DNA of 64,000 bases from Caldicellulosiruptor diazotrophicus. GTDB lineage: Bacteria > Bacillota > Thermoanaerobacteria > Caldicellulosiruptorales > Caldicellulosiruptoraceae. The position numbers and the translations under genes were made by a program. The notes beneath the pieces are model-generated. The model was not told the DNA's origin. It made no database searches and worked only from the letters and a program-made list of their open reading frames with translations. Below are positions 1-64,000 of this stretch, piece after piece; within the stretch, counting starts at the first letter, position 1, and the number at the start of each line of letters is the position of its first letter. The stretch covers positions 610,001-674,000 of the forward strand of contig NZ_AP024480.1 of NCBI RefSeq assembly GCF_017347585.1, read 5' to 3'.

Positions 1-1
1 A

Positions 2-127
2 GAAGGATGTAAGGTATCTGAGACATGCAAAAAAGTTGGTTTTGAAGATGTTGATTATTTTTGTTCAAAATTCAAAAAATATGTAGGACTTTCACCAAAG
101 GAGTATAAAGAGAAATTAAAAAATTGA
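2..127 (+). CDS. AraC-type transcriptional regulator, C-terminal end (partial)
   Basis: Open frame entering from the left edge and stopping at TGA 125-127 (41 codons visible). The peptide contains GFEDVDYFCSKFKKYVG followed by LSPKEYKEK, the second helix-turn-helix and closing helix of the AraC/XylS DNA-binding domain. Such regulators, often YesN-type response regulators, commonly sit directly upstream of LplABC-type sugar importers in Firmicutes. The importer genes begin 178 bases downstream, so this protein is the likely regulator of them. Its N-terminal part lies outside the window, so response-regulator and membrane-sensor forms cannot be told apart. Confidence 0.85.
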   Translation, partial: EGCKVSETCKKVGFEDVDYFCSKFKKYVGLSPKEYKEKLKN

Positions 128-140
128 TAAATATATCAGA

Positions 141-180
141 AAAGAAGCTACAAAAAATGGCTTCTTTTTTTGTTTTTTAA
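141..180 (+). terminator. Intrinsic terminator after the AraC-type gene
   Basis: Arms AAAGAAGC (141-148) and GCTTCTTT (160-167) form an 8-bp stem followed by a T-rich tract. It sits 13 bases after the regulator stop and separates the regulator from the transporter genes. Confidence 0.75.
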
Positions 181-267
181 ATGTCTAAACTGTAGGGTAT
201 AAGATGTCAAAAAAATAGGGTATTGTAATTTTATTTTTTTCTTTAAAATTGTATATGTCTAAACAGT
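181..267 (+). promoter_or_regulatory. Direct-repeat pair upstream of the first sugar importer
   Basis: A 13-base word ATGTCTAAACTGT at 181-193 recurs as ATGTCTAAACAGT at 255-267 (12 of 13 identical), 74 bases apart, or about seven helical turns. The AT-rich sequence between has no convincing consensus promoter. Because an AraC-type gene ends just upstream, these repeats are candidate binding sites for it. That role is inferred from position and repetition only. Confidence 0.4.
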
Positions 268-304
268 GGACAACAATGTGAAATATATTTTTGGAGGCTT
301 TAAA

Positions 305-1219
305 ATGAATAGTTCAAAACTTTACAAAAAACTGTGGCGGCAAAGATATCTAATTTTAATGATTTTTCCTTTTATCATATGGCTTATTGTTTTTAGATAT
401 GTTCCGCTATGGGGTTGGATTATGGCATTTCAAGATTATAAACCTGGTAAACCTATTTGGAATCAAGAATGGGTTGGATTTAAGTGGTTTGTTGAGATGT
501 TTCAGGACCCTGACTTTTACAAAGCTATGAGAAATACATTAATAATGAGTTTTATGGGGTTGGTATTTGGCTTTCCACTACCAATAATCTTAGCTTTACT
601 TTTAAATGAAATAAAAAATATAAGCTTTAAAAGAACAGTCCAGACAATTTCATATCTTCCGCACTTTGTTTCGTGGGTTGTTGTGGCAAGTTTAGTAAAC
701 GAAATTCTATCACCAAGCGGTGTGATAAATCAAATTTTACAAAAGATTCATCTTATAAATTACCCAATTATGTTTATGGCAGAGCCACGCTACTTCTGGT
801 GGATAGTTACATTTTCCGATATTTGGAAAGAACTCGGATGGAACACAATTATATACTTGGCAGCAATAACGTCAATAAATCCTGAACTGTATGAAGCTGC
901 AACTGTTGATGGTGCGGGAAGATTCAGAAAGATGATAAGCATAACGCTGCCAGGAATAATGCCCACAGTTATAGTTCTTTTAATTTTAAGTATTGGAAAC
1001 ATAATAAACATAGGTTTCGAAAAGCAATTTCTTTTAAGAACTGCGGCGACAAGAGATGTTGCTGATGTCATCGACCTTTACATACTTACATATGGTATTG
1101 GAACAGGCAGATACTCTTTTGGAACAGCTGCAGGTGTTTTCAAGTCAGTTGTGAGCTTGGTTCTACTTGTTTTTGCTAATTGGTTTTCTAAAAAGACAAC
1201 TGGCTATCGCATGGTGTAA
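305..1219 (+). CDS. Carbohydrate ABC transporter permease, LplB/MalF type
   Basis: A 304-residue integral membrane protein with about six membrane segments. The permease EAA loop EAATVDGAGRFRKMISITLP in the C-terminal third contacts the ATPase. The N-terminal region, with WGWIMAFQDYKPG and the YLPHFVSWVV segment, is typical of the LplB branch of CUT1 importers. The frame is open from GTG 266, but ATG 305 has GGAGG at 293-297 and is preferred. It is the first gene of an importer with the next permease and a binding protein. No ATPase is encoded here, so a shared MsmX-like ATPase is presumed. Substrate is unknown; LplB-type systems usually carry complex oligosaccharides. Confidence 0.9.
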   Translation: MNSSKLYKKLWRQRYLILMIFPFIIWLIVFRYVPLWGWIMAFQDYKPGKPIWNQEWVGFKWFVEMFQDPDFYKAMRNTLIMSFMGLVFGFPLPIILALLLNEIKNISFKRTVQTISYLPHFVSWVVVASLVNEILSPSGVINQILQKIHLINYPIMFMAEPRYFWWIVTFSDIWKELGWNTIIYLAAITSINPELYEAATVDGAGRFRKMISITLPGIMPTVIVLLILSIGNIINIGFEKQFLLRTAATRDVADVIDLYILTYGIGTGRYSFGTAAGVFKSVVSLVLLVFANWFSKKTTGYRMV

Positions 1220-1247
1220 AAAACTTTACTCAAGGAGGCATTTTAAA

Positions 1248-2138
1248 GTGAAAAGGAAAACAACAGGAGATTTGGTATTTGAAGTATTTAATTACCTACT
1301 AATGATGATTTTGACAGTAGTCACTCTCTATCCTTTTTTACACGTTTTAGCTGTATCGCTTAATGACCCTTATGATACAGTAAAGGGTGGAATTACTATA
1401 TTTCCACGAAAGTTTACATTAGTAAACTATATAGAAACATTAAACTATCCTCAAATTCCGTGGGCAGTATTGATAACTGTGTTGAGAACAGTTATTGGAA
1501 CTTTTGCTGGTGTTTTGTCAACTGCTATGGTTGCTTATGTTATAAACAGGAAGGATTTTATTGCACGAAAACCAGTTGCAATGATGTTTATTATTACTAT
1601 GTATGTTGGTGGAGGCTTGATTCCTGATTACATGCTAATAAGAGGACTTGGACTTATGAATAACTTTTTGGTGTATATTCTTCCCGGTCTTATAAGTCCT
1701 TTTAATGTTATTGTTATAAAGTCGTATATGGAAGGGATTCCGCCCGATTTGGAAGAGTCGGCAATGATAGATGGTGCAAATGACTTTTTGATATTTTGGA
1801 AAATAATTTTGCCACTTTGTGCTCCTGTAGTTGCAACAATAAGTTTATTCATTGCAGTAGGTCACTGGAATTCATGGTTTGATACATACCTTTATTGTTC
1901 AAATGAACCAAGGCTTACAACACTGCAGTATGAACTTCAAAAAATTTTGTCTAATGCTGCAGCCTCCTCTCAGATTGACTACTACAGCAATCTTGACCCT
2001 AACAGAACGATGAAAGTAACTCCTCATTCTCTCAGAATGGCTATGACTATAATTGTGACTTTACCAATTTTATTTGTTTATCCGTTTGTCCAAAAATATT
2101 TTATTCATGGTATGACAATTGGTGCTATAAAAAGTTAA
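1248..2138 (+). CDS. Carbohydrate ABC transporter permease, YtcP/MalG type
   Basis: A 296-residue partner permease with about six membrane segments and the EAA loop EESAMIDGANDFLIFWKIIL. The C-terminal KYFIHGMTIGAIKS is the usual end of the YtcP branch. The start is GTG 1248 with AAGGAGG at 1232-1238; the upstream open frame back to 1167 has no ribosome site and overlaps the preceding gene. It would form a heterodimeric channel with the LplB-type protein encoded 28 bases upstream. A small hairpin follows before the binding-protein gene. Confidence 0.9.
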   Translation: MKRKTTGDLVFEVFNYLLMMILTVVTLYPFLHVLAVSLNDPYDTVKGGITIFPRKFTLVNYIETLNYPQIPWAVLITVLRTVIGTFAGVLSTAMVAYVINRKDFIARKPVAMMFIITMYVGGGLIPDYMLIRGLGLMNNFLVYILPGLISPFNVIVIKSYMEGIPPDLEESAMIDGANDFLIFWKIILPLCAPVVATISLFIAVGHWNSWFDTYLYCSNEPRLTTLQYELQKILSNAAASSQIDYYSNLDPNRTMKVTPHSLRMAMTIIVTLPILFVYPFVQKYFIHGMTIGAIKS

Positions 2139-2155
2139 AAAGATTCACGGCTTTT

Positions 2156-2176
2156 AGCTGGTAAGAACCAGCTTTT
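2156..2176 (+). other. Intercistronic hairpin before the binding-protein gene
   Basis: AGCTGGT (2156-2162) pairs with ACCAGCT (2167-2173) around a 4-base loop, followed by TTT. It lies between the second permease and the binding-protein gene. It is too weakly T-flanked to be a strong terminator. It may stabilise or partly attenuate the mRNA, which could tune permease to binding-protein ratios. Confidence 0.5.
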
Positions 2177-2211
2177 AGCATAAAACAAAAATGGGGAGGG
2201 TTGAATTAGCC

Positions 2212-3906
2212 ATGAGAATTTCAAAAAAGTTACTTTCAATTTTATCACTTGTAGTGGTTGGGATTTTTGTTTTTGAAATTGGCTTTGTTGGGAATGCTAC
2301 TGGTTCAAAGCTTGTCCATCCTTTAAAACCTACACCAGAGGCTAAAAAACCAATTACTTTTACTATGTATAATGCTGAAGTGAATCCGAACGATGATGGA
2401 TTTAAGTCTCCTGTTGCACTAAAGATAAAAGAACTTACAGGCGTGACACTCAAAATTGAATATGCTGTGGCTCAAGGAGGCCAGCAGAAACTTCAGCTTA
2501 TGGCAGCAAGTGGTGATTATCCAGACCTTGTATATGCAAAAGGAGATTTGCAACTTCTTAAGAATGCTGGTGGTATTGTTCAGTTAGACAGTTTAATTGA
2601 AAAGTATGGTCCTAATATCAAAAAAGCATATGGCAAAAATCTCAAAAGACTCAGATGGAGTCCACAGGATCCACACATTTACTGTTTGGGAATTACAACA
2701 GACAATGATGCAACTTTGGATGTTAATGGTGGATTTATGATTCAGCACAGAGTAGTAATTGAGCAAAATTACCCAAGAATAAGAACAATCAAAGACTTTG
2801 AAAATGCAATAGTCAAGTACTGGAAGAAACATCCTGCTACAGATGGACTTCCAACAATTCCACTCACACTTTCCGCTGATGACTGGCGAACTGTTATATC
2901 GGTTACAAATCCAGCTTTTCAGGCAACGGGCGCACCAGATGATGGAGAGTTTTATGTTGATCCAAAAACTTTGAAAGTAATAAGACATTATAAACGTCCA
3001 ATTGAAAAAGAATATTTCAAATGGTTAAATCACCTATGGAACGCAGGAATCCTTGATAGAGAGACATTTGTTCAGAAAGACGACCAGTATAAAGCAAAAA
3101 TTGCATCTGGAAGAGTTCTTGCTTTAATTGACGCAGGTTGGGCGGTAGGTGAGCCAATTACTGCTCTCAAGAAAGCAGGTAAGTACGAATACACATATGG
3201 TTATTATCCTGTTACAGTAAATGAAAAAATTAAACAGGCTCCACCTGATGTCAAAGTTGGTTACACAGGGGGCTGGGGTGTTGCAATAACTGTTAAGTGC
3301 AAGGATAAAGTAAGAGCTATTAAATTTTTAGACTGGATGTGCACAGAAGATGCCAATATCCTAAGACAGTGGGGGATAGAAGGTATCCATTACACATATG
3401 TAAACGGCAAAAGAGTATTTCTTCCTAAAATTGACCAGATGCGAAAAACAGATCCAACATTTTCTAAAAAGACAGGAATTGGTGCATACCTTTATCCATT
3501 CCCAAGACTACCTAACACGTATATTGACTCTACAGGAAATCCAATTGCGCCTGATACAAGAAAAGAAGATATAAGAAAGAACTACAGTGATGTTGAAAAG
3601 AAAGTTCTCTCAGCATACAAAGCTGAGATTTGGAAAGACTTGTTCCCCAAATCAAATGAATATCCAGAAAAAACATGGGGATATCTATGGATGATTTCAA
3701 TTGATGATCCTAATATCAAAACAATAAACGACAAAATTTGGAACTATACACTTTCAACCATTCCAAAAGTTGTAATGGCAAAAGAAAAAGATTTTGATAA
3801 GGTATGGGAAGAATTTTTAGCTGGTTTTGAGAAGCTTGGTAATAGTAAAGTTGAAGAATATTATACAAAGAGAATCAAGCAAAACATTGAATTGTGGACA
3901 AAATAA
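2212..3906 (+). CDS. Extracellular solute-binding protein of sugar ABC importer (LplA-like)
   Basis: A 564-residue binding protein of the large LplA-like class. A hydrophobic N-terminal segment (about residues 8-27) precedes an export-like junction, but there is no cysteine there, so no lipobox is visible. ATG 2212 is chosen because GGGGAGGG at 2193-2200 lies at ribosome-site distance; the in-frame ATG 2191 has none. The body has the periplasmic-binding-protein type 2 style, with conserved aromatic stretches such as GYTGGWGVAI. It closes the first importer operon. How it stays at the cell surface without lipidation is not evident. Substrate unknown. Confidence 0.9.
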   Translation: MRISKKLLSILSLVVVGIFVFEIGFVGNATGSKLVHPLKPTPEAKKPITFTMYNAEVNPNDDGFKSPVALKIKELTGVTLKIEYAVAQGGQQKLQLMAASGDYPDLVYAKGDLQLLKNAGGIVQLDSLIEKYGPNIKKAYGKNLKRLRWSPQDPHIYCLGITTDNDATLDVNGGFMIQHRVVIEQNYPRIRTIKDFENAIVKYWKKHPATDGLPTIPLTLSADDWRTVISVTNPAFQATGAPDDGEFYVDPKTLKVIRHYKRPIEKEYFKWLNHLWNAGILDRETFVQKDDQYKAKIASGRVLALIDAGWAVGEPITALKKAGKYEYTYGYYPVTVNEKIKQAPPDVKVGYTGGWGVAITVKCKDKVRAIKFLDWMCTEDANILRQWGIEGIHYTYVNGKRVFLPKIDQMRKTDPTFSKKTGIGAYLYPFPRLPNTYIDSTGNPIAPDTRKEDIRKNYSDVEKKVLSAYKAEIWKDLFPKSNEYPEKTWGYLWMISIDDPNIKTINDKIWNYTLSTIPKVVMAKEKDFDKVWEEFLAGFEKLGNSKVEEYYTKRIKQNIELWTK

Positions 3907-3921
3907 TAAAGTATTCCATTT

Positions 3922-3972
3922 GAGGCTGCTTTTTCTAAAACCCAAAAAACGAGAAAGCAGCCTCTTTAATTT
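3922..3972 (+). terminator. Intrinsic terminator ending the first importer operon
   Basis: GAGGCTGCTTTTTC (3922-3935) pairs with GAGAAAGCAGCCTC (3951-3964), with wobble in the upper stem, followed by TTTAATTTTTTT. Confidence 0.9.
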
Positions 3973-3973
3973 T

Positions 3974-4000
3974 TTTACATTTTGTAGTATATAATATAAT
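3974..4000 (+). promoter_or_regulatory. Candidate promoter of the mgtC-like gene
   Basis: A perfect TATAAT at 3995-4000 has TTTACA (3974-3979) upstream at a short 15-base spacing. The -10 is convincing and the -35 is weak. Confidence 0.45.
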
Positions 4001-4032
4001 CATAGTCTTACATTCTAAAGAGGGAATTTTGA

Positions 4033-4683
4033 ATGTTACAGGATATATTGAAAATCATATTTGCAATATTGGCAGGTGGACTTATTGGTATTGAGCGTGA
4101 AAATGTCCACAGACCAGCAGGATTCAGAACACATATTTTGGTCTGTGTTGGTTCAACGCTTGTTATGATGACATCTGAGCATATTTATGAGATTTATTAC
4201 AAAGGACATGCAAATATAGATGTTGCAAGACTGGGTGCTCAGGTCATCTCAGGGATTGGCTTTCTTGGTGCAGGGACAATTATAAAAGATGGTGCTACAG
4301 TCAAAGGTTTAACCACTGCTGCAACTTTATGGGCTGTTGCGTGTATTGGTCTTGCAATTGGAATTGGGTATTATAAGGGTGCATTTTTAGCAACAGCTGC
4401 TGTATATCTTACTTTGATTCTATTAAAAAAGTTTGAAGTAAAATTTGTATCAAAAGGGATTTTGAGGTCAATAATTGTCGAGGGGCACAATCTAAAAAGT
4501 TCTATTCAAAAGATAGATTCAATTTTGACAGCACACTCTGTGACAATTAAAGATATTAAATTTATGCATGAAAAGACTGAGAAGGTTTGTTATAAAGCTT
4601 TAGTTTTGCCAGATAGCAATATCAACCAGCTTATTACAGATCTATATCTAATTGAGGGTGTAAGCCGCGTAACTTTTGAGTAA
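4033..4683 (+). CDS. MgtC/SapB family membrane protein
   Basis: A 216-residue protein. The N-terminal 130 residues hold four to five membrane helices with MgtC/SapB signatures: GGLIGIERENVHRPAGFRTH near the start and ISGIGFLGAGTI near residue 75. The C-terminal part, about residues 140-216, is soluble and resembles the ACT-like domain of MgtC proteins. MgtC relatives are linked to growth at low magnesium and to modulation of membrane ATPase, but the role in free-living Clostridia is not established. Monocistronic, with its own -10 and AAAGAGGG (4017-4024) before ATG. Confidence 0.85.
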   Translation: MLQDILKIIFAILAGGLIGIERENVHRPAGFRTHILVCVGSTLVMMTSEHIYEIYYKGHANIDVARLGAQVISGIGFLGAGTIIKDGATVKGLTTAATLWAVACIGLAIGIGYYKGAFLATAAVYLTLILLKKFEVKFVSKGILRSIIVEGHNLKSSIQKIDSILTAHSVTIKDIKFMHEKTEKVCYKALVLPDSNINQLITDLYLIEGVSRVTFE

Positions 4684-4710
4684 AAAAATACTTTTAAAAA
4701 AATTGCAGTG

Positions 4711-4719
4711 TGGTATAAT
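4711..4719 (+). promoter_or_regulatory. Extended -10 promoter before the decarboxylase gene
   Basis: TGGTATAAT (TG 4711-4712, TATAAT 4714-4719) is an extended -10 about 60 bases before the coding region. No good -35 is present, which extended -10 promoters tolerate. Confidence 0.55.
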
Positions 4720-4776
4720 TATCAATCAGAAAATTAAAAAGTATAAAGAAAAGAAATGGAGGCAGGGCAGAATAAG

Positions 4777-6237
4777 GTGACAAAGGAGGACCAGAGCAAA
4801 ACACCCTTATTTGATGCTGTAAAAAGACACATTGAAAAGAATATAATACCGTTCCATGTTCCGGGACACAAATATGGAAGAGGTCTTAAAGAATTTACCG
4901 ATTTTGTTGGGCAAAACGTCATGCTAATGGACTTAAACGGCATGGAGGATTTAGACAATGCAAACAACCCAATAGGAGTCATCTATGAAGCTGAAAAGCT
5001 TTTTGCAAGCGCATTTGGTGCTCAATATGCATATTTTTTGGTAAACGGTACAACGTCTGGTGTTCAGACAATGATAATGTCAGCGTGCGAACCTGGAGAT
5101 GAGATAATACTGCCTCGAAATGCACACAAAAGCGCATTTGGCGGGATAATTTTAAGTGGGGCTATACCTGTATATGTGCAGCCAGAGGTCAATGAAGAGC
5201 TTGGGATTACAATGGGTGTGACAATTGAGAATGTGAAAAAAGCTATACTAAAACATCCTCATGCAAAAGCTGTATTTGTTATAAACCCAACATATTATGG
5301 AATTGCAAGTGATTTGAAGTCCATAACAAGGACAGCACACAAGTTTGGAATGGCTGTTTTGGTAGATGAAGCGCATGGTGCACATATGGGATTTCATAAT
5401 GATTTTCCGCTCACTGCAATGGAAGTTGGAGCAGATATGAGTGCAGTTTCTACTCACAAAACAGGTGGGTCACTTACTCAAAGTTCAGTGCTTCTTCTTA
5501 GAGGTCACAGAATTCAACCAGAAACTGTCAAGCAGGTTTTGAACCTTACAATGACAACAAGCTCATCTTACATTCTGATGTGTTCCATAGACGTTGCAAG
5601 AAAACAGCTTGCAATGTATGGTGAAGAGATGTTAGAAGAGACGCTCAAACTTGCCAGAATGGCAAGAGAAGAGATTAACAAGATTGAAGGACTTTATGCA
5701 TTTGGAAAAGAGCTAATTGGGACACCGGGTGTTTATGACTTTGATGAGACAAAACTTGGGATAAATGTCAGAAGACTTGGCATAACTGGATATGAAGCTG
5801 AGAGAATTTTGAGAGATGAATATAACATCCAAGTAGAAATGTCTGACCTTTACAATATACTGGCTATAATCTCTTTGGGAGATACACAAGAGAGTGTGGA
5901 AAAGCTAATTGAAGCTCTTCGCGATATGGCTAAAAAACTTGGCGTAAAGGATGTAAAAACGCCAACAATAGTTTTGCACTCGCCGCAGGTGATAGTGTCG
6001 CCAAGAGATGCATTTTATAGCTCTAAAAAGGTTGTTGATCTTGACAACGCAGTTGGTGAGATTTCAGGTGAGATGGTCATGGCATATCCGCCTGGAATAC
6101 CACTTATTTTGCCGGGTGAGAGAATTACAAAAGACCTTGTTGATTATATAAAGCTTTTGAAAGAAGAGGATTGTCAGCTGCAGGGCACGGCCGACCCTTA
6201 TGTGAATACAATAAGGGTACTTGGAACAGCTGATTGA
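4777..6237 (+). CDS. Orn/Lys/Arg decarboxylase family PLP enzyme (SpeA/Cad-like)
   Basis: A pyridoxal-phosphate enzyme of about 486 residues. FHVPGHKYGRG near the N-terminus, VDEAHGAHMGFH in the middle and the Schiff-base lysine motif STHKTGGSLTQSS are family hallmarks. Members decarboxylate arginine, lysine or ornithine, giving polyamine precursors. At about 490 residues it is the short Bacillus SpeA/YaaO-like form lacking the wing domain. Two in-frame starts are possible: ATG 4756, with only a purine run upstream, and GTG 4777, with GGAGG/CAGGG upstream. I use GTG, which also fits family N-termini. Substrate specificity cannot be read from the sequence. Confidence 0.85.
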   Translation: MTKEDQSKTPLFDAVKRHIEKNIIPFHVPGHKYGRGLKEFTDFVGQNVMLMDLNGMEDLDNANNPIGVIYEAEKLFASAFGAQYAYFLVNGTTSGVQTMIMSACEPGDEIILPRNAHKSAFGGIILSGAIPVYVQPEVNEELGITMGVTIENVKKAILKHPHAKAVFVINPTYYGIASDLKSITRTAHKFGMAVLVDEAHGAHMGFHNDFPLTAMEVGADMSAVSTHKTGGSLTQSSVLLLRGHRIQPETVKQVLNLTMTTSSSYILMCSIDVARKQLAMYGEEMLEETLKLARMAREEINKIEGLYAFGKELIGTPGVYDFDETKLGINVRRLGITGYEAERILRDEYNIQVEMSDLYNILAIISLGDTQESVEKLIEALRDMAKKLGVKDVKTPTIVLHSPQVIVSPRDAFYSSKKVVDLDNAVGEISGEMVMAYPPGIPLILPGERITKDLVDYIKLLKEEDCQLQGTADPYVNTIRVLGTAD

Positions 6238-6338
6238 TTTTAGTAAAAAACAATTATATAGTTTTTTGGGCCAAGTTTGGCTTTGGCTCATTTTGTTTTT
6301 ATTGTGAGATTAAAGTCAAAAGTGGTGAGAAGGTTATT

Positions 6339-6725
6339 ATGTTAAATCCCCTCACATATGCATATGTAGGCGATGCTGTATATGAGCAATTTATAAGAAC
6401 AAAAATGGTTGAAGAAAATCCTAACTTGACTCCGCATTTGTATCATTTGAGGTCAATAATGTACGTTAAAGCAGAAAATCAAGCAAAGGCAATGCGACAT
6501 ATCTGGGATATTTTAACTGAAGAAGAAAAAATTATTGTAAAACGCGGAAGAAATGCAAAAAGTAAAACAATACCGAAAAATAGTAATGTTATTGATTATA
6601 AGTTTGCAACAGCGTTTGAATGTCTTGTAGGGTACTTATATCTTCAAGGTAAAAATGAAAGACTTTACTTTATTCTTAATACAGTTTATGAAATGCTTAC
6701 AAATGAAAGGAGAAAAAAACAATGA
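6339..6725 (+). CDS. mrnC: Mini-ribonuclease III (MrnC), 23S rRNA maturation
   Basis: A 128-residue protein made only of an RNase III catalytic domain, without a double-stranded-RNA-binding domain. LTYAYVGDAVYEQFIR carries the GDA signature with acidic catalytic residues, and FECLVGYLYLQGK supplies the second conserved region. MrnC trims 23S rRNA precursor ends in Firmicutes. ATG 6339 with GGTGAGAAGG upstream is preferred over the longer frame starting near 6234, whose extra residues are unlike the family. The stop overlaps the next ATG by four bases, indicating translational coupling with the carrier gene. Confidence 0.88.
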   Translation: MLNPLTYAYVGDAVYEQFIRTKMVEENPNLTPHLYHLRSIMYVKAENQAKAMRHIWDILTEEEKIIVKRGRNAKSKTIPKNSNVIDYKFATAFECLVGYLYLQGKNERLYFILNTVYEMLTNERRKKQ

Positions 6726-7987
6726 TATTAGCAATTGTAATATTTTTGCTTGTATATGCATTTATAGTTTCTGAAAAGATTCACAGAACAATTATTGCAC
6801 TTTTTGGTGCTGCCATCTTACTTATTTTTAAGGTTGTGTCTTATGAATATGCTATTCATGAGGCAATAGATTTCAATACCTTGGGACTTTTGGTAGGAAT
6901 GATGATTATTGTATTTATTACAAAGCGCACAGGTATATTTGAATACATTGCGGTAAAACAGGTAAAACTTTCAAAAGGTAGCCTTCTTATTATGATAATA
7001 CTTATATCCATAGTAACAGCTGTAGCTTCTGCTTTTTTGGATAATGTTACAACAGTACTTTTGATAATTCCTATTGTTCTGAGTATCACAGAGGATCTAA
7101 ATATCTCTCCAATTCCTTTTGCAATTTCAATCATATTTGCTTCAAATGTTGGTGGGACAGCAACCCTAATTGGAGATCCACCAAACATAATGATTGGCAG
7201 CAAAGCAGGACTTTCGTTTATGGACTTTGTTAAAAATCTTGCTCCAGTAATTGTCATAATTCTTGTTACCACAGTGTTAATATTTGCTTTTATATTTAGG
7301 AACAAATTAAAGGTAGATCCTGAACTTAAAGAAGTTTTTTTGAAAATAGATGAGAGTGAATATATAAAAGATAAGAAGTTGCTCATAAAAAGTTTGGCAG
7401 TGTTAGGTCTTACGATATTGGGTTTTATTCTTCATGATAAATTAAAGCTTGAATCTTCAATTATAGCACTGGCAGGTGCCAGCCTACTTTTGCTGATTAG
7501 CGGTGTTGACGTAAAAGAGGTCCTTGAAGAGGTTGAATGGACCACAATATTTTTCTTTTTAGGACTTTTTATAATAGTAGGAGGGCTTGAGATAACTGGG
7601 GTCATTGATATTCTTGCAAAAGCAATGTTAAATATAACCCATCGTAACCCGCTTTTAACAGCGCTTGTAATTCTCTGGGGTTCTGCTATATTCTCTGCAT
7701 TTGTTGACAATATTCCATTTACCGCTACTATGATACCTTTGATTTTAGACATGCAAAAACTTGGGCATTTTGATGTAGAACCACTTTGGTGGGCTTTAGC
7801 TCTGGGTGCATGTCTTGGCGGAAATGGTACTATTATCGGTGCATCGGCAAATGTTGTCACAGCAGGTCTTTTAGAAGAAAAAGGATATAAGCTTTCATTT
7901 GGAGAATTTTTTAAATATGCCTTTCCTACAATGATACTTACAATTGTTCTTTCAACCATATATTTAGTAGTAAGATATTATATGTAA
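6722..7987 (+). CDS. ArsB/NhaD (ion transporter superfamily) permease
   Basis: A 421-residue carrier with about 11 membrane helices and an internal repeat. SAFLDNVTTVLLIIPIV in the first half matches SAFVDNIPFTATMIPLI in the second, and the loops GGTATLIGDPPNIMIG and GGNGTIIGASANVV are the conserved re-entrant motifs. This is the ArsB/NhaD/P-protein fold of sodium-proton or anion carriers. No arsenic gene is nearby, so an arsenite role is not supported. It overlaps mrnC by four bases, and fabZ follows 22 bases after it. Confidence 0.85.
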   Translation: MILAIVIFLLVYAFIVSEKIHRTIIALFGAAILLIFKVVSYEYAIHEAIDFNTLGLLVGMMIIVFITKRTGIFEYIAVKQVKLSKGSLLIMIILISIVTAVASAFLDNVTTVLLIIPIVLSITEDLNISPIPFAISIIFASNVGGTATLIGDPPNIMIGSKAGLSFMDFVKNLAPVIVIILVTTVLIFAFIFRNKLKVDPELKEVFLKIDESEYIKDKKLLIKSLAVLGLTILGFILHDKLKLESSIIALAGASLLLLISGVDVKEVLEEVEWTTIFFFLGLFIIVGGLEITGVIDILAKAMLNITHRNPLLTALVILWGSAIFSAFVDNIPFTATMIPLILDMQKLGHFDVEPLWWALALGACLGGNGTIIGASANVVTAGLLEEKGYKLSFGEFFKYAFPTMILTIVLSTIYLVVRYYM

Positions 7988-8009
7988 CAAAAAGGAGATG
8001 AACTAAAAA

Positions 8010-8432
8010 ATGATTGATATTAATATGATCATGAACATTCTACCTCACAGATACCCTTTTTTACTTGTTGACAAGATTGTAGAAGTTGAAGAGGGAAAGA
8101 GAGCAAAGGGAATCAAAAATGTGACAATCAACGAACCGTTTTTCCAGGGGCATTTTCCGGGAAATCCTGTGATGCCGGGTGTGTTGATTGTTGAGGCAAT
8201 GGCACAGGTTGGAGCTGTTGCAATGCTTTTAAAAGAAGAATTTATAGGAAAGACTCCGTTTTTTGCAGGTATTGACAAGGTAAGGTTCAAAAAAGTTGTA
8301 AAACCTGGCGATGTTCTTGTGATTGAAACAGTTCTAATTTCTCTCAAAGGTTCAATTGGCAAGGCAAAGGCGGCTGCATATGTTGATGGTGAAGTTGTAT
8401 GCGAGGGTGAATTGCTTTTTGCTATAAAATAA
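8010..8432 (+). CDS. fabZ: 3-hydroxyacyl-ACP dehydratase FabZ
   Basis: A 140-residue single hot-dog-fold protein of standard FabZ length. The catalytic histidine lies in [13 protein letters not shown] and the acidic partner in [20 protein letters not shown]. FabZ dehydrates 3-hydroxyacyl-ACP in type II fatty acid synthesis in the cytoplasm. A strong AAAGGAG precedes ATG 8010. It lies outside a fab gene cluster and is the last gene before a strong bidirectional terminator. Confidence 0.95.
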
Positions 8433-8470
8433 AGGTAACCGGCAAGATTTCAAGCTGGTTACCTTTATCT
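8431..8470. terminator. Bidirectional intrinsic terminator between fabZ and the dnaI-like gene
   Basis: AAAGGTAACCGGC (8431-8443) pairs along its length with GCTGGTTACCTTT (8454-8466), a 13-bp stem with one wobble and a 10-base loop. T-rich sequence lies on both sides, so it can serve the converging genes. Confidence 0.9.
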
Positions 8471-8472
8471 TT

Positions 8473-9519
8473 TTATGACATCTCTGAAGTTCTCTTTTCA
8501 AGCTGAAGTTTTGCTTTTATTACCCTCACGTCTTCTCCAAACAGATGAAGAAACAAAAAATACTCCTGAAGCCTACCCATTATAAACTGAGAATAAACTG
8601 TAACAAGCCCGTCAAGGCTGTAGTTTGTTGTTATAACCGTTTTTTTGCCAGATAAAAATCTTTTGTCCAGCAAACTTTGAAAAACCCCATGGCAGAACTC
8701 AGCATTTTTTCCCTCATTCCCAAGATCATCAATTATCAAAAGGTCTACCTCTTCAAGGCTTTTGTATTCTTCATCACTTACATCTTCATAGAGTCGAAGC
8801 ATTTTGGAATATTTATCTTTTAATACCTCAAAGAAAGAAATACTGTCTAAAAATATTACAGTTTTACCTTTATCAATTACCTCTTTTGCAATACAATGAG
8901 CAAGAAACGTCTTACCAAGACCCGTTGGTCCATAAAACAACAAATTTTTTTGATTTGGTTTATCGAAATTTTCTAAAAACTCTTTAACCTTTTCAATTAT
9001 CTTGACCATATTCTTATACGGTGACAATCCTTCTTTCACATCAACTTCTTTTGAGTAATAGTTTAAATTTAACTTGCTAAAGTTATGGTCTTTTAAGATT
9101 TCCTTGAGCTTACTTTGTTCATACAGAAGTTCAATAAAGAGCTGTGTTCTACATTTGCAAACATCAACTCTGTCATCTAAAACGACAAAGCCTGTGTCCT
9201 GGCATGTCTTGCACACATAGTCTGGTTCTAAATAGTCGCTCGGATATCCCATCTCAATTAAAAGTTTTGTCCTTTTTGAAATAAGTGTATCAAAAATTTT
9301 AGAATATTTAGCTATTTGTTCTTTATTTTGCATAAGCGACGCTTTTGACAGCCTCAAGCCAGCTAATTTTATTTTGTCACATATATCGGCAAACTCTTTT
9401 GATTTTGCATAAAGCTCGTTGATTTTTCTTTCTTTTGAAAGCTCTGCATTGTAGCGTCTTTGCTTGTATATTCTATCTATCGTCTCTAATATTTCTTTCT
9501 TATTCGTCATCATCTGCAT
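8473..9519 (-). CDS. ATP-binding helicase loader, DnaC/DnaI family
   Basis: A 348-residue AAA+ protein. An N-terminal helical region is followed by a zinc-type cluster (YVCKTCQDTGFV then VDVCKC, about residues 100-125). The ATPase core has Walker A FYGPTGLGKTF near residue 195 and Walker B LLIIDDLGNE near 258. DnaI-type proteins load the replicative helicase with DnaD/DnaB partners. The upstream minus-strand gene is DnaD-like and overlaps this start by about 20 bases, which supports a primosomal role. Several adjacent ATGs (9519, 9513, 9510) could be the start. Confidence 0.88.
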   Translation of the reverse strand: MQMMTNKKEILETIDRIYKQRRYNAELSKERKINELYAKSKEFADICDKIKLAGLRLSKASLMQNKEQIAKYSKIFDTLISKRTKLLIEMGYPSDYLEPDYVCKTCQDTGFVVLDDRVDVCKCRTQLFIELLYEQSKLKEILKDHNFSKLNLNYYSKEVDVKEGLSPYKNMVKIIEKVKEFLENFDKPNQKNLLFYGPTGLGKTFLAHCIAKEVIDKGKTVIFLDSISFFEVLKDKYSKMLRLYEDVSDEEYKSLEEVDLLIIDDLGNEGKNAEFCHGVFQSLLDKRFLSGKKTVITTNYSLDGLVTVYSQFIMGRLQEYFLFLHLFGEDVRVIKAKLQLEKRTSEMS

Positions 9520-10519
9520 TACCTCTCAAGGCTTTTTTGTAAAGTTCTTCTAGCGCAGTGTATGTAGATGGGTCTCTTTCTTCACGGAGGCTCTTTTTAT
9601 TTGAGGCCTGCTTTTTGTTCTTTTCTTTCTTTTGAGCATTTTCAAGTTCAAACTTTTTGATTGATTCTAAATCTTTCAGACCTGCCTCATACCACCTTTT
9701 TATTATACCATTTACATAGCTTACTGTGGGATTGTTCACATTTTTCACAAGACTCAAAGCATACATAATAACATCCTCTGGCACTTTCCAGTCGTTTATC
9801 CATACATTCATAATTTCGTCTTCCACCTTAGTGGGAGCTCTGTTGTATATTCCAAGATACTGAAGAACATGCCTTTTTATTCTACTTGTATCTTCCTGCG
9901 ACCTTATATACTCCTCAGCCTTTTCAATGCTGTCAATGTTAAGCTCTTTCCATTTAATTGCCATTTGTTCAAGAAATTTTAGATTTTTATTGTTCTTATT
10001 TATTGTAACATAGTTTATCAAAAGGTATATGACCTCAATAGGCAGTTTTAGCCAGTCATAAATCTCAAGCAAAACATCAATATCACTTTTGTTAAATGTC
10101 CTGCAGTACTGTTTTTGGGCAAATTCAAGAAGGTTTCTAAACTTTTCATCTGTTTCAAAAAATCTTGATAAATCCTCTGTTGTGTAAACTGGTGGTGCTA
10201 TAGAACTTTCAATCTTTTCAGATACAAACACCTCATCCAAAAATTCAATTGAAAAATTGCCATCAACGTCTTTTGAAAGCCTAATTAAATTTCTTTGTGT
10301 CCAAAATTCAAGTGCTTTTACAACATCACTTTCAAGAAGATTTAGTTCTTTTGCAATCCTATCTATTTCAACTGCTTCAATTTTGTTTTGGAAAAGATAT
10401 TTAAGGTATATATATACCTTAACAAACTCCCCGTCAGAAAAAGGCATATGATTTTTAATAAAATCATAGCCTATTAAAACAAAGTTTTGCTGTTTAGGCA
10501 TAATAAATAGCTTTCCCAT
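9500..10519 (-). CDS. DnaD domain-containing replication protein
   Basis: A 339-residue protein. The N-terminal winged-helix-like half includes [18 protein letters not shown] and a MarR/DnaD-like turn. The C-terminal half contains DnaD-type helices with [16 protein letters not shown], the conserved YxxxIxxxW motif of the DnaD/DnaB C-terminal domain. A lysine-rich tail follows. DnaD proteins help open DNA and recruit the helicase loader, and the loader gene overlaps its 3' end. The start used is ATG 10519; a longer frame to 10561 crosses the divergent thyX promoter region. Confidence 0.85.
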
Positions 10520-10541
10520 ATATAAAGTTGCCCCCTTTTTG

Positions 10542-10550
10542 TGATACAAT
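10542..10550 (+). promoter_or_regulatory. Extended -10 promoter of the thyX operon
   Basis: TGATACAAT (TG 10542-10543, TACAAT 10545-10550) lies about 70 bases before thyX in the region divergent from the dnaD-like gene. The -35 is not clear. Confidence 0.45.
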
Positions 10551-10620
10551 AATTTTATCACAAAACTTCATTTATTTTTATACCAGTAAAATGCAATTAT
10601 TATATATGGAGGAATTGACT

Positions 10621-11412
10621 ATGAAGTTCAAAGTTGTTCTGTTATCTCACACACCAGAGCCTGAAAAGGTTGTTGCAACTGCAGCAAAACTTTGTTATTC
10701 TAATGCAACCATTGAGAATATCTTCGAAAGATTAGATGATGAGACAATTAAAAACTTTCTGAATTTTTTGGTAGAGGTGGGGCATCAGTCACCCTTAGAA
10801 CATGTAAGCTTTACATTTGGGATAGAAGGAGTTTCAAGAAGCTTTACACACCAGCTTGTCCGTCACAGGATTGCTTCGTATTCACAGCAATCTCAGCGGT
10901 ATGTCAAGATGGATGGATTTGATTATGTCATCCCACCAAGCATAGAAGAAGATGAAGAGCTTAAAAATATTTTTATAGACACCATGAACCAGATTTCACA
11001 AGCTTATGCTATTTTGTCTGAAAAGCTTCAAAAAAAACACATTGAAAGATTTAAAATACAAGGAATTTCAGAGAAAGAGGCTTTAAAGAAGGCAGAAAAA
11101 ATGGCAATTGAGGATGCAAGATATGTTCTTCCAAATGCCTGTGAAACAAAGATTATCATGACAATGAACGCAAGAGAGCTTTTACATTTTTTTAGCGAAA
11201 GGTGCTGCAGTAGAGCTCAGTGGGAGATGAGGGCTGTTGCTGACAAGATTTTAGAGCTTGTCAAAAACGTTGCGCCAAACATATTCAAATTTGCAGGACC
11301 TAAATGCATAAGACTTGGCTATTGCCCTGAAGGGAAGTTCTCTTGTGGAGAGTTTGAAAAAGTGAGAGAAAAATATCTTGGGAAAAAGAGGGAGGAAAAT
11401 GAGAACTATTGA
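10621..11412 (+). CDS. thyX: Flavin-dependent thymidylate synthase ThyX
   Basis: A 263-residue enzyme with the ThyX signature [14 protein letters not shown] (RHRxxSxxxxSQRY form), preceded by [13 protein letters not shown]. It makes dTMP from dUMP using FAD, NADPH and methylene-tetrahydrofolate, independently of ThyA. The start is ATG 10621 with GGAGGA (10608-10613) 7 bases upstream; the longer open frame back to 10528 lacks this. It leads an operon with rlmB, yacP and sigH, a conserved order near mrnC in Clostridia. Its 3' end overlaps rlmB by 14 bases. Confidence 0.95.
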
Positions 11413-12160
11413 AGGCAAAAATCCTGTGAAAGAAGCACTCAAAAGCGGAGCTAAGATAACAGAGGTGTATATCTCAAATTCAGCAAAAGATAAAGAGACT
11501 GCCCAGATAATAGACCTTTGCAGACAAAGTGGGGTTGTGGTGAAATTTGTTGATAAAAGCAAAATAGATAAAATGGCGCAGACAAAAAATCCACAAGGCG
11601 TCATTGCCATTGCACACGAGTTTGAATATTGCGATACAGATGACATCTTATTTGAAGCAAAGAAGAGCGGTGAGGAGCCTTTTTTAGTTTTGCTTGATGG
11701 AATAACCGACCCACAGAACTTTGGGTCTATCATAAGGTCTGCACATTTGTGTGGGGCGCATGGAATTGTGATTGAAGCAAGGAATTCATGCCCTGTAACG
11801 CCAGCCGTTGAAAAGGCTTCTGCAGGTGCTGTTGAGTATATGAAGATTGCACGGGTTGTTAACTTAAGAAGGACTATTGAGGAACTGAAAGAGAAGGGCA
11901 TATGGGTGTTTGCTGCAGATGCAAGTAGTCCGAAACCTGTTTATGAGTGTGATTTTACTATTCCAACATGTATTGTGATAGGTTCTGAAGGGAAAGGTAT
12001 CTCCAGGCTTGTGAAAGAAGGAGCTGACTTTTTGATAAAAATCCCACAAAAAGGATATGTCAATTCGTTTAATGCATCTGTTGCGGCCGGTATCATATTT
12101 TTTGAGGTTTTGAAACAAAGACTTAAAGAAGGAGAAATCAAAGGTGCACTTGATGGTTGA
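11399..12160 (+). CDS. rlmB: 23S rRNA 2'-O-methyltransferase RlmB (SpoU/TrmH family)
   Basis: A 253-residue SpoU-class methyltransferase. The N-terminal substrate-binding domain starts [13 protein letters not shown]. The SPOUT knot motifs are [32 protein letters not shown] and [15 protein letters not shown]. RlmB-type enzymes methylate the ribose of G2251 (E. coli numbering) in 23S rRNA. ATG 11399 with AGAGGGAGG upstream is chosen over TTG 11378. The gene overlaps both thyX and yacP, indicating co-transcription. Confidence 0.92.
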
Positions 12161-12650
12161 TGGATACAATTTTATAAATACATGGGAGAACTTAAGAAAA
12201 ATTGCTGAAGAGGATTTGGACAGTGCACGTAAAAAGTTAATTGACATTTTAGCAGATTTTTCTGGCTACAAAGGGTATAAAATTACTATTGTGTTTGATT
12301 CACACTTAGTTAAAGGAGCTATGCGGCAAAAAGAAACCATCAGCAATGTAGAAGTAATATTTACAAAAGAGGGCGAGACAGCAGACAATTACATAGAACA
12401 ATATGTTTACAAGAATAGCAAAAACGAGAAAATTGGGGTTGTAACCTCAGACTATTTAGAACAGCTAATAATCCTTGGAGATGGTGCTTTGAGAATACCT
12501 CCAAGAGAACTTATATATGAGATTGAACATTACAGAAAAGAAATTAAAAAGAAAGAAGAAGAAAAAGTGCATAAAAATGGCAGATTGGAAGATACTTTAG
12601 AAGAGGATATTATTCGCAAGCTGGAGAAGTTCAAAAAAAACCTGGAATGA
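12144..12650 (+). CDS. yacP: NYN-domain ribonuclease YacP/Rae1
   Basis: A 168-residue NYN (PIN-like) nuclease. [10 protein letters not shown] supplies the first catalytic aspartate, GETADNYIEQYVYK the second acidic site, and VVTSDYLEQ the third. The Bacillus homologue Rae1 cleaves mRNA in the ribosomal A site. A charged coiled tail follows after about residue 130. GTG 12144 has AAGGAG nine bases upstream, and ATG 12153 is an alternative. It overlaps rlmB by 17 bases and sigH by four (ATGA). Confidence 0.9.
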   Translation: MHLMVDGYNFINTWENLRKIAEEDLDSARKKLIDILADFSGYKGYKITIVFDSHLVKGAMRQKETISNVEVIFTKEGETADNYIEQYVYKNSKNEKIGVVTSDYLEQLIILGDGALRIPPRELIYEIEHYRKEIKKKEEEKVHKNGRLEDTLEEDIIRKLEKFKKNLE

Positions 12651-13381
12651 GCTTGAAAGAAGCTTTAGCAATAATATATAATTATTGTGATAGGTTTTTC
12701 TTTGAATTCTTAACAAGGCTTAAAAACTTAAGGAGGCATATTGCCTTGACATTGCAAAAATGGCTTTTAAATTTTAAAGAATGTCCAGATGAGGAATTGG
12801 TTAAATATTCAAGAGAAGGAGTGAAAGAGGCTCTTGAGGAGCTTCTTTCAAGGTATCAAAACTTTGTAAAGGCAAAGTGCAGGATGTATTTTTTGATCGG
12901 AGCTGATAAGGAGGATATTTATCAAGAAGGAATGATAGGTTTGTTTAAAGCTGTGCGTGATTTTGATGAGACAAAATATCCTTCGTTTAGATTGTTTGCA
13001 GAGATGTGCATTACGCGGCAGATGATAACTGCAATCAAAACTGCCAGCAGGCAAAAACATATTCCTCTTAACACCTACATATCACTTAACAAGCCTGTGT
13101 ACGAAGAAAATGATGAAAGAACGCTAATTGATACGTTAGCAGACACATTCATTTCTGACCCCGAAGAGGTTATGATTACAAAGGAGGAGCTTGAAAACGC
13201 TATAAATGTTATTACTGGATGTCTTTCACCTTTTGAGTTCAAGGTTTTAAGCCTTTACCTTGAAGGAAGGAGTTATCAAGAGATTGCTGATATGATTCAC
13301 AAGGATGTAAAATCAATTGACAATGCTCTTCAAAGGGTTAAAAAGAAGATTGAAAAGTACTTGGCTCCAGCTGATAAATGA
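12647..13381 (+). CDS. sigH: RNA polymerase sigma-H factor (Spo0H)
   Basis: A 244-residue sigma-70 family protein. Region 2 contains DKEDIYQEGMIGLFKAVRDF and SFRLFAEMCITRQMITAIK; region 4 contains LSPFEFKVLSLYLEGRSYQE and the helix-turn-helix that follows. Length, the DPEEVMITKEEL linker and the yacP neighbour match sigma-H, which directs early-stationary and sporulation-entry genes. An N-terminal extension of about 35 residues (SLKEALAIIYNYCDRFFFEF) precedes the usual sigma-H start, so initiation inside the frame is possible. A strong terminator follows. Confidence 0.9.
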   Translation: MSLKEALAIIYNYCDRFFFEFLTRLKNLRRHIALTLQKWLLNFKECPDEELVKYSREGVKEALEELLSRYQNFVKAKCRMYFLIGADKEDIYQEGMIGLFKAVRDFDETKYPSFRLFAEMCITRQMITAIKTASRQKHIPLNTYISLNKPVYEENDERTLIDTLADTFISDPEEVMITKEELENAINVITGCLSPFEFKVLSLYLEGRSYQEIADMIHKDVKSIDNALQRVKKKIEKYLAPADK

Positions 13382-13390
13382 ACAAAGAAG

Positions 13391-13430
13391 GATGACCGGC
13401 AGTCTATTTATTGCCCGGTCATCTTTTTGT
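13391..13430 (+). terminator. Intrinsic terminator after sigH
   Basis: GATGACCGG (13391-13399) pairs with CCGGTCATC (13415-13423), followed by TTTTTGTTT. Confidence 0.9.
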
Positions 13431-13433
13431 TTA

Positions 13434-13461
13434 TTGTAAAAATTTCAATCTATATTATAAT
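13434..13461 (+). promoter_or_regulatory. Promoter of the phosphohexomutase gene
   Basis: TTGTAA (13434-13439) and TATAAT (13456-13461) with 16-base spacing, 38 bases before the GTG start. Confidence 0.6.
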
Positions 13462-13498
13462 ATATTTGTCCAATCTTTTTTTAAGGAGGGTAAAAAGG

Positions 13499-14902
13499 GT
13501 GAGAAAGATTTCATTTGGGACAGATGGCTGGAGAGGAATTATAGCAGACGATTTTACTTTTGAGAATGTAAAAGTTGTTGCTCAGGCAATATCTGAATAT
13601 GTTTTAGAAACCTACGAAAACCCGACAATAATAATTGGATATGACTATAGATTTCACTCAGAAAATTTTGCAAAAGTGTGTGCTGAGGTTCTAAGTAGCA
13701 ATGCGATACACGTTTTTCTTTCAAAACAGCCGATTCCAACACCAGCTTTAGCACATGCTGTTGTTAAAAAAGGTGTAAGCGGAGCAATAATGATAACAGC
13801 AAGTCACAACCCATATTACTACAACGGAATAAAGTTTATTCCACACTATGGTGGACCTGCCAACACACAGATTACAGATAAGATAGTAAAAAACGTGGAA
13901 AGAATCCAGAAAGAAGGACTTGGCAGTTTAAATCCTGAAGAAAAACTTATTGAATACTTTGATTACAAAGAAGAATATATAAATGATGTTTTGAACTTGA
14001 TAGACAAAAAGGTATTTGAGGGGAAAACTTTAAAAGTTCTTGTAAATCCTATGTATGGCTGTGGAATAGGGTATGTTGATGAAGCGCTCAAGAGGCTTGG
14101 ATGTGAAGTAAGGGTAATTAATAATTGGCGCGACCCGCTTTTTGGTGGACATTTGCCAGAGCCTAATCTGGAGAATATGAAAGACCTTTTAGAGGTTATA
14201 AAGAGCGAAAAGTTTGACTTAGGCCTTGCAACAGATGGGGATGCAGACAGGTTTGGTGTTGTGAATCCAGATGGAGAGTATATTTCGGCAAATGAAGTAA
14301 TCTTTATGCTTGCAGACTATTTGATAAAAACGCGTGGGAAAGCATCATCAATTGCAAGGACAGTTGCAACAACTTCTATGCTCGACAAAATTGCACAGAA
14401 GCACAATATGCGTTGCATTGAAACACCTGTTGGGTTTAAATATATTGCAGAGTGTTTGATGAAAGAAGATAGCCTAATCGGTGGAGAGGAATCTGGAGGG
14501 CTTTCCATAAAAGGGCATGTGCCTGAAAAGGATGGAATTTTGGCTGACCTTTTGGTTGCAGAGGCAGTTGCAAAGCTTCAAAAATCTCCAAAAGAAATTT
14601 TAAGGAGCATTGAGTCTGAGTATGGAAAGCTTTATAATAAAAGAATTGATATAAGAACAACTTCTCAGAAGAAAGAAGAGGCTTTGGGAAGAATTAAAAA
14701 TTTCGGCAAAAGTGAAGTTGCAGGGCTCAAATGTATTGAATACAGAACAAGAGATGGATTGAAGGTTATACTTGAAGATATGTCGTGGTTTTTAGTAAGA
14801 CCATCTGGCACAGAAGACCTTATAAGAATTTATGGTGAAAGCCCAGATGAGCAGAAATTAGAGGAAATTTTGCTTGATGTGAGAGGCTATCTTGGATTGT
14901 AG
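13499..14902 (+). CDS. Phosphoglucomutase/phosphomannomutase family enzyme
   Basis: A 467-residue alpha-D-phosphohexomutase. The phosphoserine loop is IMITASHNPYYYNGIKF (about residue 100). The metal loop is ATDGDADRFGV, the sugar-binding loop GGEESGG, and the C-terminal phosphate-binding loop RPSGTEDLIRIYGE, all intact. It interconverts hexose 1- and 6-phosphates; glucose versus mannose preference cannot be read. The start is GTG 13499 with AAGGAGGG eight bases upstream, and a longer open frame to 13427 runs into the promoter. It precedes ddl and murI, so a cell-envelope sugar-nucleotide supply role is possible. Confidence 0.9.
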   Translation: MRKISFGTDGWRGIIADDFTFENVKVVAQAISEYVLETYENPTIIIGYDYRFHSENFAKVCAEVLSSNAIHVFLSKQPIPTPALAHAVVKKGVSGAIMITASHNPYYYNGIKFIPHYGGPANTQITDKIVKNVERIQKEGLGSLNPEEKLIEYFDYKEEYINDVLNLIDKKVFEGKTLKVLVNPMYGCGIGYVDEALKRLGCEVRVINNWRDPLFGGHLPEPNLENMKDLLEVIKSEKFDLGLATDGDADRFGVVNPDGEYISANEVIFMLADYLIKTRGKASSIARTVATTSMLDKIAQKHNMRCIETPVGFKYIAECLMKEDSLIGGEESGGLSIKGHVPEKDGILADLLVAEAVAKLQKSPKEILRSIESEYGKLYNKRIDIRTTSQKKEEALGRIKNFGKSEVAGLKCIEYRTRDGLKVILEDMSWFLVRPSGTEDLIRIYGESPDEQKLEEILLDVRGYLGL

Positions 14903-14988
14903 AAAATGCAACTTGAAATGTAATAAAGTTGTCTGCTTGATGAATATATAAATTTACAAAAAGCATATTTTTGGAGGTAATTCTGATA

Positions 14989-16083
14989 ATGACCAAGTTA
15001 AAAGTTGCTGTTTTATTTGGAGGAGTTTCAACAGAACACGAAATATCCATAGTTTCGGCAAAATCAATTATGCAAAATATGGATAAAGAAAAATACGAAG
15101 TAATTCCAATAGGTATAACAAAAGAAGGAAAATGGCTCTTGTACACAGGCAAAATTGAAGATTTAGATAGCAAGTGGACTCAGTTTTCTATAGAATGTTT
15201 TGTTTCTCCTGATAGAACCAAAAAAGCACTTGTAAAAATAAAGGATAGTGAAGCTACTTTTATAGATATAGATGTAGTATTCCCAGTTTTGCATGGAATG
15301 AATGGTGAGGATGGTACAGTTCAGGGGCTTTTAGAGTTATCCGACATACCATATGTGGGTTGCGGAGTTCTTTCGTCGGCTATATGTATGGACAAAGCAT
15401 TTGCTAAAAAGCTTGCGCTTTTAGAAGGAATACCACAGGGGCATTTTTTGGTTGTATACAAAAACGAATATTCAGCTAAAAAAGATTATTTCATAAAAAG
15501 AATAGAGAGTGAGTTTTCGTATCCTGTTTTTGTAAAGCCTGCAAACTCAGGCTCGTCTGTGGGTATATCAAAAGCGAAAGATAGAGAGGACCTTGTTTTG
15601 GCAATACATGAGGCTTTTTTGTATGATACAAAGATTTTGATTGAACAGGCTATAAACGCTCGGGAGATAGAATGTGCAGTTTTGGGAAATGATGAAGTAT
15701 TTGTGTCTGAGCCGGGAGAAATAATTCCGTCAAGAGAGTTTTATTCGTATGAGGCAAAATATATTGATAATTCATCAGAGCTTATCATCCCGGCAAGACT
15801 TCCAAAGGAAGTTATTGAAGAAATAAAAGATTTGGCAGGAAGGATTTACAAGATTTTTGAGTGCTGTGGAATGGCAAGAGTGGACTTTTTTGTTGATAAA
15901 GATACGAACAAAGTGTATTTCAACGAGGTAAACACAATACCTGGTTTTACAAGTATTTCGATGTATCCAAAACTTATGGAGTTCAGTGGCATTCCGTATT
16001 CTCAGCTCATTGATAAACTAATTTCTCTTGCCATTGAGAAAAATAGACAGAAAAAAAGCATAAAATACAGCAAAGAGGGCTGA
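14989..16083 (+). CDS. ddl: D-alanine--D-alanine ligase
   Basis: A 364-residue ATP-grasp ligase. The N-terminal part has [18 protein letters not shown], and the middle has [16 protein letters not shown] and [16 protein letters not shown]. The omega loop SYEAKY keeps the tyrosine associated with D-Ala as second substrate, where VanA-type ligases have histidine, so a D-Ala-D-Ala product is expected. [10 protein letters not shown] closes the metal site. It makes the peptidoglycan dipeptide used by MurF. GGAGG (14973-14977) precedes ATG 14989. murI follows 7 bases later, forming a wall-precursor pair. Confidence 0.93.
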
Positions 16084-16090
16084 AATAGCT

Positions 16091-16894
16091 ATGGATTTGC
16101 GACCAATCGGTATATTTGATTCTGGTTTGGGTGGGCTTACTGTCTTTAAAGAGATTGTAAGTCTTATGCCAAATGAAAGTATTGTGTATTTTGGAGATAC
16201 GGCAAGAATTCCATACGGTTCTAAGTCTAAAGAAACAGTTACAAAGTTTGCAATGCAAAACACAAGGTTTTTGCTATCAAAAAATGTTAAGATAGTGGTT
16301 GTGGCATGTAACACTGCCTCTGCGTATGCATATGAAGCTTTGAAAGCAAAATTTGACATTCCTATTGTTGCAGTAATTGAACCTGGGGCTGAAGCAGCAG
16401 TAAGAGCTACTAAAAATAAAAAAATTGGAATTATAGGGACGGAAGGAACAATATCAAGTGGTGCTTTCGAAAAAAAAATACTAGAACTTGATAGTAATAT
16501 AAAAGTTTTTTCAAAGCCGTGTCCTCTTTTTGTCCCGCTTGTAGAAGAGGGATGGACAGATAAAGAGGTAACTTATCTTGTTGCGAAAGAGTATTTAGAA
16601 GAGTTCAGTGAAAAGGAAATAGATACTCTCGTTCTGGGATGCACACACTATCCTTTTTTACAAGATGTCATAAAGAAGATATTGCCGGACGTTGTGCTAA
16701 TAAATCCTGCACTTGAAACAGCTAAACAGGTGTTTGAGGTTTTAAAGCAAAAAGATATGTTAAACACTACAAACGATGAACCAACATATTATTTTTATGC
16801 AAGCGACAATCTCAAAAAATTTGAGTCTGTAGCTTCGATATTTTTAAATGAAAAGATAAAATGTGAAGAGAAAATAGACATAGAGAGGTACTAA
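16091..16894 (+). CDS. murI: Glutamate racemase
   Basis: A 267-residue Asp/Glu racemase. IGIFDSGLGGLTVF starts the fold. The two catalytic cysteines lie in VVACNTASAYA (about residue 74) and VLGCTHYPFLQ (about residue 185), and YFGDTARIPYG is also present. It converts L-Glu to D-Glu for peptidoglycan. It follows ddl closely and precedes a DUF1934 gene and argS. Confidence 0.94.
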   Translation: MDLRPIGIFDSGLGGLTVFKEIVSLMPNESIVYFGDTARIPYGSKSKETVTKFAMQNTRFLLSKNVKIVVVACNTASAYAYEALKAKFDIPIVAVIEPGAEAAVRATKNKKIGIIGTEGTISSGAFEKKILELDSNIKVFSKPCPLFVPLVEEGWTDKEVTYLVAKEYLEEFSEKEIDTLVLGCTHYPFLQDVIKKILPDVVLINPALETAKQVFEVLKQKDMLNTTNDEPTYYFYASDNLKKFESVASIFLNEKIKCEEKIDIERY

Positions 16895-16922
16895 AAATAG
16901 CCATTTTTTGGGGTGTGGAAGT

Positions 16923-17360
16923 ATGAAAAAAGATGTTTTGATTTACGTAAAAGGCACGCAGGAATACCCCATAAACAGTTTTGAAAATAGCATAGAATTT
17001 TTTACAGAAGGTAAGTTCTATAAAAAGGGAGAAAGTTATTTTGTGACATATAAGGAAAGTGAACTGACCGGTCTTGCAGGTACGACAACAACTTTTAAGA
17101 TTCAGCCCGACCTTATAACCTTAATCCGCTGGGGTGATGTTACATCAACCTTTATATTTGAGCCTGGCAAAAGACACATCTCCACATATATAACCGACCA
17201 GGGAGTTATCATGATTGGAGTTTATACAAAGAAGATGAAAGTTGACTTGGATGATAGTGGTGGAGAAGTTTTAGTAGAGTATGCTATAGATTTAGATTCG
17301 CATATGATGTCTGAAAATGACTTTTTACTTAAAATCAAAGAGGCAGGTGTAAAAAATTGA
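16923..17360 (+). CDS. DUF1934 domain protein (YwiB-like)
   Basis: A 145-residue beta-rich protein resembling Bacillus YwiB (DUF1934, calycin-like barrel). KGESYFVTYKESELTGL, TTTFKI and RHISTYITDQG are typical stretches. No catalytic residues are recognisable and the function is unknown. The family is often found directly upstream of argS, as here, where its stop overlaps the argS start. ATG 16923 is used; an upstream in-frame TTG at 16908 has no better ribosome site. Confidence 0.82.
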   Translation: MKKDVLIYVKGTQEYPINSFENSIEFFTEGKFYKKGESYFVTYKESELTGLAGTTTTFKIQPDLITLIRWGDVTSTFIFEPGKRHISTYITDQGVIMIGVYTKKMKVDLDDSGGEVLVEYAIDLDSHMMSENDFLLKIKEAGVKN

Positions 17361-19042
17361 ATTTAGTAAAACTTGCAAAACAGCAGATTCAAGATGTAGT
17401 TCAAAATGCCCTAAAAAGCTGTATTGATAAAGGGATATTTGAACTTGACAGCATCCCAGATATAATGATTGAAAAGCCGAAAGAGAAGTCTCATGGTGAT
17501 TTTGCAACAAACATAGCAATGGAGCTTACAAGAAAACTTAAGAAAAATCCAAGAGAGATTGCAAATAGGATTTTTAACGCAATTGATTTATCAAATACTT
17601 TCATTGAAAAGGTTGAAGTAGCAGGTCCAGGATTTATAAATTTCTTTTTCAAAAAAGACTGGCTTTACAAGGTTGTGGATGTGATTTTGTCTGAAAGCGA
17701 CGACTATGGAAAAGTAAATATTGGAAATGGCAAAAAAGTGATGGTTGAGTTTGTCTCAGCGAATCCAACTGGTCCCATGCACATGGGGAATGCCCGCGGA
17801 GGTGCGCTGGGGGATTGCCTTGCAAACCTTTTAAAATGGGCAGGATACAATGTCACAAAGGAGTTTTATGTCAATGATGCTGGGAACCAGATAGAAAAGT
17901 TTGGACAGAGCCTTGAGATTAGATACAGACAACTGAAGGGTGAAAATATAGTTCTTCCAGAAGATTGTTATCATGGTGAGGATATAATCGAAAGGGTAAA
18001 AGAATATTTGGATGAGTATGGGGATGATTTAGCGAATTTATCTTCAGATGAGAGAAGAAAAAAGCTTGTTGAATTTGCCCTAAAGAGAAATATTTTGCTT
18101 ATGAAAGAGCACTTGAGAAAATATGGTATTGAGTATGATGTATGGTTTCATGAAAGTAGCCTTTATGAAAGTGGAGAAGTTTTTGAGACAATTGAGGATT
18201 TAAAATCAAGAGGATACACATACGAAAAGGATGGGGCACTGTGGTTTGCAGCTTCAAAGATAGATGAAACCTTGAAAGATGAGGTTTTGATAAGAGCAAA
18301 TGGGATTCCAACCTATTTTGCAGCTGATATTGCTTATCACAGAAACAAGTTTGAAAAAAGAGGCTTTGACATTGTGATAGACATTTGGGGTGCTGATCAT
18401 CATGGGCATGTTGCAAGAATGAAAGCTGCAATGAAGGCGCTCGGAATTGACCCCGAAAAGCTCATAGTAATTCTTATGCAACTTGTGAGACTTGTAAGAG
18501 GTAAAGAAGTTGTTAGAATGTCTAAAAGAACAGGTAAAGCGATAACCCTTATAGACCTGATTGATGAAATTGGTAAAGACGCTGCAAGGTTTATGTTCAA
18601 TACAAAATCAGCAGATACCCACATTGAGATAGATTTAGACCTTGTGACCCAGCAGACACTTGACAACCCTGTGTTTTATGTCCAGTACGCTCATGCAAGA
18701 ACATGCGGAATCATTAGAGCTCTTTCAGAAGAAGGGATTGTATTAGATAAAAGTAAAATAAAAGTAGAACTTTTGCAGCAAGAGGAAGAGCTTGAACTTT
18801 TGAAAAAGCTTTTAGAGCTTCCTGAAGAAATTGAGATAGCAGCAAGGAACTTAGACGTTAGCAGAGTAACAAAGTATCTTTTAGACTTAGCATCTATGTT
18901 CCATGCTTTTTATAACGCGTGCAGAGTTAAGAATGAAAATGAAGAACTGATGTTTACAAGGCTTTCTCTTGTTGAGTGTGTAAGAATTGTCATAAATAAC
19001 ATGCTAAGACTGCTTGGAGTTGACGCTCCAGAGAAAATGTAA
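17357..19042 (+). CDS. argS: Arginyl-tRNA synthetase
   Basis: A 561-residue class I synthetase. The HIGH-like motif is PTGPMHMGNARG (about residue 135) and the KMSKS-like loop is RMSKRTGKAI (about residue 388). The N-terminal Arg-tRNA additional domain and the C-terminal anticodon-binding helical domain (LLELPEEIEIAARNLDV to HAFYNACRV) are complete. It charges tRNA-Arg; a tRNA-Arg(ACG) gene lies at 40288-40364. The start is TTG 17357, overlapping the previous stop in TTGA, which implies coupled translation. Confidence 0.94.
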   Translation: MNLVKLAKQQIQDVVQNALKSCIDKGIFELDSIPDIMIEKPKEKSHGDFATNIAMELTRKLKKNPREIANRIFNAIDLSNTFIEKVEVAGPGFINFFFKKDWLYKVVDVILSESDDYGKVNIGNGKKVMVEFVSANPTGPMHMGNARGGALGDCLANLLKWAGYNVTKEFYVNDAGNQIEKFGQSLEIRYRQLKGENIVLPEDCYHGEDIIERVKEYLDEYGDDLANLSSDERRKKLVEFALKRNILLMKEHLRKYGIEYDVWFHESSLYESGEVFETIEDLKSRGYTYEKDGALWFAASKIDETLKDEVLIRANGIPTYFAADIAYHRNKFEKRGFDIVIDIWGADHHGHVARMKAAMKALGIDPEKLIVILMQLVRLVRGKEVVRMSKRTGKAITLIDLIDEIGKDAARFMFNTKSADTHIEIDLDLVTQQTLDNPVFYVQYAHARTCGIIRALSEEGIVLDKSKIKVELLQQEEELELLKKLLELPEEIEIAARNLDVSRVTKYLLDLASMFHAFYNACRVKNENEELMFTRLSLVECVRIVINNMLRLLGVDAPEKM

Positions 19043-19053
19043 TTGCTTTCGAT

Positions 19054-19098
19054 GTCTCTTACCCATTTTTTACAAAAGGGTAAGAGACTTTTTTATTT
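19054..19098 (+). terminator. Intrinsic terminator after argS
   Basis: GTCTCTTACCC (19054-19064) pairs perfectly with GGGTAAGAGAC (19078-19088), followed by TTTTTTATTT. Confidence 0.93.
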
Positions 19099-19135
19099 AT
19101 TTTTCACGAAAATCTCATTAAAATTATTTAATCTA

Positions 19136-19165
19136 TTGTTTGTTTTTTGAGATGTGTGATATAAT
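19136..19165 (+). promoter_or_regulatory. Sigma-A promoter with extended -10
   Basis: TTGTTT (19136-19141), an 18-base spacer and TATAAT (19160-19165) with TG at 19157-19158. It lies 39 bases before the PaaK-like gene. Confidence 0.65.
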
Positions 19166-19204
19166 TTAAATAGTAAATAAAAAGTTCGATTAGGAGTATT
19201 TAAT

Positions 19205-20620
19205 ATGGATTTTATTGGTTATCTGATAAGAAATATATTCTTTCCTTTAATGGAAACGTTTAAAGGAAATACAATAAGAAAGAAACTAGATATTTTATTA
19301 CAAAAAAGTAGAGCTTCTCAAAAAAAGATTGAAGATGTTCAGAGAGAAGATCTAAAAAAGCTACTGTTGCATTGTATTGAACATGTCCCAGCATATAAAA
19401 AGTACAACTATCTCAAAAAAGAAATAGAAGCTTATCCAGAAAGGGCTTTGAAAGAATTTCCCATCTTGGGGAAAAAAGAGTTTTCAGAAAACAGAGATTT
19501 TTACTTGTCAGAAAAAGCAGATCTCTCAAAGTGTATCTTAAATAGAACAGGCGGGTCTACAGGCGAGCCTGTAAAGTTTTATATGGATAGAGAAACTGTC
19601 GAGTGGTATGAAGCAGCAAGGTATTTGGGACTTTCTTGGTGGGGGATAAACATTGGTGATAGGTGTCTGATGCTTTGGGCTTCCAGAAATGATATTGGAA
19701 ATGTTAAGGATTTGAAAGGTAAAATTAAAGAGCGAATTTTGAAAAATAGGCTTATAATTTCTTCATGGGAGATAAACGAGAAAAACATAAATAAAATTGC
19801 AAAAAGAATCAAGAGATTCAAACCTTTGTACATATACGCATATCCTTCTGCTGCATATAAACTTGCATATCTTTTAAAAGAAAATGGTATAGACTTGAAG
19901 TTGAAACTCAAAGGAGTTGTCACCACAGCTGAAAATTTATATGAATACCAAAAAGATTTAATTCAAGAAGTATTTAAATGCCCTGTAATAAACGAATATG
20001 GTGCAAGAGATGGCGGAATAATTGCATATCAGTGTCCAAAAGGTAAGATGCATTTGATGACCTTGACAGGATTTTATGAGTTTGTAGATATTGAAGGATT
20101 AGAGAATGAAAAGAGAAAATCAATATTGGTAACAGATCTTCACAATTATGTAATGCCAAGGCTAAGATATAGACTTGGTGATGTGGTGACCATTGATGAT
20201 GAAGGTTGTAACTGCGGAGTAGGATTTCCAACTATTAAAGAAATTGATGGTAGGATTGATGAGATATTTGTTACAAAGAATGGAGAGGTTTATGACAGTC
20301 ACTTTTTCAATATATTAGCAAGAGAGATGGAAGGAGTGCTACAGTATCAGCTTGTTCAGCATGATTTGGAAAATATGACACTGAAGATTGTAAAAGGCAA
20401 AGGATTTAGTGAGAGTGAGGTTGAGAGGTTCATAAAAAATATTAAAAGCAGGTTTGGAGATGTTTCAATAAAGGTAGATTATGTGAATGAAATTGAATGT
20501 AGTCTTTCCGGAAAGGTTAGATATATAGTGAGAGAATACAAAATTCCAGCAATGAGAGCTTTGCTCTCATTTTTAAAGATAGCAGTTTCTGTATTTACGA
20601 TATTCACTTTTGATTTGTAA
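19205..20620 (+). CDS. PaaK/CapK-like AMP-forming adenylate ligase
   Basis: A 471-residue member of the phenylacetate-CoA-ligase-like branch of ANL adenylating enzymes. The ATP phosphate loop is NRTGGSTGEPVKFYMDRET (about residue 118), followed by EYGARDGGIIAYQCP and the hinge-side LRYRLGDVVTIDDEG. In these families a carboxylate is adenylated for transfer to CoA or another acceptor; relatives occur in polysaccharide clusters (CapK) and aromatic catabolism (PaaK). Neither context is present here. It has its own promoter. Its substrate is unknown, and the following gene may or may not be co-transcribed. Confidence 0.8.
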   Translation: MDFIGYLIRNIFFPLMETFKGNTIRKKLDILLQKSRASQKKIEDVQREDLKKLLLHCIEHVPAYKKYNYLKKEIEAYPERALKEFPILGKKEFSENRDFYLSEKADLSKCILNRTGGSTGEPVKFYMDRETVEWYEAARYLGLSWWGINIGDRCLMLWASRNDIGNVKDLKGKIKERILKNRLIISSWEINEKNINKIAKRIKRFKPLYIYAYPSAAYKLAYLLKENGIDLKLKLKGVVTTAENLYEYQKDLIQEVFKCPVINEYGARDGGIIAYQCPKGKMHLMTLTGFYEFVDIEGLENEKRKSILVTDLHNYVMPRLRYRLGDVVTIDDEGCNCGVGFPTIKEIDGRIDEIFVTKNGEVYDSHFFNILAREMEGVLQYQLVQHDLENMTLKIVKGKGFSESEVERFIKNIKSRFGDVSIKVDYVNEIECSLSGKVRYIVREYKIPAMRALLSFLKIAVSVFTIFTFDL

Positions 20621-20685
20621 TTTAGAGTGCCTTATTGTGTTTTTTAATTAAAAAAAATTTTGTAGAAAGGGAGGACGGTTGTAAG

Positions 20686-22275
20686 ATGAATCTAAGAAGG
20701 CCAAATGCAAATGAAGCAACAGGAACGTTTAACCGCTCGAAAGATGTTGTGCCAATGTCAGGAATTTGTACAAGATGTGTGGATGGGTGTCAAGGGAATT
20801 GTGAAATCTTTTTGGCCTCTTTTAGAGGAAGAGAGGTTTTGTATCCAGGACCGTTTGGTGAGGTAACTGCAGGTGCTGACAAAAATTACCCTGTTGATTA
20901 TTCACACCTAAACATTCAGGGTTATGCTGTTGGAGCAAAAGGATTTCCTGAAGGTGTTGAGCCAAATCCAGATACAGCTATATTCCCAAATGTTGACACA
21001 TCAACCGAGTATGGTTGGGAAAAGAAGGTTAAAATGAAGGTTCCTATATTCACTGGTGCCCTTGGTTCAACAGAAATTGCACGCAAAAACTGGGAACATT
21101 TTGCTGTTGGTGCTGCTATTTCAGGAATTACACTTGTTTGTGGTGAGAATGTGTGTGGGGTTGACCCAGAACTTGAGCTCACATCAGATGGCAAGGTCAA
21201 AAAGTCTCCTGAGATGGACAGGAGAATAAATACATATAAGAGATTCCATGAGGGCTGGGGCGAGATTTTGGTCCAGATGAATGTCGAGGATACTCGCCTT
21301 GGGGTGGCAGAGTATGTCATTGAAAAACACGGGCTTGACACAATTGAGCTCAAATGGGGGCAGGGTGCAAAGTGTATAGGTGGCGAGATAAAGGTAAAGA
21401 GCTTAGAAAGGGCTTTAGAACTCAAAAAGAGAGGATATATTGTTTTGCCAGACCCAACCCAAAAAGATGTTCAGGAAGCGTTCAAGAGAGGTGCTATCAG
21501 AGAGTTTGAAAGGCATTCCAGACTTGGATTTGTTGAAAAGGAAAGCTTTTTGCAAGAGGTTGAACGGCTCAGAAGTCTTGGATTTAAGAGAATAACACTC
21601 AAAACTGGAGCATATTCAGCTGTTGAGCTTGCAATGGCACTGAGGTTTGGTGCGGAGGCAAAACTTGATTTAATAACAATTGATGGTGCACCAGGTGGCA
21701 CAGGCATGAGCCCATGGCCAATGATGAACGAATGGGGAATTCCAACATTTTATTTAGAAGCTCTGGCATATCAGTTTGCTGAAAAGCTTACAAAGAAAGG
21801 CTTTAGAGTTCCTGACCTTGCAATCGCAGGTGGTTTTTCAACTGAAGATGGAGTGTTCAAGGCAATTGCAATGGGTGCACCGTATGTAAAAGCTGTTTGT
21901 ATGGGAAGAGCCTTGATGATACCAGGTATGGTGGGTAAGAATATTGAAAAGTGGCTAAAAGAAGGCAATCTTCCAAAGACAGTATCCAAATATGGTACAA
22001 CACCCGAAGAGATATTCATAACATATGAAGAGCTTCGTGAAAAGTATGGTGATGAGATAAAGAACATTCCTCTTGGTGCGATTGGTATTTACACGTTTGT
22101 TCAAAAGTTCAAAACAGGTTTGCAACAGCTCATGGCAGGGTCAAGAAACTTCAGAATCTCTACAATTTCAAGAAAAGACCTCATTGCTCTGACCGAAGAT
22201 GCGGCTAAAATATCAGGCATTCCATATGTAATGGATGCATACAGAGAAGAAGCAGAAAGAATACTTGAAGAATAA
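20686..22275 (+). CDS. FMN-binding glutamate synthase-like protein with N-terminal Cys cluster
   Basis: A 529-residue protein homologous to the FMN/2-oxoglutarate barrel of glutamate synthase (GltB domain 2). TIDGAPGGTGMSPWPMMNEW and IAGGFSTEDGVFKAIAMGA are typical flavin-barrel loops. The N-terminus has four cysteines at residues 28, 31, 35 and 39 (CTRCVDGCQGNC), a possible iron-sulphur or zinc site. It lacks the GltB glutaminase domain, so glutamine-dependent activity is not supported. Archaeal-type and clostridial stand-alone versions are known, but their reaction is uncertain. ATG 20686 with AAGGGAGG upstream. Confidence 0.82.
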   Translation: MNLRRPNANEATGTFNRSKDVVPMSGICTRCVDGCQGNCEIFLASFRGREVLYPGPFGEVTAGADKNYPVDYSHLNIQGYAVGAKGFPEGVEPNPDTAIFPNVDTSTEYGWEKKVKMKVPIFTGALGSTEIARKNWEHFAVGAAISGITLVCGENVCGVDPELELTSDGKVKKSPEMDRRINTYKRFHEGWGEILVQMNVEDTRLGVAEYVIEKHGLDTIELKWGQGAKCIGGEIKVKSLERALELKKRGYIVLPDPTQKDVQEAFKRGAIREFERHSRLGFVEKESFLQEVERLRSLGFKRITLKTGAYSAVELAMALRFGAEAKLDLITIDGAPGGTGMSPWPMMNEWGIPTFYLEALAYQFAEKLTKKGFRVPDLAIAGGFSTEDGVFKAIAMGAPYVKAVCMGRALMIPGMVGKNIEKWLKEGNLPKTVSKYGTTPEEIFITYEELREKYGDEIKNIPLGAIGIYTFVQKFKTGLQQLMAGSRNFRISTISRKDLIALTEDAAKISGIPYVMDAYREEAERILEE

Positions 22276-22308
22276 GGCTATTTACCTATTGTTTTGAAGA
22301 CACAGTAT

Positions 22309-22352
22309 AAAAAGGCTGCGGGGGTATAAATAACCCTGCAGCCTTTTATTAC
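22309..22352 (+). terminator. Intrinsic terminator after the glutamate synthase-like gene
   Basis: AAAAGGCTGC pairs with GCAGCCTTTT (right arm 22337-22346), followed by ATTACATTT. Confidence 0.88.
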
Positions 22353-22544
22353 ATTTAATACCATCAGACACAACAATAAAAAGTATTTGTTTAATTTATA
22401 GGTGAAAGAGAAATAAAATAGTCATGTTTAACAAAACAAATGGTGAATTTAAAAATATATTTATTAAGATTGACTTAAATTGTATCTTGAATTAATATAT
22501 AAACTATGAGATAGCAATACAAAGACAGGGGGATAACTGTATTT
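22353..22544 (+). promoter_or_regulatory. Intergenic region with promoter of the AraC-type sensor gene
   Basis: AT-rich, no ORF. TTGACT (22470-22475) and TAATAT (22493-22498) with an ideal 17-base spacer lie 47 bases before the sensor gene. Nothing else stands out in the stretch. Confidence 0.6.
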
Positions 22545-24872
22545 ATGCTATTAAAAAAATTTAAGGAGTCATTTGTTTTTAAAAGATTTCTAATATCCTA
22601 TATATCAATACTTCTTATTCCTTTGTTGTTATCATTGATTGTGTTTAACACCTCAGTTACTGTTGTTCAAAAGAATTCTGTTAATTCAACATTATTTTTG
22701 TTAAATCAATTAAAAAATCTTATTGACAGTAGAATAGAAAAGATAGATGAAATAGCAATAAAGATGGCATATGATTCTAAACTTCAATGGATTTCTTCTT
22801 TAAAGAAACCGACAGAAGGCTCTCCCGATATGTACTGGTTTTGGGAATATTACAATAATTTTTGCAAAATTGTTTCTAACTTGAAAGACGAATTAGATAT
22901 ATCATTATTAGTTGCACTGAAACACAACGACACTATTTATTACAATTCTGTTCTTTATTTTGGGATGAATGATTTTTATAACAATAGTTTTAAATATGAG
23001 AAAATGTCATTTAAAGAATGGTATACTTACCTTTTTAGCAGGTTTCATTACAAAGATTTTTTACCAAAATCGAGGGTTATAGTAGACGGAGTAAAAAAAG
23101 AAGTTATAACGTATGTTTATTCGTTTCCATTTTGGAAAAAACGCAGTCCTGACGGGGTCATTGCAATATTTATTGACGAGAGAAAAATCCAAAATTTTCT
23201 GAGAGAAATTGTAGAGAATTTAAAAGGTAATGCATATATAGTTTCAAAAGATGGGAAGATTATCTCAACCTTTTCAACAAATTCAACAATATTGAATAAT
23301 ATTGGGTTTCTAAATTTTGAGAAATCAGCAGGTTATACAGTTGTACAAATAAATGGAAATAAAGTAATAAGGACATTTGTAAAGTCACAATTAAACAATT
23401 GGGTTTATGTTGCTGAATTTCCTATTGAATTTGTTATGCAAGAAGTTTACTTTTTAAGAAAGATTACAATTATAGTATTACTTTTGGCATTATTTTTAGG
23501 TTTTATATTTTCGATAATATTTGCATATAAAAATGAGAAACCTATATCAGAAATTTTAGGTATTTTAAAAAGAGCAAGACCAGTTTTGAATAAAGAAGAG
23601 AAGGAATTTGAATTTATTAAAAAGGAAATTTCAAATTTACTGCAAAGTGAAATAGAACTTTCTAAAAGACTTGAGAACCAGCAGTTTGTATTAAAAGAAG
23701 TTTTCCTTGAAAGGCTTTTGTATGGTCACTATGATGACAAAAGCAAAATTGAGAAGTTGATGAAGTATCTAAATTTCAATATAGATTCAAAAAAGTTTGC
23801 AGTGGCAATTATAAGGATATTAAAAGAGTATCAAAAAGCTACCAAAAGTATACTCAATGAACTTGACATTTACAGGATTTCTATTGAAGAGATTTTGAAG
23901 AGAAACTTTGAGGGTCCTATTTACATACATACTATAAACGAAAATGAAGTTGCAATATTGATTGGTTTTAATATGGAAAATGATGAAGAGGTAAAAAAAC
24001 GAACAAAAGTATTATTTGAAACCATTCAAAAGGAGATAGCTGAAAAGTATTCTATAGCTCCACTGATAGTGTTAGGACGTATATGTAGCAGTTTATTTGA
24101 TGTTCAATATGCATTTTTAGATGCTAAAGAATTATTAGAAAATATTTCGCTTAAGTATGATGAGATAGAAAGCAACATAATCTGGGCTGATGAGTGGCAA
24201 AAATCGGATGTAATATACTATCCATTAGAAATAGAAGAAAAAATTATTTCACTTACTCTTGCAGGGCGTGTTAGTGATTTAAAGTCTATACTTGATATAC
24301 TTTTTGAAAAAAATTTTATAGAAAAAAATCTCAGTAAAAATCTAAAGATTATCTTTCTAAATGAGCTTTTAGCTACATTCATTAAAATACTCAGCAGGTG
24401 TGATAATTCAATGGTTTCGACTTTAGAAATAAAACAGTTATTTGTTTCAAAAGAAAAACAAGACTTAGAAATGGTTTTTGAAGAGATTGCTAAGAGATTC
24501 CTTGAAATTTCTAAAATAATGGACCTGAATAAAAAAAGTCACAATGAAAAGTTGTTAGAAAAGATATTAGATTTTATACATTCAAATTTGTATAACTCTC
24601 AGATGAGTATATCTTTTGTAGCTTCACAATTTGATCTTTCGAACTCTTATTTTTCTTTCTTTTTCAAAGAACAGACAGGTATGAAGTTTAGCGATTACAT
24701 TGAAAAACTGCGAATTGAAAAGGCATGTAAACTTTTAAGAGAGGGTAAGTATAACATTGATGAAATTGCAAAAATGGTAGGATACACCAATGCCCATACT
24801 TTCAGAAGAGCTTTCAAAAAAGTAATAGGGATTTTGCCAAGTGAGTTTTGTGAAAGATTGAGAGAAGTTTAA
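22545..24872 (+). CDS. Membrane-bound AraC-type sensor-regulator for the second sugar importer
   Basis: A 775-residue one-component regulator. The first membrane helix is near residues 14-36 (FLISYISILLIPLLLSLIVF) and the second near 305-328 (TIIVLLLALFLGFIFSIIF). They enclose an extracytoplasmic region of about 270 residues that likely senses ligand. A cytoplasmic linker of about 330 residues leads to a C-terminal AraC/XylS domain (MSISFVASQFDLSNSYFSFF, then IDEIAKMVGYTNAHTFRRAF). Such proteins control adjacent LplABC-type importers. The binding-protein gene begins about 210 bases downstream. No phosphoacceptor domain is seen. Confidence 0.88.
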   Translation: MLLKKFKESFVFKRFLISYISILLIPLLLSLIVFNTSVTVVQKNSVNSTLFLLNQLKNLIDSRIEKIDEIAIKMAYDSKLQWISSLKKPTEGSPDMYWFWEYYNNFCKIVSNLKDELDISLLVALKHNDTIYYNSVLYFGMNDFYNNSFKYEKMSFKEWYTYLFSRFHYKDFLPKSRVIVDGVKKEVITYVYSFPFWKKRSPDGVIAIFIDERKIQNFLREIVENLKGNAYIVSKDGKIISTFSTNSTILNNIGFLNFEKSAGYTVVQINGNKVIRTFVKSQLNNWVYVAEFPIEFVMQEVYFLRKITIIVLLLALFLGFIFSIIFAYKNEKPISEILGILKRARPVLNKEEKEFEFIKKEISNLLQSEIELSKRLENQQFVLKEVFLERLLYGHYDDKSKIEKLMKYLNFNIDSKKFAVAIIRILKEYQKATKSILNELDIYRISIEEILKRNFEGPIYIHTINENEVAILIGFNMENDEEVKKRTKVLFETIQKEIAEKYSIAPLIVLGRICSSLFDVQYAFLDAKELLENISLKYDEIESNIIWADEWQKSDVIYYPLEIEEKIISLTLAGRVSDLKSILDILFEKNFIEKNLSKNLKIIFLNELLATFIKILSRCDNSMVSTLEIKQLFVSKEKQDLEMVFEEIAKRFLEISKIMDLNKKSHNEKLLEKILDFIHSNLYNSQMSISFVASQFDLSNSYFSFFFKEQTGMKFSDYIEKLRIEKACKLLREGKYNIDEIAKMVGYTNAHTFRRAFKKVIGILPSEFCERLREV

Positions 24873-24894
24873 ACTAAAAAGAGTTTATTGAAAA

Positions 24895-24935
24895 GCTCCC
24901 CCTGTTTATAAGTAAGCAGGGGGATTGTTTTTTCT
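24895..24935 (+). terminator. Intrinsic terminator after the sensor-regulator gene
   Basis: TCCCCCTG (24897-24904) pairs with CAGGGGGA (24917-24924), followed by TTGTTTTTTC. Confidence 0.9.
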
Positions 24936-25012
24936 ATAAAAGTGTACCTTAATTTTAAAAAGTGAATGTGTATTATCCTAAAAAATTGTTATACTTTCTA
25001 AATAGGTGAAAG

Positions 25013-25039
25013 TTGATAAAACATTGCACTTGCTATAAC
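25013..25039 (+). promoter_or_regulatory. Candidate promoter of the second importer operon
   Basis: TTGATA (25013-25018), a short 15-base spacer and TATAAC (25034-25039) with TG at 25031-25032. The weak spacing suits an activator-dependent promoter, and the AraC-type sensor is encoded immediately upstream. Confidence 0.4.
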
Positions 25040-25083
25040 TTAAATATCAGTGAAAATAAATAAAAATGAGGAGGCTAAATTCG

Positions 25084-26679
25084 ATGTTCGACAAAAAGAA
25101 ATTAAAAGTATGGAGAATTTTTAGTATTTTTATAATATTTGCAATTGTTATTGGTTTGTTAGTGATAAACCCTATAGTAGGTTTGGCAGCTACAAAACCT
25201 ACTATTACCTATTTTGTCCAGATGGATGCAAAGGTTGCAGTGTCATATGATAACTTTGGCAAGATTGCGGCATATCAACTTCTTATGAAAAAACTAAATG
25301 TAAATATTCAATTTATCCATCCTCCGATGGGAGGTACCGCTGCCCAAGACCAATTAAATTTAATGATTGCATCCAAAAAGCTCCCTGATATCATTTACTG
25401 GAATTGGGTAGACAGTTACCCAGGTGGACCTGTAAAAGCTTTACAAGACAAGGTAATTATAAGGCTTAACGAATATGTGGACAAATATGCTCCAAATTTT
25501 AAATCATATTTGTCAAAACATCCTGATGTGAAAAAGATGATAGTAACAGACAATGGTGATTTGTATTGTTTTCCTTATTTGAGAGAAGACCCTGAAATTC
25601 AGGGTACCTTCTATGGCCCTATTGTGAGAAAGGATTGGCTAGGCAAATTAAAAATCAGTCCACCCGAAACTGTCGATGAATGGTATAAGATGTTAAAAGC
25701 TTTTAAAGTTAACGATCTCAATGGAAATGGTAAAAATGATGAAAGACCATTTTCCATTAGCTTAGGCGGTGCAACAAGTCCAAGACGAGCTTTTGACTAT
25801 TGCAGTTTTTTAGTAGGTGCATGGGGTATTAAAACTGATTTCTTTGTTGAGAACAATAAAATTCAATATGGTCCTTTAAAACCTCAATATACAGATTTCA
25901 TAAAGACACTTCAAAAGTGGTGGAAGGAAGGTTTGATTGACCCAGATATATTGACTATGAACAGAGATATAATCAGAGCAAATATTCAGAACGATTTAAT
26001 AGGTTCTTTTTTGGGATTAATAGGTGGAGACTTAGCTTTCTTTGTAAACTTAAAGAAAGATTTAATGGGAGTTAAGTATCCTGTTCTTAAAAAAGGACAA
26101 AAACCAGAGTTTAGCCATCGTGAGCCTCAGTTTGCAAAAAGTGGAGCTGCCATTACCACATCTTGTAAAAATATTCCACTTGCAATAAAGGTTCTGGATT
26201 GGGGATGGAGTAAGGAAGGATTCATGGCACTCAATTTTGGTGTGTTGGGTAAAAGCTATGTTATAAAAGATGGGCGTCCGGTTTACACTGATGAGGTTAT
26301 GAACAACCCGCAGCTTGATAGACCTTCTGCACTTGCTAGATATGCATGTGCCTCGTTTGGTGGTCCATTTATTCAGGCAAAAGAAAATGCTCTTCAGATA
26401 GGTTTAGGGCTTCCACAGCAGAAAGAGGCAAGCGAGAACTGGAGATATGCAACTAACAAAAAACTTTTGCCTATTCTTTCGTTCACGTCAGATGAAGCAA
26501 AAAAACTGGCAGATATTATGAACGTGGTTAACACATATTATGATGAGATGTTTGTAAGACTTATGACAGGCAAACTCAACGATGTTGAACAGCTGAGAAA
26601 AGGATTGAAAAGAATGAGGATAGACGAGGCAATAAAGATATATCAACAAGCATATAACCGTTACATCAACAGAAAGTAA
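25084..26679 (+). CDS. Extracellular solute-binding protein 1 of the second sugar importer
   Basis: A 531-residue LplA-like binding protein. The hydrophobic N-terminal segment (IFSIFIIFAIVIGLLVINPI) ends in VGLAATKP, resembling a signal peptidase I site, with no lipobox cysteine. NDLNGNGKNDERPFS is the calcium-binding-like loop common in large oligosaccharide-binding proteins. ATG 25084 has GAGGAGG (25068-25074) nine bases upstream; the in-frame ATG 25066 overlaps that site. It is the first gene of the operon and is followed by two permeases and a second binding protein. Confidence 0.9.
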   Translation: MFDKKKLKVWRIFSIFIIFAIVIGLLVINPIVGLAATKPTITYFVQMDAKVAVSYDNFGKIAAYQLLMKKLNVNIQFIHPPMGGTAAQDQLNLMIASKKLPDIIYWNWVDSYPGGPVKALQDKVIIRLNEYVDKYAPNFKSYLSKHPDVKKMIVTDNGDLYCFPYLREDPEIQGTFYGPIVRKDWLGKLKISPPETVDEWYKMLKAFKVNDLNGNGKNDERPFSISLGGATSPRRAFDYCSFLVGAWGIKTDFFVENNKIQYGPLKPQYTDFIKTLQKWWKEGLIDPDILTMNRDIIRANIQNDLIGSFLGLIGGDLAFFVNLKKDLMGVKYPVLKKGQKPEFSHREPQFAKSGAAITTSCKNIPLAIKVLDWGWSKEGFMALNFGVLGKSYVIKDGRPVYTDEVMNNPQLDRPSALARYACASFGGPFIQAKENALQIGLGLPQQKEASENWRYATNKKLLPILSFTSDEAKKLADIMNVVNTYYDEMFVRLMTGKLNDVEQLRKGLKRMRIDEAIKIYQQAYNRYINRK

Positions 26680-26783
26680 CGGCATTGGGGCTACTTTCAA
26701 AACTTTAAAGAAGGCAGTCCCTTCTAAAAAAATTGTTATTTATAAATATGTTTTTATATTTCAAAAATTGAGAGGTGAACATA

Positions 26784-27731
26784 GTGGAAGTTACATTCAA
26801 TAAGAAAGAAACTTTTCGAACTTACTTTAAAAATTTCTGGAAATCAATGAAGAAAACTAAATATCTTCATCTTTTGGCTTTACCAGGGGTACTTTATTAT
26901 ATAATATTTCATTATATTCCTATGTATGGAGTAATAATTGCATTCAAAGATTACAATTTTAGAAAAGGTATTTTAGGTAGTGAATGGGTAGGGTTTAAAC
27001 ATTTTATAAGATTTTTCGAAAATCCGTTCTTTTGGAGGTTAATTAGAAATACAATTCTCATTAACGTTTATCAAATAATATTTGTATTTCCTCTGCCAAT
27101 TATATTTGCTCTTTTTCTAAACGAACTTCGCGACGGTTTTTATAAGAGATTTGTCCAAACAGTTAGCTATTTACCTCACTTTATTTCTCTTCCTGCAATA
27201 ATTGGTATGATGGTAATGTTTTTATCACCAACAGATGGTGTTATAAATATGATACTTCAGAAGATGGGACTACCAACAATATATTTTATGGCTGACCCAA
27301 AATGGTTTAGACCACTTTATATCATAAGCGATATATGGCAACATTTGGGCTGGGGGGCGATAATTTATATAGCAGCGCTTAGTAATGTAAATCCAGAACT
27401 TTATGAGGGTGCTGTAATAGATGGAGCAACAAGAGTGCAAATGATGAGATATATTTCAATACCATCAATAATGCCTACAATTGTTATAATGCTTCTTTTA
27501 AGAATTGGTCACATTATGTCGTTGGGTGCAGAGAAGGTTTTACTTATGCAAAGTCCTCTTAATTACGAAACCTCAGACGTTATAAGTACATATGTTTACA
27601 GAAGGGGACTTGTATATGGTGAGTATAGTTATACGACTGCAATAGGACTTTTTAACTCATTGATAAATCTCACAATTCTCATTATTGCAAATAAGATTAC
27701 AAAAAAAGTTACAGAAACAGGACTCTTTTAG
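26784..27731 (+). CDS. Carbohydrate ABC transporter permease, LplB type
   Basis: A 315-residue permease with about six membrane helices and the EAA loop EGAVIDGATRVQMMRYISIP. HYIPMYGVIIAFKDYNF near the N-terminus and YLPHFISLPAIIG are LplB hallmarks. The start is GTG 26784 with AGAGGTGA upstream. It parallels the permease at 305-1219 but is clearly diverged from it, so the two importers are not a recent duplication. It pairs with the next gene to form the channel. Confidence 0.9.
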   Translation: MEVTFNKKETFRTYFKNFWKSMKKTKYLHLLALPGVLYYIIFHYIPMYGVIIAFKDYNFRKGILGSEWVGFKHFIRFFENPFFWRLIRNTILINVYQIIFVFPLPIIFALFLNELRDGFYKRFVQTVSYLPHFISLPAIIGMMVMFLSPTDGVINMILQKMGLPTIYFMADPKWFRPLYIISDIWQHLGWGAIIYIAALSNVNPELYEGAVIDGATRVQMMRYISIPSIMPTIVIMLLLRIGHIMSLGAEKVLLMQSPLNYETSDVISTYVYRRGLVYGEYSYTTAIGLFNSLINLTILIIANKITKKVTETGLF

Positions 27732-27746
27732 TGGAGGCGAAATTTT

Positions 27747-28640
27747 ATGGTGAAAGATAATTCGCTATCAACCAAAATTCTGACGTTAATTGTTCATACT
27801 ACTATGATATTTGTTTTAATCGTAACTTTATATCCTGTATTAAATGTATTTGCTTCATCTTTAAGCAGTGCAGATGCAAACAACAGGGGAATAGTTACCA
27901 TTTTTCCAATTGGTTTTACGTTAGATTCATACAAGATGATATTTACAGCAGGAGCAGTACCGCGAGCATTTAAAAACTCAGTTGTTTACACTGTTATAGG
28001 AACATTTATAAATCTTATTTTGACAACTTCATTCGCATATCCGCTATCAAGAAAAAATTTGCCACTAAAGTCCTTTTATACTTGGCTTGTTATCATAACT
28101 ATGTATTTTTCAGGTGGCTTAATTCCCCTTTTTATATTAGTAAAAAATTTAGGACTATATGATACAATGTGGGCATTGATATTACCTGGAGCAATTCATA
28201 CAACAAACCTTATCATAATGCGAACATTTTTCCAAAATATTCCTCACGAATTAGAAGAATCTGCTTATCTTGATGGAGCAAATGAATTTGTTATATTTAC
28301 AAGGATAGTTTTACCACTTTCAAAAGCAGCACTTGCAACTGTAGGGCTTTATTATGCTGTTGGGCATTGGAATTCATGGTTTAATGCCATGATATTTTTG
28401 AGTGACCAGAGAAAATTTCCTCTGCAGCTTGTTTTGAGAGATATTATAATGCTTGCTCAGATACTTCAGCAAGCGGCTGAAGCAGGTGATTTGAGTGCAA
28501 GGCAAGAGTTGGGATTAATAAATGCAAAGGGGGTGAAATATGCAACACTCTTTGTTTCGATGGTTCCAATGTTAGCTGTTTATCCATTTGTCCAAAAGTA
28601 TTTTGTCAAAGGAGTTATGATAGGGTCATTAAAAGATTAA
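27747..28640 (+). CDS. Carbohydrate ABC transporter permease, YtcP type
   Basis: A 297-residue permease with EAA loop EESAYLDGANEFVIFTRIVL, the conserved GHWNSWFNA segment and the C-terminal KYFVKGVMIGSLKD. Together with the gene 15 bases upstream it should form the importer channel. GGAGGCGA precedes ATG 27747. No ATPase gene lies in the operon, as is common for CUT1 systems served by a shared ATPase. Confidence 0.9.
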   Translation: MVKDNSLSTKILTLIVHTTMIFVLIVTLYPVLNVFASSLSSADANNRGIVTIFPIGFTLDSYKMIFTAGAVPRAFKNSVVYTVIGTFINLILTTSFAYPLSRKNLPLKSFYTWLVIITMYFSGGLIPLFILVKNLGLYDTMWALILPGAIHTTNLIIMRTFFQNIPHELEESAYLDGANEFVIFTRIVLPLSKAALATVGLYYAVGHWNSWFNAMIFLSDQRKFPLQLVLRDIIMLAQILQQAAEAGDLSARQELGLINAKGVKYATLFVSMVPMLAVYPFVQKYFVKGVMIGSLKD

Positions 28641-28666
28641 AAACCTGCAAAAAGGGGGATAGAAAG

Positions 28667-30247
28667 ATGAAAGGTAAAAAAATATTTGTGATTTTTCTGA
28701 CAGTTGCTTTTTTGATATCTATTTCGACTTTAGGATTTTCATTTGGAAAAGCAGCTACATCTAAAAAGCTAATTACAATTACTACTCATACGACTTCGAG
28801 TCAACCACCAGCAGTTACAGATTTATATAAAAAGAAATTGAGAGAAAAATTTGGCATTGATTTAAAAACAATATATATTCCTCAAAGTGACTATGTTACA
28901 AAAATGTCTTTGCTTTTTGCAAGTAATATGGCACCGGACTGGATACGTGCTTTAAGGCCTGAGTATAATTTGAATGAGTGGATTGCAGCAGGATATTTAA
29001 TTGGTTTTACTCAGGACGAAATAAAAAAGAAATGGCCGAACTACTTAAAGATATGGACAAAGGAAGAGTGGGATTACCTCTATAAAATAGTACGTTATAG
29101 TGATGGTAAAGTATATTCTTTCCATGGAAGACGTATAGCTCCAGTGGATATGGCTTTTTTATACAGAAAAGAGATATTTGATAGATATAATTTAAAGTTT
29201 CCAACCACAGTTGATGAGTTTTATAAAACATGTATATTCTTAAGACAAAAAACAGGTAAAGTTGTTTATCTACACGCAAATGCAGTTTCTGGTAATTTGA
29301 GTCTTTGGGCTTTTACAGGGATATTCTTAATGTATGGTTTGCCTGAACTTGCACCAAGACAGATTTCTTATGTAGACCCACTTACCAAGAAATTTGTTCC
29401 GTTTGCGTTCAATCAAAATAATTACCGGCAAGCACTGATTTTGATAAACAAACTTTACAAAGCTGGTTGCATATGGAAGGAATATGCAACAGCAACTCGT
29501 GACCAGTTGGATAAGTTCAGAACACAAGGGCAAGGAATAATTATGTGGGCATATCCAGCGAATATAGGAACTTACAATAATTTGTATAGAAATACAGATA
29601 AAGACACAAACTGGGTATGGTCTAAGGATGTACCAACAGCATATCCTGGTAAGGCATACTTTTTCAAGAGAAATCCTTTACATTTTGCAGATGGTCATGG
29701 GTTTAATTCAAGCATCAGCAAAGAAAAGTTAGATAGGCTTCTTGAATATTTGAACTGGGCACTGAGTGAAGAAGGGCAGATATTCCATACTTACGGGGAA
29801 TATGGTGTTACTTATAAAAAAGAAGGAAACAAATACGTATATATGAGCCATATTCAAACTCCAACCAATCCCGCGGGTAAGTATAGCTTACAAGACTATG
29901 GATTTCCATTTGCGGCACCGAACGGTTTTATGGTGGCATATCCTCAGGCTGTAGAAACATATGCACCTATTTATGCAGAACTTGCAAAAACTTTTTTGAA
30001 TAGACCAAAGTATTACTATATTAGGGAAGAACCCATGATGTATACAAAAGAAGAAATGGCAGAAAGAGCAGAGTTAGAATCGAATATCATGGCGGTTGTA
30101 GATGAATATTGCATGAAGTTTGTAACAGGTCAGTTAGACCCAAGTAATAACAAAGATTGGCAACAATATCTGAATGTTCTCAATAAAGTTGGTCTACAAC
30201 GCTTGATAACAATTAGGATAAATGCGTACAATAGAGCTAAGAAGTAA
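28667..30247 (+). CDS. Extracellular solute-binding protein 2 of the second sugar importer
   Basis: A 526-residue second binding protein of the LplA-like class in the same operon. The signal-like segment IFVIFLTVAFLISISTLGF ends in SFGKAATSKK without a cysteine. It differs strongly from binding protein 1, so the two probably bind different ligands or different lengths of one oligosaccharide while sharing one channel. AAAGGGGGA precedes ATG. A terminator 19 bases after the stop closes the operon. Confidence 0.88.
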   Translation: MKGKKIFVIFLTVAFLISISTLGFSFGKAATSKKLITITTHTTSSQPPAVTDLYKKKLREKFGIDLKTIYIPQSDYVTKMSLLFASNMAPDWIRALRPEYNLNEWIAAGYLIGFTQDEIKKKWPNYLKIWTKEEWDYLYKIVRYSDGKVYSFHGRRIAPVDMAFLYRKEIFDRYNLKFPTTVDEFYKTCIFLRQKTGKVVYLHANAVSGNLSLWAFTGIFLMYGLPELAPRQISYVDPLTKKFVPFAFNQNNYRQALILINKLYKAGCIWKEYATATRDQLDKFRTQGQGIIMWAYPANIGTYNNLYRNTDKDTNWVWSKDVPTAYPGKAYFFKRNPLHFADGHGFNSSISKEKLDRLLEYLNWALSEEGQIFHTYGEYGVTYKKEGNKYVYMSHIQTPTNPAGKYSLQDYGFPFAAPNGFMVAYPQAVETYAPIYAELAKTFLNRPKYYYIREEPMMYTKEEMAERAELESNIMAVVDEYCMKFVTGQLDPSNNKDWQQYLNVLNKVGLQRLITIRINAYNRAKK

Positions 30248-30265
30248 GAAATACAAAAAACAATA

Positions 30266-30302
30266 AAGGGGCTGTTTGAAATACAGCCCCTTCTTTTTTC
30301 TT
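30266..30302 (+). terminator. Intrinsic terminator of the second importer operon
   Basis: AAGGGGCTGT (30266-30275) pairs perfectly with ACAGCCCCTT (30283-30292), followed by CTTTTTTCTT. Confidence 0.93.
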
Positions 30303-30322
30303 ATTTTCAACGGTATAAAAAA

Positions 30323-30398
30323 TGGCAGGGGCGGAGGGACTCGAACCCCCAGCCAACGGTTTTGGAGACCGCTACTCTACCAATTGAGCTACGCCCCT
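30323..30398 (-). tRNA. tRNA-Trp (anticodon CCA)
   Basis: A 76-nt cloverleaf on the minus strand. Acceptor AGGGGCG pairs with CGCCCCT, then G and an encoded CCA. D-arm GCTCAATTGGTAGAGT, T-arm GGTTCGAGTCC. The anticodon CCA is at 30363-30365. Confidence 0.97.
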
Positions 30399-30409
30399 AC
30401 ACTTATTTT

Positions 30410-30439
30410 ATTATAAGGGAAGAGATGTAGAATTGTCAA
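30410..30439 (-). promoter_or_regulatory. Promoter of tRNA-Trp
   Basis: On the minus strand, consensus TTGACA (30434-30439), an 18-base spacer and consensus TATAAT (30410-30415), 11 bases before the tRNA. Confidence 0.85.
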
Positions 30440-30522
30440 TATCTTTTTAGGATGCACTTTTGAAAAGTCAAGGAAAAAACCAGATATAATAGGAATAAAT
30501 GATATTTAAAGATAATAATAGT

Positions 30523-30551
30523 TTGGTTTTGAGTGAGATTTGTGATATAAT
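30523..30551 (+). promoter_or_regulatory. Promoter of the GH4 gene, extended -10
   Basis: TTGGTT (30523-30528), a 17-base spacer and TATAAT (30546-30551) preceded by TGA (extended -10). The word TGTGATATAATTTA is shared with the promoter at 19136-19165. Confidence 0.6.
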
Positions 30552-30586
30552 TTATTTGAAATTCACAATTATTATAGGAGGGAGTA

Positions 30587-31981
30587 ATGTTGAATACCAC
30601 ATCAGAACAACAGAAACAAATCAATATAGCATACATTGGTGGGGGTTCACGCGGCTGGGCATGGAGGTTGATGACTGATTTAGCTTTAGAGAAGGATTTG
30701 AGTGGTACTGTAAGACTTTACGACATTGATTTTGAAGCTGCTAAGACAAATGAAGTAATAGGCAATAAGCTTTCAAGCAAGCCTGAGGTAGTAGGGAAGT
30801 GGAAATATGTTGCTGTAGAGAGCTTAGATGAAGCTTTATATGGTGCAGATTTTGTTATCATTTCGATTTTGCCTGGGACTTTTGAAGAGATGTATTCGGA
30901 TGTCCATGTTCCTGAGAAATATGGTATATACCAGTCTGTAGGTGACACAACAGGACCAGGAGGTCTTATCAGAGGACTTAGGACTGTTCCTATGTATGTT
31001 GAATTTGCAGAAGCTATAAAGAGAAATTGTCCAGATGCTTGGGTTATCAATTACACAAATCCAATGGCTATATGCTTAAAAGCCCTATATGAGGTATTTC
31101 CTAAAATAAAAGCTTTTGGCTGCTGTCATGAAGTTTTTGGTACACAAAAGCTTTTGACAGAGGTTGTAAGAGAATTTTTAGGAGAAGAAAGAGAAATCTC
31201 AAGAAGAGAAATTAAGGTAAATGTTCTTGGTATAAATCATTTTACTTGGTTTGACAAAGCATCATACAAAACTTATGATTTATTCCCTCTTTACAAAGAA
31301 TTCGTGAACAAATACTATGAAGAAGGTTTTGAAAAAACAAAAGGATTGTGGGAAAAAGATTATTTTGCTTCTGCAAATAGAGTAAAGTTTGATTTGTTTA
31401 AACGCTTTGGACTTATTGCTGCAGCAGGTGATAGACACTTGGCTGAATTTGTTCCTTACATTTATCTTACAGACAAAGCGACAGTTTATAAATGGAAATT
31501 CAACTTAACACCTGTCGAATGGAGAATTAAACACAGAGAAGAGTTGATTAAACTTAGTAAAGAATATGCATCTGACCAAAAAGAAGTTCCATTGAATCCT
31601 TCTGGAGAAGAAGGAGTTATGCAGATGAAAGCTATTTTAGGTTTGGATACGTTGGTGACAAACGTGAATTTGCCCAATATGGGTCAAATACCAAACCTTC
31701 CGATGGGTGCTATAGTTGAGACAAATGCAGTATTCACACATGATGACGTCAGACCAGTTTGTGCAGGAAAGCTGCCTTCAGATTTGGCAAGCATAATGAC
31801 AAGGCATATCAGCAATCAAGAGCTTATAGTTAAAGCTGCTTTAGAAAAGGATTTGAACCTTGCAAAAAGAGCATTCTTGAATGACCCTGCAGTTGAAAGA
31901 CTACCGCAGAACAAAGCTGAGCAGCTTTTTGAGGAGATGATAAGTAACACTAAAAAGTATTTGGCATATTTAGGCTTGTAA
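30587..31981 (+). CDS. lplD: GH4 family alpha-galacturonidase (LplD-like)
   Basis: A 464-residue GH4 glycosidase. The N-terminal Rossmann motif YIGGGSRGWAW binds NAD. QSVGDTTGPGGLIRGLRT and NYTNPMAICLKALYE are family motifs. GCCHEVFGTQ carries the metal-site cysteine and histidine, and VLGINHFTW follows. The closest remembered relative is Bacillus LplD, an alpha-galacturonidase encoded with lplABC, and overall similarity is strong. GH4 enzymes use NAD, Mn and a redox-elimination mechanism. Placement 340 bases after an LplB-type importer suggests intracellular degradation of imported oligogalacturonide. Alpha-glucosidase activity remains possible because CHEV also occurs in that GH4 group. Confidence 0.85.
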   Translation: MLNTTSEQQKQINIAYIGGGSRGWAWRLMTDLALEKDLSGTVRLYDIDFEAAKTNEVIGNKLSSKPEVVGKWKYVAVESLDEALYGADFVIISILPGTFEEMYSDVHVPEKYGIYQSVGDTTGPGGLIRGLRTVPMYVEFAEAIKRNCPDAWVINYTNPMAICLKALYEVFPKIKAFGCCHEVFGTQKLLTEVVREFLGEEREISRREIKVNVLGINHFTWFDKASYKTYDLFPLYKEFVNKYYEEGFEKTKGLWEKDYFASANRVKFDLFKRFGLIAAAGDRHLAEFVPYIYLTDKATVYKWKFNLTPVEWRIKHREELIKLSKEYASDQKEVPLNPSGEEGVMQMKAILGLDTLVTNVNLPNMGQIPNLPMGAIVETNAVFTHDDVRPVCAGKLPSDLASIMTRHISNQELIVKAALEKDLNLAKRAFLNDPAVERLPQNKAEQLFEEMISNTKKYLAYLGL

Positions 31982-32010
31982 GGATTACAACAATTTCAAA
32001 AATAACCATC

Positions 32011-32052
32011 GGGGGCTTGTTAGGTGTCTCATAACCGGCCCCTTTGTTGTTG
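32011..32052 (+). terminator. Intrinsic terminator after the GH4 gene
   Basis: GGGGC (32012-32016) and GTTA (32019-32022) pair with TAAC (32032-32035) and GCCCC (32038-32042), followed by TTTGTTGTTGT. Confidence 0.75.
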
Positions 32053-32435
32053 TACTATATTTGAATTTGAAATTTTAATTTAATGATATTAATGTTTCGT
32101 TATTAGCTTTACTTTGTCATAACTCTTCAAATCTGAGAAATCGACAAAAAAGTTTCACTTATATTTATTTAGTAGTATAATGTACAAAAAGGAACCATTA
32201 TCATTGGAATCCCTTGTCAACTTGTTAGCTTTGCAAAGCTCGTTAGGGATTCAAAAATTTAGGAAATATATTGAATTAATTACACAAAGACTTGAAGTTG
32301 CAGATGGTTTGGTAGATTCTTTAGAGACTCTTGTATTTGATTTGTTAAAAAAATTTAGTAAGTTTATTAGATTTATTTTACCAGTACAGTTTATTACAGA
32401 AACTTGAAAAGAATACAACAAAGAAGGTGATTTAG
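32053..32435 (+). other. Intergenic stretch before the first Uma2 gene with doubtful 75-codon ORF
   Basis: AT-rich. TATAAT at 32176-32181 may be the -10 of the Uma2 gene, leaving a leader of about 250 bases. An open frame of 75 codons starts at ATG 32180, inside that -10, without a ribosome site. Its product (IQKFRKYIELITQRLEVADG in the middle) matches nothing I recognise, so it may be a degraded gene remnant. AATGTTTCGTT near 32089 resembles the operator boxes found at 38726-38856. Confidence 0.4.
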
Positions 32436-33017
32436 ATGGAAGAAAGAATACCTAAGGTTTACACTTATGCAGACTATCTTGGGTTTCCAGAGGACGCAAG
32501 GGTAGAACTTATTGATGGTGTCATTTATGATATGAGCCCTGCACCTTCAAGGGTACACCAGAAGATTATCTTTGAATTGACTTTGATTTTTGGAAATTAT
32601 ATTAAACAAAATAAAAAACCTTGTGAACTTTACACAGCCCCGTTTGATGTTGTCCTTGTAGAGGAAGGACAGGATGAAAGCAAAGCAATAAACGTTGTCC
32701 AGCCCGACATATCAATCATATGCAATAAGAAAAAACTCACTGAAAGAGGCTGCGTTGGAGCTCCTGAGATGATAATTGAGGTTGTGTCAGAATATAATCC
32801 ATCTCACGACTATGTAAGAAAGCTAAACCTGTATAATCAGTTTAAAGTCAAAGAGTATTGGATTGTCAATCCCAACAACCAAATAATTTTGATATATAGA
32901 CTCAAAGACAATGAAGATTACTTGCCGCCAGAAGTTTACACATTCAATGATAAAGTCAAAGTTGGTATATTTGAAGACCTTATAATAGACTTTGCACAAA
33001 TCAAAGAGGTGTTATAA
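32436..33017 (+). CDS. Uma2 family (DUF820) putative endonuclease, copy 1
   Basis: A 193-residue PD-(D/E)XK-fold protein. ELIDGVIYDMSPAPSRVHQ, QPDISIIC (acidic site) and EMIIEVVSE followed by KLNLYNQFKVKEYWIVNP are Uma2 hallmarks. These nuclease-like proteins are multicopy in many cyanobacteria and thermophilic Firmicutes, and their role is unproven. AAGGTG precedes ATG 32436. It is paralogous to the gene at 39659-40240, nearly identical in the C-terminal third and more diverged at the N-terminus. Each copy is followed by the same 47-base spacer and tRNA-Arg sequence. Confidence 0.85.
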   Translation: MEERIPKVYTYADYLGFPEDARVELIDGVIYDMSPAPSRVHQKIIFELTLIFGNYIKQNKKPCELYTAPFDVVLVEEGQDESKAINVVQPDISIICNKKKLTERGCVGAPEMIIEVVSEYNPSHDYVRKLNLYNQFKVKEYWIVNPNNQIILIYRLKDNEDYLPPEVYTFNDKVKVGIFEDLIIDFAQIKEVL

Positions 33018-33064
33018 AATGCCTACCAAACATTATTCCAAACCTCAAACCCCTTGAAAACAAA

Positions 33065-33109
33065 TGGCGCGCCCAGGAGGACTCGAACCCCCAACCCTCA
33101 GATCCGTAG
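33065..33109 (-). pseudogene. Truncated tRNA-Arg (3' half), probable attachment-site repeat
   Basis: The 45 bases are identical to 40288-40332, the 3' half of tRNA-Arg(ACG): encoded CCA, 3' acceptor strand, T-arm, variable loop and anticodon arm to the anticodon. Identity stops within the anticodon loop (after GATCCGTAG on the plus strand), and the 5' half is absent. This is the classic footprint of an element integrated into a tRNA anticodon loop. Confidence 0.85.
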
Positions 33110-33241
33110 ATTGACGGGATATCTTTTTACAAACTTTAACAAATCGTATAACGCTTGATACATCTTAATTACAAGGATTTGAGAATTTATTTCAAGTCGT
33201 TAAAAATCACGTTTTTTTATTTCGGTAGCTGTAGTGAAATT

Positions 33242-33686
33242 TTAGTTGCGGTTGTAGTCATTTATTCCTAATTTTTCTTTTAGTGCTTCTTGAAGCACTT
33301 GAGAAAAATTTATGTTATTCTTTTCTGCTAATATGTTTAACCACTGAGGGATTGTTAAAGTCTTTTTTACTGCTTTATTGTCCATCTTATGCCGAACAAG
33401 AGGCATCCATACTTCAATCAACATTGGAATTTGATTTTGTCCAAAGTTTTAAGTTGTTCACAGGTGTTGGCTCGGGTATTGATTCATTATCTTTTTCCAT
33501 ACTCCAAAGATATAGTCCTAATACTTCTTTTGCGTTTTTTACTGCTTCATCTAAGGTATCAGCACATGAAATACAACCGGGCAGGTCGGGAAATTCAATT
33601 GTTATTCCGTCATCATCAAAAGTAAAAATGGCAGGAAAGATATAAGTATCTCTATTCATTTCTTTTTCACTCCCCAATATCTTCAA
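33242..33686 (-). pseudogene. hicB: hicB antitoxin, frameshifted into two reading frames
   Basis: Two overlapping frames together match an intact HicB. 33414-33686 encodes the RNase-H-like antitoxin domain (IEFPDLPGCISCADTLDEA, ending PEPTP and a spurious tail). 33242-33424 encodes the ribbon-helix-helix DNA-binding end (KTLTIPQWLNILAEKNNINF, SQVLQEALKEKLG). The intact paralogue at 35473-35889 joins the same parts in one frame. A single frameshift near 33420-33460 explains the break. The downstream frame has ATGs but no ribosome site. It overlaps hicA by 20 bases. Confidence 0.8.
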
Positions 33687-33876
33687 TTTTAATTCCAGCT
33701 TGTTTTAAAATCCTTTTAACTGTTCTTATTGGCAAATTCTTTTTGGGATGAGGTACTGTGACTTTTCCTTTTTTGCTTGGATGTTTAAATTGATAGTGGT
33801 CTCCTTTAACCGCCTCTAAGTACCATCCATCAGCTATTAGTATTTTTATAATCTCTCGTGAAGAATAAGCTTTCAT
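33667..33876 (-). CDS. hicA: HicA toxin (mRNA interferase), copy 1
   Basis: A 69-residue HicA with a double-stranded-RNA-binding-like fold. SSREIIKILIADGWY starts it, the catalytic histidine lies in KGDHYQFKHP, and VTVPHPKKNLPIRTVKRILK closes the core. HicA toxins cleave mRNA and are inactivated by HicB. All expected residues are intact while the partner hicB downstream is frameshifted, so neutralisation may depend on the separated HicB domain or on the second HicB. A TTGACA-like box lies upstream on the minus strand (33909-33914). Confidence 0.88.
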   Translation of the reverse strand: MKAYSSREIIKILIADGWYLEAVKGDHYQFKHPSKKGKVTVPHPKKNLPIRTVKRILKQAGIKIEDIGE

Positions 33877-34078
33877 TCAACTTATCTTTTCATCATTATT
33901 TTAATACGTGTCAATAATTTGTTAATTTAATCCTCAAGTTTTACCAAATTTAAAACCTTAACAAACCTTAAGTTTTACTAAGTAGCTTTTTCTCAAGATT
34001 CTGGAGTTCAAACTCAAGCCTGCAAAGAACAGACAGGCTCCAAAAAACATTGAAAACTTGCGGTCACATATGCAAACC

Positions 34079-34090
34079 CCAGCGCGCTGG
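34079..34090. repeat. 12-bp perfect palindrome
   Basis: CCAGCGCGCTGG is a perfect, unusually GC-rich palindrome in AT-rich surroundings, 30 bases after a ttgcggtcac word. Confidence 0.7.
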
Positions 34091-34231
34091 TCCTGATTGA
34101 AAAGCTGCAGAGATTTACAATGCCCTACCATTTTAAAATGACTTTCCAAGTTAGGAAGTCACCATTTTAGGACTCAAAATTTAAAGTTTTATGTTGCTCT
34201 TTTTTAGGGACTCCGAAATCTTCGAATAGTT

Positions 34232-34262
34232 TATAGGGTGTCGTGAATTTCGACGCCCTATA
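34232..34262. repeat. 12-bp stem hairpin
   Basis: TATAGGGTGTCG (34232-34243) pairs with CGACGCCCTATA (34251-34262), all 12 positions with one G-T wobble, around the loop TGAATTT. As DNA it is an inverted repeat with one mismatch. The compensated wobble suggests a structured RNA or a single-strand DNA signal. Confidence 0.75.
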
Positions 34263-34527
34263 TTTAGGATGTTCCAAGTTAGAATACCCTTTGTAGAGTG
34301 TTCTCCAAAGGTTAGCATTTGCTAGCATGTCAAAGCATACAAATTTCGTCGGCTTGGCAGAAAACAGACAACGAATTTCATCGGCTGTTAAACTTGAATA
34401 ACTGCCATTTTGAGATGTGCCAAGGTTGATAAGCTTTAAAGAGAGGTCAAAGCTGTAGCTTAGTTTGACATTTCTTAACACAAGACAGCATTTACAAAAT
34501 AATTTGACACTTCTTGACAATTTAAAA

Positions 34528-34551
34528 CTGTTAACCTGTTAACCTGTTAAT
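34528..34551. repeat. Three tandem 8-base repeats (iteron-like)
   Basis: CTGTTAAC, CTGTTAAC and CTGTTAAT are adjacent at 34528-34535, 34536-34543 and 34544-34551. Each contains the palindrome GTTAAC or its variant. Related words recur at about 34610-34635 (GTTAATTTGTCAACCTGTCA). Confidence 0.65.
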
Positions 34552-34582
34552 CTTTTCTTGCTGGTTGTTAAGCTTGTTACAC

Positions 34583-34601
34583 TTTGACCGCTGCGGTCAA
34601 A
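34583..34601. repeat. 19-bp palindrome with single-base centre
   Basis: TTTGACCGC T GCGGTCAAA is perfectly symmetric around T34592. Shape and length suit a dimeric protein operator or a nicking/binding site. Confidence 0.75.
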
Positions 34602-34943
34602 ATCAGCTCTGTTAATTTGTCAACCTGTCATGCTAAACTTTGCATTTGACACGTTTGACAACCTTCTCAAAGCATTTTAAAAGCTTCTACAACACGCAAA
34701 AGAGACGAGAGGGATAAAAGTACGACCTGGCACTCAGATATGGCTTATAAGCCACAGTAAAAATGGAAATGCAGTCAATGTTTGTGATGCAGTAATTTGC
34801 TGCACCCTTGCAAGGCACCACAAAATAGGGTACACCTCACCAAATGTCACATCCTTAAAGTCCTAAATACCTTCCACGTTAGAGTTTACAACGCTTTGCT
34901 GGTCTTTAGAGGGTGGTTAAAATGTGTCAAAATGGGACATTTC

Positions 34944-34970
34944 CTTTTGTAATCTTACAAAAGTTTTTGC
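34944..34970. repeat. 20-bp palindrome followed by T-run
   Basis: CTTTTGTAA TC TTACAAAAG (34944-34963) is perfectly symmetric and is followed by TTTTTGC. It could act as a weak intrinsic terminator, but no gene ends just upstream on the plus strand. Confidence 0.6.
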
Positions 34971-35215
34971 TTATCATATTTAAATATTTTAGTCATTTTG
35001 CATTTGCTGATTTATTTGTTTTTAAGCAATTTTAAAATTATTTTAGACTTTTTAAGCCAAAATACAAAACTTTGTTTGTTTTTAGCCCTTTTTGTTTAAC
35101 CCCCCTCGTGTGCGTGGGGAGTGCAGGTTTTTGAAGCTGGGCCCTCTGGTCTCAAAGGATTTTGTTTTTCGGTCAAAGTGGGGGGATATACAAAAATTGT
35201 TCGTGGAAAATATTA

Positions 35216-35245
35216 TTGACACGTGTCAAAAACACGTGTTAAAAT
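35216..35245 (+). promoter_or_regulatory. hicAB-2 promoter with two CACGTG-centred palindromes
   Basis: TTGACA (35216-35221) and TAAAAT (35240-35245) at 18-base spacing. Two palindromes lie between and over them: GACACGTGTC (35218-35227) and AACACGTGTT (35231-35240), centres 13 bases apart. HicB carries a C-terminal DNA-binding domain and HicAB systems are autoregulated, so these are probable HicB operators. Confidence 0.75.
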
Positions 35246-35267
35246 AGTTTTGTGAGGTGGAGATGTA

Positions 35268-35450
35268 TTGAAACCAAAAGAATTGATAAAAATACTTAAA
35301 GAAGATGGCTGGTATGAGGTAAGGCAGAGAGGTTCACATAAGCAATTTAGACATCCTGTTAAAAAAGGATTAGTTACAATTCCATTCCACAATAAAGACC
35401 TTGACATAAAAACACTCAATAGCATTCTCAAGCAGGCAGGATTAAAATAA
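35268..35450 (+). CDS. hicA: HicA toxin (mRNA interferase), copy 2
   Basis: A 60-residue HicA. PKELIKILKEDGWYEVRQRG leads to the catalytic histidine in GSHKQFRHP, then TIPFHNKDLDIKTLNSILKQ. The start is TTG 35268 with GAGGTGG (35254-35260) at normal distance; the ATG at 35263 meets a stop at once. hicB follows with its ATG 22 bases after this stop. It is a paralogue of the minus-strand HicA at 33667-33876, and the two modules point away from each other. Confidence 0.9.
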   Translation: MKPKELIKILKEDGWYEVRQRGSHKQFRHPVKKGLVTIPFHNKDLDIKTLNSILKQAGLK

Positions 35451-35472
35451 ATTGAGCAAGGGGGAAAGAATA

Positions 35473-35889
35473 ATGAAAGATAAGTATATTTTCCCAGCTA
35501 TATTTGAACCGGCAGAAAAAGAAGGCTACGTTGTTACATTTCCAGACTTACCCGGTTGTATAACAGAAGGTAAAAATCTTGAAGAAGCTTTATACATGGC
35601 AAAAGAAGCTTTGGAGCTGCACATCTATGGTTTAGAAGAAGATGGAGAAAAAATACCTGAACCTACACCACCAGAAAAATTGAATGTTTCAAGAGGTGCT
35701 TTTGTAGTTCCAATCATTGCATATATGCCACCTGTTAGGGAAGAGATAGCTAACAAAAGCGTAAATAAAACGGTGACACTTCCAAGATGGTTAAGCAGGG
35801 CAGCTGAAGAAGCACATATTAATTTTTCGCAGGTTTTGCAACAAGCTTTGAAAGAAAAACTTGGAATAAAAGAGCGAAAAAATGCATAA
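35473..35889 (+). CDS. hicB: HicB antitoxin, copy 2 (intact)
   Basis: A 138-residue HicB. The N-terminal partial RNase H fold has VVTFPDLPGCITEGKNLEEA and binds HicA. A linker with MPPVREE leads to a C-terminal ribbon-helix-helix or Arc-like segment (VTLPRWLSRAAEEAHINFSQ, VLQQALKEKLG) for DNA binding. ATG 35473 with AGGGGGAAAG upstream is chosen over the in-frame TTG 35452. It is expected to repress the operon through the palindromes at 35218-35240. It may also act on the frameshifted module at 33242-33876. Confidence 0.88.
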   Translation: MKDKYIFPAIFEPAEKEGYVVTFPDLPGCITEGKNLEEALYMAKEALELHIYGLEEDGEKIPEPTPPEKLNVSRGAFVVPIIAYMPPVREEIANKSVNKTVTLPRWLSRAAEEAHINFSQVLQQALKEKLGIKERKNA

Positions 35890-35903
35890 AAGATATTTTC
35901 AGC

Positions 35904-36836
35904 TTACAAAGCTAACTTTTTGACCACTCTTTTTAATTGTTCTCTGTACTTGCTGCCATACTTTTGTACCATCGAAAGATGTGAAAGACAAAATACAAAG
36001 TAATCTTTAAGAAGTCTTACATTGTAGACTGTGAGATTATCCCAGTTGCGTTCAATAAACTCTTCTACTTCCCACTTGGCAGCAAGAAGCTTCATTCTGT
36101 CCTGTTCACCTTGTTGTTTTAAGACCCTCAGCTTGTCCAACTGTGGTATTGTAGACAAAACCTCAAGCTGTTTTCTTTTCTCCTCTCTATCAATAACAGT
36201 TGCCTCAACTGGTGAATAGCCAAAATTACTACCACTTGCTATGTGCACAGCTGGGCAGGATATAAACACTGTCAAGTCGTCAAGATCTGCTTCAAACTGT
36301 TCTTGTCTCATCTTGGCTATTATCTTTCTTCTTGCTTTTTTGAACACCTTATCACTGGCAGGTGGATTCTTTCCTGTGGAGATGTAATATAAAACCTTCT
36401 CTTTTTCCTCATCAGTCAAGGTATCAAAATACCTTTGCAGCTTATCAATAGTGTCTTTTCTAATCATTTCTCTTTCAACTGAATAACCATCTGAGATTAT
36501 ATCTGCAACTGTAGATGTATCTTCCTCTGGTTCTTTTGATACTGGACTGTCCAAAGAGATGGCATAAGATAACTTGTATTTTGGCAAGCTTCTTTTTATC
36601 TTGCTCTCAATCACCTTGCAAGCATAGGTAGAAAAACTGCCTTTGGCAGGGTCATAGTTCTTTGCTGCAACAACAAGACCAATATACCCTTCACTGACAA
36701 GGTCATCCACTTCATAGTAATAGCCATTTGGACATGGCATAAATTTATTTGCAACATGATACACAAGCTTTAAGTTGTCGACAATTAGAAGCTGTCTCTG
36801 GGATTCTGTAAGCTGCGGTAAAGCTGTTTGCTGCAT
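35904..36836 (-). CDS. Sigma-70 family-like factor with long C-terminal extension
   Basis: A 310-residue protein. Residues about 20-90 form sigma region 2: NLKLVYHVANKFM, then EVDDLVSEGYIGLVVAAKNY and SFSTYACKVIESKIKRSL. Residues about 135-175 resemble a reduced region 4 (LTDEEKEKVLYYIS, then KKARRKIIAKMR). The last 130 residues are a helical extension not typical of sigma factors. Its strong AAAGGAG and closeness to the IS-interrupted small gene upstream suggest an operon with the HTH gene at 38491. Phage-type late-gene activators of this kind occur in mobile elements; that role is inferred. Confidence 0.7.
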   Translation of the reverse strand: MQQTALPQLTESQRQLLIVDNLKLVYHVANKFMPCPNGYYYEVDDLVSEGYIGLVVAAKNYDPAKGSFSTYACKVIESKIKRSLPKYKLSYAISLDSPVSKEPEEDTSTVADIISDGYSVEREMIRKDTIDKLQRYFDTLTDEEKEKVLYYISTGKNPPASDKVFKKARRKIIAKMRQEQFEADLDDLTVFISCPAVHIASGSNFGYSPVEATVIDREEKRKQLEVLSTIPQLDKLRVLKQQGEQDRMKLLAAKWEVEEFIERNWDNLTVYNVRLLKDYFVFCLSHLSMVQKYGSKYREQLKRVVKKLAL

Positions 36837-37039
36837 TTGTTTATTGCCACTCCTTTTATTGCAAGCTTAGTTTAAAACAGAAGGCTCATCTGGTTCATGA
36901 AGTGCTTTGATAAGTTCTCTAATACTATCTTCAATCTGCGGTTGATTTGAGTTTTTCTCATCAAGTCCAAGAGCAAGCCTCTGTCCTTTCTGCACCCTCT
37001 CAACCACCAAAGCCAGTTTTTCAAATGAACACTCGAATA

Positions 37040-38292
37040 GGTGTAGAGATATTTACCATAGCGAAAGAATGTGCGAAAATAGTAAGGAGAAACTCATAAA
37101 AAGAATTGAGGCTGCCTCCATCCTGACATGAATATAATTAAAAAGTGTAATATACCATTCAAAAGAAAAATCAAAAAACTACCAGGATGGGAGGACAGCC
37201 TGCTATGAATATTAACCATATCACGAAATAAGAAAATATCTCCCGAAAAAGCAAGAGAATTAGTCCGGAAAGTCTTTGTGGTGAACAACAAAAACCTATC
37301 AAAAACTGCTAAAATATTAGGTGTATCAAGACAAACTGTAAGAAGGGCAATTTACGGTCCTCTTGAGGATAAATCCAGAAAACCTAAAACTTGTCCAAGA
37401 AAACTTTCCTCTGAACTTGAAAAGCCTATTTCCCAAGAGGCTAAAAGAACAGGATTCAAGAATACATACGTCTTTCACTTTATTTGTTCAGAAAATGCGG
37501 AGTTAAAATAAGTGAAAACACGATAAAGTCAATTCTCAAAAGAAATGCTATACCAAGAAAATCAAGAAAGACAAAAAAGGGTGAAAAAGAAGTTTGTACG
37601 ATTATGAAGCCCTCATTCCGTTTTCTGAATTCCAGCTTGATACAAAACATCTTTTAGATAAAGACAGTCTTCCAAAAGAAGTATATGAACACATGAAAAA
37701 ATACAATCTACCGTGTTATGAATGGAACATGATAGATGTTGCAACAAGAGCAAGATCTACAGCTTACTCCTATGAACCATCATCTACTTTTGGCTTCATG
37801 TTCATATCTTTAGTTGCATTATGGTTAAGAACTCATAATGTAAGAAATCAAATAAAAATCCGATTAGATAATGGAGCAGAATTTTGTGGAGGAAGCGAAA
37901 AAAAGTTAAAGGAGTGGAATGAGATGCTGTCATTTCTTGAAGTAGAGCTTAATCCTATTCCACCTAAGGCAAAACATCTAATGGGTATAATTGAAAACTC
38001 ACATAGTTCTGATGACGAGTATTTTTTGATGATTCATGCTGAAAGATGTAAAACAAAAGATGAATTTATGTTAAAAGCTCAAAGATGGCAGGATACATGG
38101 AATTTCTTCAAACCTCATAATGGTAAAGGAATGAATGGGAGGACACCATTTGAAAAATTCAATGATTCTAAAACTTTGGTTTTCTCCCATGTATTTCAAT
38201 TTCCTACTTTACTTCTTGAAGACTTACTAAAGAAAGTGGAAACTTTTTATTCTCTATTCTGTAACAAATTAGGTGGTAAATATGTCTTCACC
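37040..38292 (+). mobile_element. Insertion sequence with 18-bp terminal inverted repeats (decayed)
   Basis: The left end GGTGTAGAGATATTTACC (37040-37057) is matched inverted by the right end GGTAAATATGTCTTCACC (38275-38292), 16 of 18 positions. The 1253-bp element carries a broken DDE transposase. Its left end also holds a long inverted repeat (37109-37125 against 37183-37201). No target duplication is evident at these boundaries, and precise removal restores an open gene. Confidence 0.75.
37205..38292 (+). pseudogene. DDE (rve-type) transposase, multiply frameshifted
   Basis: The first readable block, 37278-37511, has the helix-turn-helix LSKTAKILGVSRQTVRRAIY. A middle block in another frame encodes KISENTIKSILKRNAIPRKS (about 37510-37570). 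The third block starts about 37594 and holds the integrase core: acidic residues in EFQLDTKHLLD, KIRLDNGAEFCGG and HLMGIIENSHS, giving D, D and E with a D-to-E gap of 42 positions. Frameshifts near 37460-37510 and 37590, and probably one at the N-terminus, make it inactive. The third frame reads through the right inverted repeat to a stop at 38433. Confidence 0.8.
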
Positions 38293-38490
38293 ACGTGCCA
38301 AATCTTTCATAGTCTATATGCTTATCTAAATCTATATTCTTGTATTGTTTTATCATTGTTTGTTCCTCCTTTTGTTACAAAGCCACCAATACTTACAACC
38401 TCTACCATTCCTATTAAGCCATTCTGCCGATGACCGCACAGAATAGCGATTACAGAGAAGAAAGGGGATAGCCAACATGGTAAGTACCTG

Positions 38491-38709
38491 CTATTTATTC
38501 TGGCAAGCCTGTTCATTGACCCATTTTATAAAAGCTTCTTTGGGTATTAGAATTCGTCGCTGCCTAGCTAAGATTTTGGGAAAGTCCTTTCTGTGTACCA
38601 AAGTAAGTATTACATTGTAGCTTATTCCCAGCATTTGGGCAGCTTCTTTAATGCTTATGGTGAACTTCTCTATCTTTTCTTTTTGTGGTTGGGGATTGTA
38701 GATTTCCAT
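38491..38709 (-). CDS. Small HTH (excisionase/MerR-like) DNA-binding protein
   Basis: A 72-residue protein with one helix-turn-helix of the HTH_17/excisionase type: ISIKEAAQMLGISYNVILTL, then a wing-like RRILIPKEAFIKWVNEQ. AAAGGAGG lies just upstream of its ATG. Such proteins act as excisionases or as Cro-like early regulators in integrated elements. A perfect consensus promoter (38773-38801 minus) drives it, with operator boxes over and around that promoter. It is the first gene of the leftward operon that includes the split 78-codon gene and the sigma-like factor. Confidence 0.8.
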   Translation of the reverse strand: MEIYNPQPQKEKIEKFTISIKEAAQMLGISYNVILTLVHRKDFPKILARQRRILIPKEAFIKWVNEQACQNK

Positions 38710-38725
38710 CAGAATTGCCTCCTTT

Positions 38726-38856
38726 ATGTTTCAATAATAATCAAAATAACGTTTCATTCTTCATCAATATTAATTATAATGTTTCATATAATTTTTGTCA
38801 ATAAAAATGTTTCATTTTTATTTGTTCAATGTTATAATGTATTAAAAAGAAACATT
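38726..38856. promoter_or_regulatory. Operator array of ATGTTTCAT boxes between divergent regulators
   Basis: Boxes: ATGTTTCAA 38726-38734, ACGTTTCAT 38749-38757, ATGTTTCAT 38779-38787, ATGTTTCAT 38807-38815, and the inverse GAAACAT at 38849-38855. One lies between the -35 and -10 of the leftward promoter, one just upstream of its -35, and one after the rightward -10 (TATAAT 38833-38838). This is the arrangement expected of a repressor-controlled switch. The binder is presumably the XRE protein. Confidence 0.75.
38773..38801 (-). promoter_or_regulatory. Consensus leftward promoter of the HTH/sigma-like operon
   Basis: On the minus strand, TTGACA (38796-38801), 17-base spacer, TATAAT (38773-38778): a perfect consensus. 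An operator box at 38779-38787 occupies the spacer. Confidence 0.85.
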
Positions 38857-38874
38857 ATGGAGGTGATTAACTTG

Positions 38875-39678
38875 ATGGAAGAAAATATTTTTGCTATGCG
38901 TTTAAAAGAGTTGCGTGAAAAAGCAAATTTAACTCAAAACGAATTAGCAGAAAAGCTTGGTATAGGAAGAGCTACTTTAAGTAATTATGAACTTGGCGTG
39001 AGAAAGCCAGATATTGATACTTTGCAAAAAATAGCTATGTATTTTGATGTTTCAAGCGATTATCTTCTTGGAATTTCCTCAATAAAGAAAAGAGATTTTT
39101 TAAATTCATTGGGGAAAATTACAAAAGAGGAAAACATTAAAGAACTGAAAGACTTTTTTAAGAATAAGGAAAACGTAAAAGCTTATTTTGAATATATAGT
39201 TTCATTGTTTGAACCTCTATTAAAAGTAATTTCTATTTATGAAGACGAAAAAATTTTAGTTGATAAATATGATGAAATAAAGAAAAACTTTTTAGATCTT
39301 TTTATGCCAATTTTGGATATGTTAGAGGCTTTATTAATAATTTCTTATAAAAAGAGTTATCCTTTTATACTAAACACAAATGTATTTGATGATGCGCTTT
39401 TGTTTTTAAAAGATAAAAAATCAAAATTTTTCATTTTTGATATACCAACATTGATTAACGAAACACACGAAATAGTAAAGATGTTTGTAGAACAGTTGAG
39501 TGGTAAGTCAAAAGCAATTTCAGATAATAGTTATGCACTATACAATTTTTTCTATGAAAATATTACAGATTTACAAGAAAAACTATTAATGACTGTAGGA
39601 GTACTTTGGCAAATTTCCCAAAATAAAGATTTAAAATCTATTAAAGAAGGTGAATCCAATGGAAGCCAGAATACCTAA
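38875..39678 (+). CDS. XRE family transcriptional regulator (Cro/CI-type repressor)
   Basis: A 267-residue protein. The N-terminal 60 residues form a canonical Cro/CI helix-turn-helix (LKELREKANLTQNELAEKLG, IGRATLSNYELGVRKPDIDT, SSDYLLG). The remaining 200 residues are helical and unrecognised, with no LexA-type peptidase motif. GGAGGTG (38859-38865) sits nine bases before ATG 38875. It is divergent from the small HTH gene across repeated ATGTTTCAT boxes, so it is probably the element's repressor. Its 3' end overlaps the Uma2 gene by 20 bases, which couples their expression. Confidence 0.87.
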   Translation: MEENIFAMRLKELREKANLTQNELAEKLGIGRATLSNYELGVRKPDIDTLQKIAMYFDVSSDYLLGISSIKKRDFLNSLGKITKEENIKELKDFFKNKENVKAYFEYIVSLFEPLLKVISIYEDEKILVDKYDEIKKNFLDLFMPILDMLEALLIISYKKSYPFILNTNVFDDALLFLKDKKSKFFIFDIPTLINETHEIVKMFVEQLSGKSKAISDNSYALYNFFYENITDLQEKLLMTVGVLWQISQNKDLKSIKEGESNGSQNT

Positions 39679-40240
39679 AATATACACGTATGCAGACTAT
39701 CTTCAGCTGCCACAAGACGCAAGGGTAGAGCTCATTGATGGCGTTATTTATGATATGAGCCCTGCACCTTCAAGAACACATCAGAAAATAGTGGTGGAGT
39801 TGACAACAGTAATAAATAACTATCTTAAAGCAAGTAAAAAGTTTTGCGAAATATATACAGCCCCATTTGATGTAGTCCTAATAGAGGAAGGGCAGGATGA
39901 AAAGCAAGCAACAAACGTTGTTCAGCCTGATATTTCAATTATTTGCGACAAGAGAAAGCTTACTGATAAAGGCTGTGTTGGAGTTCCTGAGATGATAATT
40001 GAGGTTGTATCTGAGAGCAATTTTTCGCATGACTATATCCGAAAACTCAATCTTTATACACAATTTAGGGTCAAAGAATACTGGATTGTCAACCCTAAGA
40101 ATCAAACAATCTTGGTATATAGACTTAAAGACAATGAAGATTATCTGCCACCAGAAGCTTACACATTCAATGATAAAGTCAAAGTTGGTATCTTTGAAGA
40201 CCTTATAATAGACTTTGCTCAAATAAAAGAGGTGTTATAA
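39659..40240 (+). CDS. Uma2 family (DUF820) putative endonuclease, copy 2
   Basis: A 193-residue PD-(D/E)XK-like protein with ELIDGVIYDMSPAPSRTHQ, QPDISIICDKRK, EMIIEVVSES and FRVKEYWIVNPKNQ. It is a paralogue of the gene at 32436-33017. The last 45 residues are almost identical, while residues 40-75 differ at many positions. It overlaps the XRE gene, and GAAGGTG before ATG 39659 serves as ribosome site. Its position beside the tRNA attachment site, where an integrase would usually be, is notable. Nuclease activity is inferred from family only. Confidence 0.85.
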   Translation: MEARIPKIYTYADYLQLPQDARVELIDGVIYDMSPAPSRTHQKIVVELTTVINNYLKASKKFCEIYTAPFDVVLIEEGQDEKQATNVVQPDISIICDKRKLTDKGCVGVPEMIIEVVSESNFSHDYIRKLNLYTQFRVKEYWIVNPKNQTILVYRLKDNEDYLPPEAYTFNDKVKVGIFEDLIIDFAQIKEVL

Positions 40241-40287
40241 AATGCCTACCAAACATTATTCCAAACCTCAAAACCCTTGAAAACAAC

Positions 40288-40364
40288 TGGCGCGCCCAGG
40301 AGGACTCGAACCCCCAACCCTCAGATCCGTAGTCTGATGCTCTATCCAATTGAGCTATGGGCGC
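40288..40364 (-). tRNA. tRNA-Arg (anticodon ACG)
   Basis: A 77-nt cloverleaf. Acceptor GCGCCCA pairs with TGGGCGC, then G and encoded CCA. The anticodon stem TCAGA/TCTGA holds loop CTACGGA with anticodon ACG, read through inosine for CGN codons. Its 3' half is repeated at 33065-33109, so it is the intact copy at an integration site. Confidence 0.97.
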
Positions 40365-40387
40365 GCATCTGCTTTTCAATTGTTAGA

Positions 40388-40424
40388 TAAAAAATAAAGC
40401 CCTTTTTTACAGGGCCTTATTTGC
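40388..40424 (-). terminator. Intrinsic terminator after tRNA-Leu
   Basis: On the minus strand, GGCCCT pairs with AGGGCT across a short loop and is followed by TTATTTTTTAT. It lies between tRNA-Leu and tRNA-Arg, so tRNA-Arg may depend on read-through or on a separate promoter that I cannot identify. Confidence 0.65.
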
Positions 40425-40432
40425 TTTTTAAC

Positions 40433-40520
40433 TGGTGCCGAGAGCGAGACTCGAACTCGCACGGGCATAACGCCCACTACCCCCTCAAAGTAGCGTGTCT
40501 GCCAATTCCACCATCTCGGC
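40433..40520 (-). tRNA. tRNA-Leu (anticodon GAG)
   Basis: An 88-nt class II tRNA. Acceptor GCCGAGA pairs with TCTCGGC, then A and encoded CCA. The anticodon stem CTACT/GGTAG has loop TTGAGGG with anticodon GAG. The long variable arm TGGGCGTTATGCCCGT identifies leucine. Confidence 0.96.
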
Positions 40521-40543
40521 ACCTCATCGACTTTGCAATATAT

Positions 40544-40572
40544 ATTATAAAGGGCACTTTTGAGTTTGTCAA
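40544..40572 (-). promoter_or_regulatory. Consensus promoter of tRNA-Leu
   Basis: On the minus strand, TTGACA (40567-40572), 17-base spacer, TATAAT (40544-40549), 23 bases before the tRNA. Confidence 0.88.
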
Positions 40573-40708
40573 TAACATTTTTCAGATTTGAATCTTTTAA
40601 TCTACAAATCAGAACCTTTCGAAGACTTGGTCATTGGTTGTTTTATTGTCCATAATATAATCCATTTGAACCAATAGTGGATATTTATTAAAACCTTTAA
40701 CATTTGTT

Positions 40709-40738
40709 TTGTTAAAAAATTCAAATTTGTGGTATGAT
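40709..40738 (+). promoter_or_regulatory. Promoter of the membrane protein gene
   Basis: TTGTTA (40709-40714), 18-base spacer, TATGAT (40733-40738) with an extended TG at 40730-40731. Confidence 0.5.
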
Positions 40739-40777
40739 TATTATGCAAGGATAAAAACTTCTAAAAGGAGGAGGAAG

Positions 40778-41674
40778 ATGTTCAGAGAATTTTTTAAAGA
40801 CTCATTCTACTTTGCCCAAAAATATTATGCTTACATTTTCGGGTTGATTACTTTGAATATGATAATTGCAGCTGTTAGTATGATACCCCTTGCTATCCTA
40901 ATTATGCTATTTGGAATGTTTTTGGGAGTAAATTTTAATAAATCATTTAATTCAGACTTTTCTACTTTTTCGGGTGCAGTTGCAGGTTTTATAGTGCTAT
41001 CTTTTATACTGTTTCTCGTGTGGATGTTTTTGCTTATAGTATTTGTTCAGTATCCTTTTATAAAGACCATGATTGAAATTACGCGCGACAAGCAAATAGT
41101 CAAACGTCCATTTGAAATATACTTTCAAGCTATAAAAGAAAAGAATTTTACTGTGGGCTTGAGATTAATAGGTTTGCAGATTTTGATAATGATAATACTG
41201 CTTCCTATTGTAGTTGTTGTAGGGCTTTTAGGATTTGCAGCTACAAAAGTAGATATCGCAATTATAAAAGTTATTCTTTTTATCCTGTGCATAGTTGGTG
41301 TTATCTTTATGTTTTATGTTATGATAAGAATTTTGTATTCTCAAACTTCCTTGATTGACAAGAGATTTGGTGTTATGGAAAGTTTAAAGTTTAGTGTAGA
41401 AATTACGAATAAAAAAGTAGGATTCATTTTACTTATAATTTTGTACACAACAGGCATCAACGCAATATTACAAATTCCATTAACTGTGATAGATTTTATG
41501 GCAAAAGATTTGACAGAAACTCATATGCTCTCAGTGGGAATATTTTCTGTAATCTTAATGGTGGTTTACTTTGCTATTTTGCCATATTTGACACTTCTGC
41601 AATACCTTCCTTACAACATGCTTTTAAAAAGATGGGAAGATGAACAAAATCAAAATGTCTATGTAATGGGGTAA
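40778..41674 (+). CDS. Multi-pass membrane protein of unknown function
   Basis: A 298-residue protein with six predicted membrane segments in three pairs, for example LITLNMIIAAVSMIPLAILI near residue 20 and IALLPYLTLL-like helices at the end. An amphipathic N-terminus (FREFFKDSFYFAQKYY) precedes them. Layout resembles the YciC/GDPD-type integral membrane domain proteins, but I see no catalytic motif and do not assign a function. AAAGGAGGAGG precedes ATG 40778. Monocistronic between a promoter and a terminator. Confidence 0.7.
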   Translation: MFREFFKDSFYFAQKYYAYIFGLITLNMIIAAVSMIPLAILIMLFGMFLGVNFNKSFNSDFSTFSGAVAGFIVLSFILFLVWMFLLIVFVQYPFIKTMIEITRDKQIVKRPFEIYFQAIKEKNFTVGLRLIGLQILIMIILLPIVVVVGLLGFAATKVDIAIIKVILFILCIVGVIFMFYVMIRILYSQTSLIDKRFGVMESLKFSVEITNKKVGFILLIILYTTGINAILQIPLTVIDFMAKDLTETHMLSVGIFSVILMVVYFAILPYLTLLQYLPYNMLLKRWEDEQNQNVYVMG

Positions 41675-41682
41675 TAAAGTAA

Positions 41683-41716
41683 AAATCCCAGTTCCTTTGA
41701 AAGGGACTGGGATTTA
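41683..41716. terminator. Bidirectional intrinsic terminator
   Basis: AAATCCCAGTTCC (from 41683) pairs with GGGACTGGGATTT (ending 41715), flanked by A-rich and T-rich tracts. It lies between converging genes. Confidence 0.85.
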
Positions 41717-41717
41717 T

Positions 41718-41939
41718 CTAACTTCCACAACAACCTCTTGAGCCTGAACAGGTGCTACAACTGCTACTTTTTGCACCGCTTCCTGCAGATAGCCCAATGT
41801 TTATTTTTGAATAATCTCTTGTGACATCATTTGATGCACATTTTGGACACCTAACTTTAAGACCGTTTGAGATTTCTGAAATGGACGTTCTTATTTCAAA
41901 AACTTCTTGGCAGCTGTTGCAAACGAATGTGTAAAACAT
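41718..41939 (-). CDS. FmdB-like zinc-ribbon protein with Cys-rich tail
   Basis: A 73-residue protein. The start FYTFVCNSCQEVFEIRTSIS and VRCPKCASNDVTRDY give the CxxC...CxxC zinc ribbon of the FmdB regulatory-protein family. The tail SSCSTCSGSRGCCGS adds further cysteines, a Gly-Ser-Cys pattern seen in several anaerobe homologues. ATG 41939 with AAGGTG upstream fits the family start; the frame is open to 41957. Function is unknown, with metal binding likely. It neighbours ferritin. Confidence 0.8.
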   Translation of the reverse strand: MFYTFVCNSCQEVFEIRTSISEISNGLKVRCPKCASNDVTRDYSKINIGLSAGSGAKSSSCSTCSGSRGCCGS

Positions 41940-42032
41940 CTCTTTGGTCACCTTCATCCAAAATTTTTGCTATCTAATATAGTATAGTGCAAAAGGACTT
42001 TAAAATCAATAGGGCTAAAAACAGGATACATC

Positions 42033-42551
42033 CTAATTTTCCTGCAGAATAGATGGCGGTGTGTACACTCTTGTTGAAAGTTCTTTATCCAGAAATAGAA
42101 GTCCGCTTGGGTCTTCTTTTATGAATTTCAGCTTTCTTAAAATCTTGTCCATTGTTTCTTCTTCCTCAGCTTGTTCGTTTATAAACCATTGCAAAAAATT
42201 GTGTGTAGTGAGGTCTTTTTCATCCAAAGCTGCCTTAGCAATCTCATGAATGGAAGAGGTTATAAACCGTTCATGTGAAAGTGCAAGTTCAAAAACTTCT
42301 GTAGGCGACGAATAATCTATTTTTGGTTGTTTGAGTTCTTTTAAAATTACTCTTCCGCCTATTTTGTTTATATAGTCAAATATCAATCTTGCATGGTCAA
42401 GCTCTTCTTTTGTCTGGACCATAAAAAAGTGAGCAAAACCATCTAAATTTTGTGAGGCAAAATACGCTTCCATTGCTGTATAAAAGTATGCTGAGAATAG
42501 TTCTTTGTTTAACTGTTCATTTAACATCTCAAGGATTTTTTCATTTCTCAT
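42033..42551 (-). CDS. Ferritin (non-haem, FtnA type)
   Basis: A 172-residue four-helix ferritin. Iron ligands of the ferroxidase centre are visible: the E in NEQLNKELFSAYFYTAME, EELDHARL with the ExxH motif, and the E in NEQAEEEETMDKIL. QTKEELDHARLIFDYINKIG is typical. It oxidises and stores iron in a 24-mer shell and protects against peroxide-driven damage. ATG 42551 with GAGAGGTG upstream is used. The adjacent FmdB-like gene lies downstream on the same strand with a 93-base gap. Confidence 0.93.
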   Translation of the reverse strand: MRNEKILEMLNEQLNKELFSAYFYTAMEAYFASQNLDGFAHFFMVQTKEELDHARLIFDYINKIGGRVILKELKQPKIDYSSPTEVFELALSHERFITSSIHEIAKAALDEKDLTTHNFLQWFINEQAEEEETMDKILRKLKFIKEDPSGLLFLDKELSTRVYTPPSILQEN

Positions 42552-42645
42552 TTGGACTGCACCTCTCATATTTTAAATTTTGATTTTCAATCATATTAAT
42601 ACCCTTTCAAATATAAAAAATAACACTATATTTTTTGCTAAGTTG

Positions 42646-42654
42646 TGGTATAAT
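42646..42654 (+). promoter_or_regulatory. Extended -10 promoter of the pantothenate operon leader
   Basis: TGGTATAAT (TG 42646-42647, TATAAT 42649-42654). Transcription should start near 42661, giving a leader of about 200 nt before the first gene. Confidence 0.6.
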
Positions 42655-42660
42655 TAATTA

Positions 42661-42842
42661 TGAAAAGATGGCATCGACAAGATTGTCGAGCCATACTTTT
42701 AAGATTCCTTAATATTTGAAAGTTTAAGATCAAAAAAATTAAAAAGCTGCCCTGATTTTTAAAGAACAGGGACTGCATATGAATTTGAAGACAAAATTTT
42801 TTCAAGCAAAGAAAAGGCAGACTCTGTTCTGCCTTTTTTAGT
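42661..42842 (+). ncRNA. Structured leader RNA with terminator upstream of the pan operon
   Basis: The leader starts with a hairpin: ATGGC and CGACA (42668-42679) pair with TGTCG and GCCAT (42684-42694). A second hairpin uses CCCTG (near 42755) against CAGGG (near 42773), extended by flanking GC pairs. An intrinsic terminator ends it 22 bases before the GTG of the first gene. The layout suits a riboswitch or attenuator, or possibly a short independent RNA. A pan-type RNA motif upstream of panB genes is known in Firmicutes, but I cannot confirm a match by eye. Confidence 0.6.
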
Positions 42843-42843
42843 T
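42811..42843 (+). terminator. Terminator at the end of the pan leader
   Basis: AAAGGCAGA (42813-42821) pairs with TCTGCCTTT, followed by TTTTAGTTTTAT, directly before the ribosome site of the DUF2520 gene. Confidence 0.85.
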
Positions 42844-42863
42844 TTATATGGAGGTATTTTGAA

Positions 42864-43703
42864 GTGAAAATAGGTTTTTATGGGGCATCTAAAGCCGGAA
42901 TTTCTCTTGCGCTTTATTTCAAAGAGCATGGGCTTGAGATTACAGGGTTTTATAACAGAACCTATGAAAAAGCCACAAAAGCTTCTTCTATGACAAAAAC
43001 GCAGGTATTTGAAAATCCTGAAGATCTTGTAGAGGCTTCTGATGTGATTTTTATAGCTATTTCTGATACATTTATAGAAGAAGTTTCTAAAAACCTTTAT
43101 TCACCGTATTTGTCACAAAAGGTGCTCGGACACTTGTCAGGTGCGCTGACCTCTGATGCTATTAAAGCCAAGTGCAAAGGGAAATTTTCTCTTCATCCTA
43201 TTCAGACTCTGAGAGGGCAGCCTGAAGATGTCCAGCTCTTAAAAAAAGCGGTATTTTCTTTAGAAGGCGATGATGAAGGTAAAAAGATTGCTAAGATAAT
43301 TTTGCAGAAAATAGGGAATAAATATATAGAGCTCAAAAAAGAGGACAAAGTAGTTTATCATCTTGCAGCAACAGTTGCTTCAAATTACCTTATAGCTCTT
43401 TTGAACTTTTCATATTTGCTTTATAAAAAAATTGGACTCGAAGATGAGGTCATTTTTTCTATAATAAAGCCTCTTTCTTCTGCATCACTTGAAAATTTTT
43501 CAAAGGATAGACTTAACTGTTTGACAGGACCTGCCGCAAGAGGCGATGTTTTGACACTTCAAAAACACTATAATGCTTTGCCAGATGAAAAGAAAACTAC
43601 TTTTTTAGAACTTTTAAAGCTTGCGGCAGATCTGATACTTGAAAAGGGCGATGAAGATGTCTACAAAAAACTTCAGCAATTTATAAATTATGTAAGGTGG
43701 TGA
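42864..43703 (+). CDS. Rossmann/DUF2520 NAD(P)-binding protein, candidate ketopantoate reductase
   Basis: A 279-residue dehydrogenase-like protein. The nucleotide-binding start is IGFYGASKAGISLALYF, then DVIFIAISDTFIEEV and HLSGALTSDAI. The C-terminal half is helical (DUF2520). It lies 4 bases before panB in an operon that has panB, panC and panD but no panE. A protein of this class could supply the ketopantoate reductase step, and an alternative reductase (PanG) is known in some bacteria. That activity is inferred from context. GTG 42864 with GGAGG (42850-42854). Confidence 0.75.
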   Translation: MKIGFYGASKAGISLALYFKEHGLEITGFYNRTYEKATKASSMTKTQVFENPEDLVEASDVIFIAISDTFIEEVSKNLYSPYLSQKVLGHLSGALTSDAIKAKCKGKFSLHPIQTLRGQPEDVQLLKKAVFSLEGDDEGKKIAKIILQKIGNKYIELKKEDKVVYHLAATVASNYLIALLNFSYLLYKKIGLEDEVIFSIIKPLSSASLENFSKDRLNCLTGPAARGDVLTLQKHYNALPDEKKTTFLELLKLAADLILEKGDEDVYKKLQQFINYVRW

Positions 43704-43707
43704 AAAA

Positions 43708-44502
43708 ATGAACAAGGTGACAACCAAGACGCTTTTTGAAAAAAAGCAAAAGGGCGAAAAGATTACCATGCTTACTGCTTATGACTATACATTTGCAAAA
43801 ATATTTGATAGCTGCTTTGTTGATATCCTGCTTGTTGGCGATTCTCTCGGTATGGTGATCCTTGGCTATGACTCTACAATTCCTGTCACAATGGATGATA
43901 TGGAGCACCATGTTAAGGCAGTTAGCAGAGGGGCAAAATATTCTATGGTTGTTGCCGACATGCCGTTTTTGTCATACCACACCACAACAGAAGATGCTGT
44001 GAAAAACGCAGGAAGGTTAATTCGTGCAGGTGCTTATGCAGTCAAGATGGAAGGCTGCGACGATGTCTATGAAAAGATAGAAGCTGTCATAAAAGCCCAG
44101 ATACCTGTTATGGGACATTTGGGGTTGACACCCCAGTCTGTCAACATCTTTGGTGGCTATGACCTTCGCGCAAAGGAGGAAGATGAAGCACAAAAGCTTG
44201 TGGAAGATGCTAAAAAACTTGAGAAAGCTGGGGTATTCGCAATTGTGCTTGAAAAGGTACCAGCTCATGTTGCAAGACAGGTTCAAAGAAGCGTAAAAGT
44301 ACCTGTAATTGGAATAGGAGCAGGACCATACTGTGACGGTCAGGTACTTGTGTGCTATGATATGCTTGGTATGTATGAAGATTTCAAGCCAAGGTTTGTA
44401 AAAAGATATGCTGAGGTAGGGAATATAATCAAAGATGCTGTAACAAGGTACATTGAAGAGGTAAAAAAAGGAGAATTTCCAGGAAAGGAGCACAGTTACT
44501 GA
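43708..44502 (+). CDS. panB: 3-methyl-2-oxobutanoate hydroxymethyltransferase
   Basis: A 264-residue TIM-barrel enzyme transferring hydroxymethyl from methylene-tetrahydrofolate to ketoisovalerate, the first step of pantothenate synthesis. [31 protein letters not shown] and [16 protein letters not shown] are PanB hallmarks, with the metal-site aspartate in [26 protein letters not shown] closes the barrel. It overlaps the panC start by one base. Confidence 0.96.
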
Positions 44503-45350
44503 TGGTTGTAATAGAAAAGATTCAAGAAATGAAAGAGATTGTAAAAAGACTTAAAAAAGAAGGCAAATCAATAGGTTTTGTTCCAACAATGGGGTATCTG
44601 CACGAAGGGCATTTGAGTTTGGTAAGGCTTTCTAAACATCAAAATGATATCACTATTATGAGCATATTTGTAAATCCTATTCAGTTTGGACCTAATGAGG
44701 ATTATGACAGATACCCGCGCGACTTTGAAAGAGATAAAAACCTTGCCCAAAAAGAAGGTGTTGATTATATATTTTATCCATCTGTGGAAGAGATGTATCC
44801 TAATGATTTTAAAACAGTTGTATCAGTGAAGAAAATAACAGAGATAATGTGCGGAAAGTCAAGACCAGGTCATTTTGACGGTGTTGCAACAGTCGTATTA
44901 AAGCTGTTTAACATTGTGAACCCTGACAGAGCATACTTTGGGCAAAAGGATGCTCAGCAACTTGCAGTCATAAAGCAGATGGTAAAAGACCTAAATCTTG
45001 ATGTTGAAATAGTTCCATGCCCGATTGTTCGTGAGCAAGATGGTCTTGCAATGAGCTCGAGAAATGTATATCTTTCTGAAGAGGAAAGAAAATCTGCAAC
45101 CATTTTGTACAGGGCTTTGAATTTGGCAAAAGAGATGATTGAAAATGGCGAAAAAGAGGTATCAAAAATAAAGAAAGCTATGGAAGAGATGATTTTAAAA
45201 GAGAAGCACACAAAGATTGACTACATTGAATTTGTAAACTATGACACGTTTGAGATAATCTCAAAGATTGAAGGAAGGGTTTTGATAGCTCTTGCCGTCT
45301 TTGTTGGAAAGGCAAGACTTATAGACAACATTGTGGTGGAGGCGAAGTAG
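44502..45350 (+). CDS. panC: Pantoate--beta-alanine ligase
   Basis: A 282-residue adenylate-forming ligase. [16 protein letters not shown] holds the HIGH-like [22 protein letters not shown] follows, and [11 protein letters not shown] is the KMSKS-like loop. It couples pantoate with beta-alanine from PanD, the following gene, 5 bases downstream. Confidence 0.96.
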
Positions 45351-45355
45351 CAAAG

Positions 45356-45742
45356 ATGCTGATTGAAGTTTTAAAATCTAAGATTCACAGAGCAACCGTC
45401 ACAGAGGCAAATCTAAATTATGTGGGGAGTATCACAATTGATGAGGAATTGATGAAAGCTGCTGGAATATTTGAAAATGAAAAGGTGCAGGTTGTGAATA
45501 TAAACAACGGTGAGAGATTTGAAACTTATGTGATAAGAGGTGAAAAAGGTAGCGGAACAATTTGCCTAAACGGAGCAGCAGCTCGTCTTGTGCAAGTGGG
45601 TGATAAGATAATTATAATGGCGTACTGTCTTCTTACCATGGAAGAGTATTATAACTATAAGCCCAAAATTGTATTTGTAGATGATAAAAACAAAATTATA
45701 AGATTATCGGACACAGAGAATCAATCAGAATGTATCTGTTAA
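45356..45742 (+). CDS. panD: Aspartate 1-decarboxylase (pyruvoyl enzyme)
   Basis: A 128-residue proenzyme. The self-cleavage site is Gly-Ser in [10 protein letters not shown]; the new N-terminal serine becomes the pyruvoyl group. [10 protein letters not shown] and [19 protein letters not shown] are family motifs. It makes beta-alanine for PanC. It is the last gene of the pan operon, followed by a strong terminator. Confidence 0.95.
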
Positions 45743-45758
45743 ACTAATTTTAGTTTTA

Positions 45759-45806
45759 TAAAGGTGGGGTGAAACCTAATTTCTAATCCCCACCTTTAAT
45801 TTTTAA
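45759..45806 (+). terminator. Intrinsic terminator of the pan operon
   Basis: TAAAGGTGGGG (45759-45769) pairs with CCCCACCTTTA (45788-45798), followed by ATTTTTAAT. Confidence 0.92.
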
Positions 45807-45867
45807 TAAAATTTCTAACCTTTGCATAAACTATATCTATTGAAGTGTGAAGATTTAAATTACTAAA

Positions 45868-46533
45868 ATGAGAAGAAAAAATTCTCTCAAGTTTATATTT
45901 TCAATTATCATTATTTTGCTACCTTTAGTAGCCATTTCAAGCATATTACACAATAATCCATATCTTATTTATGTCTCAATTGATGACAGCAAATTGTATG
46001 TATTTAAAAAAGGAATTTTATACAAGTCATACCCAATTTCACCTGGGAAACCTTCGACTCCAACTCCAGTTGGGACCTTTAAGATAATATCAAAAGACTA
46101 CTGGGGTGAAGGATTTGGAGGAAGGTGGATGGGGCTAAATGTCCCATATGGCAAATATGGAATTCATGGAACAATATATGAGAGTTACATAGGAGCTCAT
46201 GTAAGCAAAGGCTGTGTCAGAATGCTGAACAAGGATGTGAAGGAATTGTTTTCATATATTCCAATTGGGACAACGGTAGTGATTTCAGAAGGTATATATG
46301 GAGAATTTAGAAACGGTTTTAGAACAATATACCCTGGTGATACTGGCGAGGATGTTATGGCAGTTCAAAGAAAGCTCAAAAAACTCGGATTTTATTCAGG
46401 GAGTATCGATGGTAAGTATGGAGCAGCACTTGAATACGCAGTAAATTTATACCAAAAGAAAAATAAGCTTCCTATAACCAACAAAATTACACCTTATTTG
46501 CTAAGGAAAATGGGTTTTTATTTATTTGAATAA
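45868..46533 (+). CDS. L,D-transpeptidase (YkuD) with peptidoglycan-binding domain
   Basis: A 221-residue protein. An N-terminal membrane anchor or signal (LKFIFSIIIILLPLVAISS) precedes a YkuD domain with PTPVGTFKI, then YGIHGT and the catalytic SKGCVRM. A C-terminal PG_binding_1 domain follows (DVMAVQRKLKKLGFYSGSID). It forms 3-3 cross-links or anchors proteins in peptidoglycan outside the membrane. In spore formers such proteins can act in the cortex. ATG 45868 has no strong ribosome site, so expression may be low. Confidence 0.9.
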   Translation: MRRKNSLKFIFSIIIILLPLVAISSILHNNPYLIYVSIDDSKLYVFKKGILYKSYPISPGKPSTPTPVGTFKIISKDYWGEGFGGRWMGLNVPYGKYGIHGTIYESYIGAHVSKGCVRMLNKDVKELFSYIPIGTTVVISEGIYGEFRNGFRTIYPGDTGEDVMAVQRKLKKLGFYSGSIDGKYGAALEYAVNLYQKKNKLPITNKITPYLLRKMGFYLFE

Positions 46534-46616
46534 AAAAGACTTAAAAATTAAAAAATAATTTGTGTAGATTTTAAAGCATAAAAGTGTAAAACTTCAAAAA
46601 AGGAGGTTTGAAGAAA

Positions 46617-46817
46617 ATGGCTAATATTACCTCAAAAGAACTTATGTTTTTAGAAGACAATATCAAAATGATGCAAAATTCTATCAACTTTATTGCAGGT
46701 GTGTCTGACCAGATTACAGATGTATCTTTAAAAAACCTGTGCCAGCAGTGTGTAAACCACTACAAAAGTGACATAAACATCCTGTCAAGATTTATTGAAA
46801 ATCCAAACATTCAATAA
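46617..46817 (+). CDS. Small spore-coat-like protein (CotF-associated)
   Basis: A 66-residue helical protein (ELMFLEDNIKMMQNSINFIA, then NLCQQCVNHYKSDINILSRF). It directly precedes a CotF-family gene, and the pair arrangement of a short helical partner with CotF is common in spore formers. AAGGAGG lies ten bases before ATG 46617; the TTG at 46608 is less likely. Two cysteines in CQQC could cross-link. The specific family is not certain. Confidence 0.7.
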   Translation: MANITSKELMFLEDNIKMMQNSINFIAGVSDQITDVSLKNLCQQCVNHYKSDINILSRFIENPNIQ

Positions 46818-46838
46818 CAAAAAAAGGGAGTGATAACT

Positions 46839-47120
46839 ATGAAGACACTTTCAGACAGGGATATTGCATTTTCGCTTTTGAACTCTTTAAAGCTTCAAGC
46901 AACAGCTTTAACAAACTTAGTTTTAGAAAGTACAAACAATGCTCTCAGAAGAGAAGCTATGTCTGTTTTAAACAGAGTTTTTGACCATCAAAAACAGATT
47001 TTTGATTTCCTCTCGCAAAAGGGCTGGTATCCTGTTGAAATGGCAAAGCAAGAAGATATTACAAAGGCTCAGAGAGATGTTCAAACAATTCAGAATAACA
47101 TCCAAATGGTTTCGATGTAA
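46839..47120 (+). CDS. CotF-family spore coat protein
   Basis: A 93-residue ferritin-like helical protein. SDRDIAFSLLNSLKLQATAL and REAMSVLNRVFDHQKQIFDF are CotF-domain stretches, and GWYPVEMAKQEDI is the typical tail. Such proteins are part of the spore coat in Bacillus and Clostridia. ATG 46839 with AGGGAG upstream; it lies 21 bases after its small partner. Confidence 0.82.
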   Translation: MKTLSDRDIAFSLLNSLKLQATALTNLVLESTNNALRREAMSVLNRVFDHQKQIFDFLSQKGWYPVEMAKQEDITKAQRDVQTIQNNIQMVSM

Positions 47121-47132
47121 AAACCTTTGTTT

Positions 47133-47171
47133 AAAGGGCAGGCCTATAGTTTTAAAAGGCTGCCCTTTTTA
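47133..47171. terminator. Bidirectional terminator between coat gene and GNAT gene
   Basis: AAAGGGCAGGCCT pairs with AGGCTGCCCTTT (one bulged base), then TTTTATTG. The minus-strand stop of the GNAT gene lies in its T-run. Confidence 0.85.
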
Positions 47172-47792
47172 TTGTTTAAAACTTTTTTTCATTACAATCC
47201 ATTTGCCTTGAGGGTCTCGTGACATGCCAATTTGATGAAATCCAAATTTTTTGTATAGTCTTATCGCAGGCAGATTGTCAGGTCGAACTTCTAATTTTAC
47301 TTCTTTTACTCCTTTTGACTTTAAAAATTCAAGTCCCGCCTCAACAAGCTTTGTTCCAATACTTTTTCCTCTGTAATTTTTTAACGTTCCAATAGAAAGA
47401 ATTTGTGCAGAGATTTCATTTGCATATCTTGTCTGAAATCTGAAAAAGTCAAGCTTGTTAGAAAGAATTTTCCATATAGGTCTTATACCAAACCCATATA
47501 GTCCCAAAAACCATTTGATTGTCCACTTTAAAAACGAAAGAGTTAAAATTGCAGCTATCCATACCCTTTTGATGTCTCTAACAACACATATATACCCTGC
47601 AATTTTTTTATTTTCTTCATCTTCGTAGACTAAGAAACCGTGAGGTTCTGCAATGATCACCACTTTGAATATGTCTTCTATAGCAGAGTTTTTTATTTTG
47701 TTTTCAAAATAGAATTCAATGCTGTCAGAAAAAGCTTCTCTGAAAATTTGCGCTATCTGGGGAAGGTCAGAGAACTTTGCACATCTTATCAT
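47169..47792 (-). CDS. GNAT family N-acetyltransferase
   Basis: A 207-residue acetyltransferase. RCAKFSDLPQIAQIFREAF starts the fold. The acetyl-CoA loop is YRGKSIGTKLVEAGLEFL, and VRPDNLPAIRLYKKFGFHQI completes it. Substrate unknown. The N-terminal part includes a hydrophobic loop (ILTLSFLKWTIKWFLGLYGF) unusual for short GNATs and possibly membrane-facing. AAGGTGAG lies before ATG 47792; the frame is open to GTG 47801. Confidence 0.85.
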   Translation of the reverse strand: MIRCAKFSDLPQIAQIFREAFSDSIEFYFENKIKNSAIEDIFKVVIIAEPHGFLVYEDEENKKIAGYICVVRDIKRVWIAAILTLSFLKWTIKWFLGLYGFGIRPIWKILSNKLDFFRFQTRYANEISAQILSIGTLKNYRGKSIGTKLVEAGLEFLKSKGVKEVKLEVRPDNLPAIRLYKKFGFHQIGMSRDPQGKWIVMKKSFKQ

Positions 47793-47952
47793 ACGGCTCA
47801 CCTTGCTGAAATAATAAATCTTTTTTAAATGTTTTTCTGTTGTTGTTATTTAAATTATACCCACTTTTAAAGAAAAAAGAAAGTAAAATTAAAAGCTTTG
47901 TAGGTAGTCATTTTCCAAAATGTAACAGCAAAAAATTTTTTAAAAAAGGATA

Positions 47953-47980
47953 TTGACAAAAAGTCTTTTATAAGTATAAT
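47953..47980 (+). promoter_or_regulatory. Consensus promoter of the tRNA-Asn/tRNA-Met operon
   Basis: TTGACA (47953-47958), 16-base spacer, TATAAT (47975-47980). Both hexamers are perfect. Confidence 0.88.
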
Positions 47981-47986
47981 AAATAA

Positions 47987-48020
47987 TGTCGACGGCGAGA
48001 GATAGAAATCGCCGAAGACA
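47987..48020 (+). other. 5'-terminal hairpin in tRNA precursor
   Basis: TGTC (47987-47990) and CGGCGA (47993-47998) pair with TCGCCG (48009-48014) and GACA (48017-48020). It begins about seven bases after the -10, exactly where transcription should start, so the precursor RNA would have a closed 5' end. Confidence 0.65.
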
Positions 48021-48035
48021 AAAAGAAAGAGAGGT

Positions 48036-48110
48036 TCCTCGGTAGCTCAGCGGTGGAGCATCCGGCTGTTAACCGGAGGGTCGTAGGTTCGAATCCTACC
48101 CGGGGAGCCA
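48036..48110 (+). tRNA. tRNA-Asn (anticodon GTT)
   Basis: A 75-nt cloverleaf. Acceptor TCCTCGG/CCGGGGA, then G and CCA; anticodon loop CTGTTAA; T-arm AGGTTCGAATCCT. Confidence 0.97.
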
Positions 48111-48120
48111 ATTTTATTAA

Positions 48121-48196
48121 GGGCCTTTAGCTCAGCTGGTAGAGCGGCCGGCTCATAACCGGTTGGTCTGGGGTTCGAATCCCTAAGGGCCCACCA
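48121..48196 (+). tRNA. tRNA-Met or tRNA-Ile2 (anticodon CAT)
   Basis: A 76-nt cloverleaf. Acceptor GGGCCTT/AGGGCCC, then A and CCA; anticodon loop CTCATAA with CAT. It lacks initiator features because its first pair is G-C and the stem has no three G-C run. It is elongator Met or lysidine-modified Ile2; I cannot separate these by eye. Confidence 0.93.
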
Positions 48197-48207
48197 ATTT
48201 CAAAAAT

Positions 48208-48241
48208 AAAAGCAAGTCTTTAAAAAGACTTGCTTTTTTTG
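48208..48241 (+). terminator. Terminator of the tRNA operon
   Basis: AGCAAGTCTT (48211-48220) pairs with AAGACTTGCT (48225-48234) and a T-run follows. Confidence 0.92.
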
Positions 48242-48243
48242 TT

Positions 48244-48807
48244 TCATTCTTGATTTTTTTCAGGCTCTTCATGATTACGTGCTAAATTTTCAAAAAGCAG
48301 TCTGTATACCGTCTCAGCATTTTTATTCCAATTTTTACAAATTCTTTTTGCAATTTCAACATGCGGTACGTTTACTTTTATTTCAAACAATATACTATTT
48401 CCTTCACGCAGAGAGCATATAACTATGTATTCGGTAGGGCTGAGTATTTTGTAATCAGAATAAACTTCTGTATTAAGCTTAATCTTTCTATAATTTTTCT
48501 TTATGTATTCTTCTATTTCCTCGACAGTATATTTTGGGAGTAAATCCAATAGAATATCTAAAACATCTCTACCGGTTTGTGATATTTCGATATATGTTCT
48601 AATTTCATCATCATATTTATGGATTAGCTTTTGAGCTTCAAGTTCTTTGAGATACTGCTGGTATTCAAAAAAGTTCATGTATTTTGTTGAAAGAACAAAC
48701 TCGTCAACCTGCTGAATAGGAATAGGAATTTTTATTTTGCTTAAGAAGAACAAAAGAATAAGCTTGTTTTGGGCAAGGGTGTGTATTTCGTTAAATTCAT
48801 CAGACAT
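48244..48807 (-). CDS. DUF4364 family protein (winged-helix-like)
   Basis: A 187-residue protein matching DUF4364. The N-terminal AQNKLILLFFLSKIKIPIPI and YQQYLKELEAQKLIHKYDDE resemble a winged helix with PadR/MarR-style spacing. The C-terminal half has LSPTEYIVICSLREG and ILFEIKVNVP. The family occurs in Clostridia, with no known function. ATG 48807 with AAAGGAG is used; the frame is open to 48843, but that part overlaps a hairpin. Confidence 0.8.
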   Translation of the reverse strand: MSDEFNEIHTLAQNKLILLFFLSKIKIPIPIQQVDEFVLSTKYMNFFEYQQYLKELEAQKLIHKYDDEIRTYIEISQTGRDVLDILLDLLPKYTVEEIEEYIKKNYRKIKLNTEVYSDYKILSPTEYIVICSLREGNSILFEIKVNVPHVEIAKRICKNWNKNAETVYRLLFENLARNHEEPEKNQE

Positions 48808-48834
48808 CTTTTTCCACTCCTTTTTTACTTTTAA

Positions 48835-48869
48835 AGCCGCCATATTTTGTTTGTTGATATGGCGGCTTG
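48835..48869 (-). terminator. Hairpin between MazG-like gene and DUF4364 gene
   Basis: AAGCCGCCATAT (48835-48846) pairs perfectly with ATATGGCGGCTT (48858-48869). The T-tract on the minus strand is short (TTTAAAAG), so it may attenuate transcription more than end it. Confidence 0.6.
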
Positions 48870-48898
48870 TATATTTTGTCCTTTTAAAAACTGGAATC

Positions 48899-49297
48899 TT
48901 ATCTTAAGTTAAATTCTCCCAGTGTTTTCATTCTCTCAATTTCTTTGATTATAATATCATACAAGTTCAAATCTAAAGTATTGCAGATTGAAGCCAAATA
49001 AAATAATGTGCTTCCAATCTCTTTTTCAATCAAATCTCTGCAGTTTTCACAAAGCTGACCTTCAACATGTGTTTTGAGGTACTTTTTTGCTTCTTTCAAG
49101 CTTACATCTATAGGAATTTCCTGTTTTTTAGCGTTTATTCTTATACATCCACAGTTTGTGACTGATTTTATTATGCTTCTGTTGACACGCGCTGCTGACT
49201 CAGAAAACTTTGTTAAACTGTCAAGTATACTTTTGTTTCGTATCAAGAGGTCATCAACGACGTATTGGAAATCGTCTATAAAGATATCCTTCAACAT
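48899..49297 (-). CDS. MazG-like fold protein with cysteine pairs
   Basis: A 132-residue protein. The C-terminal EKEIGSTLFYLASICNTLDL, then NLYDIIIKEIERMKTLGEF resembles the MazG-type nucleotide pyrophosphohydrolase helix with metal-site acidic residues. The centre has CGCIR and CENCRD, a possible zinc site. The first helices are unlike classical MazG. No firm family assignment and substrate unknown. It lies alone on the minus strand upstream of the hairpin preceding the DUF4364 gene. Confidence 0.55.
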   Translation of the reverse strand: MLKDIFIDDFQYVVDDLLIRNKSILDSLTKFSESAARVNRSIIKSVTNCGCIRINAKKQEIPIDVSLKEAKKYLKTHVEGQLCENCRDLIEKEIGSTLFYLASICNTLDLNLYDIIIKEIERMKTLGEFNLR

Positions 49298-49445
49298 CTT
49301 TCACTCCTAAAAAAACAACTTTAGTTTAATTATAAATTTCTTCAAAATCAAATGTCAATAGAATTTTACAAATGCCTTTTCATAACAAAAACAAAGTAGT
49401 AAAATATTAAAAACAGCATTTTTGCAAAGGAGGAAATACCATTTA

Positions 49446-50252
49446 ATGAAGATTAGCTTTTCAACAGTAGGATGTCCTAACTTTACCTGGGATGAAATCT
49501 TAGCTGCTGCCAAAGACTTTGGATATGACGGTATTGAACTGAGAGGACTTGGAGATGAACTTGAAGTATATAAAACAGAACCTTTTACTCCTGAGAACTT
49601 GCCACTGACAAAAAAGAGGTTAAAAGAACTGAATTTGGAGATTTCATGTTTGGCAACATCATGTTATATATTCGATAAGTCTTACCAAGAAAATATATTA
49701 AAGTCTGCAAAAGCGTACATAGAACTTGCAAAGGGTCTTTCATGCAAATACATAAGGGTTTTGGGAGATAGATGGATAACACCTGGGGAGGATGTCGATA
49801 GAGAATTTGTAAAAGAGATGCTTTGCAAGCTGTGCGACATGGCAAAGGAGTATGATGTTGACATTTTAATTGAGACAAATGGCGTTTGGGCAGAGTCAAA
49901 AAGGCTTGCTGATTTGCTTGAAAAGGTGCCATATCAAAATGTTGGTGTTGTGTGGGACATTCATCATCCTTATAGGTTTTTTAATGAAGATGTTGAGAAA
50001 ACTGTTAACAACTTGAAAGATTTTATAAAGCATGTTCATGTGAAAGACTCAAAAGTTGAGAATGGCAAACTTGTATTTAAGATGATAGGCGAGGGTGATG
50101 TGCCTATTGAAAAGGCGATAAATCTTCTTTTGCGGCAAGGCTATAGCGGTTATCTTTCTTTTGAGTGGGTGAAAAGATGGTTTTCTGACCTTGAAGAGCC
50201 AGGAATTGTGTTTTTGGAGTTTATCAATAGAATCAAAAAGATGATGAAATAA
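49446..50252 (+). CDS. Sugar phosphate isomerase/epimerase family protein (xylose isomerase-like TIM barrel)
   Basis: A 268-residue AP_endonuc_2/TIM-barrel protein. FSTVGCPNFTWDEIL and GYDGIELRGLGDELEVYKTE start it. Metal ligands are likely in ILIETNGVWAES, VVWDIHHPYRF, KHVHVKDSKV and SFEWVKRW, as in hydroxypyruvate isomerase or tagatose/psicose epimerase families. It has no neighbours of matching pathway. ATG 49446 has AAAGGAGG twelve bases upstream. Substrate unknown. Confidence 0.8.
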   Translation: MKISFSTVGCPNFTWDEILAAAKDFGYDGIELRGLGDELEVYKTEPFTPENLPLTKKRLKELNLEISCLATSCYIFDKSYQENILKSAKAYIELAKGLSCKYIRVLGDRWITPGEDVDREFVKEMLCKLCDMAKEYDVDILIETNGVWAESKRLADLLEKVPYQNVGVVWDIHHPYRFFNEDVEKTVNNLKDFIKHVHVKDSKVENGKLVFKMIGEGDVPIEKAINLLLRQGYSGYLSFEWVKRWFSDLEEPGIVFLEFINRIKKMMK

Positions 50253-50257
50253 AAAAG

Positions 50258-50304
50258 AAGAGGGGACTGGTAAATTAACAACTTTGGACAGCCCCTCTTG
50301 CTTA
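50258..50304. terminator. Bidirectional terminator between the epimerase-like gene and lysC
   Basis: AAGAGGGG (50258-50265) pairs with CCCCTCTT (50292-50299), with flanking T-rich tracts on both strands. Confidence 0.85.
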
Positions 50305-50306
50305 TT

Positions 50307-51536
50307 TTATTTACCATTACTGTTCAAAAGGTGAAGTTTGAACTTGTCATGTATAGCTCTAACAGCCTTTTCAGCATCCTTTTCGTCAATCAAGACTGAT
50401 ATCTTTATCTCAGATGTCGAAATCATCTCGATGTTGATACCTGCATCATAAAGAGCTTCAAACATCTTTGCAGCAACGCCTGGATTGTTGACCATTCCAG
50501 CACCAACTATAGATACCTTTGCAACATTGTCTGCATATGTTATATCCTTTGCGCCAATTACGTGCAGATTCTTTGTCAAAACATCAAGTGTCTGCTTTAA
50601 ATTGCTCTTTGATACTGTAAAGGATATATCCTTTGTTTTTTCTCTCCCAATTGACTGCAAAATTATATCAACATTTATATTTTCTTTTGCCAAAAGTGAA
50701 AATATCTGAAATGCCTTGCCCGGAACATTTTCAACTCCAATCACCGCAACCCTTGCAATATCCTTGTCACACGCAACGCCGGATACTAAAAGCTTTTCCA
50801 CCGAGTTTACCTCCTTTACAATTGTTCCTTCAATGTCGTTGAAAGATGACCTAACAACAAGAGGAATATTGTATTTTTTTGCAAGCTCAACAGACCTGTT
50901 ATGAAGTACCTTTGCACCAAGTGTGGCAAGCTCTAACATCTCATCATAAGAAATTTCTTTGAGCTTTGAGGCGTTTGGAACAATTCTTGGGTCTGCTGTA
51001 TAAACACCGTCAACATCTGTATATATTTCGCATTTGTCAGCTTTCAAAGCGGCAGCTAAAGCTACAGCTGTTGTATCAGATCCTCCACGCCCCAGCGTGG
51101 TTATATCATCATACTTATTTATTCCCTGAAAACCTGCAACAACAACTATGTTCCTTTTATCAAGCTCTCTTTGAAGCCTTTCTGTGTCAATTTCAATGAT
51201 TCTTGCATTTGAATAGTGGCTGTCTGTCTTTATTCCTGCCTGCCACCCGGTTAGCGAAATAACAGGATACCCAAGCTTTTCGATTGCCATTGCCATAAGG
51301 GCAATTGAAATCTGTTCACCTGTGGAAAGAAGCATATCCATCTCTCTTTTTGAAGGATTTTCGTTTATCTCTTTTGCCTTTTCAATAAGCTCGTCTGTCG
51401 TATCGCCTTGAGCTGAGACAACAACCACAACCTTGTTTCCTTTCTCATATTCGCTAATTGCCCGCCTTGCTGCTCGAAATATTCTTTCTTTGTCTGCAAC
51501 AGATGTTCCACCATACTTTTGGACAACTATTCCCAA
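50307..51536 (-). CDS. lysC: Aspartate kinase, beta-type with ACT domains
   Basis: A 409-residue aspartokinase of the Bacillus LysC size. VVQKYGGTSVADKERIFRAA binds ATP. FQGINKYDDITTLGRGGSDT is in the catalytic domain. Two C-terminal ACT domains (VIGVENVPGKAFQIF, then VSIVGAGMVNNPGVAAKMF) give feedback control. It phosphorylates aspartate, feeding homoserine, threonine, lysine and methionine. It is the last gene of the ACT-hom-thrB-lysC set on the minus strand. Confidence 0.95.
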   Translation of the reverse strand: MGIVVQKYGGTSVADKERIFRAARRAISEYEKGNKVVVVVSAQGDTTDELIEKAKEINENPSKREMDMLLSTGEQISIALMAMAIEKLGYPVISLTGWQAGIKTDSHYSNARIIEIDTERLQRELDKRNIVVVAGFQGINKYDDITTLGRGGSDTTAVALAAALKADKCEIYTDVDGVYTADPRIVPNASKLKEISYDEMLELATLGAKVLHNRSVELAKKYNIPLVVRSSFNDIEGTIVKEVNSVEKLLVSGVACDKDIARVAVIGVENVPGKAFQIFSLLAKENINVDIILQSIGREKTKDISFTVSKSNLKQTLDVLTKNLHVIGAKDITYADNVAKVSIVGAGMVNNPGVAAKMFEALYDAGINIEMISTSEIKISVLIDEKDAEKAVRAIHDKFKLHLLNSNGK

Positions 51537-51628
51537 GATATTTCCCTCCCTTGTAAAATCAATGGTCTAAAATGAAATTTAATAAGACCATTTTGATACT
51601 ATTATATTACACTTTTGAGAACTTTGCT

Positions 51629-52552
51629 TTATCTTTTTAAACTAGTGCTCTGAACAGAAAAAACTGTTGCACCGCTATTGTCAGCTTCCAAAATCATAAA
51701 GTCCCAGTTTGCCGCAAGTTTCATGCTGGCAAGTGCATTTTTGACGTTTTGTTCAAAGATTTCATAATTCTCATCAATAAGAGCGATTATAGAAGGTCCT
51801 GCGCCAGACAAAAATGATCCTTTTGCGCCAGCTTCTAAAGACAGGTTAACAATTTTATCAAAGTCAGGAATGAGCTTTTTTCTGTATGGCTGGTGAAGCC
51901 TATCTTGTGTTGCAGCCGGTAAAAGCTCATAATTTCCTGTTGTGATTGCACTTGCAAAAAGCGTTGCTCTTCCAATGTTAAACACAGCATCTTTGAACTC
52001 AATGTATTTTGGCAGAATATTTCTTGCATATTCTGTTGATAGCTGAAAATCAGGAATAAACACTGCAAACTTGAGTCTTGCTGGCACAACAAACTTGATA
52101 TAGTTTACCTTTTTATCTTCCAGTACTGCAAACACAAGCCCGCCAATCATTGCCGGTGTTGAGTTGTCCGGATGTCCTTCCATCTTTGCAGCAAGATAAA
52201 TCATCTCTTCTTCAGAGAGTTTTCCGCCGCACAGTAAATTCGCAGCATAAATTCCACCTGAGATACAGGCGGCGGAAGATCCAAGCCCACGCGTCAGAGG
52301 AATTTCGTTTATAAGGTTTATCCTAAGCCCTCTGGGATACCAGCCAACTTCATCAAACACCATCTTCATAGCTCTGAACACAAGGTTGTTTTCGTCCTTT
52401 GCAATTGATGGGTCATCCGGTGATGAAGTAATTATAAGTCCTTTTTCAATCTCTTCAACTTCAATGATGTTGTAAAGCTTTAAAGCAACACCCATACAGT
52501 CAAATCCGGCACCAAGGTTTGCCGATGATGCCGGGACCTTTACAGAAATCAT
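51629..52552 (-). CDS. thrB: Homoserine kinase
   Basis: A 307-residue GHMP kinase. VPASSANLGAGFDCMGVALK begins it, and the ATP loop is IPLTRGLGSSAACISGGIYA. FLSGAGPSIIALI is the third GHMP motif. It converts homoserine to phosphohomoserine for threonine synthesis. hom lies 29 bases upstream and lysC follows 92 bases downstream; thrC is not in the window. Confidence 0.95.
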   Translation of the reverse strand: MISVKVPASSANLGAGFDCMGVALKLYNIIEVEEIEKGLIITSSPDDPSIAKDENNLVFRAMKMVFDEVGWYPRGLRINLINEIPLTRGLGSSAACISGGIYAANLLCGGKLSEEEMIYLAAKMEGHPDNSTPAMIGGLVFAVLEDKKVNYIKFVVPARLKFAVFIPDFQLSTEYARNILPKYIEFKDAVFNIGRATLFASAITTGNYELLPAATQDRLHQPYRKKLIPDFDKIVNLSLEAGAKGSFLSGAGPSIIALIDENYEIFEQNVKNALASMKLAANWDFMILEADNSGATVFSVQSTSLKR

Positions 52553-52581
52553 TTTTTCAACTTACCCCCAGACATTTTAGC

Positions 52582-53838
52582 TTATATGTTTTCATCGTAT
52601 CTAACAATAGATAAAATCTTTTCTACAACGGGAATCTTTTCAAATTGAGAAATCTTTTCTTTAAACTCATTTTCTTTCATTTCATGTGTTACAAAAGCAA
52701 ATTCGTTTGTGCCTATCGGTTTGTGTGTATTTACTATCATGCAATCATTGAATATGAGAGACACAGCGTCTTTTGCTTTTGAGTAGTCTTTATATTTCAC
52801 TCTTACAAAGAACCTGCAAGATGTATTTTCAATGTCAACAACTTCAATATCCCCAGATATTGCCCACGTGTAGACATAAGATTTATCTATATGTTTTACA
52901 ATATCTATGATGTCACCAACAACAGCACTTGCTGTTGGAAGCTTTCCAGCACCTTGACCATAAAACATCACATCGCCAATTGCGTCCCCTTTTACTAAAA
53001 TTGCATTGAACACGTCGTCCACGTTTGCAAATGGACTTTTGTAAGGTATCATAAGAGGCGAAACTCTTGCAAATACTCTTTTGTCGTCAATCTTTTTGCT
53101 CATTGCAATGAGCTTTATTGTACAGCCAAGCTCTTCAGCATACTCCATATCCTCTTTTGTTATTTTGGATATTCCTTCTGTATATATGTTTTCATAGTTT
53201 ACATAATGAGAGTATGCAATAGATGACAGAATTGCAATCTTTCTACATGCGTCATGACCCTCTATATCATTGCTCGGATTTCTTTCTGCGTATCCTCTTT
53301 CTTGAGCTTCTTTTAGAGCATCTTCAAACGAAAGCGAATACTTTTTCATCTGAGTCAAAATATAGTTTGTCGTTCCATTTAAAATTCCTGCAATCTCTGT
53401 AATTTGGTTTCCTGCCAAGCAATTTTGAAGAGGTCTTATAATGGGTATTCCGCCACCAACACTTGCTTCAAAGAAATAGTTTATATTATTCTCTTTTGCA
53501 ATCTTCAAAAGTTCTGGGCCGTGTTTGGCAACAAGTTCCTTGTTGGATGTTACAACGTGTTTTCCATTCAAAAGTAGCTTTTTTGTATAAGTGTATGCAG
53601 GTTCAAGCCCGCCTATTGTCTCAACAACTATTGAAATTTCGGGGTCGTTCAATATAATATCAAAATCTTTTATCATCAAATCTTTTGCGGGATGGTCAGG
53701 AAAATCACGAATGTCAAGAATGTATTTTACCGATATTTCTTCCCCTGCTCTTTTTGCAATTGACGATGCATTTTTTGTCAAAACTTCCCATACACCTGAA
53801 CCAACAACACCAAACCCCATTATTGCAACCTTTGCCAA
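52582..53838 (-). CDS. hom: Homoserine dehydrogenase
   Basis: A 418-residue enzyme. The Rossmann start is VAIMGFGVVGSGVWEVL; VVTSNKELVAKHGPELL and FEASVGGGIPIIRPLQNCL are catalytic regions; ILNGTTNYILTQM is conserved. An ACT domain ends the protein (residues 345-410). It reduces aspartate semialdehyde to homoserine. It is preceded by an ACT-domain regulator gene 29 bases upstream. Confidence 0.95.
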   Translation of the reverse strand: MAKVAIMGFGVVGSGVWEVLTKNASSIAKRAGEEISVKYILDIRDFPDHPAKDLMIKDFDIILNDPEISIVVETIGGLEPAYTYTKKLLLNGKHVVTSNKELVAKHGPELLKIAKENNINYFFEASVGGGIPIIRPLQNCLAGNQITEIAGILNGTTNYILTQMKKYSLSFEDALKEAQERGYAERNPSNDIEGHDACRKIAILSSIAYSHYVNYENIYTEGISKITKEDMEYAEELGCTIKLIAMSKKIDDKRVFARVSPLMIPYKSPFANVDDVFNAILVKGDAIGDVMFYGQGAGKLPTASAVVGDIIDIVKHIDKSYVYTWAISGDIEVVDIENTSCRFFVRVKYKDYSKAKDAVSLIFNDCMIVNTHKPIGTNEFAFVTHEMKENEFKEKISQFEKIPVVEKILSIVRYDENI

Positions 53839-53867
53839 CTCTTTTTCCCTCCTTTTTCAAAACCTTT

Positions 53868-54320
53868 TTAGTACTCTTCTCTTCCCAAAATCTCAATCTT
53901 TTTAACACCATCAACCTTTTCAATTTCAAGGATCAAATCTTTAACAGACTTTGTCATCCCCGATGTTCTGATAGAAATTGAAACTGTTGCAATCCCACCA
54001 AGAGGGATGTTTTGATTGATTGTAAGAATGTTGGCATTTGTCTCAGAAATAATGTTTAATATCTTTGACAAAATCCCGGGGATATCTTTTAAAACAAGAG
54101 CAAGAGTTATAATCTTACCACGGGAGCTTTCAAAAAAGGGGAATATACAGTCTTTGTATTTATAAAAAGCACTTCTTGAAATACCTACCATCTTTACAGC
54201 TTCGTTTACAGCTTTCACTTCACCCTTTTCTAATAACTCTTTTGCTTTGACAACTTTCAAAAAAACTTCTGGAAGAACACTTTCTTCGACTATATAGTAC
54301 GTGGCATCTTTCTTTAGCAT
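53868..54320 (-). CDS. ACT domain-containing protein (UPF0735/PheB-like)
   Basis: A 150-residue protein. The N-terminal part holds EAVKMVGISRSAFYKYKDCI, a helix-turn-helix-like segment, and the C-terminal ACT domain holds LALVLKDIPGILSKILNII and GGIATVSISIRTSG. UPF0735 proteins of this form often lie upstream of hom-thrB and may sense amino acids, but the mechanism is untested. The start is ATG 54320 after CAGGTGAAC. A good promoter lies upstream. Confidence 0.88.
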   Translation of the reverse strand: MLKKDATYYIVEESVLPEVFLKVVKAKELLEKGEVKAVNEAVKMVGISRSAFYKYKDCIFPFFESSRGKIITLALVLKDIPGILSKILNIISETNANILTINQNIPLGGIATVSISIRTSGMTKSVKDLILEIEKVDGVKKIEILGREEY

Positions 54321-54363
54321 AACTACTGTTCACCTGTAAAAGACAAATGTTTTTATGGAATGG

Positions 54364-54392
54364 ATTTTAGCATATGTTTTTAAAAAATTCAA
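54364..54392 (-). promoter_or_regulatory. Promoter of the ACT-hom-thrB-lysC operon
   Basis: On the minus strand, TTGAAT (54387-54392), 17-base spacer, TAAAAT (54364-54369) with TGC before it (extended -10). Confidence 0.65.
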
Positions 54393-54422
54393 GTATAAAA
54401 ATAAAAATTCTATTGCATATTA
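54393..54422 (+). promoter_or_regulatory. Candidate sigma-G promoter of the germination operon
   Basis: GTATA (54393-54397), 18-base spacer, CATATTA (54416-54422), matching the sigma-G pattern GHATR then CATNNTA. It lies 19 bases before a small gene and upstream of gerA-gerB-gerC, which are forespore-expressed in Bacillus. Confidence 0.6.
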
Positions 54423-54440
54423 ACTTGTAGAAAGGAGAAT

Positions 54441-54644
54441 ATGGATAAGATGATAAAGCTTTCAGATATAATAACAAAATATAGCATTTTGATGTTTGTG
54501 CTCAGCGGAATCTTGATACTTTTGCTTGACTTAAAAGAGTTGAAATCAAAAAATCTCCAAAGAGAAATCAAACTTGCAAAAATAACAGCAGTAATTTTGA
54601 TAACCATCGGAATTTTAATGTTTATAGTAAGAGTTTTTATCTGA
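54441..54644 (+). CDS. Small membrane protein preceding gerA operon
   Basis: A 67-residue protein with two membrane segments (YSILMFVLSGILILLLDL and AVILITIGILMFIVRVFI) separated by a charged loop. AAAGGAGA precedes ATG 54441; ATG 54450 is an alternative. It ends 14 bases before the gerA start and should be co-transcribed from the sigma-G-like promoter. Clostridial CLC_0170-type small proteins have the same layout. Function unknown. Confidence 0.7.
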   Translation: MDKMIKLSDIITKYSILMFVLSGILILLLDLKELKSKNLQREIKLAKITAVILITIGILMFIVRVFI

Positions 54645-54658
54645 AAGTGGTGAAAGTA

Positions 54659-56254
54659 ATGGGATTTATTGAAATAATAAAACGAAGAAAAGAAAGAATT
54701 AGAAATAGCCAAAAGAAAGAGACAAAAGAATATATTTGTGCTCAAGAGAAAATTTATACGTCTATTGACAATAATCTAAATTATTTGAAAGAGGTACTCA
54801 TAGATAATGATGATATTGTTATAAGAGAATTTTTAGCAGGTGATGTAAAATGTGCTACTGTATTTGTAGATGGGCTTGTTAATAGAGAAATTATAGATAG
54901 AGATGTAATAAAACATCTTATGGTAGAGATACAACTATTTGATAAGAATATTTCTCAGAATGAAGTCTATAGCAAGATATTAAATACCCTTCTTGCTACA
55001 TCTGATATAAAAGAGTTAACAAGTTTTAAGGATGCCATTTTAGACCTTCTATGTGGTGAAACACTTCTATTTATCGATAAATCTGATAAAATAATTAGAA
55101 TTTCAACACGAAATTTTCCTAATAGAGGAATACAACAACCAATATCAGAAAATGCAGTAAGAGGACCTCGAGATAGCTTTAATGAGGTTGTGAGATTTTC
55201 AACAGCTCTTATCCGAAGAAGAGTAAGGGACACAAGGCTTAGAGTAAAAAATTTAAAACTGGGAAGAAGGTCAAAAACTGATGTGTATCTTATATATGTA
55301 GATGACATTGTGGACAAGGACATTTTAAATGAGGTAAAGCAAAGACTATCAAGAATTGATATTGATGCAATAATGGAGTCTGGCATGATAGAACAATTTA
55401 TAGAAGACGACATATTTTGCTTATTTCCAACAATTCAACATACAGAAAGAGTTGATACAGCAGTTGCTGCTCTTTATGAAGGAAGGATTGTTATTTTAAC
55501 TGATAATACAAACTTAGCACTTATTGTTCCCGCAACATTTACCACATTTATACAACACTCAGAGGATTACTATGAAAGGTGGCATATTGCAACGGTTATA
55601 CGAATTTTAAGGATTTTTGCAGCAATTTTAGCCATGACCTTACAAGGGTTTTATATCTCGATATCCTCATTTACCCCAAGTATGATACCTCCTGACTTAG
55701 GTTTGTTTATTGCAGCAACAAGAGAGGGTGTGCCAATCCCAGTATTTTTAGAGGCACTTTTTTTAGAGTTTATGCTTGAGCTTTTAAGAGAAGCAGGCTT
55801 GAGACTTCCAGGACCAATAGGACAAACAATAGGCATTGTAGGCGGGCTTATAATAGGGCAGGCTGCTGTGCAAGCAGGAATTATTTCGCCAATAATGGTC
55901 ATACTTGTTGCAACAACTGCAATTGCATCATTTGCTATCCCAGCATATAATTTTTCAATTTCCCTAAGGCTTTTTAAATTTGTTTATATTCTTGTCTGTG
56001 CTGCTTTGGGTCTTTATGGATTCATACTGTTAAGTCTAATAATTATCGGTAATTTAGTAAAAACAAAAAGTTTTGGAGTACCATATTTGTCACCATTTGT
56101 CTCATTTGAGATTATGGATTACAAGGACGCTATTGTAAGACTCCCGACAAGATATCTCTGGGCAAGACCCATATTTGCTTCAACCCAGCAGAAAATAAGG
56201 ATGCTTTATGAAAGAAGTCTAGATTATGCATCGGCAGGTGAGGATAAAAAATGA
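54659..56254 (+). CDS. Spore germination receptor A subunit (GerA family)
   Basis: A 531-residue protein. The soluble N-terminal domain has CGETLLFIDKSDKIIRIS, NFPNRGIQQPISENAVRGPR and IRRRVRDTRLRVKNL, the hallmark GerA stretch. Four to five membrane helices follow from about residue 310 (PPDLGLFIAATREGVPIPVF). GerA-type subunits help sense germinants in the spore inner membrane. It overlaps gerB by four bases. Confidence 0.93.
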   Translation: MGFIEIIKRRKERIRNSQKKETKEYICAQEKIYTSIDNNLNYLKEVLIDNDDIVIREFLAGDVKCATVFVDGLVNREIIDRDVIKHLMVEIQLFDKNISQNEVYSKILNTLLATSDIKELTSFKDAILDLLCGETLLFIDKSDKIIRISTRNFPNRGIQQPISENAVRGPRDSFNEVVRFSTALIRRRVRDTRLRVKNLKLGRRSKTDVYLIYVDDIVDKDILNEVKQRLSRIDIDAIMESGMIEQFIEDDIFCLFPTIQHTERVDTAVAALYEGRIVILTDNTNLALIVPATFTTFIQHSEDYYERWHIATVIRILRIFAAILAMTLQGFYISISSFTPSMIPPDLGLFIAATREGVPIPVFLEALFLEFMLELLREAGLRLPGPIGQTIGIVGGLIIGQAAVQAGIISPIMVILVATTAIASFAIPAYNFSISLRLFKFVYILVCAALGLYGFILLSLIIIGNLVKTKSFGVPYLSPFVSFEIMDYKDAIVRLPTRYLWARPIFASTQQKIRMLYERSLDYASAGEDKK

Positions 56255-57357
56255 TAATAAATGACAATGACAAAATTTCTAGTTTTCAGTGTTTTGTGCT
56301 GTTGGTATCTGTTATGATAGGAATTGGTATAATGTTTATGCCTGCATCTGTTGCAAAAGCATCAGAACAAAATGGCTGGTTTGTTGTGATGCTTGGTGGG
56401 ATATTATCTTTTTTAGTTTTTCTTATAATATTTAGAGTCACTATGATAAATCCTGATGTGACTATAATTGAACTTTTAGATAAGGCATTTGGAAAGATTC
56501 TTGGAGTTGTTTTTTCATTTGTATATGTAGTTTACTTTATAATCTTTTCTGCTTTTGAAGCAAGACTAATTACAGAGACAGCTAAGGAATTTTTATTTAC
56601 ACTCACACCAAATGAAGTTTTAATTATTACATTTCTTTTTACTTGTGCTTATATTTCAAGATATGGAATAGAAGTGATTGCACGCATGTGCGAAGTTTTA
56701 ATGCCAGGAATTGTACTGATAATTATTGTTTTAAGCTTTTTTGTGTATCAAAAGCTTGACTTTTCAAATCTTCTTCCTGTTTTAAACATTCCTTTTACAA
56801 AACTCATTAAAGGAATTGGTACGACAATTTTTAGCTTTCTTGGTTTTGAAGTATTTTTATTTTTTATGCCATATGTAAGAAGAAAGGATAAACTAATCAA
56901 GAGTGCTTTTTTTGGATTTCTTGTTACAATCTTGTTATATGAGATTATAGTAATTTTTGCGACAGCTGATTTTGGCTCAAAAGTAGTACAAACCATGGTA
57001 TGGCCGACACTAAATCTTTTTAGAGATGTAACAGTTTTAGAAATAGTTATTGAAAGACCTGAAAGCATTGTTGTTGCCCTATGGATGATTACAACTTACA
57101 CCACAGAGATTATATTTTTAATGACTACAGGATTGATTTTGGCAAGAATTTTTAACACAAAAGAACATAATTTCTTTGTTTTTATTCAGTTACCATTTAT
57201 TTATATTTTATCATTAATACCACAAAATATATCAGAAACACAAAAATTTATGGATTATTTTAGTTATTTTTTTGCATCTTTCACTGTATTATTATTACCT
57301 TTGGTAACCCTGGTTATTGTCTCAATAAAAAAGAAGGTGAAGAAATATGAAACATAG
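56251..57357 (+). CDS. Spore germination receptor B subunit (GerB family permease)
   Basis: A 368-residue APC-like membrane protein with about ten helices. SVMIGIGIMFMPASVAKASE near the start and ARMCEVLMPGIVLIIIVL in the middle are GerB features. It is the presumed germinant-binding subunit. ATG overlaps the gerA end, and the gene overlaps gerC by 11 bases. Confidence 0.93.
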   Translation: MIINDNDKISSFQCFVLLVSVMIGIGIMFMPASVAKASEQNGWFVVMLGGILSFLVFLIIFRVTMINPDVTIIELLDKAFGKILGVVFSFVYVVYFIIFSAFEARLITETAKEFLFTLTPNEVLIITFLFTCAYISRYGIEVIARMCEVLMPGIVLIIIVLSFFVYQKLDFSNLLPVLNIPFTKLIKGIGTTIFSFLGFEVFLFFMPYVRRKDKLIKSAFFGFLVTILLYEIIVIFATADFGSKVVQTMVWPTLNLFRDVTVLEIVIERPESIVVALWMITTYTTEIIFLMTTGLILARIFNTKEHNFFVFIQLPFIYILSLIPQNISETQKFMDYFSYFFASFTVLLLPLVTLVIVSIKKKVKKYET

Positions 57358-58642
57358 TAAAAAAGCAGTATTAGGCGTTTTAATAGTAATTTCAATGCTT
57401 TATTTATCTGGCTGCTGGGATAGGGTTGAGATAGAAGACAGGGGTTACATTCTTGCACTTGGTGTTGACAAGTATGACCCAAGTGATTTGAAGAAGTACG
57501 AAACGAGTGAATATATTAATCTTGATAGAAAAACTCAAAAATTTTCTCCTGAACAAAAAAAGCCAGATATAAAGACAAACCAGAAAGGCATTGATCCCCA
57601 AACAAAAAGAAAAGTAAAGCCTCCTCTTCCAAGCAGTAAAAATCAATACAAGTTTGCAGTGACAGTACTTTTCCCAAACCTCAGAACTATAGGAAAAGAT
57701 TCAAAGTCAGATGAACAAATGAGATTTTTATTTGTAAGACCTACAAACAATGTTGTTGGAATTAGAAACTATCTTGAAAGAGAAATAAATAAAAGACTAT
57801 ATTATGGATATTTAAAAGTAGTTGTTTTTGGAAAGGACCTTGCTAAAGACTCTGGACTTGTAAGAGAAGTTTTGGATGGACTTAACAGAGAAAGTGATAT
57901 TCCACAGAACACATATTTACTTGTTTCTGAAACAACTGCAAGAGACATACTTAACACCATGCCACTTGTCCAACCTGTAACTGGTATTCATCTTTTTGAA
58001 ATATCCAAAAATGCTTCAATTTATGGTAGGGTTATTGATACTCCATTGGGCCAAGTTGTGAATAGTTTTATAAATTCAAATTGTGCAGTTATATCAAGAG
58101 TAGAGCCTGGAGTTGAAACATTGAAAATAGCCGGTGCTGCTGTATTTAAAAATTTTAAATTTGTAGGTTGGATAGATGAGAAGCAGCTTCAAGTTTATAA
58201 ACTTCTGATGGGGAAGGCTCAACATGCATTTTTTGACGATTTAAAATACAAATCTTCGTATATTCCGTTTGTGACAACAGAAATACAGGTAAGAAAAAAA
58301 ATAAAGGATGATAAAGATAGATTAAGGATTATATACAACTTGCGGATAGAAGGTGAGGTTACCGAGTTTGTTTTCAAAAGTGGTTATAAAGTGTTGGATG
58401 ATCCTATGAGACGGTTTATACAAACTGAGCTAAATAGAATAATAAAGCAAAGATCGCAACAGCTATGTTATATATTAAATGTAAAGTACAATGCAGATGT
58501 ATTGGGAATAGGAGACTTTATATCTAAACACAGACCGAAAGAATGGGAAAAACTAAAAAAAAGCTGGGATACTGAACTGAAGAAAATTAAAGTAGAAGTA
58601 ATACCAGATGTGAGAATTCGTAGAAGTGGGACGGCATTTTAA
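57347..58642 (+). CDS. Spore germination receptor C subunit (Ger(x)C lipoprotein)
   Basis: A 431-residue lipoprotein. The lipobox LYLSGCWDRVEIEDRGYILA is typical of GerC. Residues about 45-100 form a lysine-rich hydrophilic insert (KTQKFSPEQKKPDIKTNQKG) longer than in Bacillus GerC. The core follows (NNVVGIRNYLEREINKRLYY), then NTYLLVSETTARDILNTM. It is lipid-anchored on the spore inner membrane and completes the tricistronic receptor. Confidence 0.92.
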   Translation: MKHSKKAVLGVLIVISMLYLSGCWDRVEIEDRGYILALGVDKYDPSDLKKYETSEYINLDRKTQKFSPEQKKPDIKTNQKGIDPQTKRKVKPPLPSSKNQYKFAVTVLFPNLRTIGKDSKSDEQMRFLFVRPTNNVVGIRNYLEREINKRLYYGYLKVVVFGKDLAKDSGLVREVLDGLNRESDIPQNTYLLVSETTARDILNTMPLVQPVTGIHLFEISKNASIYGRVIDTPLGQVVNSFINSNCAVISRVEPGVETLKIAGAAVFKNFKFVGWIDEKQLQVYKLLMGKAQHAFFDDLKYKSSYIPFVTTEIQVRKKIKDDKDRLRIIYNLRIEGEVTEFVFKSGYKVLDDPMRRFIQTELNRIIKQRSQQLCYILNVKYNADVLGIGDFISKHRPKEWEKLKKSWDTELKKIKVEVIPDVRIRRSGTAF

Positions 58643-58713
58643 ATTTTATGTATAAAAAGTGTTTTTAGAGTAAATGCTAAAAATAGAAATAAAAATACGA
58701 GAGGTAAGAATAT

Positions 58714-59406
58714 ATGATAAAAAGATATTTCTTTTCTAAACCTTATTTATTGCCATTAATTTTTTCAATAATAATATTTACGATAATTTTTGAATATTTA
58801 AATTTTGAACAAATTGATAATTTACAAAAAAGTCTATCAAAATCAGTTTTAAGACTTCATATATTAGCAAATAGTAACTCAAAAGAAGACCAGAAACTAA
58901 AAATTTATGTACGGGATAAAGTAATAGAATTTTTATCGAGAAATATTGATTTTTCAAAGAGTAAATATGAAGTTATAAAAGAAATCAGTAATAAAAAGTT
59001 TCAGATTGAAGATTACATTGAGAAGGCTATTAAAGAAAAAGGGAAAAACTATAATGTAAAAGTAAGTATTCAAAGAGATTTATTCCCAAACAGAGTTTAC
59101 AATAATTTTCTTTTCCCATCTGGTATTTATGACTGTGTTAGAGTTTTTATAGGTGATGGGAAAGGAAAGAACTGGTGGTGTGTTATATTTCCGCCGCTTT
59201 GCATAGTAGATGAGACAAAGTTAGAACTTCCAGCTGAGGCTAAAAAAGAGCTCAAAAGTTCACTTTCCAAAAAAGAATATTTGATTGCAACAAGCTATGG
59301 GAGCGTAGACAAAATACCTGTAAAGCTTAGACTTAAAATATATGAGATTTTGAAAACGAAATTTTACAAAGAAGCATGGTTTAAACGAATTTTTAGGAGT
59401 ATTTAG
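58714..59406 (+). CDS. spoIIR: Stage II sporulation protein R (SpoIIR)
   Basis: A 230-residue secreted signalling protein. An N-terminal membrane or signal segment (LPLIFSIIIFTIIFEYL) precedes SVLRLHILANSNSKEDQKLK, the conserved SpoIIR start. GKNWWCVIFPPLCIVDE is the family tail motif. SpoIIR is made in the forespore and activates SpoIIGA to process pro-sigma-E in the mother cell. GTATA at 58650-58654 with GTAAATGCT 15 bases on is a weak sigma-F-like match, consistent with its expected control. Confidence 0.92.
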   Translation: MIKRYFFSKPYLLPLIFSIIIFTIIFEYLNFEQIDNLQKSLSKSVLRLHILANSNSKEDQKLKIYVRDKVIEFLSRNIDFSKSKYEVIKEISNKKFQIEDYIEKAIKEKGKNYNVKVSIQRDLFPNRVYNNFLFPSGIYDCVRVFIGDGKGKNWWCVIFPPLCIVDETKLELPAEAKKELKSSLSKKEYLIATSYGSVDKIPVKLRLKIYEILKTKFYKEAWFKRIFRSI

Positions 59407-59438
59407 ACTTCAAATTCAGTATTAAGTCAGTACCTCAG

Positions 59439-59494
59439 AAAGCTCTTTTAGCAAAGCTTTTTGTTAGCTTGCTGAAAGAGCTTTTTATTTTTTG
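59439..59494 (+). terminator. Terminator after spoIIR
   Basis: AAAGCTCTTTTAGCAAAGCT (from 59439) pairs imperfectly with AGCTTGCTGAAAGAGCTTT (ending about 59484), followed by TTATTTTTTG. Confidence 0.8.
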
Positions 59495-59584
59495 ATATTT
59501 AGAGTATTTAAAAAATACAGTTTTTTTTGATATACTTAATAACGTAGTAATCAAAAAATCTCAAAGTAATAGGAGGAAGATTTG

Positions 59585-60112
59585 ATGAATCTTAAAGAAA
59601 AATTCAGACATGTTTTGAATTTTCCCAAAGAGGGTATAGATTTTATTGATATAACAACAGTTTTACAGGACAAAGACGCTTTCAAATACGCTATAGACTC
59701 TCTAGTAGGTTTGGTCAAAGACCTTGACTTTGAACTCATTGTGGGACCTGAATCAAGAGGGTTTATATTTGGGGCGCCTGTTGCGTACGTGCTTAACAAA
59801 GGTCTTGTTCTTGTCAGAAAGAAAGGAAAGCTTCCATATAAAACAGTGTCTGTTGAATACGAGCTTGAGTATGGGAAAGATGTGCTTGAGATGCATATTG
59901 ATGCAATAAAACCTGGTCAGAAGGTTGTAATAATCGATGACCTTTTAGCAACAGGAGGTACAACACTTTCAAACATAAAGCTTGTTGAGAAACTTGGTGG
60001 TGAAGTTGTGGGTATTGCATACCTTGTTGAACTCACATACCTCAATGGGAGAGAGAATTTAAAAGGGTATGATGTCAGGTCTGTTGTCCAGTTTGAATCT
60101 TCTTTGATATAA
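59585..60112 (+). CDS. apt: Adenine phosphoribosyltransferase
   Basis: A 175-residue type I PRTase. FPKEGIDFIDITTVLQDK and GPESRGFIFGAPVAYVLNKG are APT features, and the PRPP loop is VVIIDDLLATGGTT. It salvages adenine to AMP. AGGAGG precedes; ATG 59585 is taken over TTG 59582. It neighbours rel, a conserved apt-rel order. Confidence 0.95.
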   Translation: MNLKEKFRHVLNFPKEGIDFIDITTVLQDKDAFKYAIDSLVGLVKDLDFELIVGPESRGFIFGAPVAYVLNKGLVLVRKKGKLPYKTVSVEYELEYGKDVLEMHIDAIKPGQKVVIIDDLLATGGTTLSNIKLVEKLGGEVVGIAYLVELTYLNGRENLKGYDVRSVVQFESSLI

Positions 60113-60141
60113 AAAAGTGGACCTAAAAGAGGTCCATCGAG

Positions 60142-62322
60142 GTGAAATTGGATTTGGGTGATAAGTTAAATGAGTTGATAGAAAGGGTAAAAAAGTACGC
60201 ATCAGAGGAAGATATTAATCTTATAAAAAAAGCATTTGAATTTGCACAAAAGCATCATGATGGACAGTCAAGAAACTCTGGCGAACCGTATATAGTACAT
60301 CCTCTTGAGGTTGCACTAATTTTAGCAGATTTAGAGCTTGACATTGCATCAATTGTTGCTGGACTGTTACATGATGTTGTGGAGGATACTTCTGCATCTT
60401 TAGAAGATGTAGAAAGTGAGTTTGGGAAAGAGGTAGCCGAGCTTGTAGATGGTGTTACAAAACTTGGTAAACTTGAATTTACAAGTAAACTTGAAAGACA
60501 AGCAGAAAACTATCGCAAGATGCTTATTGCAATGGCAAAGGATATAAGGGTCATCTTGATAAAACTTGCAGACAGACTTCACAATATGCGAACCTTAAAG
60601 TACCTTCCTCCTGAAAAACAGAGACAAAAAGCTCAGGAAACAATTGACATATATGCTCCGCTTGCCCACAGACTTGGAATTTCAAAAATAAAGTGGGAAC
60701 TGGAAGATTTGTCCTTGCGCTATCTTGACCCTGAAGGCTATTATGATCTTGTTGAAAAAATTGCAAAAAAGAGGGTAGAAAGAGAAGAGTATATAAAGAA
60801 AATTATTTCGCTTATCTCAGAAAAACTCAAAGAAGCAAATATTGAGGTTGGCCAGATAGACGGAAGACCAAAACATTTTTACAGCATCTATCGTAAAATG
60901 AAAGAGCAGGGAAAAACTTTAGAAGAGATTTATGACCTTTTTGCTATCAGGATCATTGTAAATTCAGTAAAAGATTGTTATGGTGTACTTGGAATTATCC
61001 ACACACTATTCAAGCCCATGCCGGGCAGGTTCAAAGACTACATTGCGATGCCAAAACCGAACATGTACCAGTCACTTCATACAACTGTGATAGGACCTGA
61101 AGGTGAACCATTTGAGGTGCAGATAAGAACGTTTGATATGCACAAGACTGCCGAGTATGGTATTGCTGCGCACTGGAAGTACAAAGAGGGAAGAATAAAA
61201 TCCACTGATGAGGATGAGAAGTTTGCTTGGCTCAGAGAACTTCTCGAGTGGCAGAAAGAGCTCAAAGACGCAAAAGAGTTTATGGAATCTTTGAAGATAA
61301 ATCTGTTTTCTGATGAAGTGTTTGTATTTACTCCGAAAGGTGATGTTATAAGCTTACCACAGGGTTCAACACCGATAGACTTTGCATATGCAATTCACAG
61401 TGAGATAGGCAACAAGATGGCAGGCGCAAAAGTAAACGGCAAGCTTGTTCCCATTGATTATGAGCTCAAAAATGGTGATATTGTCGAGATTATTACATCA
61501 CCAAACGTCCATGGTCCAAGCCAGGACTGGCTCAAGATTGTCAAGAGTCCTCAAGCAAAGAGCAAGATAAACGCATGGTTTAAAAAAGAAAAAAAAGAAG
61601 AAAATATTCAAAAAGGCAAAGACATATTGGAAAAGGAGCTCAAAAAGCTAAATCTACCTTTACAATTTGCTCTAAAAGAGGATGTGCTGCAGACAGTTTC
61701 GCAAAGATATGGCTACAGAACTCCTGAAGACATGTTTGCTGCACTTGGGTATGGTGGCATCACAGCTACTAAAATAGCACTGAGAATAAAAGATGAGATA
61801 AAGAAATATATCAAAGAAGATGAACAAAAAGAATTTCAGATCGAAAAGCCAAAACCTGCGAGGGCTTCATCGAGTAACGGAATACTTGTAAAAGGTGTTG
61901 AAAATGTTCTTGTTAGATTTGCAAAATGTTGTAACCCGGTACCTGGCGATGAGGTGATAGGATACATCACGAGGGGAAGAGGTGTTTCAATCCACAGGCG
62001 TGATTGTCCAAATGTTGAACAGTATTTAAAAGAGCCAGAGAGGATTGTTGAGGCTGAATGGAATGTGACAAAAGATGCAAAGTTTGACGCTACAATCAAC
62101 GTTCTTGCAAACGATAGGACAGGAATACTGATGGACATAACAAACTTGCTTGGTGAGAATAAGATTTCAGTGAAGGCTATACAGGGAAGGACCACGCGAG
62201 ACAGGATTGCCAATATCAATCTTACTGTTGAAATAAGTTCCACAGAGCAGCTCGAGAAGATTATAAGAAAGCTGAGAAAGATTGACAGTGTATTTGAGGT
62301 GCAGCGAGTAAAAGGAGGCTAA
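60142..62322 (+). CDS. relA: (p)ppGpp synthetase/hydrolase Rel (RSH family)
   Basis: A 726-residue bifunctional RSH. The N-terminal HD hydrolase has [20 protein letters not shown] and [11 protein letters not shown] intact. The synthetase has [24 protein letters not shown] and [11 protein letters not shown] follows ([20 protein letters not shown]), then a zinc-finger/CC region with [17 protein letters not shown] and HRRDCPN, and a C-terminal ACT domain. It makes and degrades alarmone on ribosomes. GTG 60142 has a weak ribosome site (CGAGG); its 3' end holds the dtd ribosome site. Confidence 0.95.
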
Positions 62323-62327
62323 AGAAT

Positions 62328-62777
62328 TTGAGAGCTGTTGTGCAAAGAGTTAAAGAAGCTTTTGTTGTAGTTGAAGGCAAAGAGGTTGGAAGAATCCAAA
62401 AAGGTCTTTGTTTGCTTGTTGGGATTGCTCAGGATGATACAGAGGAGGATGCTGATTATCTTTGTGAAAAGATTGTAAACCTTAGAATATTTGAGGATGA
62501 GAACTCAAAGTTCAATCTTTCTTTGATGGACGTGGGTGGTGAAGTTTTGGTTATCTCAAACTTTACAGTGATGGGCGATGCAAGGAAAGGAAGAAGGCCA
62601 AACTTTATGTTTGCAGCAGAAAAGGAAAAGGCAGAAAGGCTGTACAACTACTTAGTTGAAAGGCTTAAGGAGAAGGTTAAAAAGGTTGAGTGTGGAGTTT
62701 TTCAAGCGCACATGGAGGTAGCTATTTTAAATGACGGACCTGTAACAGTTTTGCTTGACAGCAAGAAGGTTTTCTGA
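62328..62777 (+). CDS. dtd: D-aminoacyl-tRNA deacylase
   Basis: A 149-residue [23 protein letters not shown] starts it, [20 protein letters not shown] matches the SQFTL-type motif, and [11 protein letters not shown] contains the GPVT cross-subunit motif. It removes D-amino acids, and glycine from tRNA-Ala, protecting translation. The start is TTG 62328 with AAAGGAGGC in the rel end. Confidence 0.94.
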
Positions 62778-62816
62778 GAAGGTTTTTTCTAGAAAGTAGA
62801 GGGGGTAAAGAACTTG

Positions 62817-63413
62817 ATGTTTTTAAAATGTATTGAAGTTGGGGATGTTGTAACAAATTGTTATGTGTTTGGGAAAAAAGAGGTTGTCATTATTGACCCG
62901 GGAGATGATGCAACAAAAATTGAGAGCATTATTGTTGAAAATGACCTTATTCCCAAAGCCATATTTTTGACGCACGGACATTTTGACCATTTTTTAGGTT
63001 GCTCTTATCTAAAACAGAGGTTTAAACTGCCAATTTATGCGCACAGTGCTGAAAAAGAGATATTGTCAAATCCAGCATACAACCTTTCGTATCTGATTGG
63101 TTCAGAAATAAAGATAAACTGTGATGGGTACTTTGAAGACGGAGATGTATTTGAATTTGCTGATTTTTCATTAAAAGTTTTACATACCCCTGGGCACACA
63201 CCTGGTTCGAGTTGTTTTTTGTATGATAACATCTTGTTTTCGGGCGACACGTTGTTTAAGGACTCTTTTGGCAGGTGTGACCTTCCGCTTGGAGATGAAA
63301 ATCAGATATTTGAGTCTATAAAGGGAAAACTTTTGGTGCTTCCTAGAATAACAAAAGTGTATCCAGGGCACGGTGTGCCAACTACCATTGGTGATGAGCT
63401 TAAAAACTTTTAA
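62817..63413 (+). CDS. MBL-fold metallo-hydrolase (glyoxalase II-like)
   Basis: A 198-residue metallo-beta-lactamase-fold protein. FLTHGHFDHFLGCSYL has the HxHxDH zinc motif, LHTPGHTPGSSCFLYD and ILFSGDTLFKDSFGRCDLP supply H and D ligands, and VYPGHGVPTTIG the last. Such YcbL/GloB2-like genes sit between dtd and hemZ in many Clostridia. Substrate unknown. ATG 62817 with AGAGGGGG upstream. Confidence 0.88.
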   Translation: MFLKCIEVGDVVTNCYVFGKKEVVIIDPGDDATKIESIIVENDLIPKAIFLTHGHFDHFLGCSYLKQRFKLPIYAHSAEKEILSNPAYNLSYLIGSEIKINCDGYFEDGDVFEFADFSLKVLHTPGHTPGSSCFLYDNILFSGDTLFKDSFGRCDLPLGDENQIFESIKGKLLVLPRITKVYPGHGVPTTIGDELKNF

Positions 63414-63427
63414 TAAATACATTGCTG

Positions 63428-63468
63428 ACTTATAGCACAAAATAATGCTATAAGTTTTTTATTTTTAT
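63428..63468 (+). terminator. Intrinsic terminator after the MBL-fold gene
   Basis: CTTATAGC (63429-63436) pairs with GCTATAAG (63447-63454), followed by TTTTTTATTTTTATTG. Confidence 0.85.
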
Positions 63469-63521
63469 TGTGCGAATATTGTGCGAAAAATCATTTTTTA
63501 CAAAAAGGGGTAGAGCACAAT

Positions 63522-64000
63522 TTGAAAATAACATATTTTTCTAACAGCCAAAGGTTTTTGTATGATTTTCAGCATATAATAAGGGCATTTTATCCCGGTG
63601 CGCAGGTAAAGTTTGGTCATGGCGGAGACATTCATTTTGAGGCGTATTTTGAAGAAATGAAAGTATTTTTAAAACTCCAAACGCAGGATAAAACCATTCA
63701 AAAAGATTTTGTGTTAGTTAGTGATGAGCACGAGTCAAAAAGGATATTTGGTAAAAACCTTTATGATCTTTTAAAGCAAGAAACAAAAAAAGAGCTTCCC
63801 TGGGGGATTTTAACAGGAATAAGACCTACGAAGATTGTGTACCCTCTGTTGGATCAGAGTCTGAAAGAGGAAGAAATATACAAGTTCATGCAAGAAGAAT
63901 ATTATATTTCTGATAAGAAATCAAAACTTCTTTTAAAGGTTGCAAAGAATGAGATGAGCATTTTAAGTAAACTTGAGCCTTCTTCGGCTTGTTTGTACAT
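63522..64000 (+). CDS. hemZ: Coproporphyrinogen dehydrogenase HemZ, N-terminal part (partial)
   Basis: An open frame from TTG 63522 to the window end (159 codons). LPWGILTGIRPTKIVYPLLD is the HemZ-type signature preceding the radical-SAM domain, and FQHIIRAFYPGAQVKFGHGG the N-terminal domain. HemZ is an oxygen-independent coproporphyrinogen oxidase-like radical SAM protein; many members in anaerobes have no proven haem role. AAGGGGTAGAG precedes the TTG. The rel-dtd-MBL-hemZ order is conserved. The Cys cluster lies beyond the window. Confidence 0.85.
   Translation, partial: MKITYFSNSQRFLYDFQHIIRAFYPGAQVKFGHGGDIHFEAYFEEMKVFLKLQTQDKTIQKDFVLVSDEHESKRIFGKNLYDLLKQETKKELPWGILTGIRPTKIVYPLLDQSLKEEEIYKFMQEEYYISDKKSKLLLKVAKNEMSILSKLEPSSACLY

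Follow-up and report, generated by a model that had tools for sequence, protein, structure and literature searches.

The 7.2 kb that lie between an intact tRNA-Arg(ACG) gene and a displaced copy of its 3' part, within the 64,000 nt of Caldicellulosiruptor diazotrophicus DNA that were analyzed (the window), probably represent a degenerate PICI-like phage satellite, one of a Caldicellulosiruptor family that integrates at tRNA genes. What remains in the window is fossil-like: its integrase and primase genes and most of its TerS gene are gone and an IS-like insert resides within it, and given these deletions it is no longer self-mobile. Most sister species that were examined carry better-preserved copies (genomes are numbered G, with the window genome as G000 and C. 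bescii as G002; islands are numbered L).

The window copy and its boundaries

The preliminary description of this DNA had reported an exact 45-base copy of the tRNA-Arg 3' half, 7.2 kb away from the gene and ending in the anticodon loop, and the coordinates in Table 1 confirm it. The two stretches agree at 45 of 45 nt and the first bases past them differ (A at 33110 vs T at 40333). As the anticodon is at tRNA position 35 and the copy comprises positions 33-77, its end falls in the anticodon loop. A chance origin can be discounted, considering the 45 exact nucleotides from a tRNA 3' end and the 11 further copies of the family with a like repeat. The tRNA copy thus stood as described, but the true repeat proved longer, as an ungapped match of 690 nt with 120 mismatches (83%) connects 32420-33109 to 39643-40332. 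The direct repeat extends leftward, so that each repeat includes a Uma2 gene, with equal spacing on both sides. Rfam, at E-values up to 0.1, recovered two tRNAs and one sub-threshold match that overlies the tRNA itself.

The toxin-antitoxin, repressor and sigma-like genes that had been proposed as cargo were all recovered by Pfam, and no integrase gene was found between the window repeats in the ORF list, by Pfam or in a PF00589 search. The HTH_17 protein has a homologue in G007 (94% identity) for which an excisionase PHROG was matched at 8e-5. The primase-helicase remnant was recognized by its nucleotide match and had no match in protein searches. The IS-like insert has ~86-89% matches elsewhere in G002, G009 and G010, and its name derives from our reading of the frame, as the larger frame had no Pfam transposase match. 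The conserved stretch that lacks a coding pattern may serve as a cis-acting site, either an origin or a site for packaging. A 117-aa frame at 34167-34520 was rejected as a gene, its mismatches being spread evenly across codon positions; the dN/dS estimates for this frame run from 0.4 to above 1 and derive from very few changes.

Table 1. Features of the window copy and its surroundings (window coordinates).
Feature	Position	Strand	Evidence
Left-flank Uma2, right end of older element	32436..33017	+	sequence comparison
Integrase-start remnant of older element, letters as at 40242-40254	33019..33031	+	sequence comparison
attL: displaced 45-nt copy of tRNA-Arg(ACG) 3' part	33065..33109	-	exact match
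Second HicB, split across two frames	33242..33686	-	ORF list and homologue comparison
Second HicA	33667..33876	-	Pfam
Conserved stretch without coding pattern, partly common to pATHE01	33912..35195	.	sequence comparison
HicA toxin	35268..35450	+	Pfam
HicB antitoxin	35473..35889	+	Pfam
Sigma-70 region-2 protein, family marker gene	35904..36836	-	Pfam 2.2e-14
C-terminal remnant of TerS-like gene	36870..37028 (= G000:C1:646870-647028)	-	58%, residues 113-166
IS-like insert, broken transposase-like frames, in place of ~5 kb of element genes	37028..38299	+	missing from related elements
~100 nt left from 5' end of primase-helicase gene	38300..38404	-	blastn to G004 element
HTH_17 protein, excisionase/regulator-like, divergent from repressor	38491..38709	-	Pfam 3.4e-11
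HTH_3 (cI-like) repressor	38863..39678	+	Pfam 3.8e-20
Element-borne Uma2, right end, candidate defence family PDC-S03	39650..40240	+	PADLOC 1.9e-58; tblastn 80% to G007 element Uma2
Integrase-start remnant ATGCCTACCAAAC, rest of gene deleted	40242..40254	+	comparison with int-bearing relatives
attR core within intact tRNA-Arg(ACG)	40288..40332	-	exact match to attL
tRNA-Arg(ACG), integration target	40288..40364	-	ARAGORN; Rfam

Related elements and empty sites in the genus

An empty site, with tRNA-Arg followed directly by a Uma2 gene, had been predicted and is present in two genomes: with the element removed, the window flanks align contiguously to G010 (955 nt, 87%) and to G008 (934 nt, 78%). 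At the G006 site the flanks match in two pieces, separated by 146 extra nt that are a leftover of an integrase end. The 7.2 kb are not common to all relatives, as the distance between tRNA-Trp and tRNA-Arg varies from ~1 to 116 kb among the genomes. In G007 and G004 the site holds versions of 13-14 kb in which a 399-aa tyrosine integrase adjoins the tRNA, in keeping with the earlier view of an element integrated by a tyrosine recombinase. These versions also contain Xis-like, repressor, primase-helicase, sigma-like and TerS-like genes, although the G004 island is 'intact' in a relative sense, with one stop in its TerS. The 142 nt of the left end, the sigma-like gene, the Xis-like gene and the right-end Uma2 are common to G000, G004 and G007 and are more diverged in G009. 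The same tRNA carries a prophage-like element of 91 kb in G004 and large elements with transposases, methyltransferases and an Abi protein in G001 and G002; no phage structural family was present among the 25 of 42 families listed for these elements of G001 and G002. A 49 kb insert was observed in G011.

The sigma-like marker gave 15 strong matches in 10 of the 12 genus genomes, located at six tRNA genes and on the C. bescii plasmid pATHE01. A direct repeat of the tRNA 3' end, of 45-88 nt and with a spacing of 7.2-14.0 kb, bounds 12 of the 14 chromosomal copies, at six tRNA genes; the tRNA genes of islands L086 and L087 lie beyond the stretches examined. At the tRNA, nine of the 12 repeat-bounded copies retain an integrase frame of full length; it is absent from the window copy and G009 and frame-broken in L083. 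The nearest matches of the sigma-like protein outside the genus were found in phages (32%), IMG/VR (30%) and genomes of other species (35%). Outside the genus only weak matches were obtained, in pattern-based scans that may omit near relatives of the window genome. No earlier description of the satellite family was found among the literature matches listed.

Satellite, plasmid or prophage

In favor of a satellite, the island TerS matches phrog_1206 (1.4e-8). It was also compared with the genes that immediately precede TerL in phage Dp-1 and in G010, to which it is 26-28% and 40-42% identical, respectively. The G010 gene is part of a prophage of 28.8 kb, inserted at tRNA-Thr(CGT), in which portal, scaffold, major head and tape-measure genes were recognized; the left 11.2 kb of this prophage are identical to IMG/VR contig IMGVR_UViG_649633025_000001. 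For the prophage TerS, the match is to phrog_23746, with none to phrog_1206 at 1e-4. No Terminase_3 match was obtained in C. bescii or the window genome. By sequence and synteny the family has a terminase small subunit of its own, as PICIs do, with the gene broken in several copies: there is one stop in each of the G003, G004 and G006 rows, and pieces only in G000, G001 and the second G003 copy. The TerS alignment was made without G003 (L082; stop codon), G004 and G006 (stop).

According to the working definition in PMC13376191, a phage satellite has an integrase between attL and attR, a size of 7 to 20 kb, regulatory and replication modules and no viral structural genes. The integrase is so placed in the nine of 12 att-bounded copies, and the repeat spacing falls within the size range in 12 of 12. 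Regulatory and replication modules are both present in the G007 element and L078, whereas the window copy, with its primase deleted, lacks the full set. As to viral structural genes, scans of six elements were made: none was seen among 10 genes of the G007/G004 element, nor among the 25 families listed, of 54 in all, when 51 proteins from five further elements were scanned.

Integration is the step that can be read from the DNA itself: the tyrosine integrase at the tRNA and the tRNA 3' direct repeats that bound the intact relatives reflect an event in which a new 3' end is swapped into the tRNA and the old end is displaced to the far side. The intact relatives further contain an Xis-like gene and, divergent from it, a repressor, as well as a primase-helicase, a terminase small subunit and toxin-antitoxin or defence cargo. 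We infer helper induction and packaging: a helper phage would lift the repression, upon which the island would excise and replicate, and the island TerS would then direct the helper TerL to package island DNA.

Among the alternatives, an integrative plasmid that replicates and integrates with no phage packaging, and whose TerS-like protein is some other DNA-binding protein, has the most in its favor, yet we consider it unlikely. Plasmid pATHE01 (NC_012036) is autonomous and shares 2790 nt at 99.96% identity with an island of the same genome, a stretch that covers the sigma-like gene, the TerS-like gene almost in full and ~1.2 kb next to them. Moreover, all intact islands scanned possess primase or helicase genes, and C. 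bescii is without a recognized helper. On the other hand, two phages have a homologue of the TerS-like gene immediately before TerL. Furthermore, no relaxase or conjugation Pfam match was obtained in 10 genes of the G007/G004 element or in 10 window-region frames, which also led us to reject a conjugative element, and PLSDB classifies pATHE01 as non-mobilizable, so spread between species would need another vehicle. Independent decayed prophages, each stripped of its structural genes, are very improbable: the integrase, repressor, primase and TerS are phage-like and several copies contain broken genes, but a single gene order, without structural genes as far as scanned, is seen again and again at different tRNA genes, with a full-length integrase in the majority given above, and separate decay would not be expected to converge on such a compact layout. 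Least probable is a segmental duplication through homologous recombination without site-specific integration, for although the repeat spans Uma2, measures 690 nt in total and has left and right copies with signs of exchange, the interior is mobile-element DNA that is also found at other tRNA genes, the repeat ends repeatedly at one point of the tRNA anticodon region and integrase-bearing relatives occupy the same spot; homologous recombination may still account for what happened to both ends afterwards.

A published deletion in C. bescii strain ORCB002 also speaks for the phage-satellite reading. The genes reported missing from this strain in section 7 and Table 2 of PMC7071700 match L078 in order, i.e. 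CopG, four small genes, (TerS, sigma), XRE, primase, DUF3987 and integrase, and all lie between the L078 att repeats, while the two genes given there as 'retained' have a 99.96% copy on pATHE01. On these sequence matches, L078, a 9.3 kb island at tRNA-Pro, appears to have been lost from ORCB002 by excision. If true, an unexplained deletion in this engineered strain would be the excision of an island.

Uma2, integrase loss and known systems

The 'empty site' is marked by the left-flank Uma2 gene, with which an older element of this family, now devoid of its integrase, ends on the right. Purifying selection acts on this gene (the left Uma2 of G009 was compared over 154 codons, its open frame having 193). 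The integrase-deletion scar is the same within a genome and different between genomes, which suggests that old and new element ends underwent homologous exchange. In G000 the mismatches within the repeat are distributed unevenly (6/176 vs 114/514, Fisher 3e-10, the boundary having been set once the data were known), and the last part of the repeat is conserved in every copy (8/97 mismatches for G000R-G011L and 4/97 for G000R-G000L). Considering this post hoc boundary and the general conservation of the last part, only the shared scar and G009, with an identical run of 574 nt, give real weight to an exchange.

It is tentatively conceivable, though we lean against it, that satellites arriving at the tRNA-Arg locus are trapped and disarmed there while their Uma2 is kept, and that pATHE01 is a plasmid with a captured satellite packaging cassette that travels in phage particles. 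An old relic that retains Uma2 but has its integrase deleted would be homologous to a newcomer on either side of the latter's integrase, homologous exchange would copy the deletion into the new right end and lock the island in place, and Uma2, as a candidate antiphage gene, would stay under selection. Plasmid pATHE01 could have taken over TerS, the sigma-like gene and the conserved non-coding site from satellites, allowing transfer in phage particles. No literature was found that ties Uma2 to phage defence, and that on gene conversion at integrase/tRNA/attL remnants concerned archaeal inversions only, among the matches listed.

If the satellite reading is correct, an extreme-thermophile genus used in biomass conversion has a previously undescribed satellite family, a candidate helper phage is present in a sister species and the native plasmid of C. 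bescii, a genetic workhorse, may be packageable. The repeated loss of the integrase with survival of Uma2 would provide a natural series for mobile islands that turn into resident genes.

Within the genus, pATHE01 resembles the islands in its sigma-like gene, most of a TerS-like gene and the adjoining island DNA, and differs as a free plasmid with a different replication gene and no integrase match. The G010 prophage shares with the islands the TerS homologue, the att site of L079 and L083 and a satellite-type integrase that adjoins its left end; unlike the islands, it has complete structural and lysis genes, and a sigma factor with regions 2, 3 and 4 that is only 28% identical to the island sigma-like protein.

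With the PICIs and SaPIs of Gram-positive bacteria the islands share their size, tRNA att repeats, tyrosine integrase, divergent repressor and Xis-like genes, primase/replication genes and a TerS close to the far end with accessory genes after it (see PMC6092414 and PMC13376191 for the published layout). No capsid-redirection gene was recognized in the islands; their helper, and the phage-dependent induction and specific packaging that characterize PICIs, are predicted. PMC6092414 describes PICI att sites as never used by temperate prophages, whereas here a prophage-like element occurs at tRNA-Arg(ACG) in G004 and a prophage at tRNA-Thr(CGT) in G010. PICIs are also described as having exclusive genes; the sigma-like protein has no close relative among the phage, IMG/VR and other-species matches given above and is also plasmid-borne. 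Finally, the islands differ from PICIs and SaPIs in the sigma-70 region-2 protein beside TerS and in the Uma2 beside the integrase.

The tRNA-Arg(ACG) locus with and without the island

The preliminary description placed the end of a 45-nt tRNA-Arg copy within the anticodon loop, and the two copies that bound the 7.2 kb island are indeed identical and end there. An addition to that description is that the Uma2 genes beside both copies are repeated as well, as they fall within an ungapped alignment of 690 nt with 120 mismatches. In all 12 Caldicellulosiruptor genomes compared (G000 to G011, G000 being that of the window) the gene order from tRNA-Trp to tRNA-Arg(ACG) and tRNA-Leu(GAG) is conserved, with a spacing between tRNA-Trp and tRNA-Arg of ~1 kb (G008) up to ~116 kb (G004). 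When the island is taken out, the joined window flanks give a single match to G010 (955 nt, 87%) and one of 934 nt (78%) to G008, so that the predicted empty site, tRNA-Arg followed by Uma2, exists in both genomes and the same 7.2 kb is not common to all relatives. G006 shows this flank layout plus 146 additional nt, which include the final 24 integrase codons. In G011, around 49 kb lie between two partial integrase copies (codons 1-272 and 38-399), not between tRNA repeats.

Better-preserved relatives occupy the same tRNA in two genomes, an island of 13.0 kb in G007 and one of 14.0 kb in G004. Behind the G004 island, a prophage-like element of 91 kb with terminase, tape measure, endolysin and RecT families stands in tandem at this tRNA. 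From the left repeat onward, both islands encode HigB, HigA-M78, HicAB, the sigma-like protein, a terminase-small-subunit-like protein (TerS) and several small proteins, followed by a primase-helicase (~850 aa; CHC2, DUF927, Cch HTH), an HTH_17 protein, a divergent HTH_3 repressor, Uma2 and a tyrosine integrase of 399 aa, the end of which lies at the tRNA. In PADLOC, the HigA-M78 of these intact islands hits PD-Lambda-2_B (4.8e-47) and may be considered a candidate defence protein. In the G009 element (8.5 kb) a DnaB-like gene takes the place of the primase; the integrase is missing, as it is from the window copy. Between the window repeats no integrase gene was recovered from the frame list, with Pfam or in a genus-wide integrase search; the gene has shrunk to ATGCCTACCAAAC. 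The primase is absent as well, TerS is mostly absent, and the gap is occupied by an IS-like insert.

Coordinates of the features discussed (window positions unless a sequence is named)
Feature	Sequence	Position	Strand
45-nt repeat, left copy	window	33065-33109	
45-nt repeat, right copy	window	40288-40332	
tRNA-Arg(ACG)	window	40288-40364	-
690-nt alignment, left	window	32420-33109	
690-nt alignment, right	window	39643-40332	
Left Uma2	window	32436-33017	
Right Uma2	window	39650-40240	
Integrase remnant (scar), right	window	40242-40254	
Shared non-coding stretch	window	33912-35195	
Sigma-like gene	window	35904-36836	
Relic at tRNA-Arg(TCT) (L026)	G000:C1	270316-271221	
Prophage-like element (L031-L035)	G004:C1	~2031700-2122900	
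Segment between partial integrases (L037-L039)	G011:C1	2884700-2936000	
Stretch common to plasmid and island	pATHE01 (L074)	1764-4553	
Stretch common to plasmid and island	tRNA-Pro island (L078)	5977-8766	
Integrase and Uma2 remnant	G010 prophage region (L091)	3644-4846	

A family of islands at tRNA genes

The sigma-like protein is a good family marker, with 15 strong matches (68-100% identity) in 10 of the 12 genomes and no strong match in the single genome compared from a different genus of the same taxonomic family. It contains sigma-70 region 2 alone, and its C-terminal part is strongly conserved within the family and dissimilar to the complete sigma factor that the G010 prophage encodes. 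The two genomes without the gene, G005 and G008, retain Uma2 remains at the tRNA-Arg(ACG) site, in G005 together with repressor and integrase pieces. Repeats were checked for 12 of the 14 chromosomal copies and found in all of them, comprising 45 to 88 nt of the tRNA 3' part and being inexact in two (L081, 97%; the tRNA-Thr(CGT) island L083, 96%). The islands occupy tRNA-Arg(ACG) (G000, G004, G007, G009), tRNA-Arg(TCT) (G001), tRNA-Thr(CGT) (G002, G003), tRNA-Pro(CGG) (G001, G002), tRNA-Trp (G003) and tRNA-Arg(TCG) (G006, G010), and in nine of the 12 the integrase frame beside the tRNA is full-length.

The fifteenth copy resides on plasmid pATHE01 (8,291 nt) of C. bescii DSM 6725. A stretch of 2,790 nt of this plasmid recurs at 99.96% identity in L078, the tRNA-Pro island on the chromosome of that strain. 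L078 holds, between 50-nt repeats, genes for a CopG-like protein, four small proteins, TerS, sigma, an XRE-like HTH protein, a Prim-Pol primase, DUF3987 and an integrase. According to PMC7071700, C. bescii ORCB002 lost B5X54_RS04240-04260 and RS04275-04290 and retained a hypothetical and a sigma-70 gene in between; the authors noted that both retained genes also occur on pATHE01 and at one further locus. Matched by gene order and description, this series is exactly that of L078. The simplest reading of that account is a single excision of the entire 9.3 kb island, the 'retained' genes representing reads from the other copies.

The non-coding stretch of the window island aligns with the islands L078, L086 and L087 and with pATHE01, and partially with the tRNA-Thr(CGT) island L079; around 100 nt are invariant among the five longer copies, and their alignment showed no coding pattern. 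Together with the sigma and TerS genes it forms a unit common to islands and plasmid, and we propose it as a candidate cis-acting origin or packaging site.

Probable exchange between the ends and retention of Uma2

In G011 the left Uma2 forms one contiguous match to the window together with its flank (94%, 2.7 kb), and the first 272 codons of an integrase still follow it. Because this counterpart keeps the integrase start, the left window Uma2 is a right end minus its integrase, and the left flank is, by this comparison, an older element. The scar reads ATGCCTACCAAAC at both window ends, and its letters differ from these in G009, G010 and G001. The body of the right Uma2 differs at 34 of 514 positions from the G011 Uma2 with retained integrase start and at 114 of 514 from the left Uma2 of the window itself. 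Both scar and Uma2 pattern would be explained if the new end had acquired the integrase deletion by copying from the old one. In G009, 574 nt (Uma2, scar and tRNA part) are identical between the ends and the preceding 90 nt show 20 mismatches, which makes homologous exchange hard to avoid; for the window ends the pattern is suggestive only. An alternative is that a circle already devoid of integrase integrated via homologous recombination.

Near tRNA-Arg(ACG), 10 of 14 Uma2 copies are full-length from the ATG (193 aa) and two adjoin a full-length integrase. Within 3 kb of tRNA-Arg(TCT), Uma2 was found in six of the 12 genomes, with five full-length frames and one full-length integrase. One of these is a second relic of the family in the window genome itself; its Uma2 frame is full-length, and of its integrase the final 123 codons and a few initial ones are left. 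Over both sites a whole Uma2 accompanies a non-whole integrase in 12 of 20 cases and the reverse in none, a count that is no formal test because the copies are related by descent. For pairs that apparently share one integrase-loss join, dN/dS (NG86) was 0.09 (G008 and G004 left), 0.16 (G000 left and G010), 0.06 (G000 left and G009 left) and 0.11 (G009 left and G010). These low values point to selection on Uma2 after integrase loss. Uma2 also hits PDC-S03, one of the candidate defence families of PADLOC (2e-54, 1.9e-58), making it a candidate defence gene.

Relation to phage satellites

The TerS-like gene adjoins the sigma-like gene and its product weakly matches the terminase-small-subunit family phrog_1206 (1.4e-8). 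It shares 28% with gp36 of Streptococcus phage Dp-1, encoded directly upstream of the large terminase (TerL) gene of that phage, and 42% with a G010 protein encoded directly upstream of the sole Terminase_3 match among the 12 genomes, Terminase_3 being the one family used in the genome-wide large-terminase search. The G010 homolog sits in a 28.8 kb prophage that is bounded by a tRNA-Thr(CGT) repeat and encodes TerL, portal, minor head, scaffold, major head, tape-measure and amidase proteins; its left 11.2 kb are identical to an IMG/VR contig. Just outside its left repeat lie an intact-length satellite-type integrase (400 aa) and a Uma2 remnant, and satellite and prophage ends are therefore stacked at this tRNA. 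A scan of 10 genes from the G007/G004 island gave no structural family, and there was none among the 25 listed of the 54 families matched by five other islands (51 proteins). The best matches of a literature search on Caldicellulosiruptor prophages, genomic islands and integration/excision contained no title on such islands.

These observations agree with how PMC13376191 provisionally defines phage satellites, and we infer that the islands are induced and packaged. Among known systems, the TerS of a SaPI is described in PMC8494744 as enhancing plasmid packaging. Not every feature of phage-inducible chromosomal islands (PICIs) listed in PMC6092414 applies, because two of the island tRNA sites also serve prophage-like elements; the family is therefore named PICI-like and not filed as PICI.

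Follow-up and report, generated by a model that had tools for sequence, protein, structure and literature searches.

A divergent XRE–xis control region with repeated operator-like boxes in the relic of a PICI-like island, and exchange of the boxes with the XRE DNA-binding domain among its Caldicellulosiruptor relatives

In lambdoid phages, the repressor and its operators are swapped together as immunity modules, and in the conjugative element ICEBs1 the ImmA gene is linked to that of the repressor. The satellite islands known as PICIs are characterized by a divergent regulatory pair, an integrase gene on the repressor side that is transcribed with the repressor, an xis gene followed by a primase/replication module, an iteron origin, an optional terS, the lack of phage structural or lytic genes, a size of about 12–15 kb, and attachment sites never used by prophages; a helper phage induces and packages them (PMC6092414). 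The Stl repressor of SaPI1 has several operators, comprising 6-bp inverted repeats around a 3-bp spacer, which lie over both promoters (PMC9638917), and SaPIbov1 Stl is a modular repressor in which the DNA-binding and partner-binding domains are separate (PMC6695447).

The window analysed here, a stretch of 64,000 nucleotides from Caldicellulosiruptor diazotrophicus (contig NZ_AP024480.1, positions 610,001 to 674,000), holds a locus that can be compared with these systems. Its control region comprises the following features.

38491–38709, minus strand: excisionase-like HTH_17 protein, 72 aa (PF12728, E 3e-11; TIGR01764 above cut-off)
38726–38734, plus strand: predicted operator box 1, ATGTTTCAa, directly adjoining the HTH gene's ribosome site
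38749–38757, plus strand: predicted operator box 2, AcGTTTCAT
38773–38801, minus strand: leftward promoter TTGACA-17-TATAAT (-35 at 38801–38796, -10 at 38778–38773), 12/12 consensus, facing the HTH/xis gene
38779–38787, plus strand: predicted operator box 3, ATGTTTCAT, within the spacer of the leftward promoter
38807–38815, no strand assigned: predicted operator box 4, ATGTTTCAT, at the centre of a perfect 21-bp palindrome (38801–38821)
38830–38838, plus strand: probable extended -10 of the XRE promoter, TGtTATAAT, as read from the sequence; its -35 is weak
38847–38855, minus strand (inverted): predicted operator box 5, AaGAAACAT on the plus strand, shortly before the ribosome site of XRE
38875–39678, plus strand: probable XRE repressor, 267 aa (or from TTG at 38872), with an N-terminal HTH_3 domain (PF01381, E 4e-20) and an all-helical C-terminal part

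The XRE gene and the small HTH gene diverge with the boxes between them, and the leftward promoter is perfect and carries the box at 38779 in its spacer, both as the earlier note had described. Its count of five repeated boxes stands at up to one mismatch, but not their exactness: two of the five are identical to ATGTTTCAT and the other three deviate at one position. The counterpart of box 2 in the near-identical locus of a related genome (G005) is an exact ATGTTTCAT. The palindrome around box 4 reads ATAAAAATG-TTT-CATTTTTAT, is perfect over all 21 bp, and shares one base with the -35 of the leftward promoter; it likely spans the -35 region of the XRE promoter as well, the position of which we infer. 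With a probability of roughly 0.8, we read the locus, from sequence comparison, as the master control region of a PICI-like satellite island in which XRE would repress through the ATGTTTCAT boxes.

The closest solved relative of the XRE HTH domain is the Xre regulator ImmR of ICEBs1 (7t8i, E 8e-15), and residues 10–137 match SaPIbov1 Stl (listed as Orf20, E 2.5e-4). Structure prediction gave a mean pLDDT of 56 and was confident in the HTH domain alone. A search for DNA similarity to a phage collection gave no match. In IMG/VR, the HTH protein found no relative, and XRE found two distant contigs with the match confined to the HTH domain; a GTDB contig scan with XRE yielded one distant match. 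In 37 genomes of the class, the HTH protein turned up nowhere outside the family.

Around the control region, two 45-bp copies of a tRNA end, at 33065 and 40288, frame a 7.2-kb element with these further parts (coordinates in the genome of the window, G000, are converted by subtracting 610000).

33065–33109, minus strand: left attachment repeat, 45 bp, identical to the right one
35904–36836, minus strand: sigma-like gene with sigma-70 region 2 only (PF04542, phrog_351), an island component
36897–37028, minus strand: fragment of a TerS-like gene (match at G000:C1:646897-647028)
37278–38433, plus strand: pieces of an IS481-like transposase, occupying the place of the primase-helicase of complete islands
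39656–40240, plus strand: Uma2-family gene overlapping the end of XRE (PF05685; candidate defence gene, PADLOC PDC-S03, E 2e-58)
40288–40332, minus strand: right attachment repeat, the 3' end of the tRNA-Arg(ACG) gene at 40288–40364

This copy has decayed: only the first codons of the integrase are left, the primase-helicase is missing, and TerS is a fragment. It is the relic of a PICI-like island. The Uma2 gene overlaps the XRE end in relatives too, where it is split by a transposon-like insertion in G005 and separated by an insertion in G011. Two HicAB pairs lie in the window copy (33414–33876 and 35268–35889). To its left, positions 32207–33109 hold a tandem remnant of a second island, with a Uma2 gene, an XRE C-terminal trace (27% to G001, E 0.004), and the same integrase deletion junction and 45-bp tRNA repeat as in the main copy.

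The locus is present in nine of the 13 genomes of the family, with an HTH/xis protein that is 85–94% identical. Four islands are intact or nearly so (G007, 13.0 kb; G004, 14.0 kb; G002, 12.1 kb; G001, 10.1 kb); intact islands are bounded by 45–54-bp repeats of a tRNA end, which belongs, where a tRNA gene was detected, to tRNA-Arg(ACG), tRNA-Thr(CGT) or tRNA-Arg(TCT). The genes run in the order Int-Uma2-XRE and, divergently, xis followed by primase/DUF927/Cch helicase (or a DnaB-like protein), small genes, TerS-like, sigma-like and toxin-antitoxin genes. XRE, Uma2 and Int are co-directional and opposite to xis in all four. After xis come a primase zinc ribbon, DUF927 and a Cch HTH protein in G002, G004 and G007, the place of which is taken by a DnaB-like protein in G001 and G009; the TerS-like gene of G001 is a trace only. 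Iterons adjoin the primase gene in two groups around an AT-rich stretch, with the units AGGTGTTACA in G007, AGTGGTTACA in G004 and GGTAACCAGTA in G002. Since these differ between islands, replication specificity seems to diversify too; the origin-like stretches are L054:10046-10526, L057:10211-10681 and L052:2942-3362. No structural, lysis, TerL, portal or capsid genes were recognised among the main ORFs of the 10.1–14.0 kb islands. In all features tested, i.e., gene order, lack of structural genes, size, iterons and terS, the intact relatives agree with the description of PICIs (PMC6092414).

The TerS-like protein of the islands (phrog_1206, E 1e-8) shares 44% identity with a G010 protein whose gene immediately precedes those for TerL, portal, minor head, scaffold and major head. 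From this identity, the G010 prophage is a possible candidate for the helper type. The prophage (L106, G010:C1:906000-925500) contains divergent XRE genes, a sigma factor, TerS, TerL, portal and capsid genes. Across the 13 genomes, TerL was found in two, G010 and G005, by families PF04466 and PF03237, and nothing was found by PF03354, so that most of the genomes gave no TerL with the three families tried. The sigma-like gene, with sigma-70 region 2 only, lies beside TerS in several island kinds and in an 8.3-kb contig (G002:C2), and has a full-length relative in the G010 prophage (L106:10232-11053, phrog_351, 29% identical over 80 aa); putatively, it could affect phage late transcription. On that contig (L096, 8291 bases), which is probably a plasmid, the TerS-like/sigma-like pair occurs with a primase/helicase-like protein, as if an island or its packaging module existed as a plasmid.

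The left ends of the G001, G003, G004 and G007 islands carry a HigB-like toxin and a HigA-type antitoxin, a pair that is absent from the window copy; the antitoxin has an ImmA-type HELGH metallopeptidase motif and is a possible alternative inducer of XRE. This motif, the ImmR-like HTH domain and the shared divergent xis arrangement would also suit the control region of an ICEBs1-type (ImmR-xis) integrative conjugative or mobilizable element, moved by conjugation and not in phage particles. We consider that unlikely, as no relaxase or conjugation gene is present among the ORFs of the 10–14 kb islands examined and the islands carry a TerS homologous to that of a prophage, whereas a match of the HTH domain says little about the route of transfer. 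Still less probable is the remnant of an ordinary prophage immunity region, which the loss of the integrase and replication gene from the window copy might suggest: it is largely refuted by the complete relatives, with their defined ends 10–14 kb apart, ORFs that include no TerL, portal, capsid or lysis genes, and a layout that recurs at three different tRNA genes. The earlier note's reading of XRE as a repressor with repeated operators at a divergent promoter is supported for this mobile element, which is better termed a PICI-like satellite island than a phage.

Among the nine loci, the segment between the xis start and roughly codon 65 of XRE falls into four unrelated types, each with its own repeated word. 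For types B, C and D, motif-blind 9-mers were too coarse and 6- and 7-mers were used. The type A word ATGTTTC occurs in G000, G005 and G002 (0/1000 shuffles), and the type C word TGTTGC five times in G004 (0/1000 shuffles). Types B and D are statistically weaker: TAGTTT, the word of type B (G001, G007, G009 and G011), is present six times in two of the four members (P 0.010 and 0.001) and is weak in G001 and G009 (P 0.72 and 0.28), and GTTGAT of type D (G003) has P 0.014. The words are mutually exclusive, each being absent from all loci of the other types. A leftward TTGACA-16/17-TATAAT promoter is nonetheless present in every locus (perfect in eight, with one mismatch in G011), and its spacer holds the word of the type or a close variant in 9/9. 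In types A, B and C, the boxes occupy similar positions relative to the XRE start, about 30 bp apart. In G003 (L058), the DNA separating the leftward promoter from xis contains an extra small XRE-like frame, interrupted by an internal stop, at the position of str in SaPIs.

In all nine loci, the word tracks the HTH domain of XRE rather than its C-terminal domain. G011 and G003 are 98% identical in the C-terminal part and 66% in the HTH domain, and their words differ; G004 and G001 (74% and 61%, respectively) differ likewise; conversely, G009 and G011 are 98% identical in the HTH domain and 34% in the C-terminal part, and have the same word. The recognition helices differ by type (GRATLSNY, STQTIANY, KRQSISNY and SVQNLSYY) on an otherwise conserved scaffold. 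DNA identity drops at the xis start and returns within the XRE gene, and the two flanks of this segment, xis to the one side and the C-terminal part of XRE with Uma2 to the other, vary independently. Operators and N-terminal HTH domain make up a single specificity cassette that can be exchanged, and the C-terminal domain is exchanged separately. As neighbours, operators and HTH domain would be carried along together by linkage alone, and only about three exchange events are visible, so that joint travel by itself is not proof; the stronger argument is that each type has new repeated words at the same promoter positions. Since the word follows the N-terminal and never the C-terminal domain, and each type has a copy in the promoter spacer, the boxes are very likely operators of XRE, and XRE their repressor.

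A CI/Cro-type bistable switch, as the earlier note had seen here, would have XRE and the HTH protein compete for the five boxes and set two alternative states. Divergent genes, several boxes and overlapping promoters are what such a switch has, and a real prophage in G010 does carry divergent XRE genes near its repressor. The divergent protein, however, belongs to the excisionase/HTH_17 families (TIGR01764, PF12728), not to HTH_3, and it stays 85–94% identical while the boxes change completely, which makes it an unlikely reader of the boxes and not a competing Cro. Where Cro acts as a second repressor on the same operators, this protein, probably an excisionase, is conserved across four operator types; we therefore give the CI/Cro reading very little weight.

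When the 162-bp intergenic region is shuffled 2000 times with its dinucleotides preserved, the count of boxes at up to one mismatch averages 0.32 and never exceeds 3, against five in the real sequence; the runner-up 165-bp stretch anywhere else in the window contains two. In the motif-blind test, ATGTTTC was the top over-represented 7-mer, equalled in none of 1000 shuffles. The earlier note had asked for a genome-wide search and had named an equal frequency of the word in random intergenic DNA as an outcome that would count against it. In the 2.6-Mb genome the exact word is not common, with 36 copies vs 67 for the reversed control word, and two copies 12–30 bp apart occur only at the XRE/HTH locus, which answers this objection. 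Within type A, 5/45 positions vary in the boxes and 21/100 in the remaining intergenic DNA, a difference in conservation that is not significant (P = 0.17). Elsewhere in the G002 island, type A boxes are found only in scattered positions, so no wider regulon is claimed. Chance repetition in highly AT-rich DNA, favoured by the 21% G+C of the intergenic region, is next to negligible as an explanation, given that dinucleotide-preserving shuffles never reached five boxes, that the motif-blind test speaks against it, and that the boxes are found in three genomes.

Returning to the satellite-island reading, the Stl/ImmR-like XRE would bind the ATGTTTCAT boxes, most likely as one dimer per box, and cover the consensus leftward promoter, keeping the xis-replication-packaging operon silent. 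Autoregulation is suggested by the box over XRE's own promoter and by another close to the XRE start. Intact islands would be derepressed by an inducer, probably a protein of a helper phage that targets the variable C-terminal part, and could then excise and replicate.

The island family preserves an unusually clear record of exchange between operators and DNA-binding domains. Our literature search found no paper describing such islands in Caldicellulosiruptor. Tentatively, they may represent an undescribed PICI-like lineage with two independent exchanges, of the operator-HTH cassette, which would bear on cross-repression, and of the C-terminal domain, which would bear on the inducing phage protein, and with a TerS/sigma-like pair that would hijack phage packaging and late transcription. 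Nine islands, with four words and several C-terminal types recombined, amount to a natural experiment that separates the determinants of DNA specificity from the probable determinants of inducer specificity in satellite repressors. If they are real satellites, PICI-type parasitism, described in cocci and Gram-negatives, would extend to thermophilic cellulose-degrading anaerobes, and the islands would be a source of orthogonal repressor-operator pairs from thermophiles.

Compared with lambdoid CI/Cro control, the locus likewise has a probable repressor with an N-terminal DNA-binding domain and a C-terminal domain, several operators over divergent promoters, and a record of joint exchange of repressor and operator sequences. 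It differs in having no Cro, in a divergent excisionase-like protein whose sequence is independent of operator type, and in an XRE C-terminal domain that matched no LexA-type self-cleaving family. With the ImmR-xis region of ICEBs1, it shares the divergent XRE and xis genes and the HTH domain most similar to 7t8i; unlike that conjugative element, it has no conjugation genes here and no ImmA gene directly beside the repressor. From SaPIs, it departs in its operator sequences, in the HTH_17 xis-like protein that faces the repressor where SaPIs have str, in the Uma2 gene between repressor and integrase, in the sigma-like gene adjoining TerS, and in its thermophilic anaerobic host. Yet it is the stl-str region of SaPIs and Gram-positive PICIs that the locus resembles in its overall plan: a repressor divergent from the xis side, the integrase gene downstream of the repressor, a primase-replication module and iteron origin on the other side, short operators over both promoters, and, as in SaPI1, 6-bp inverted repeats around a 3-bp spacer in the geometry of box 4 (PMC9638917).
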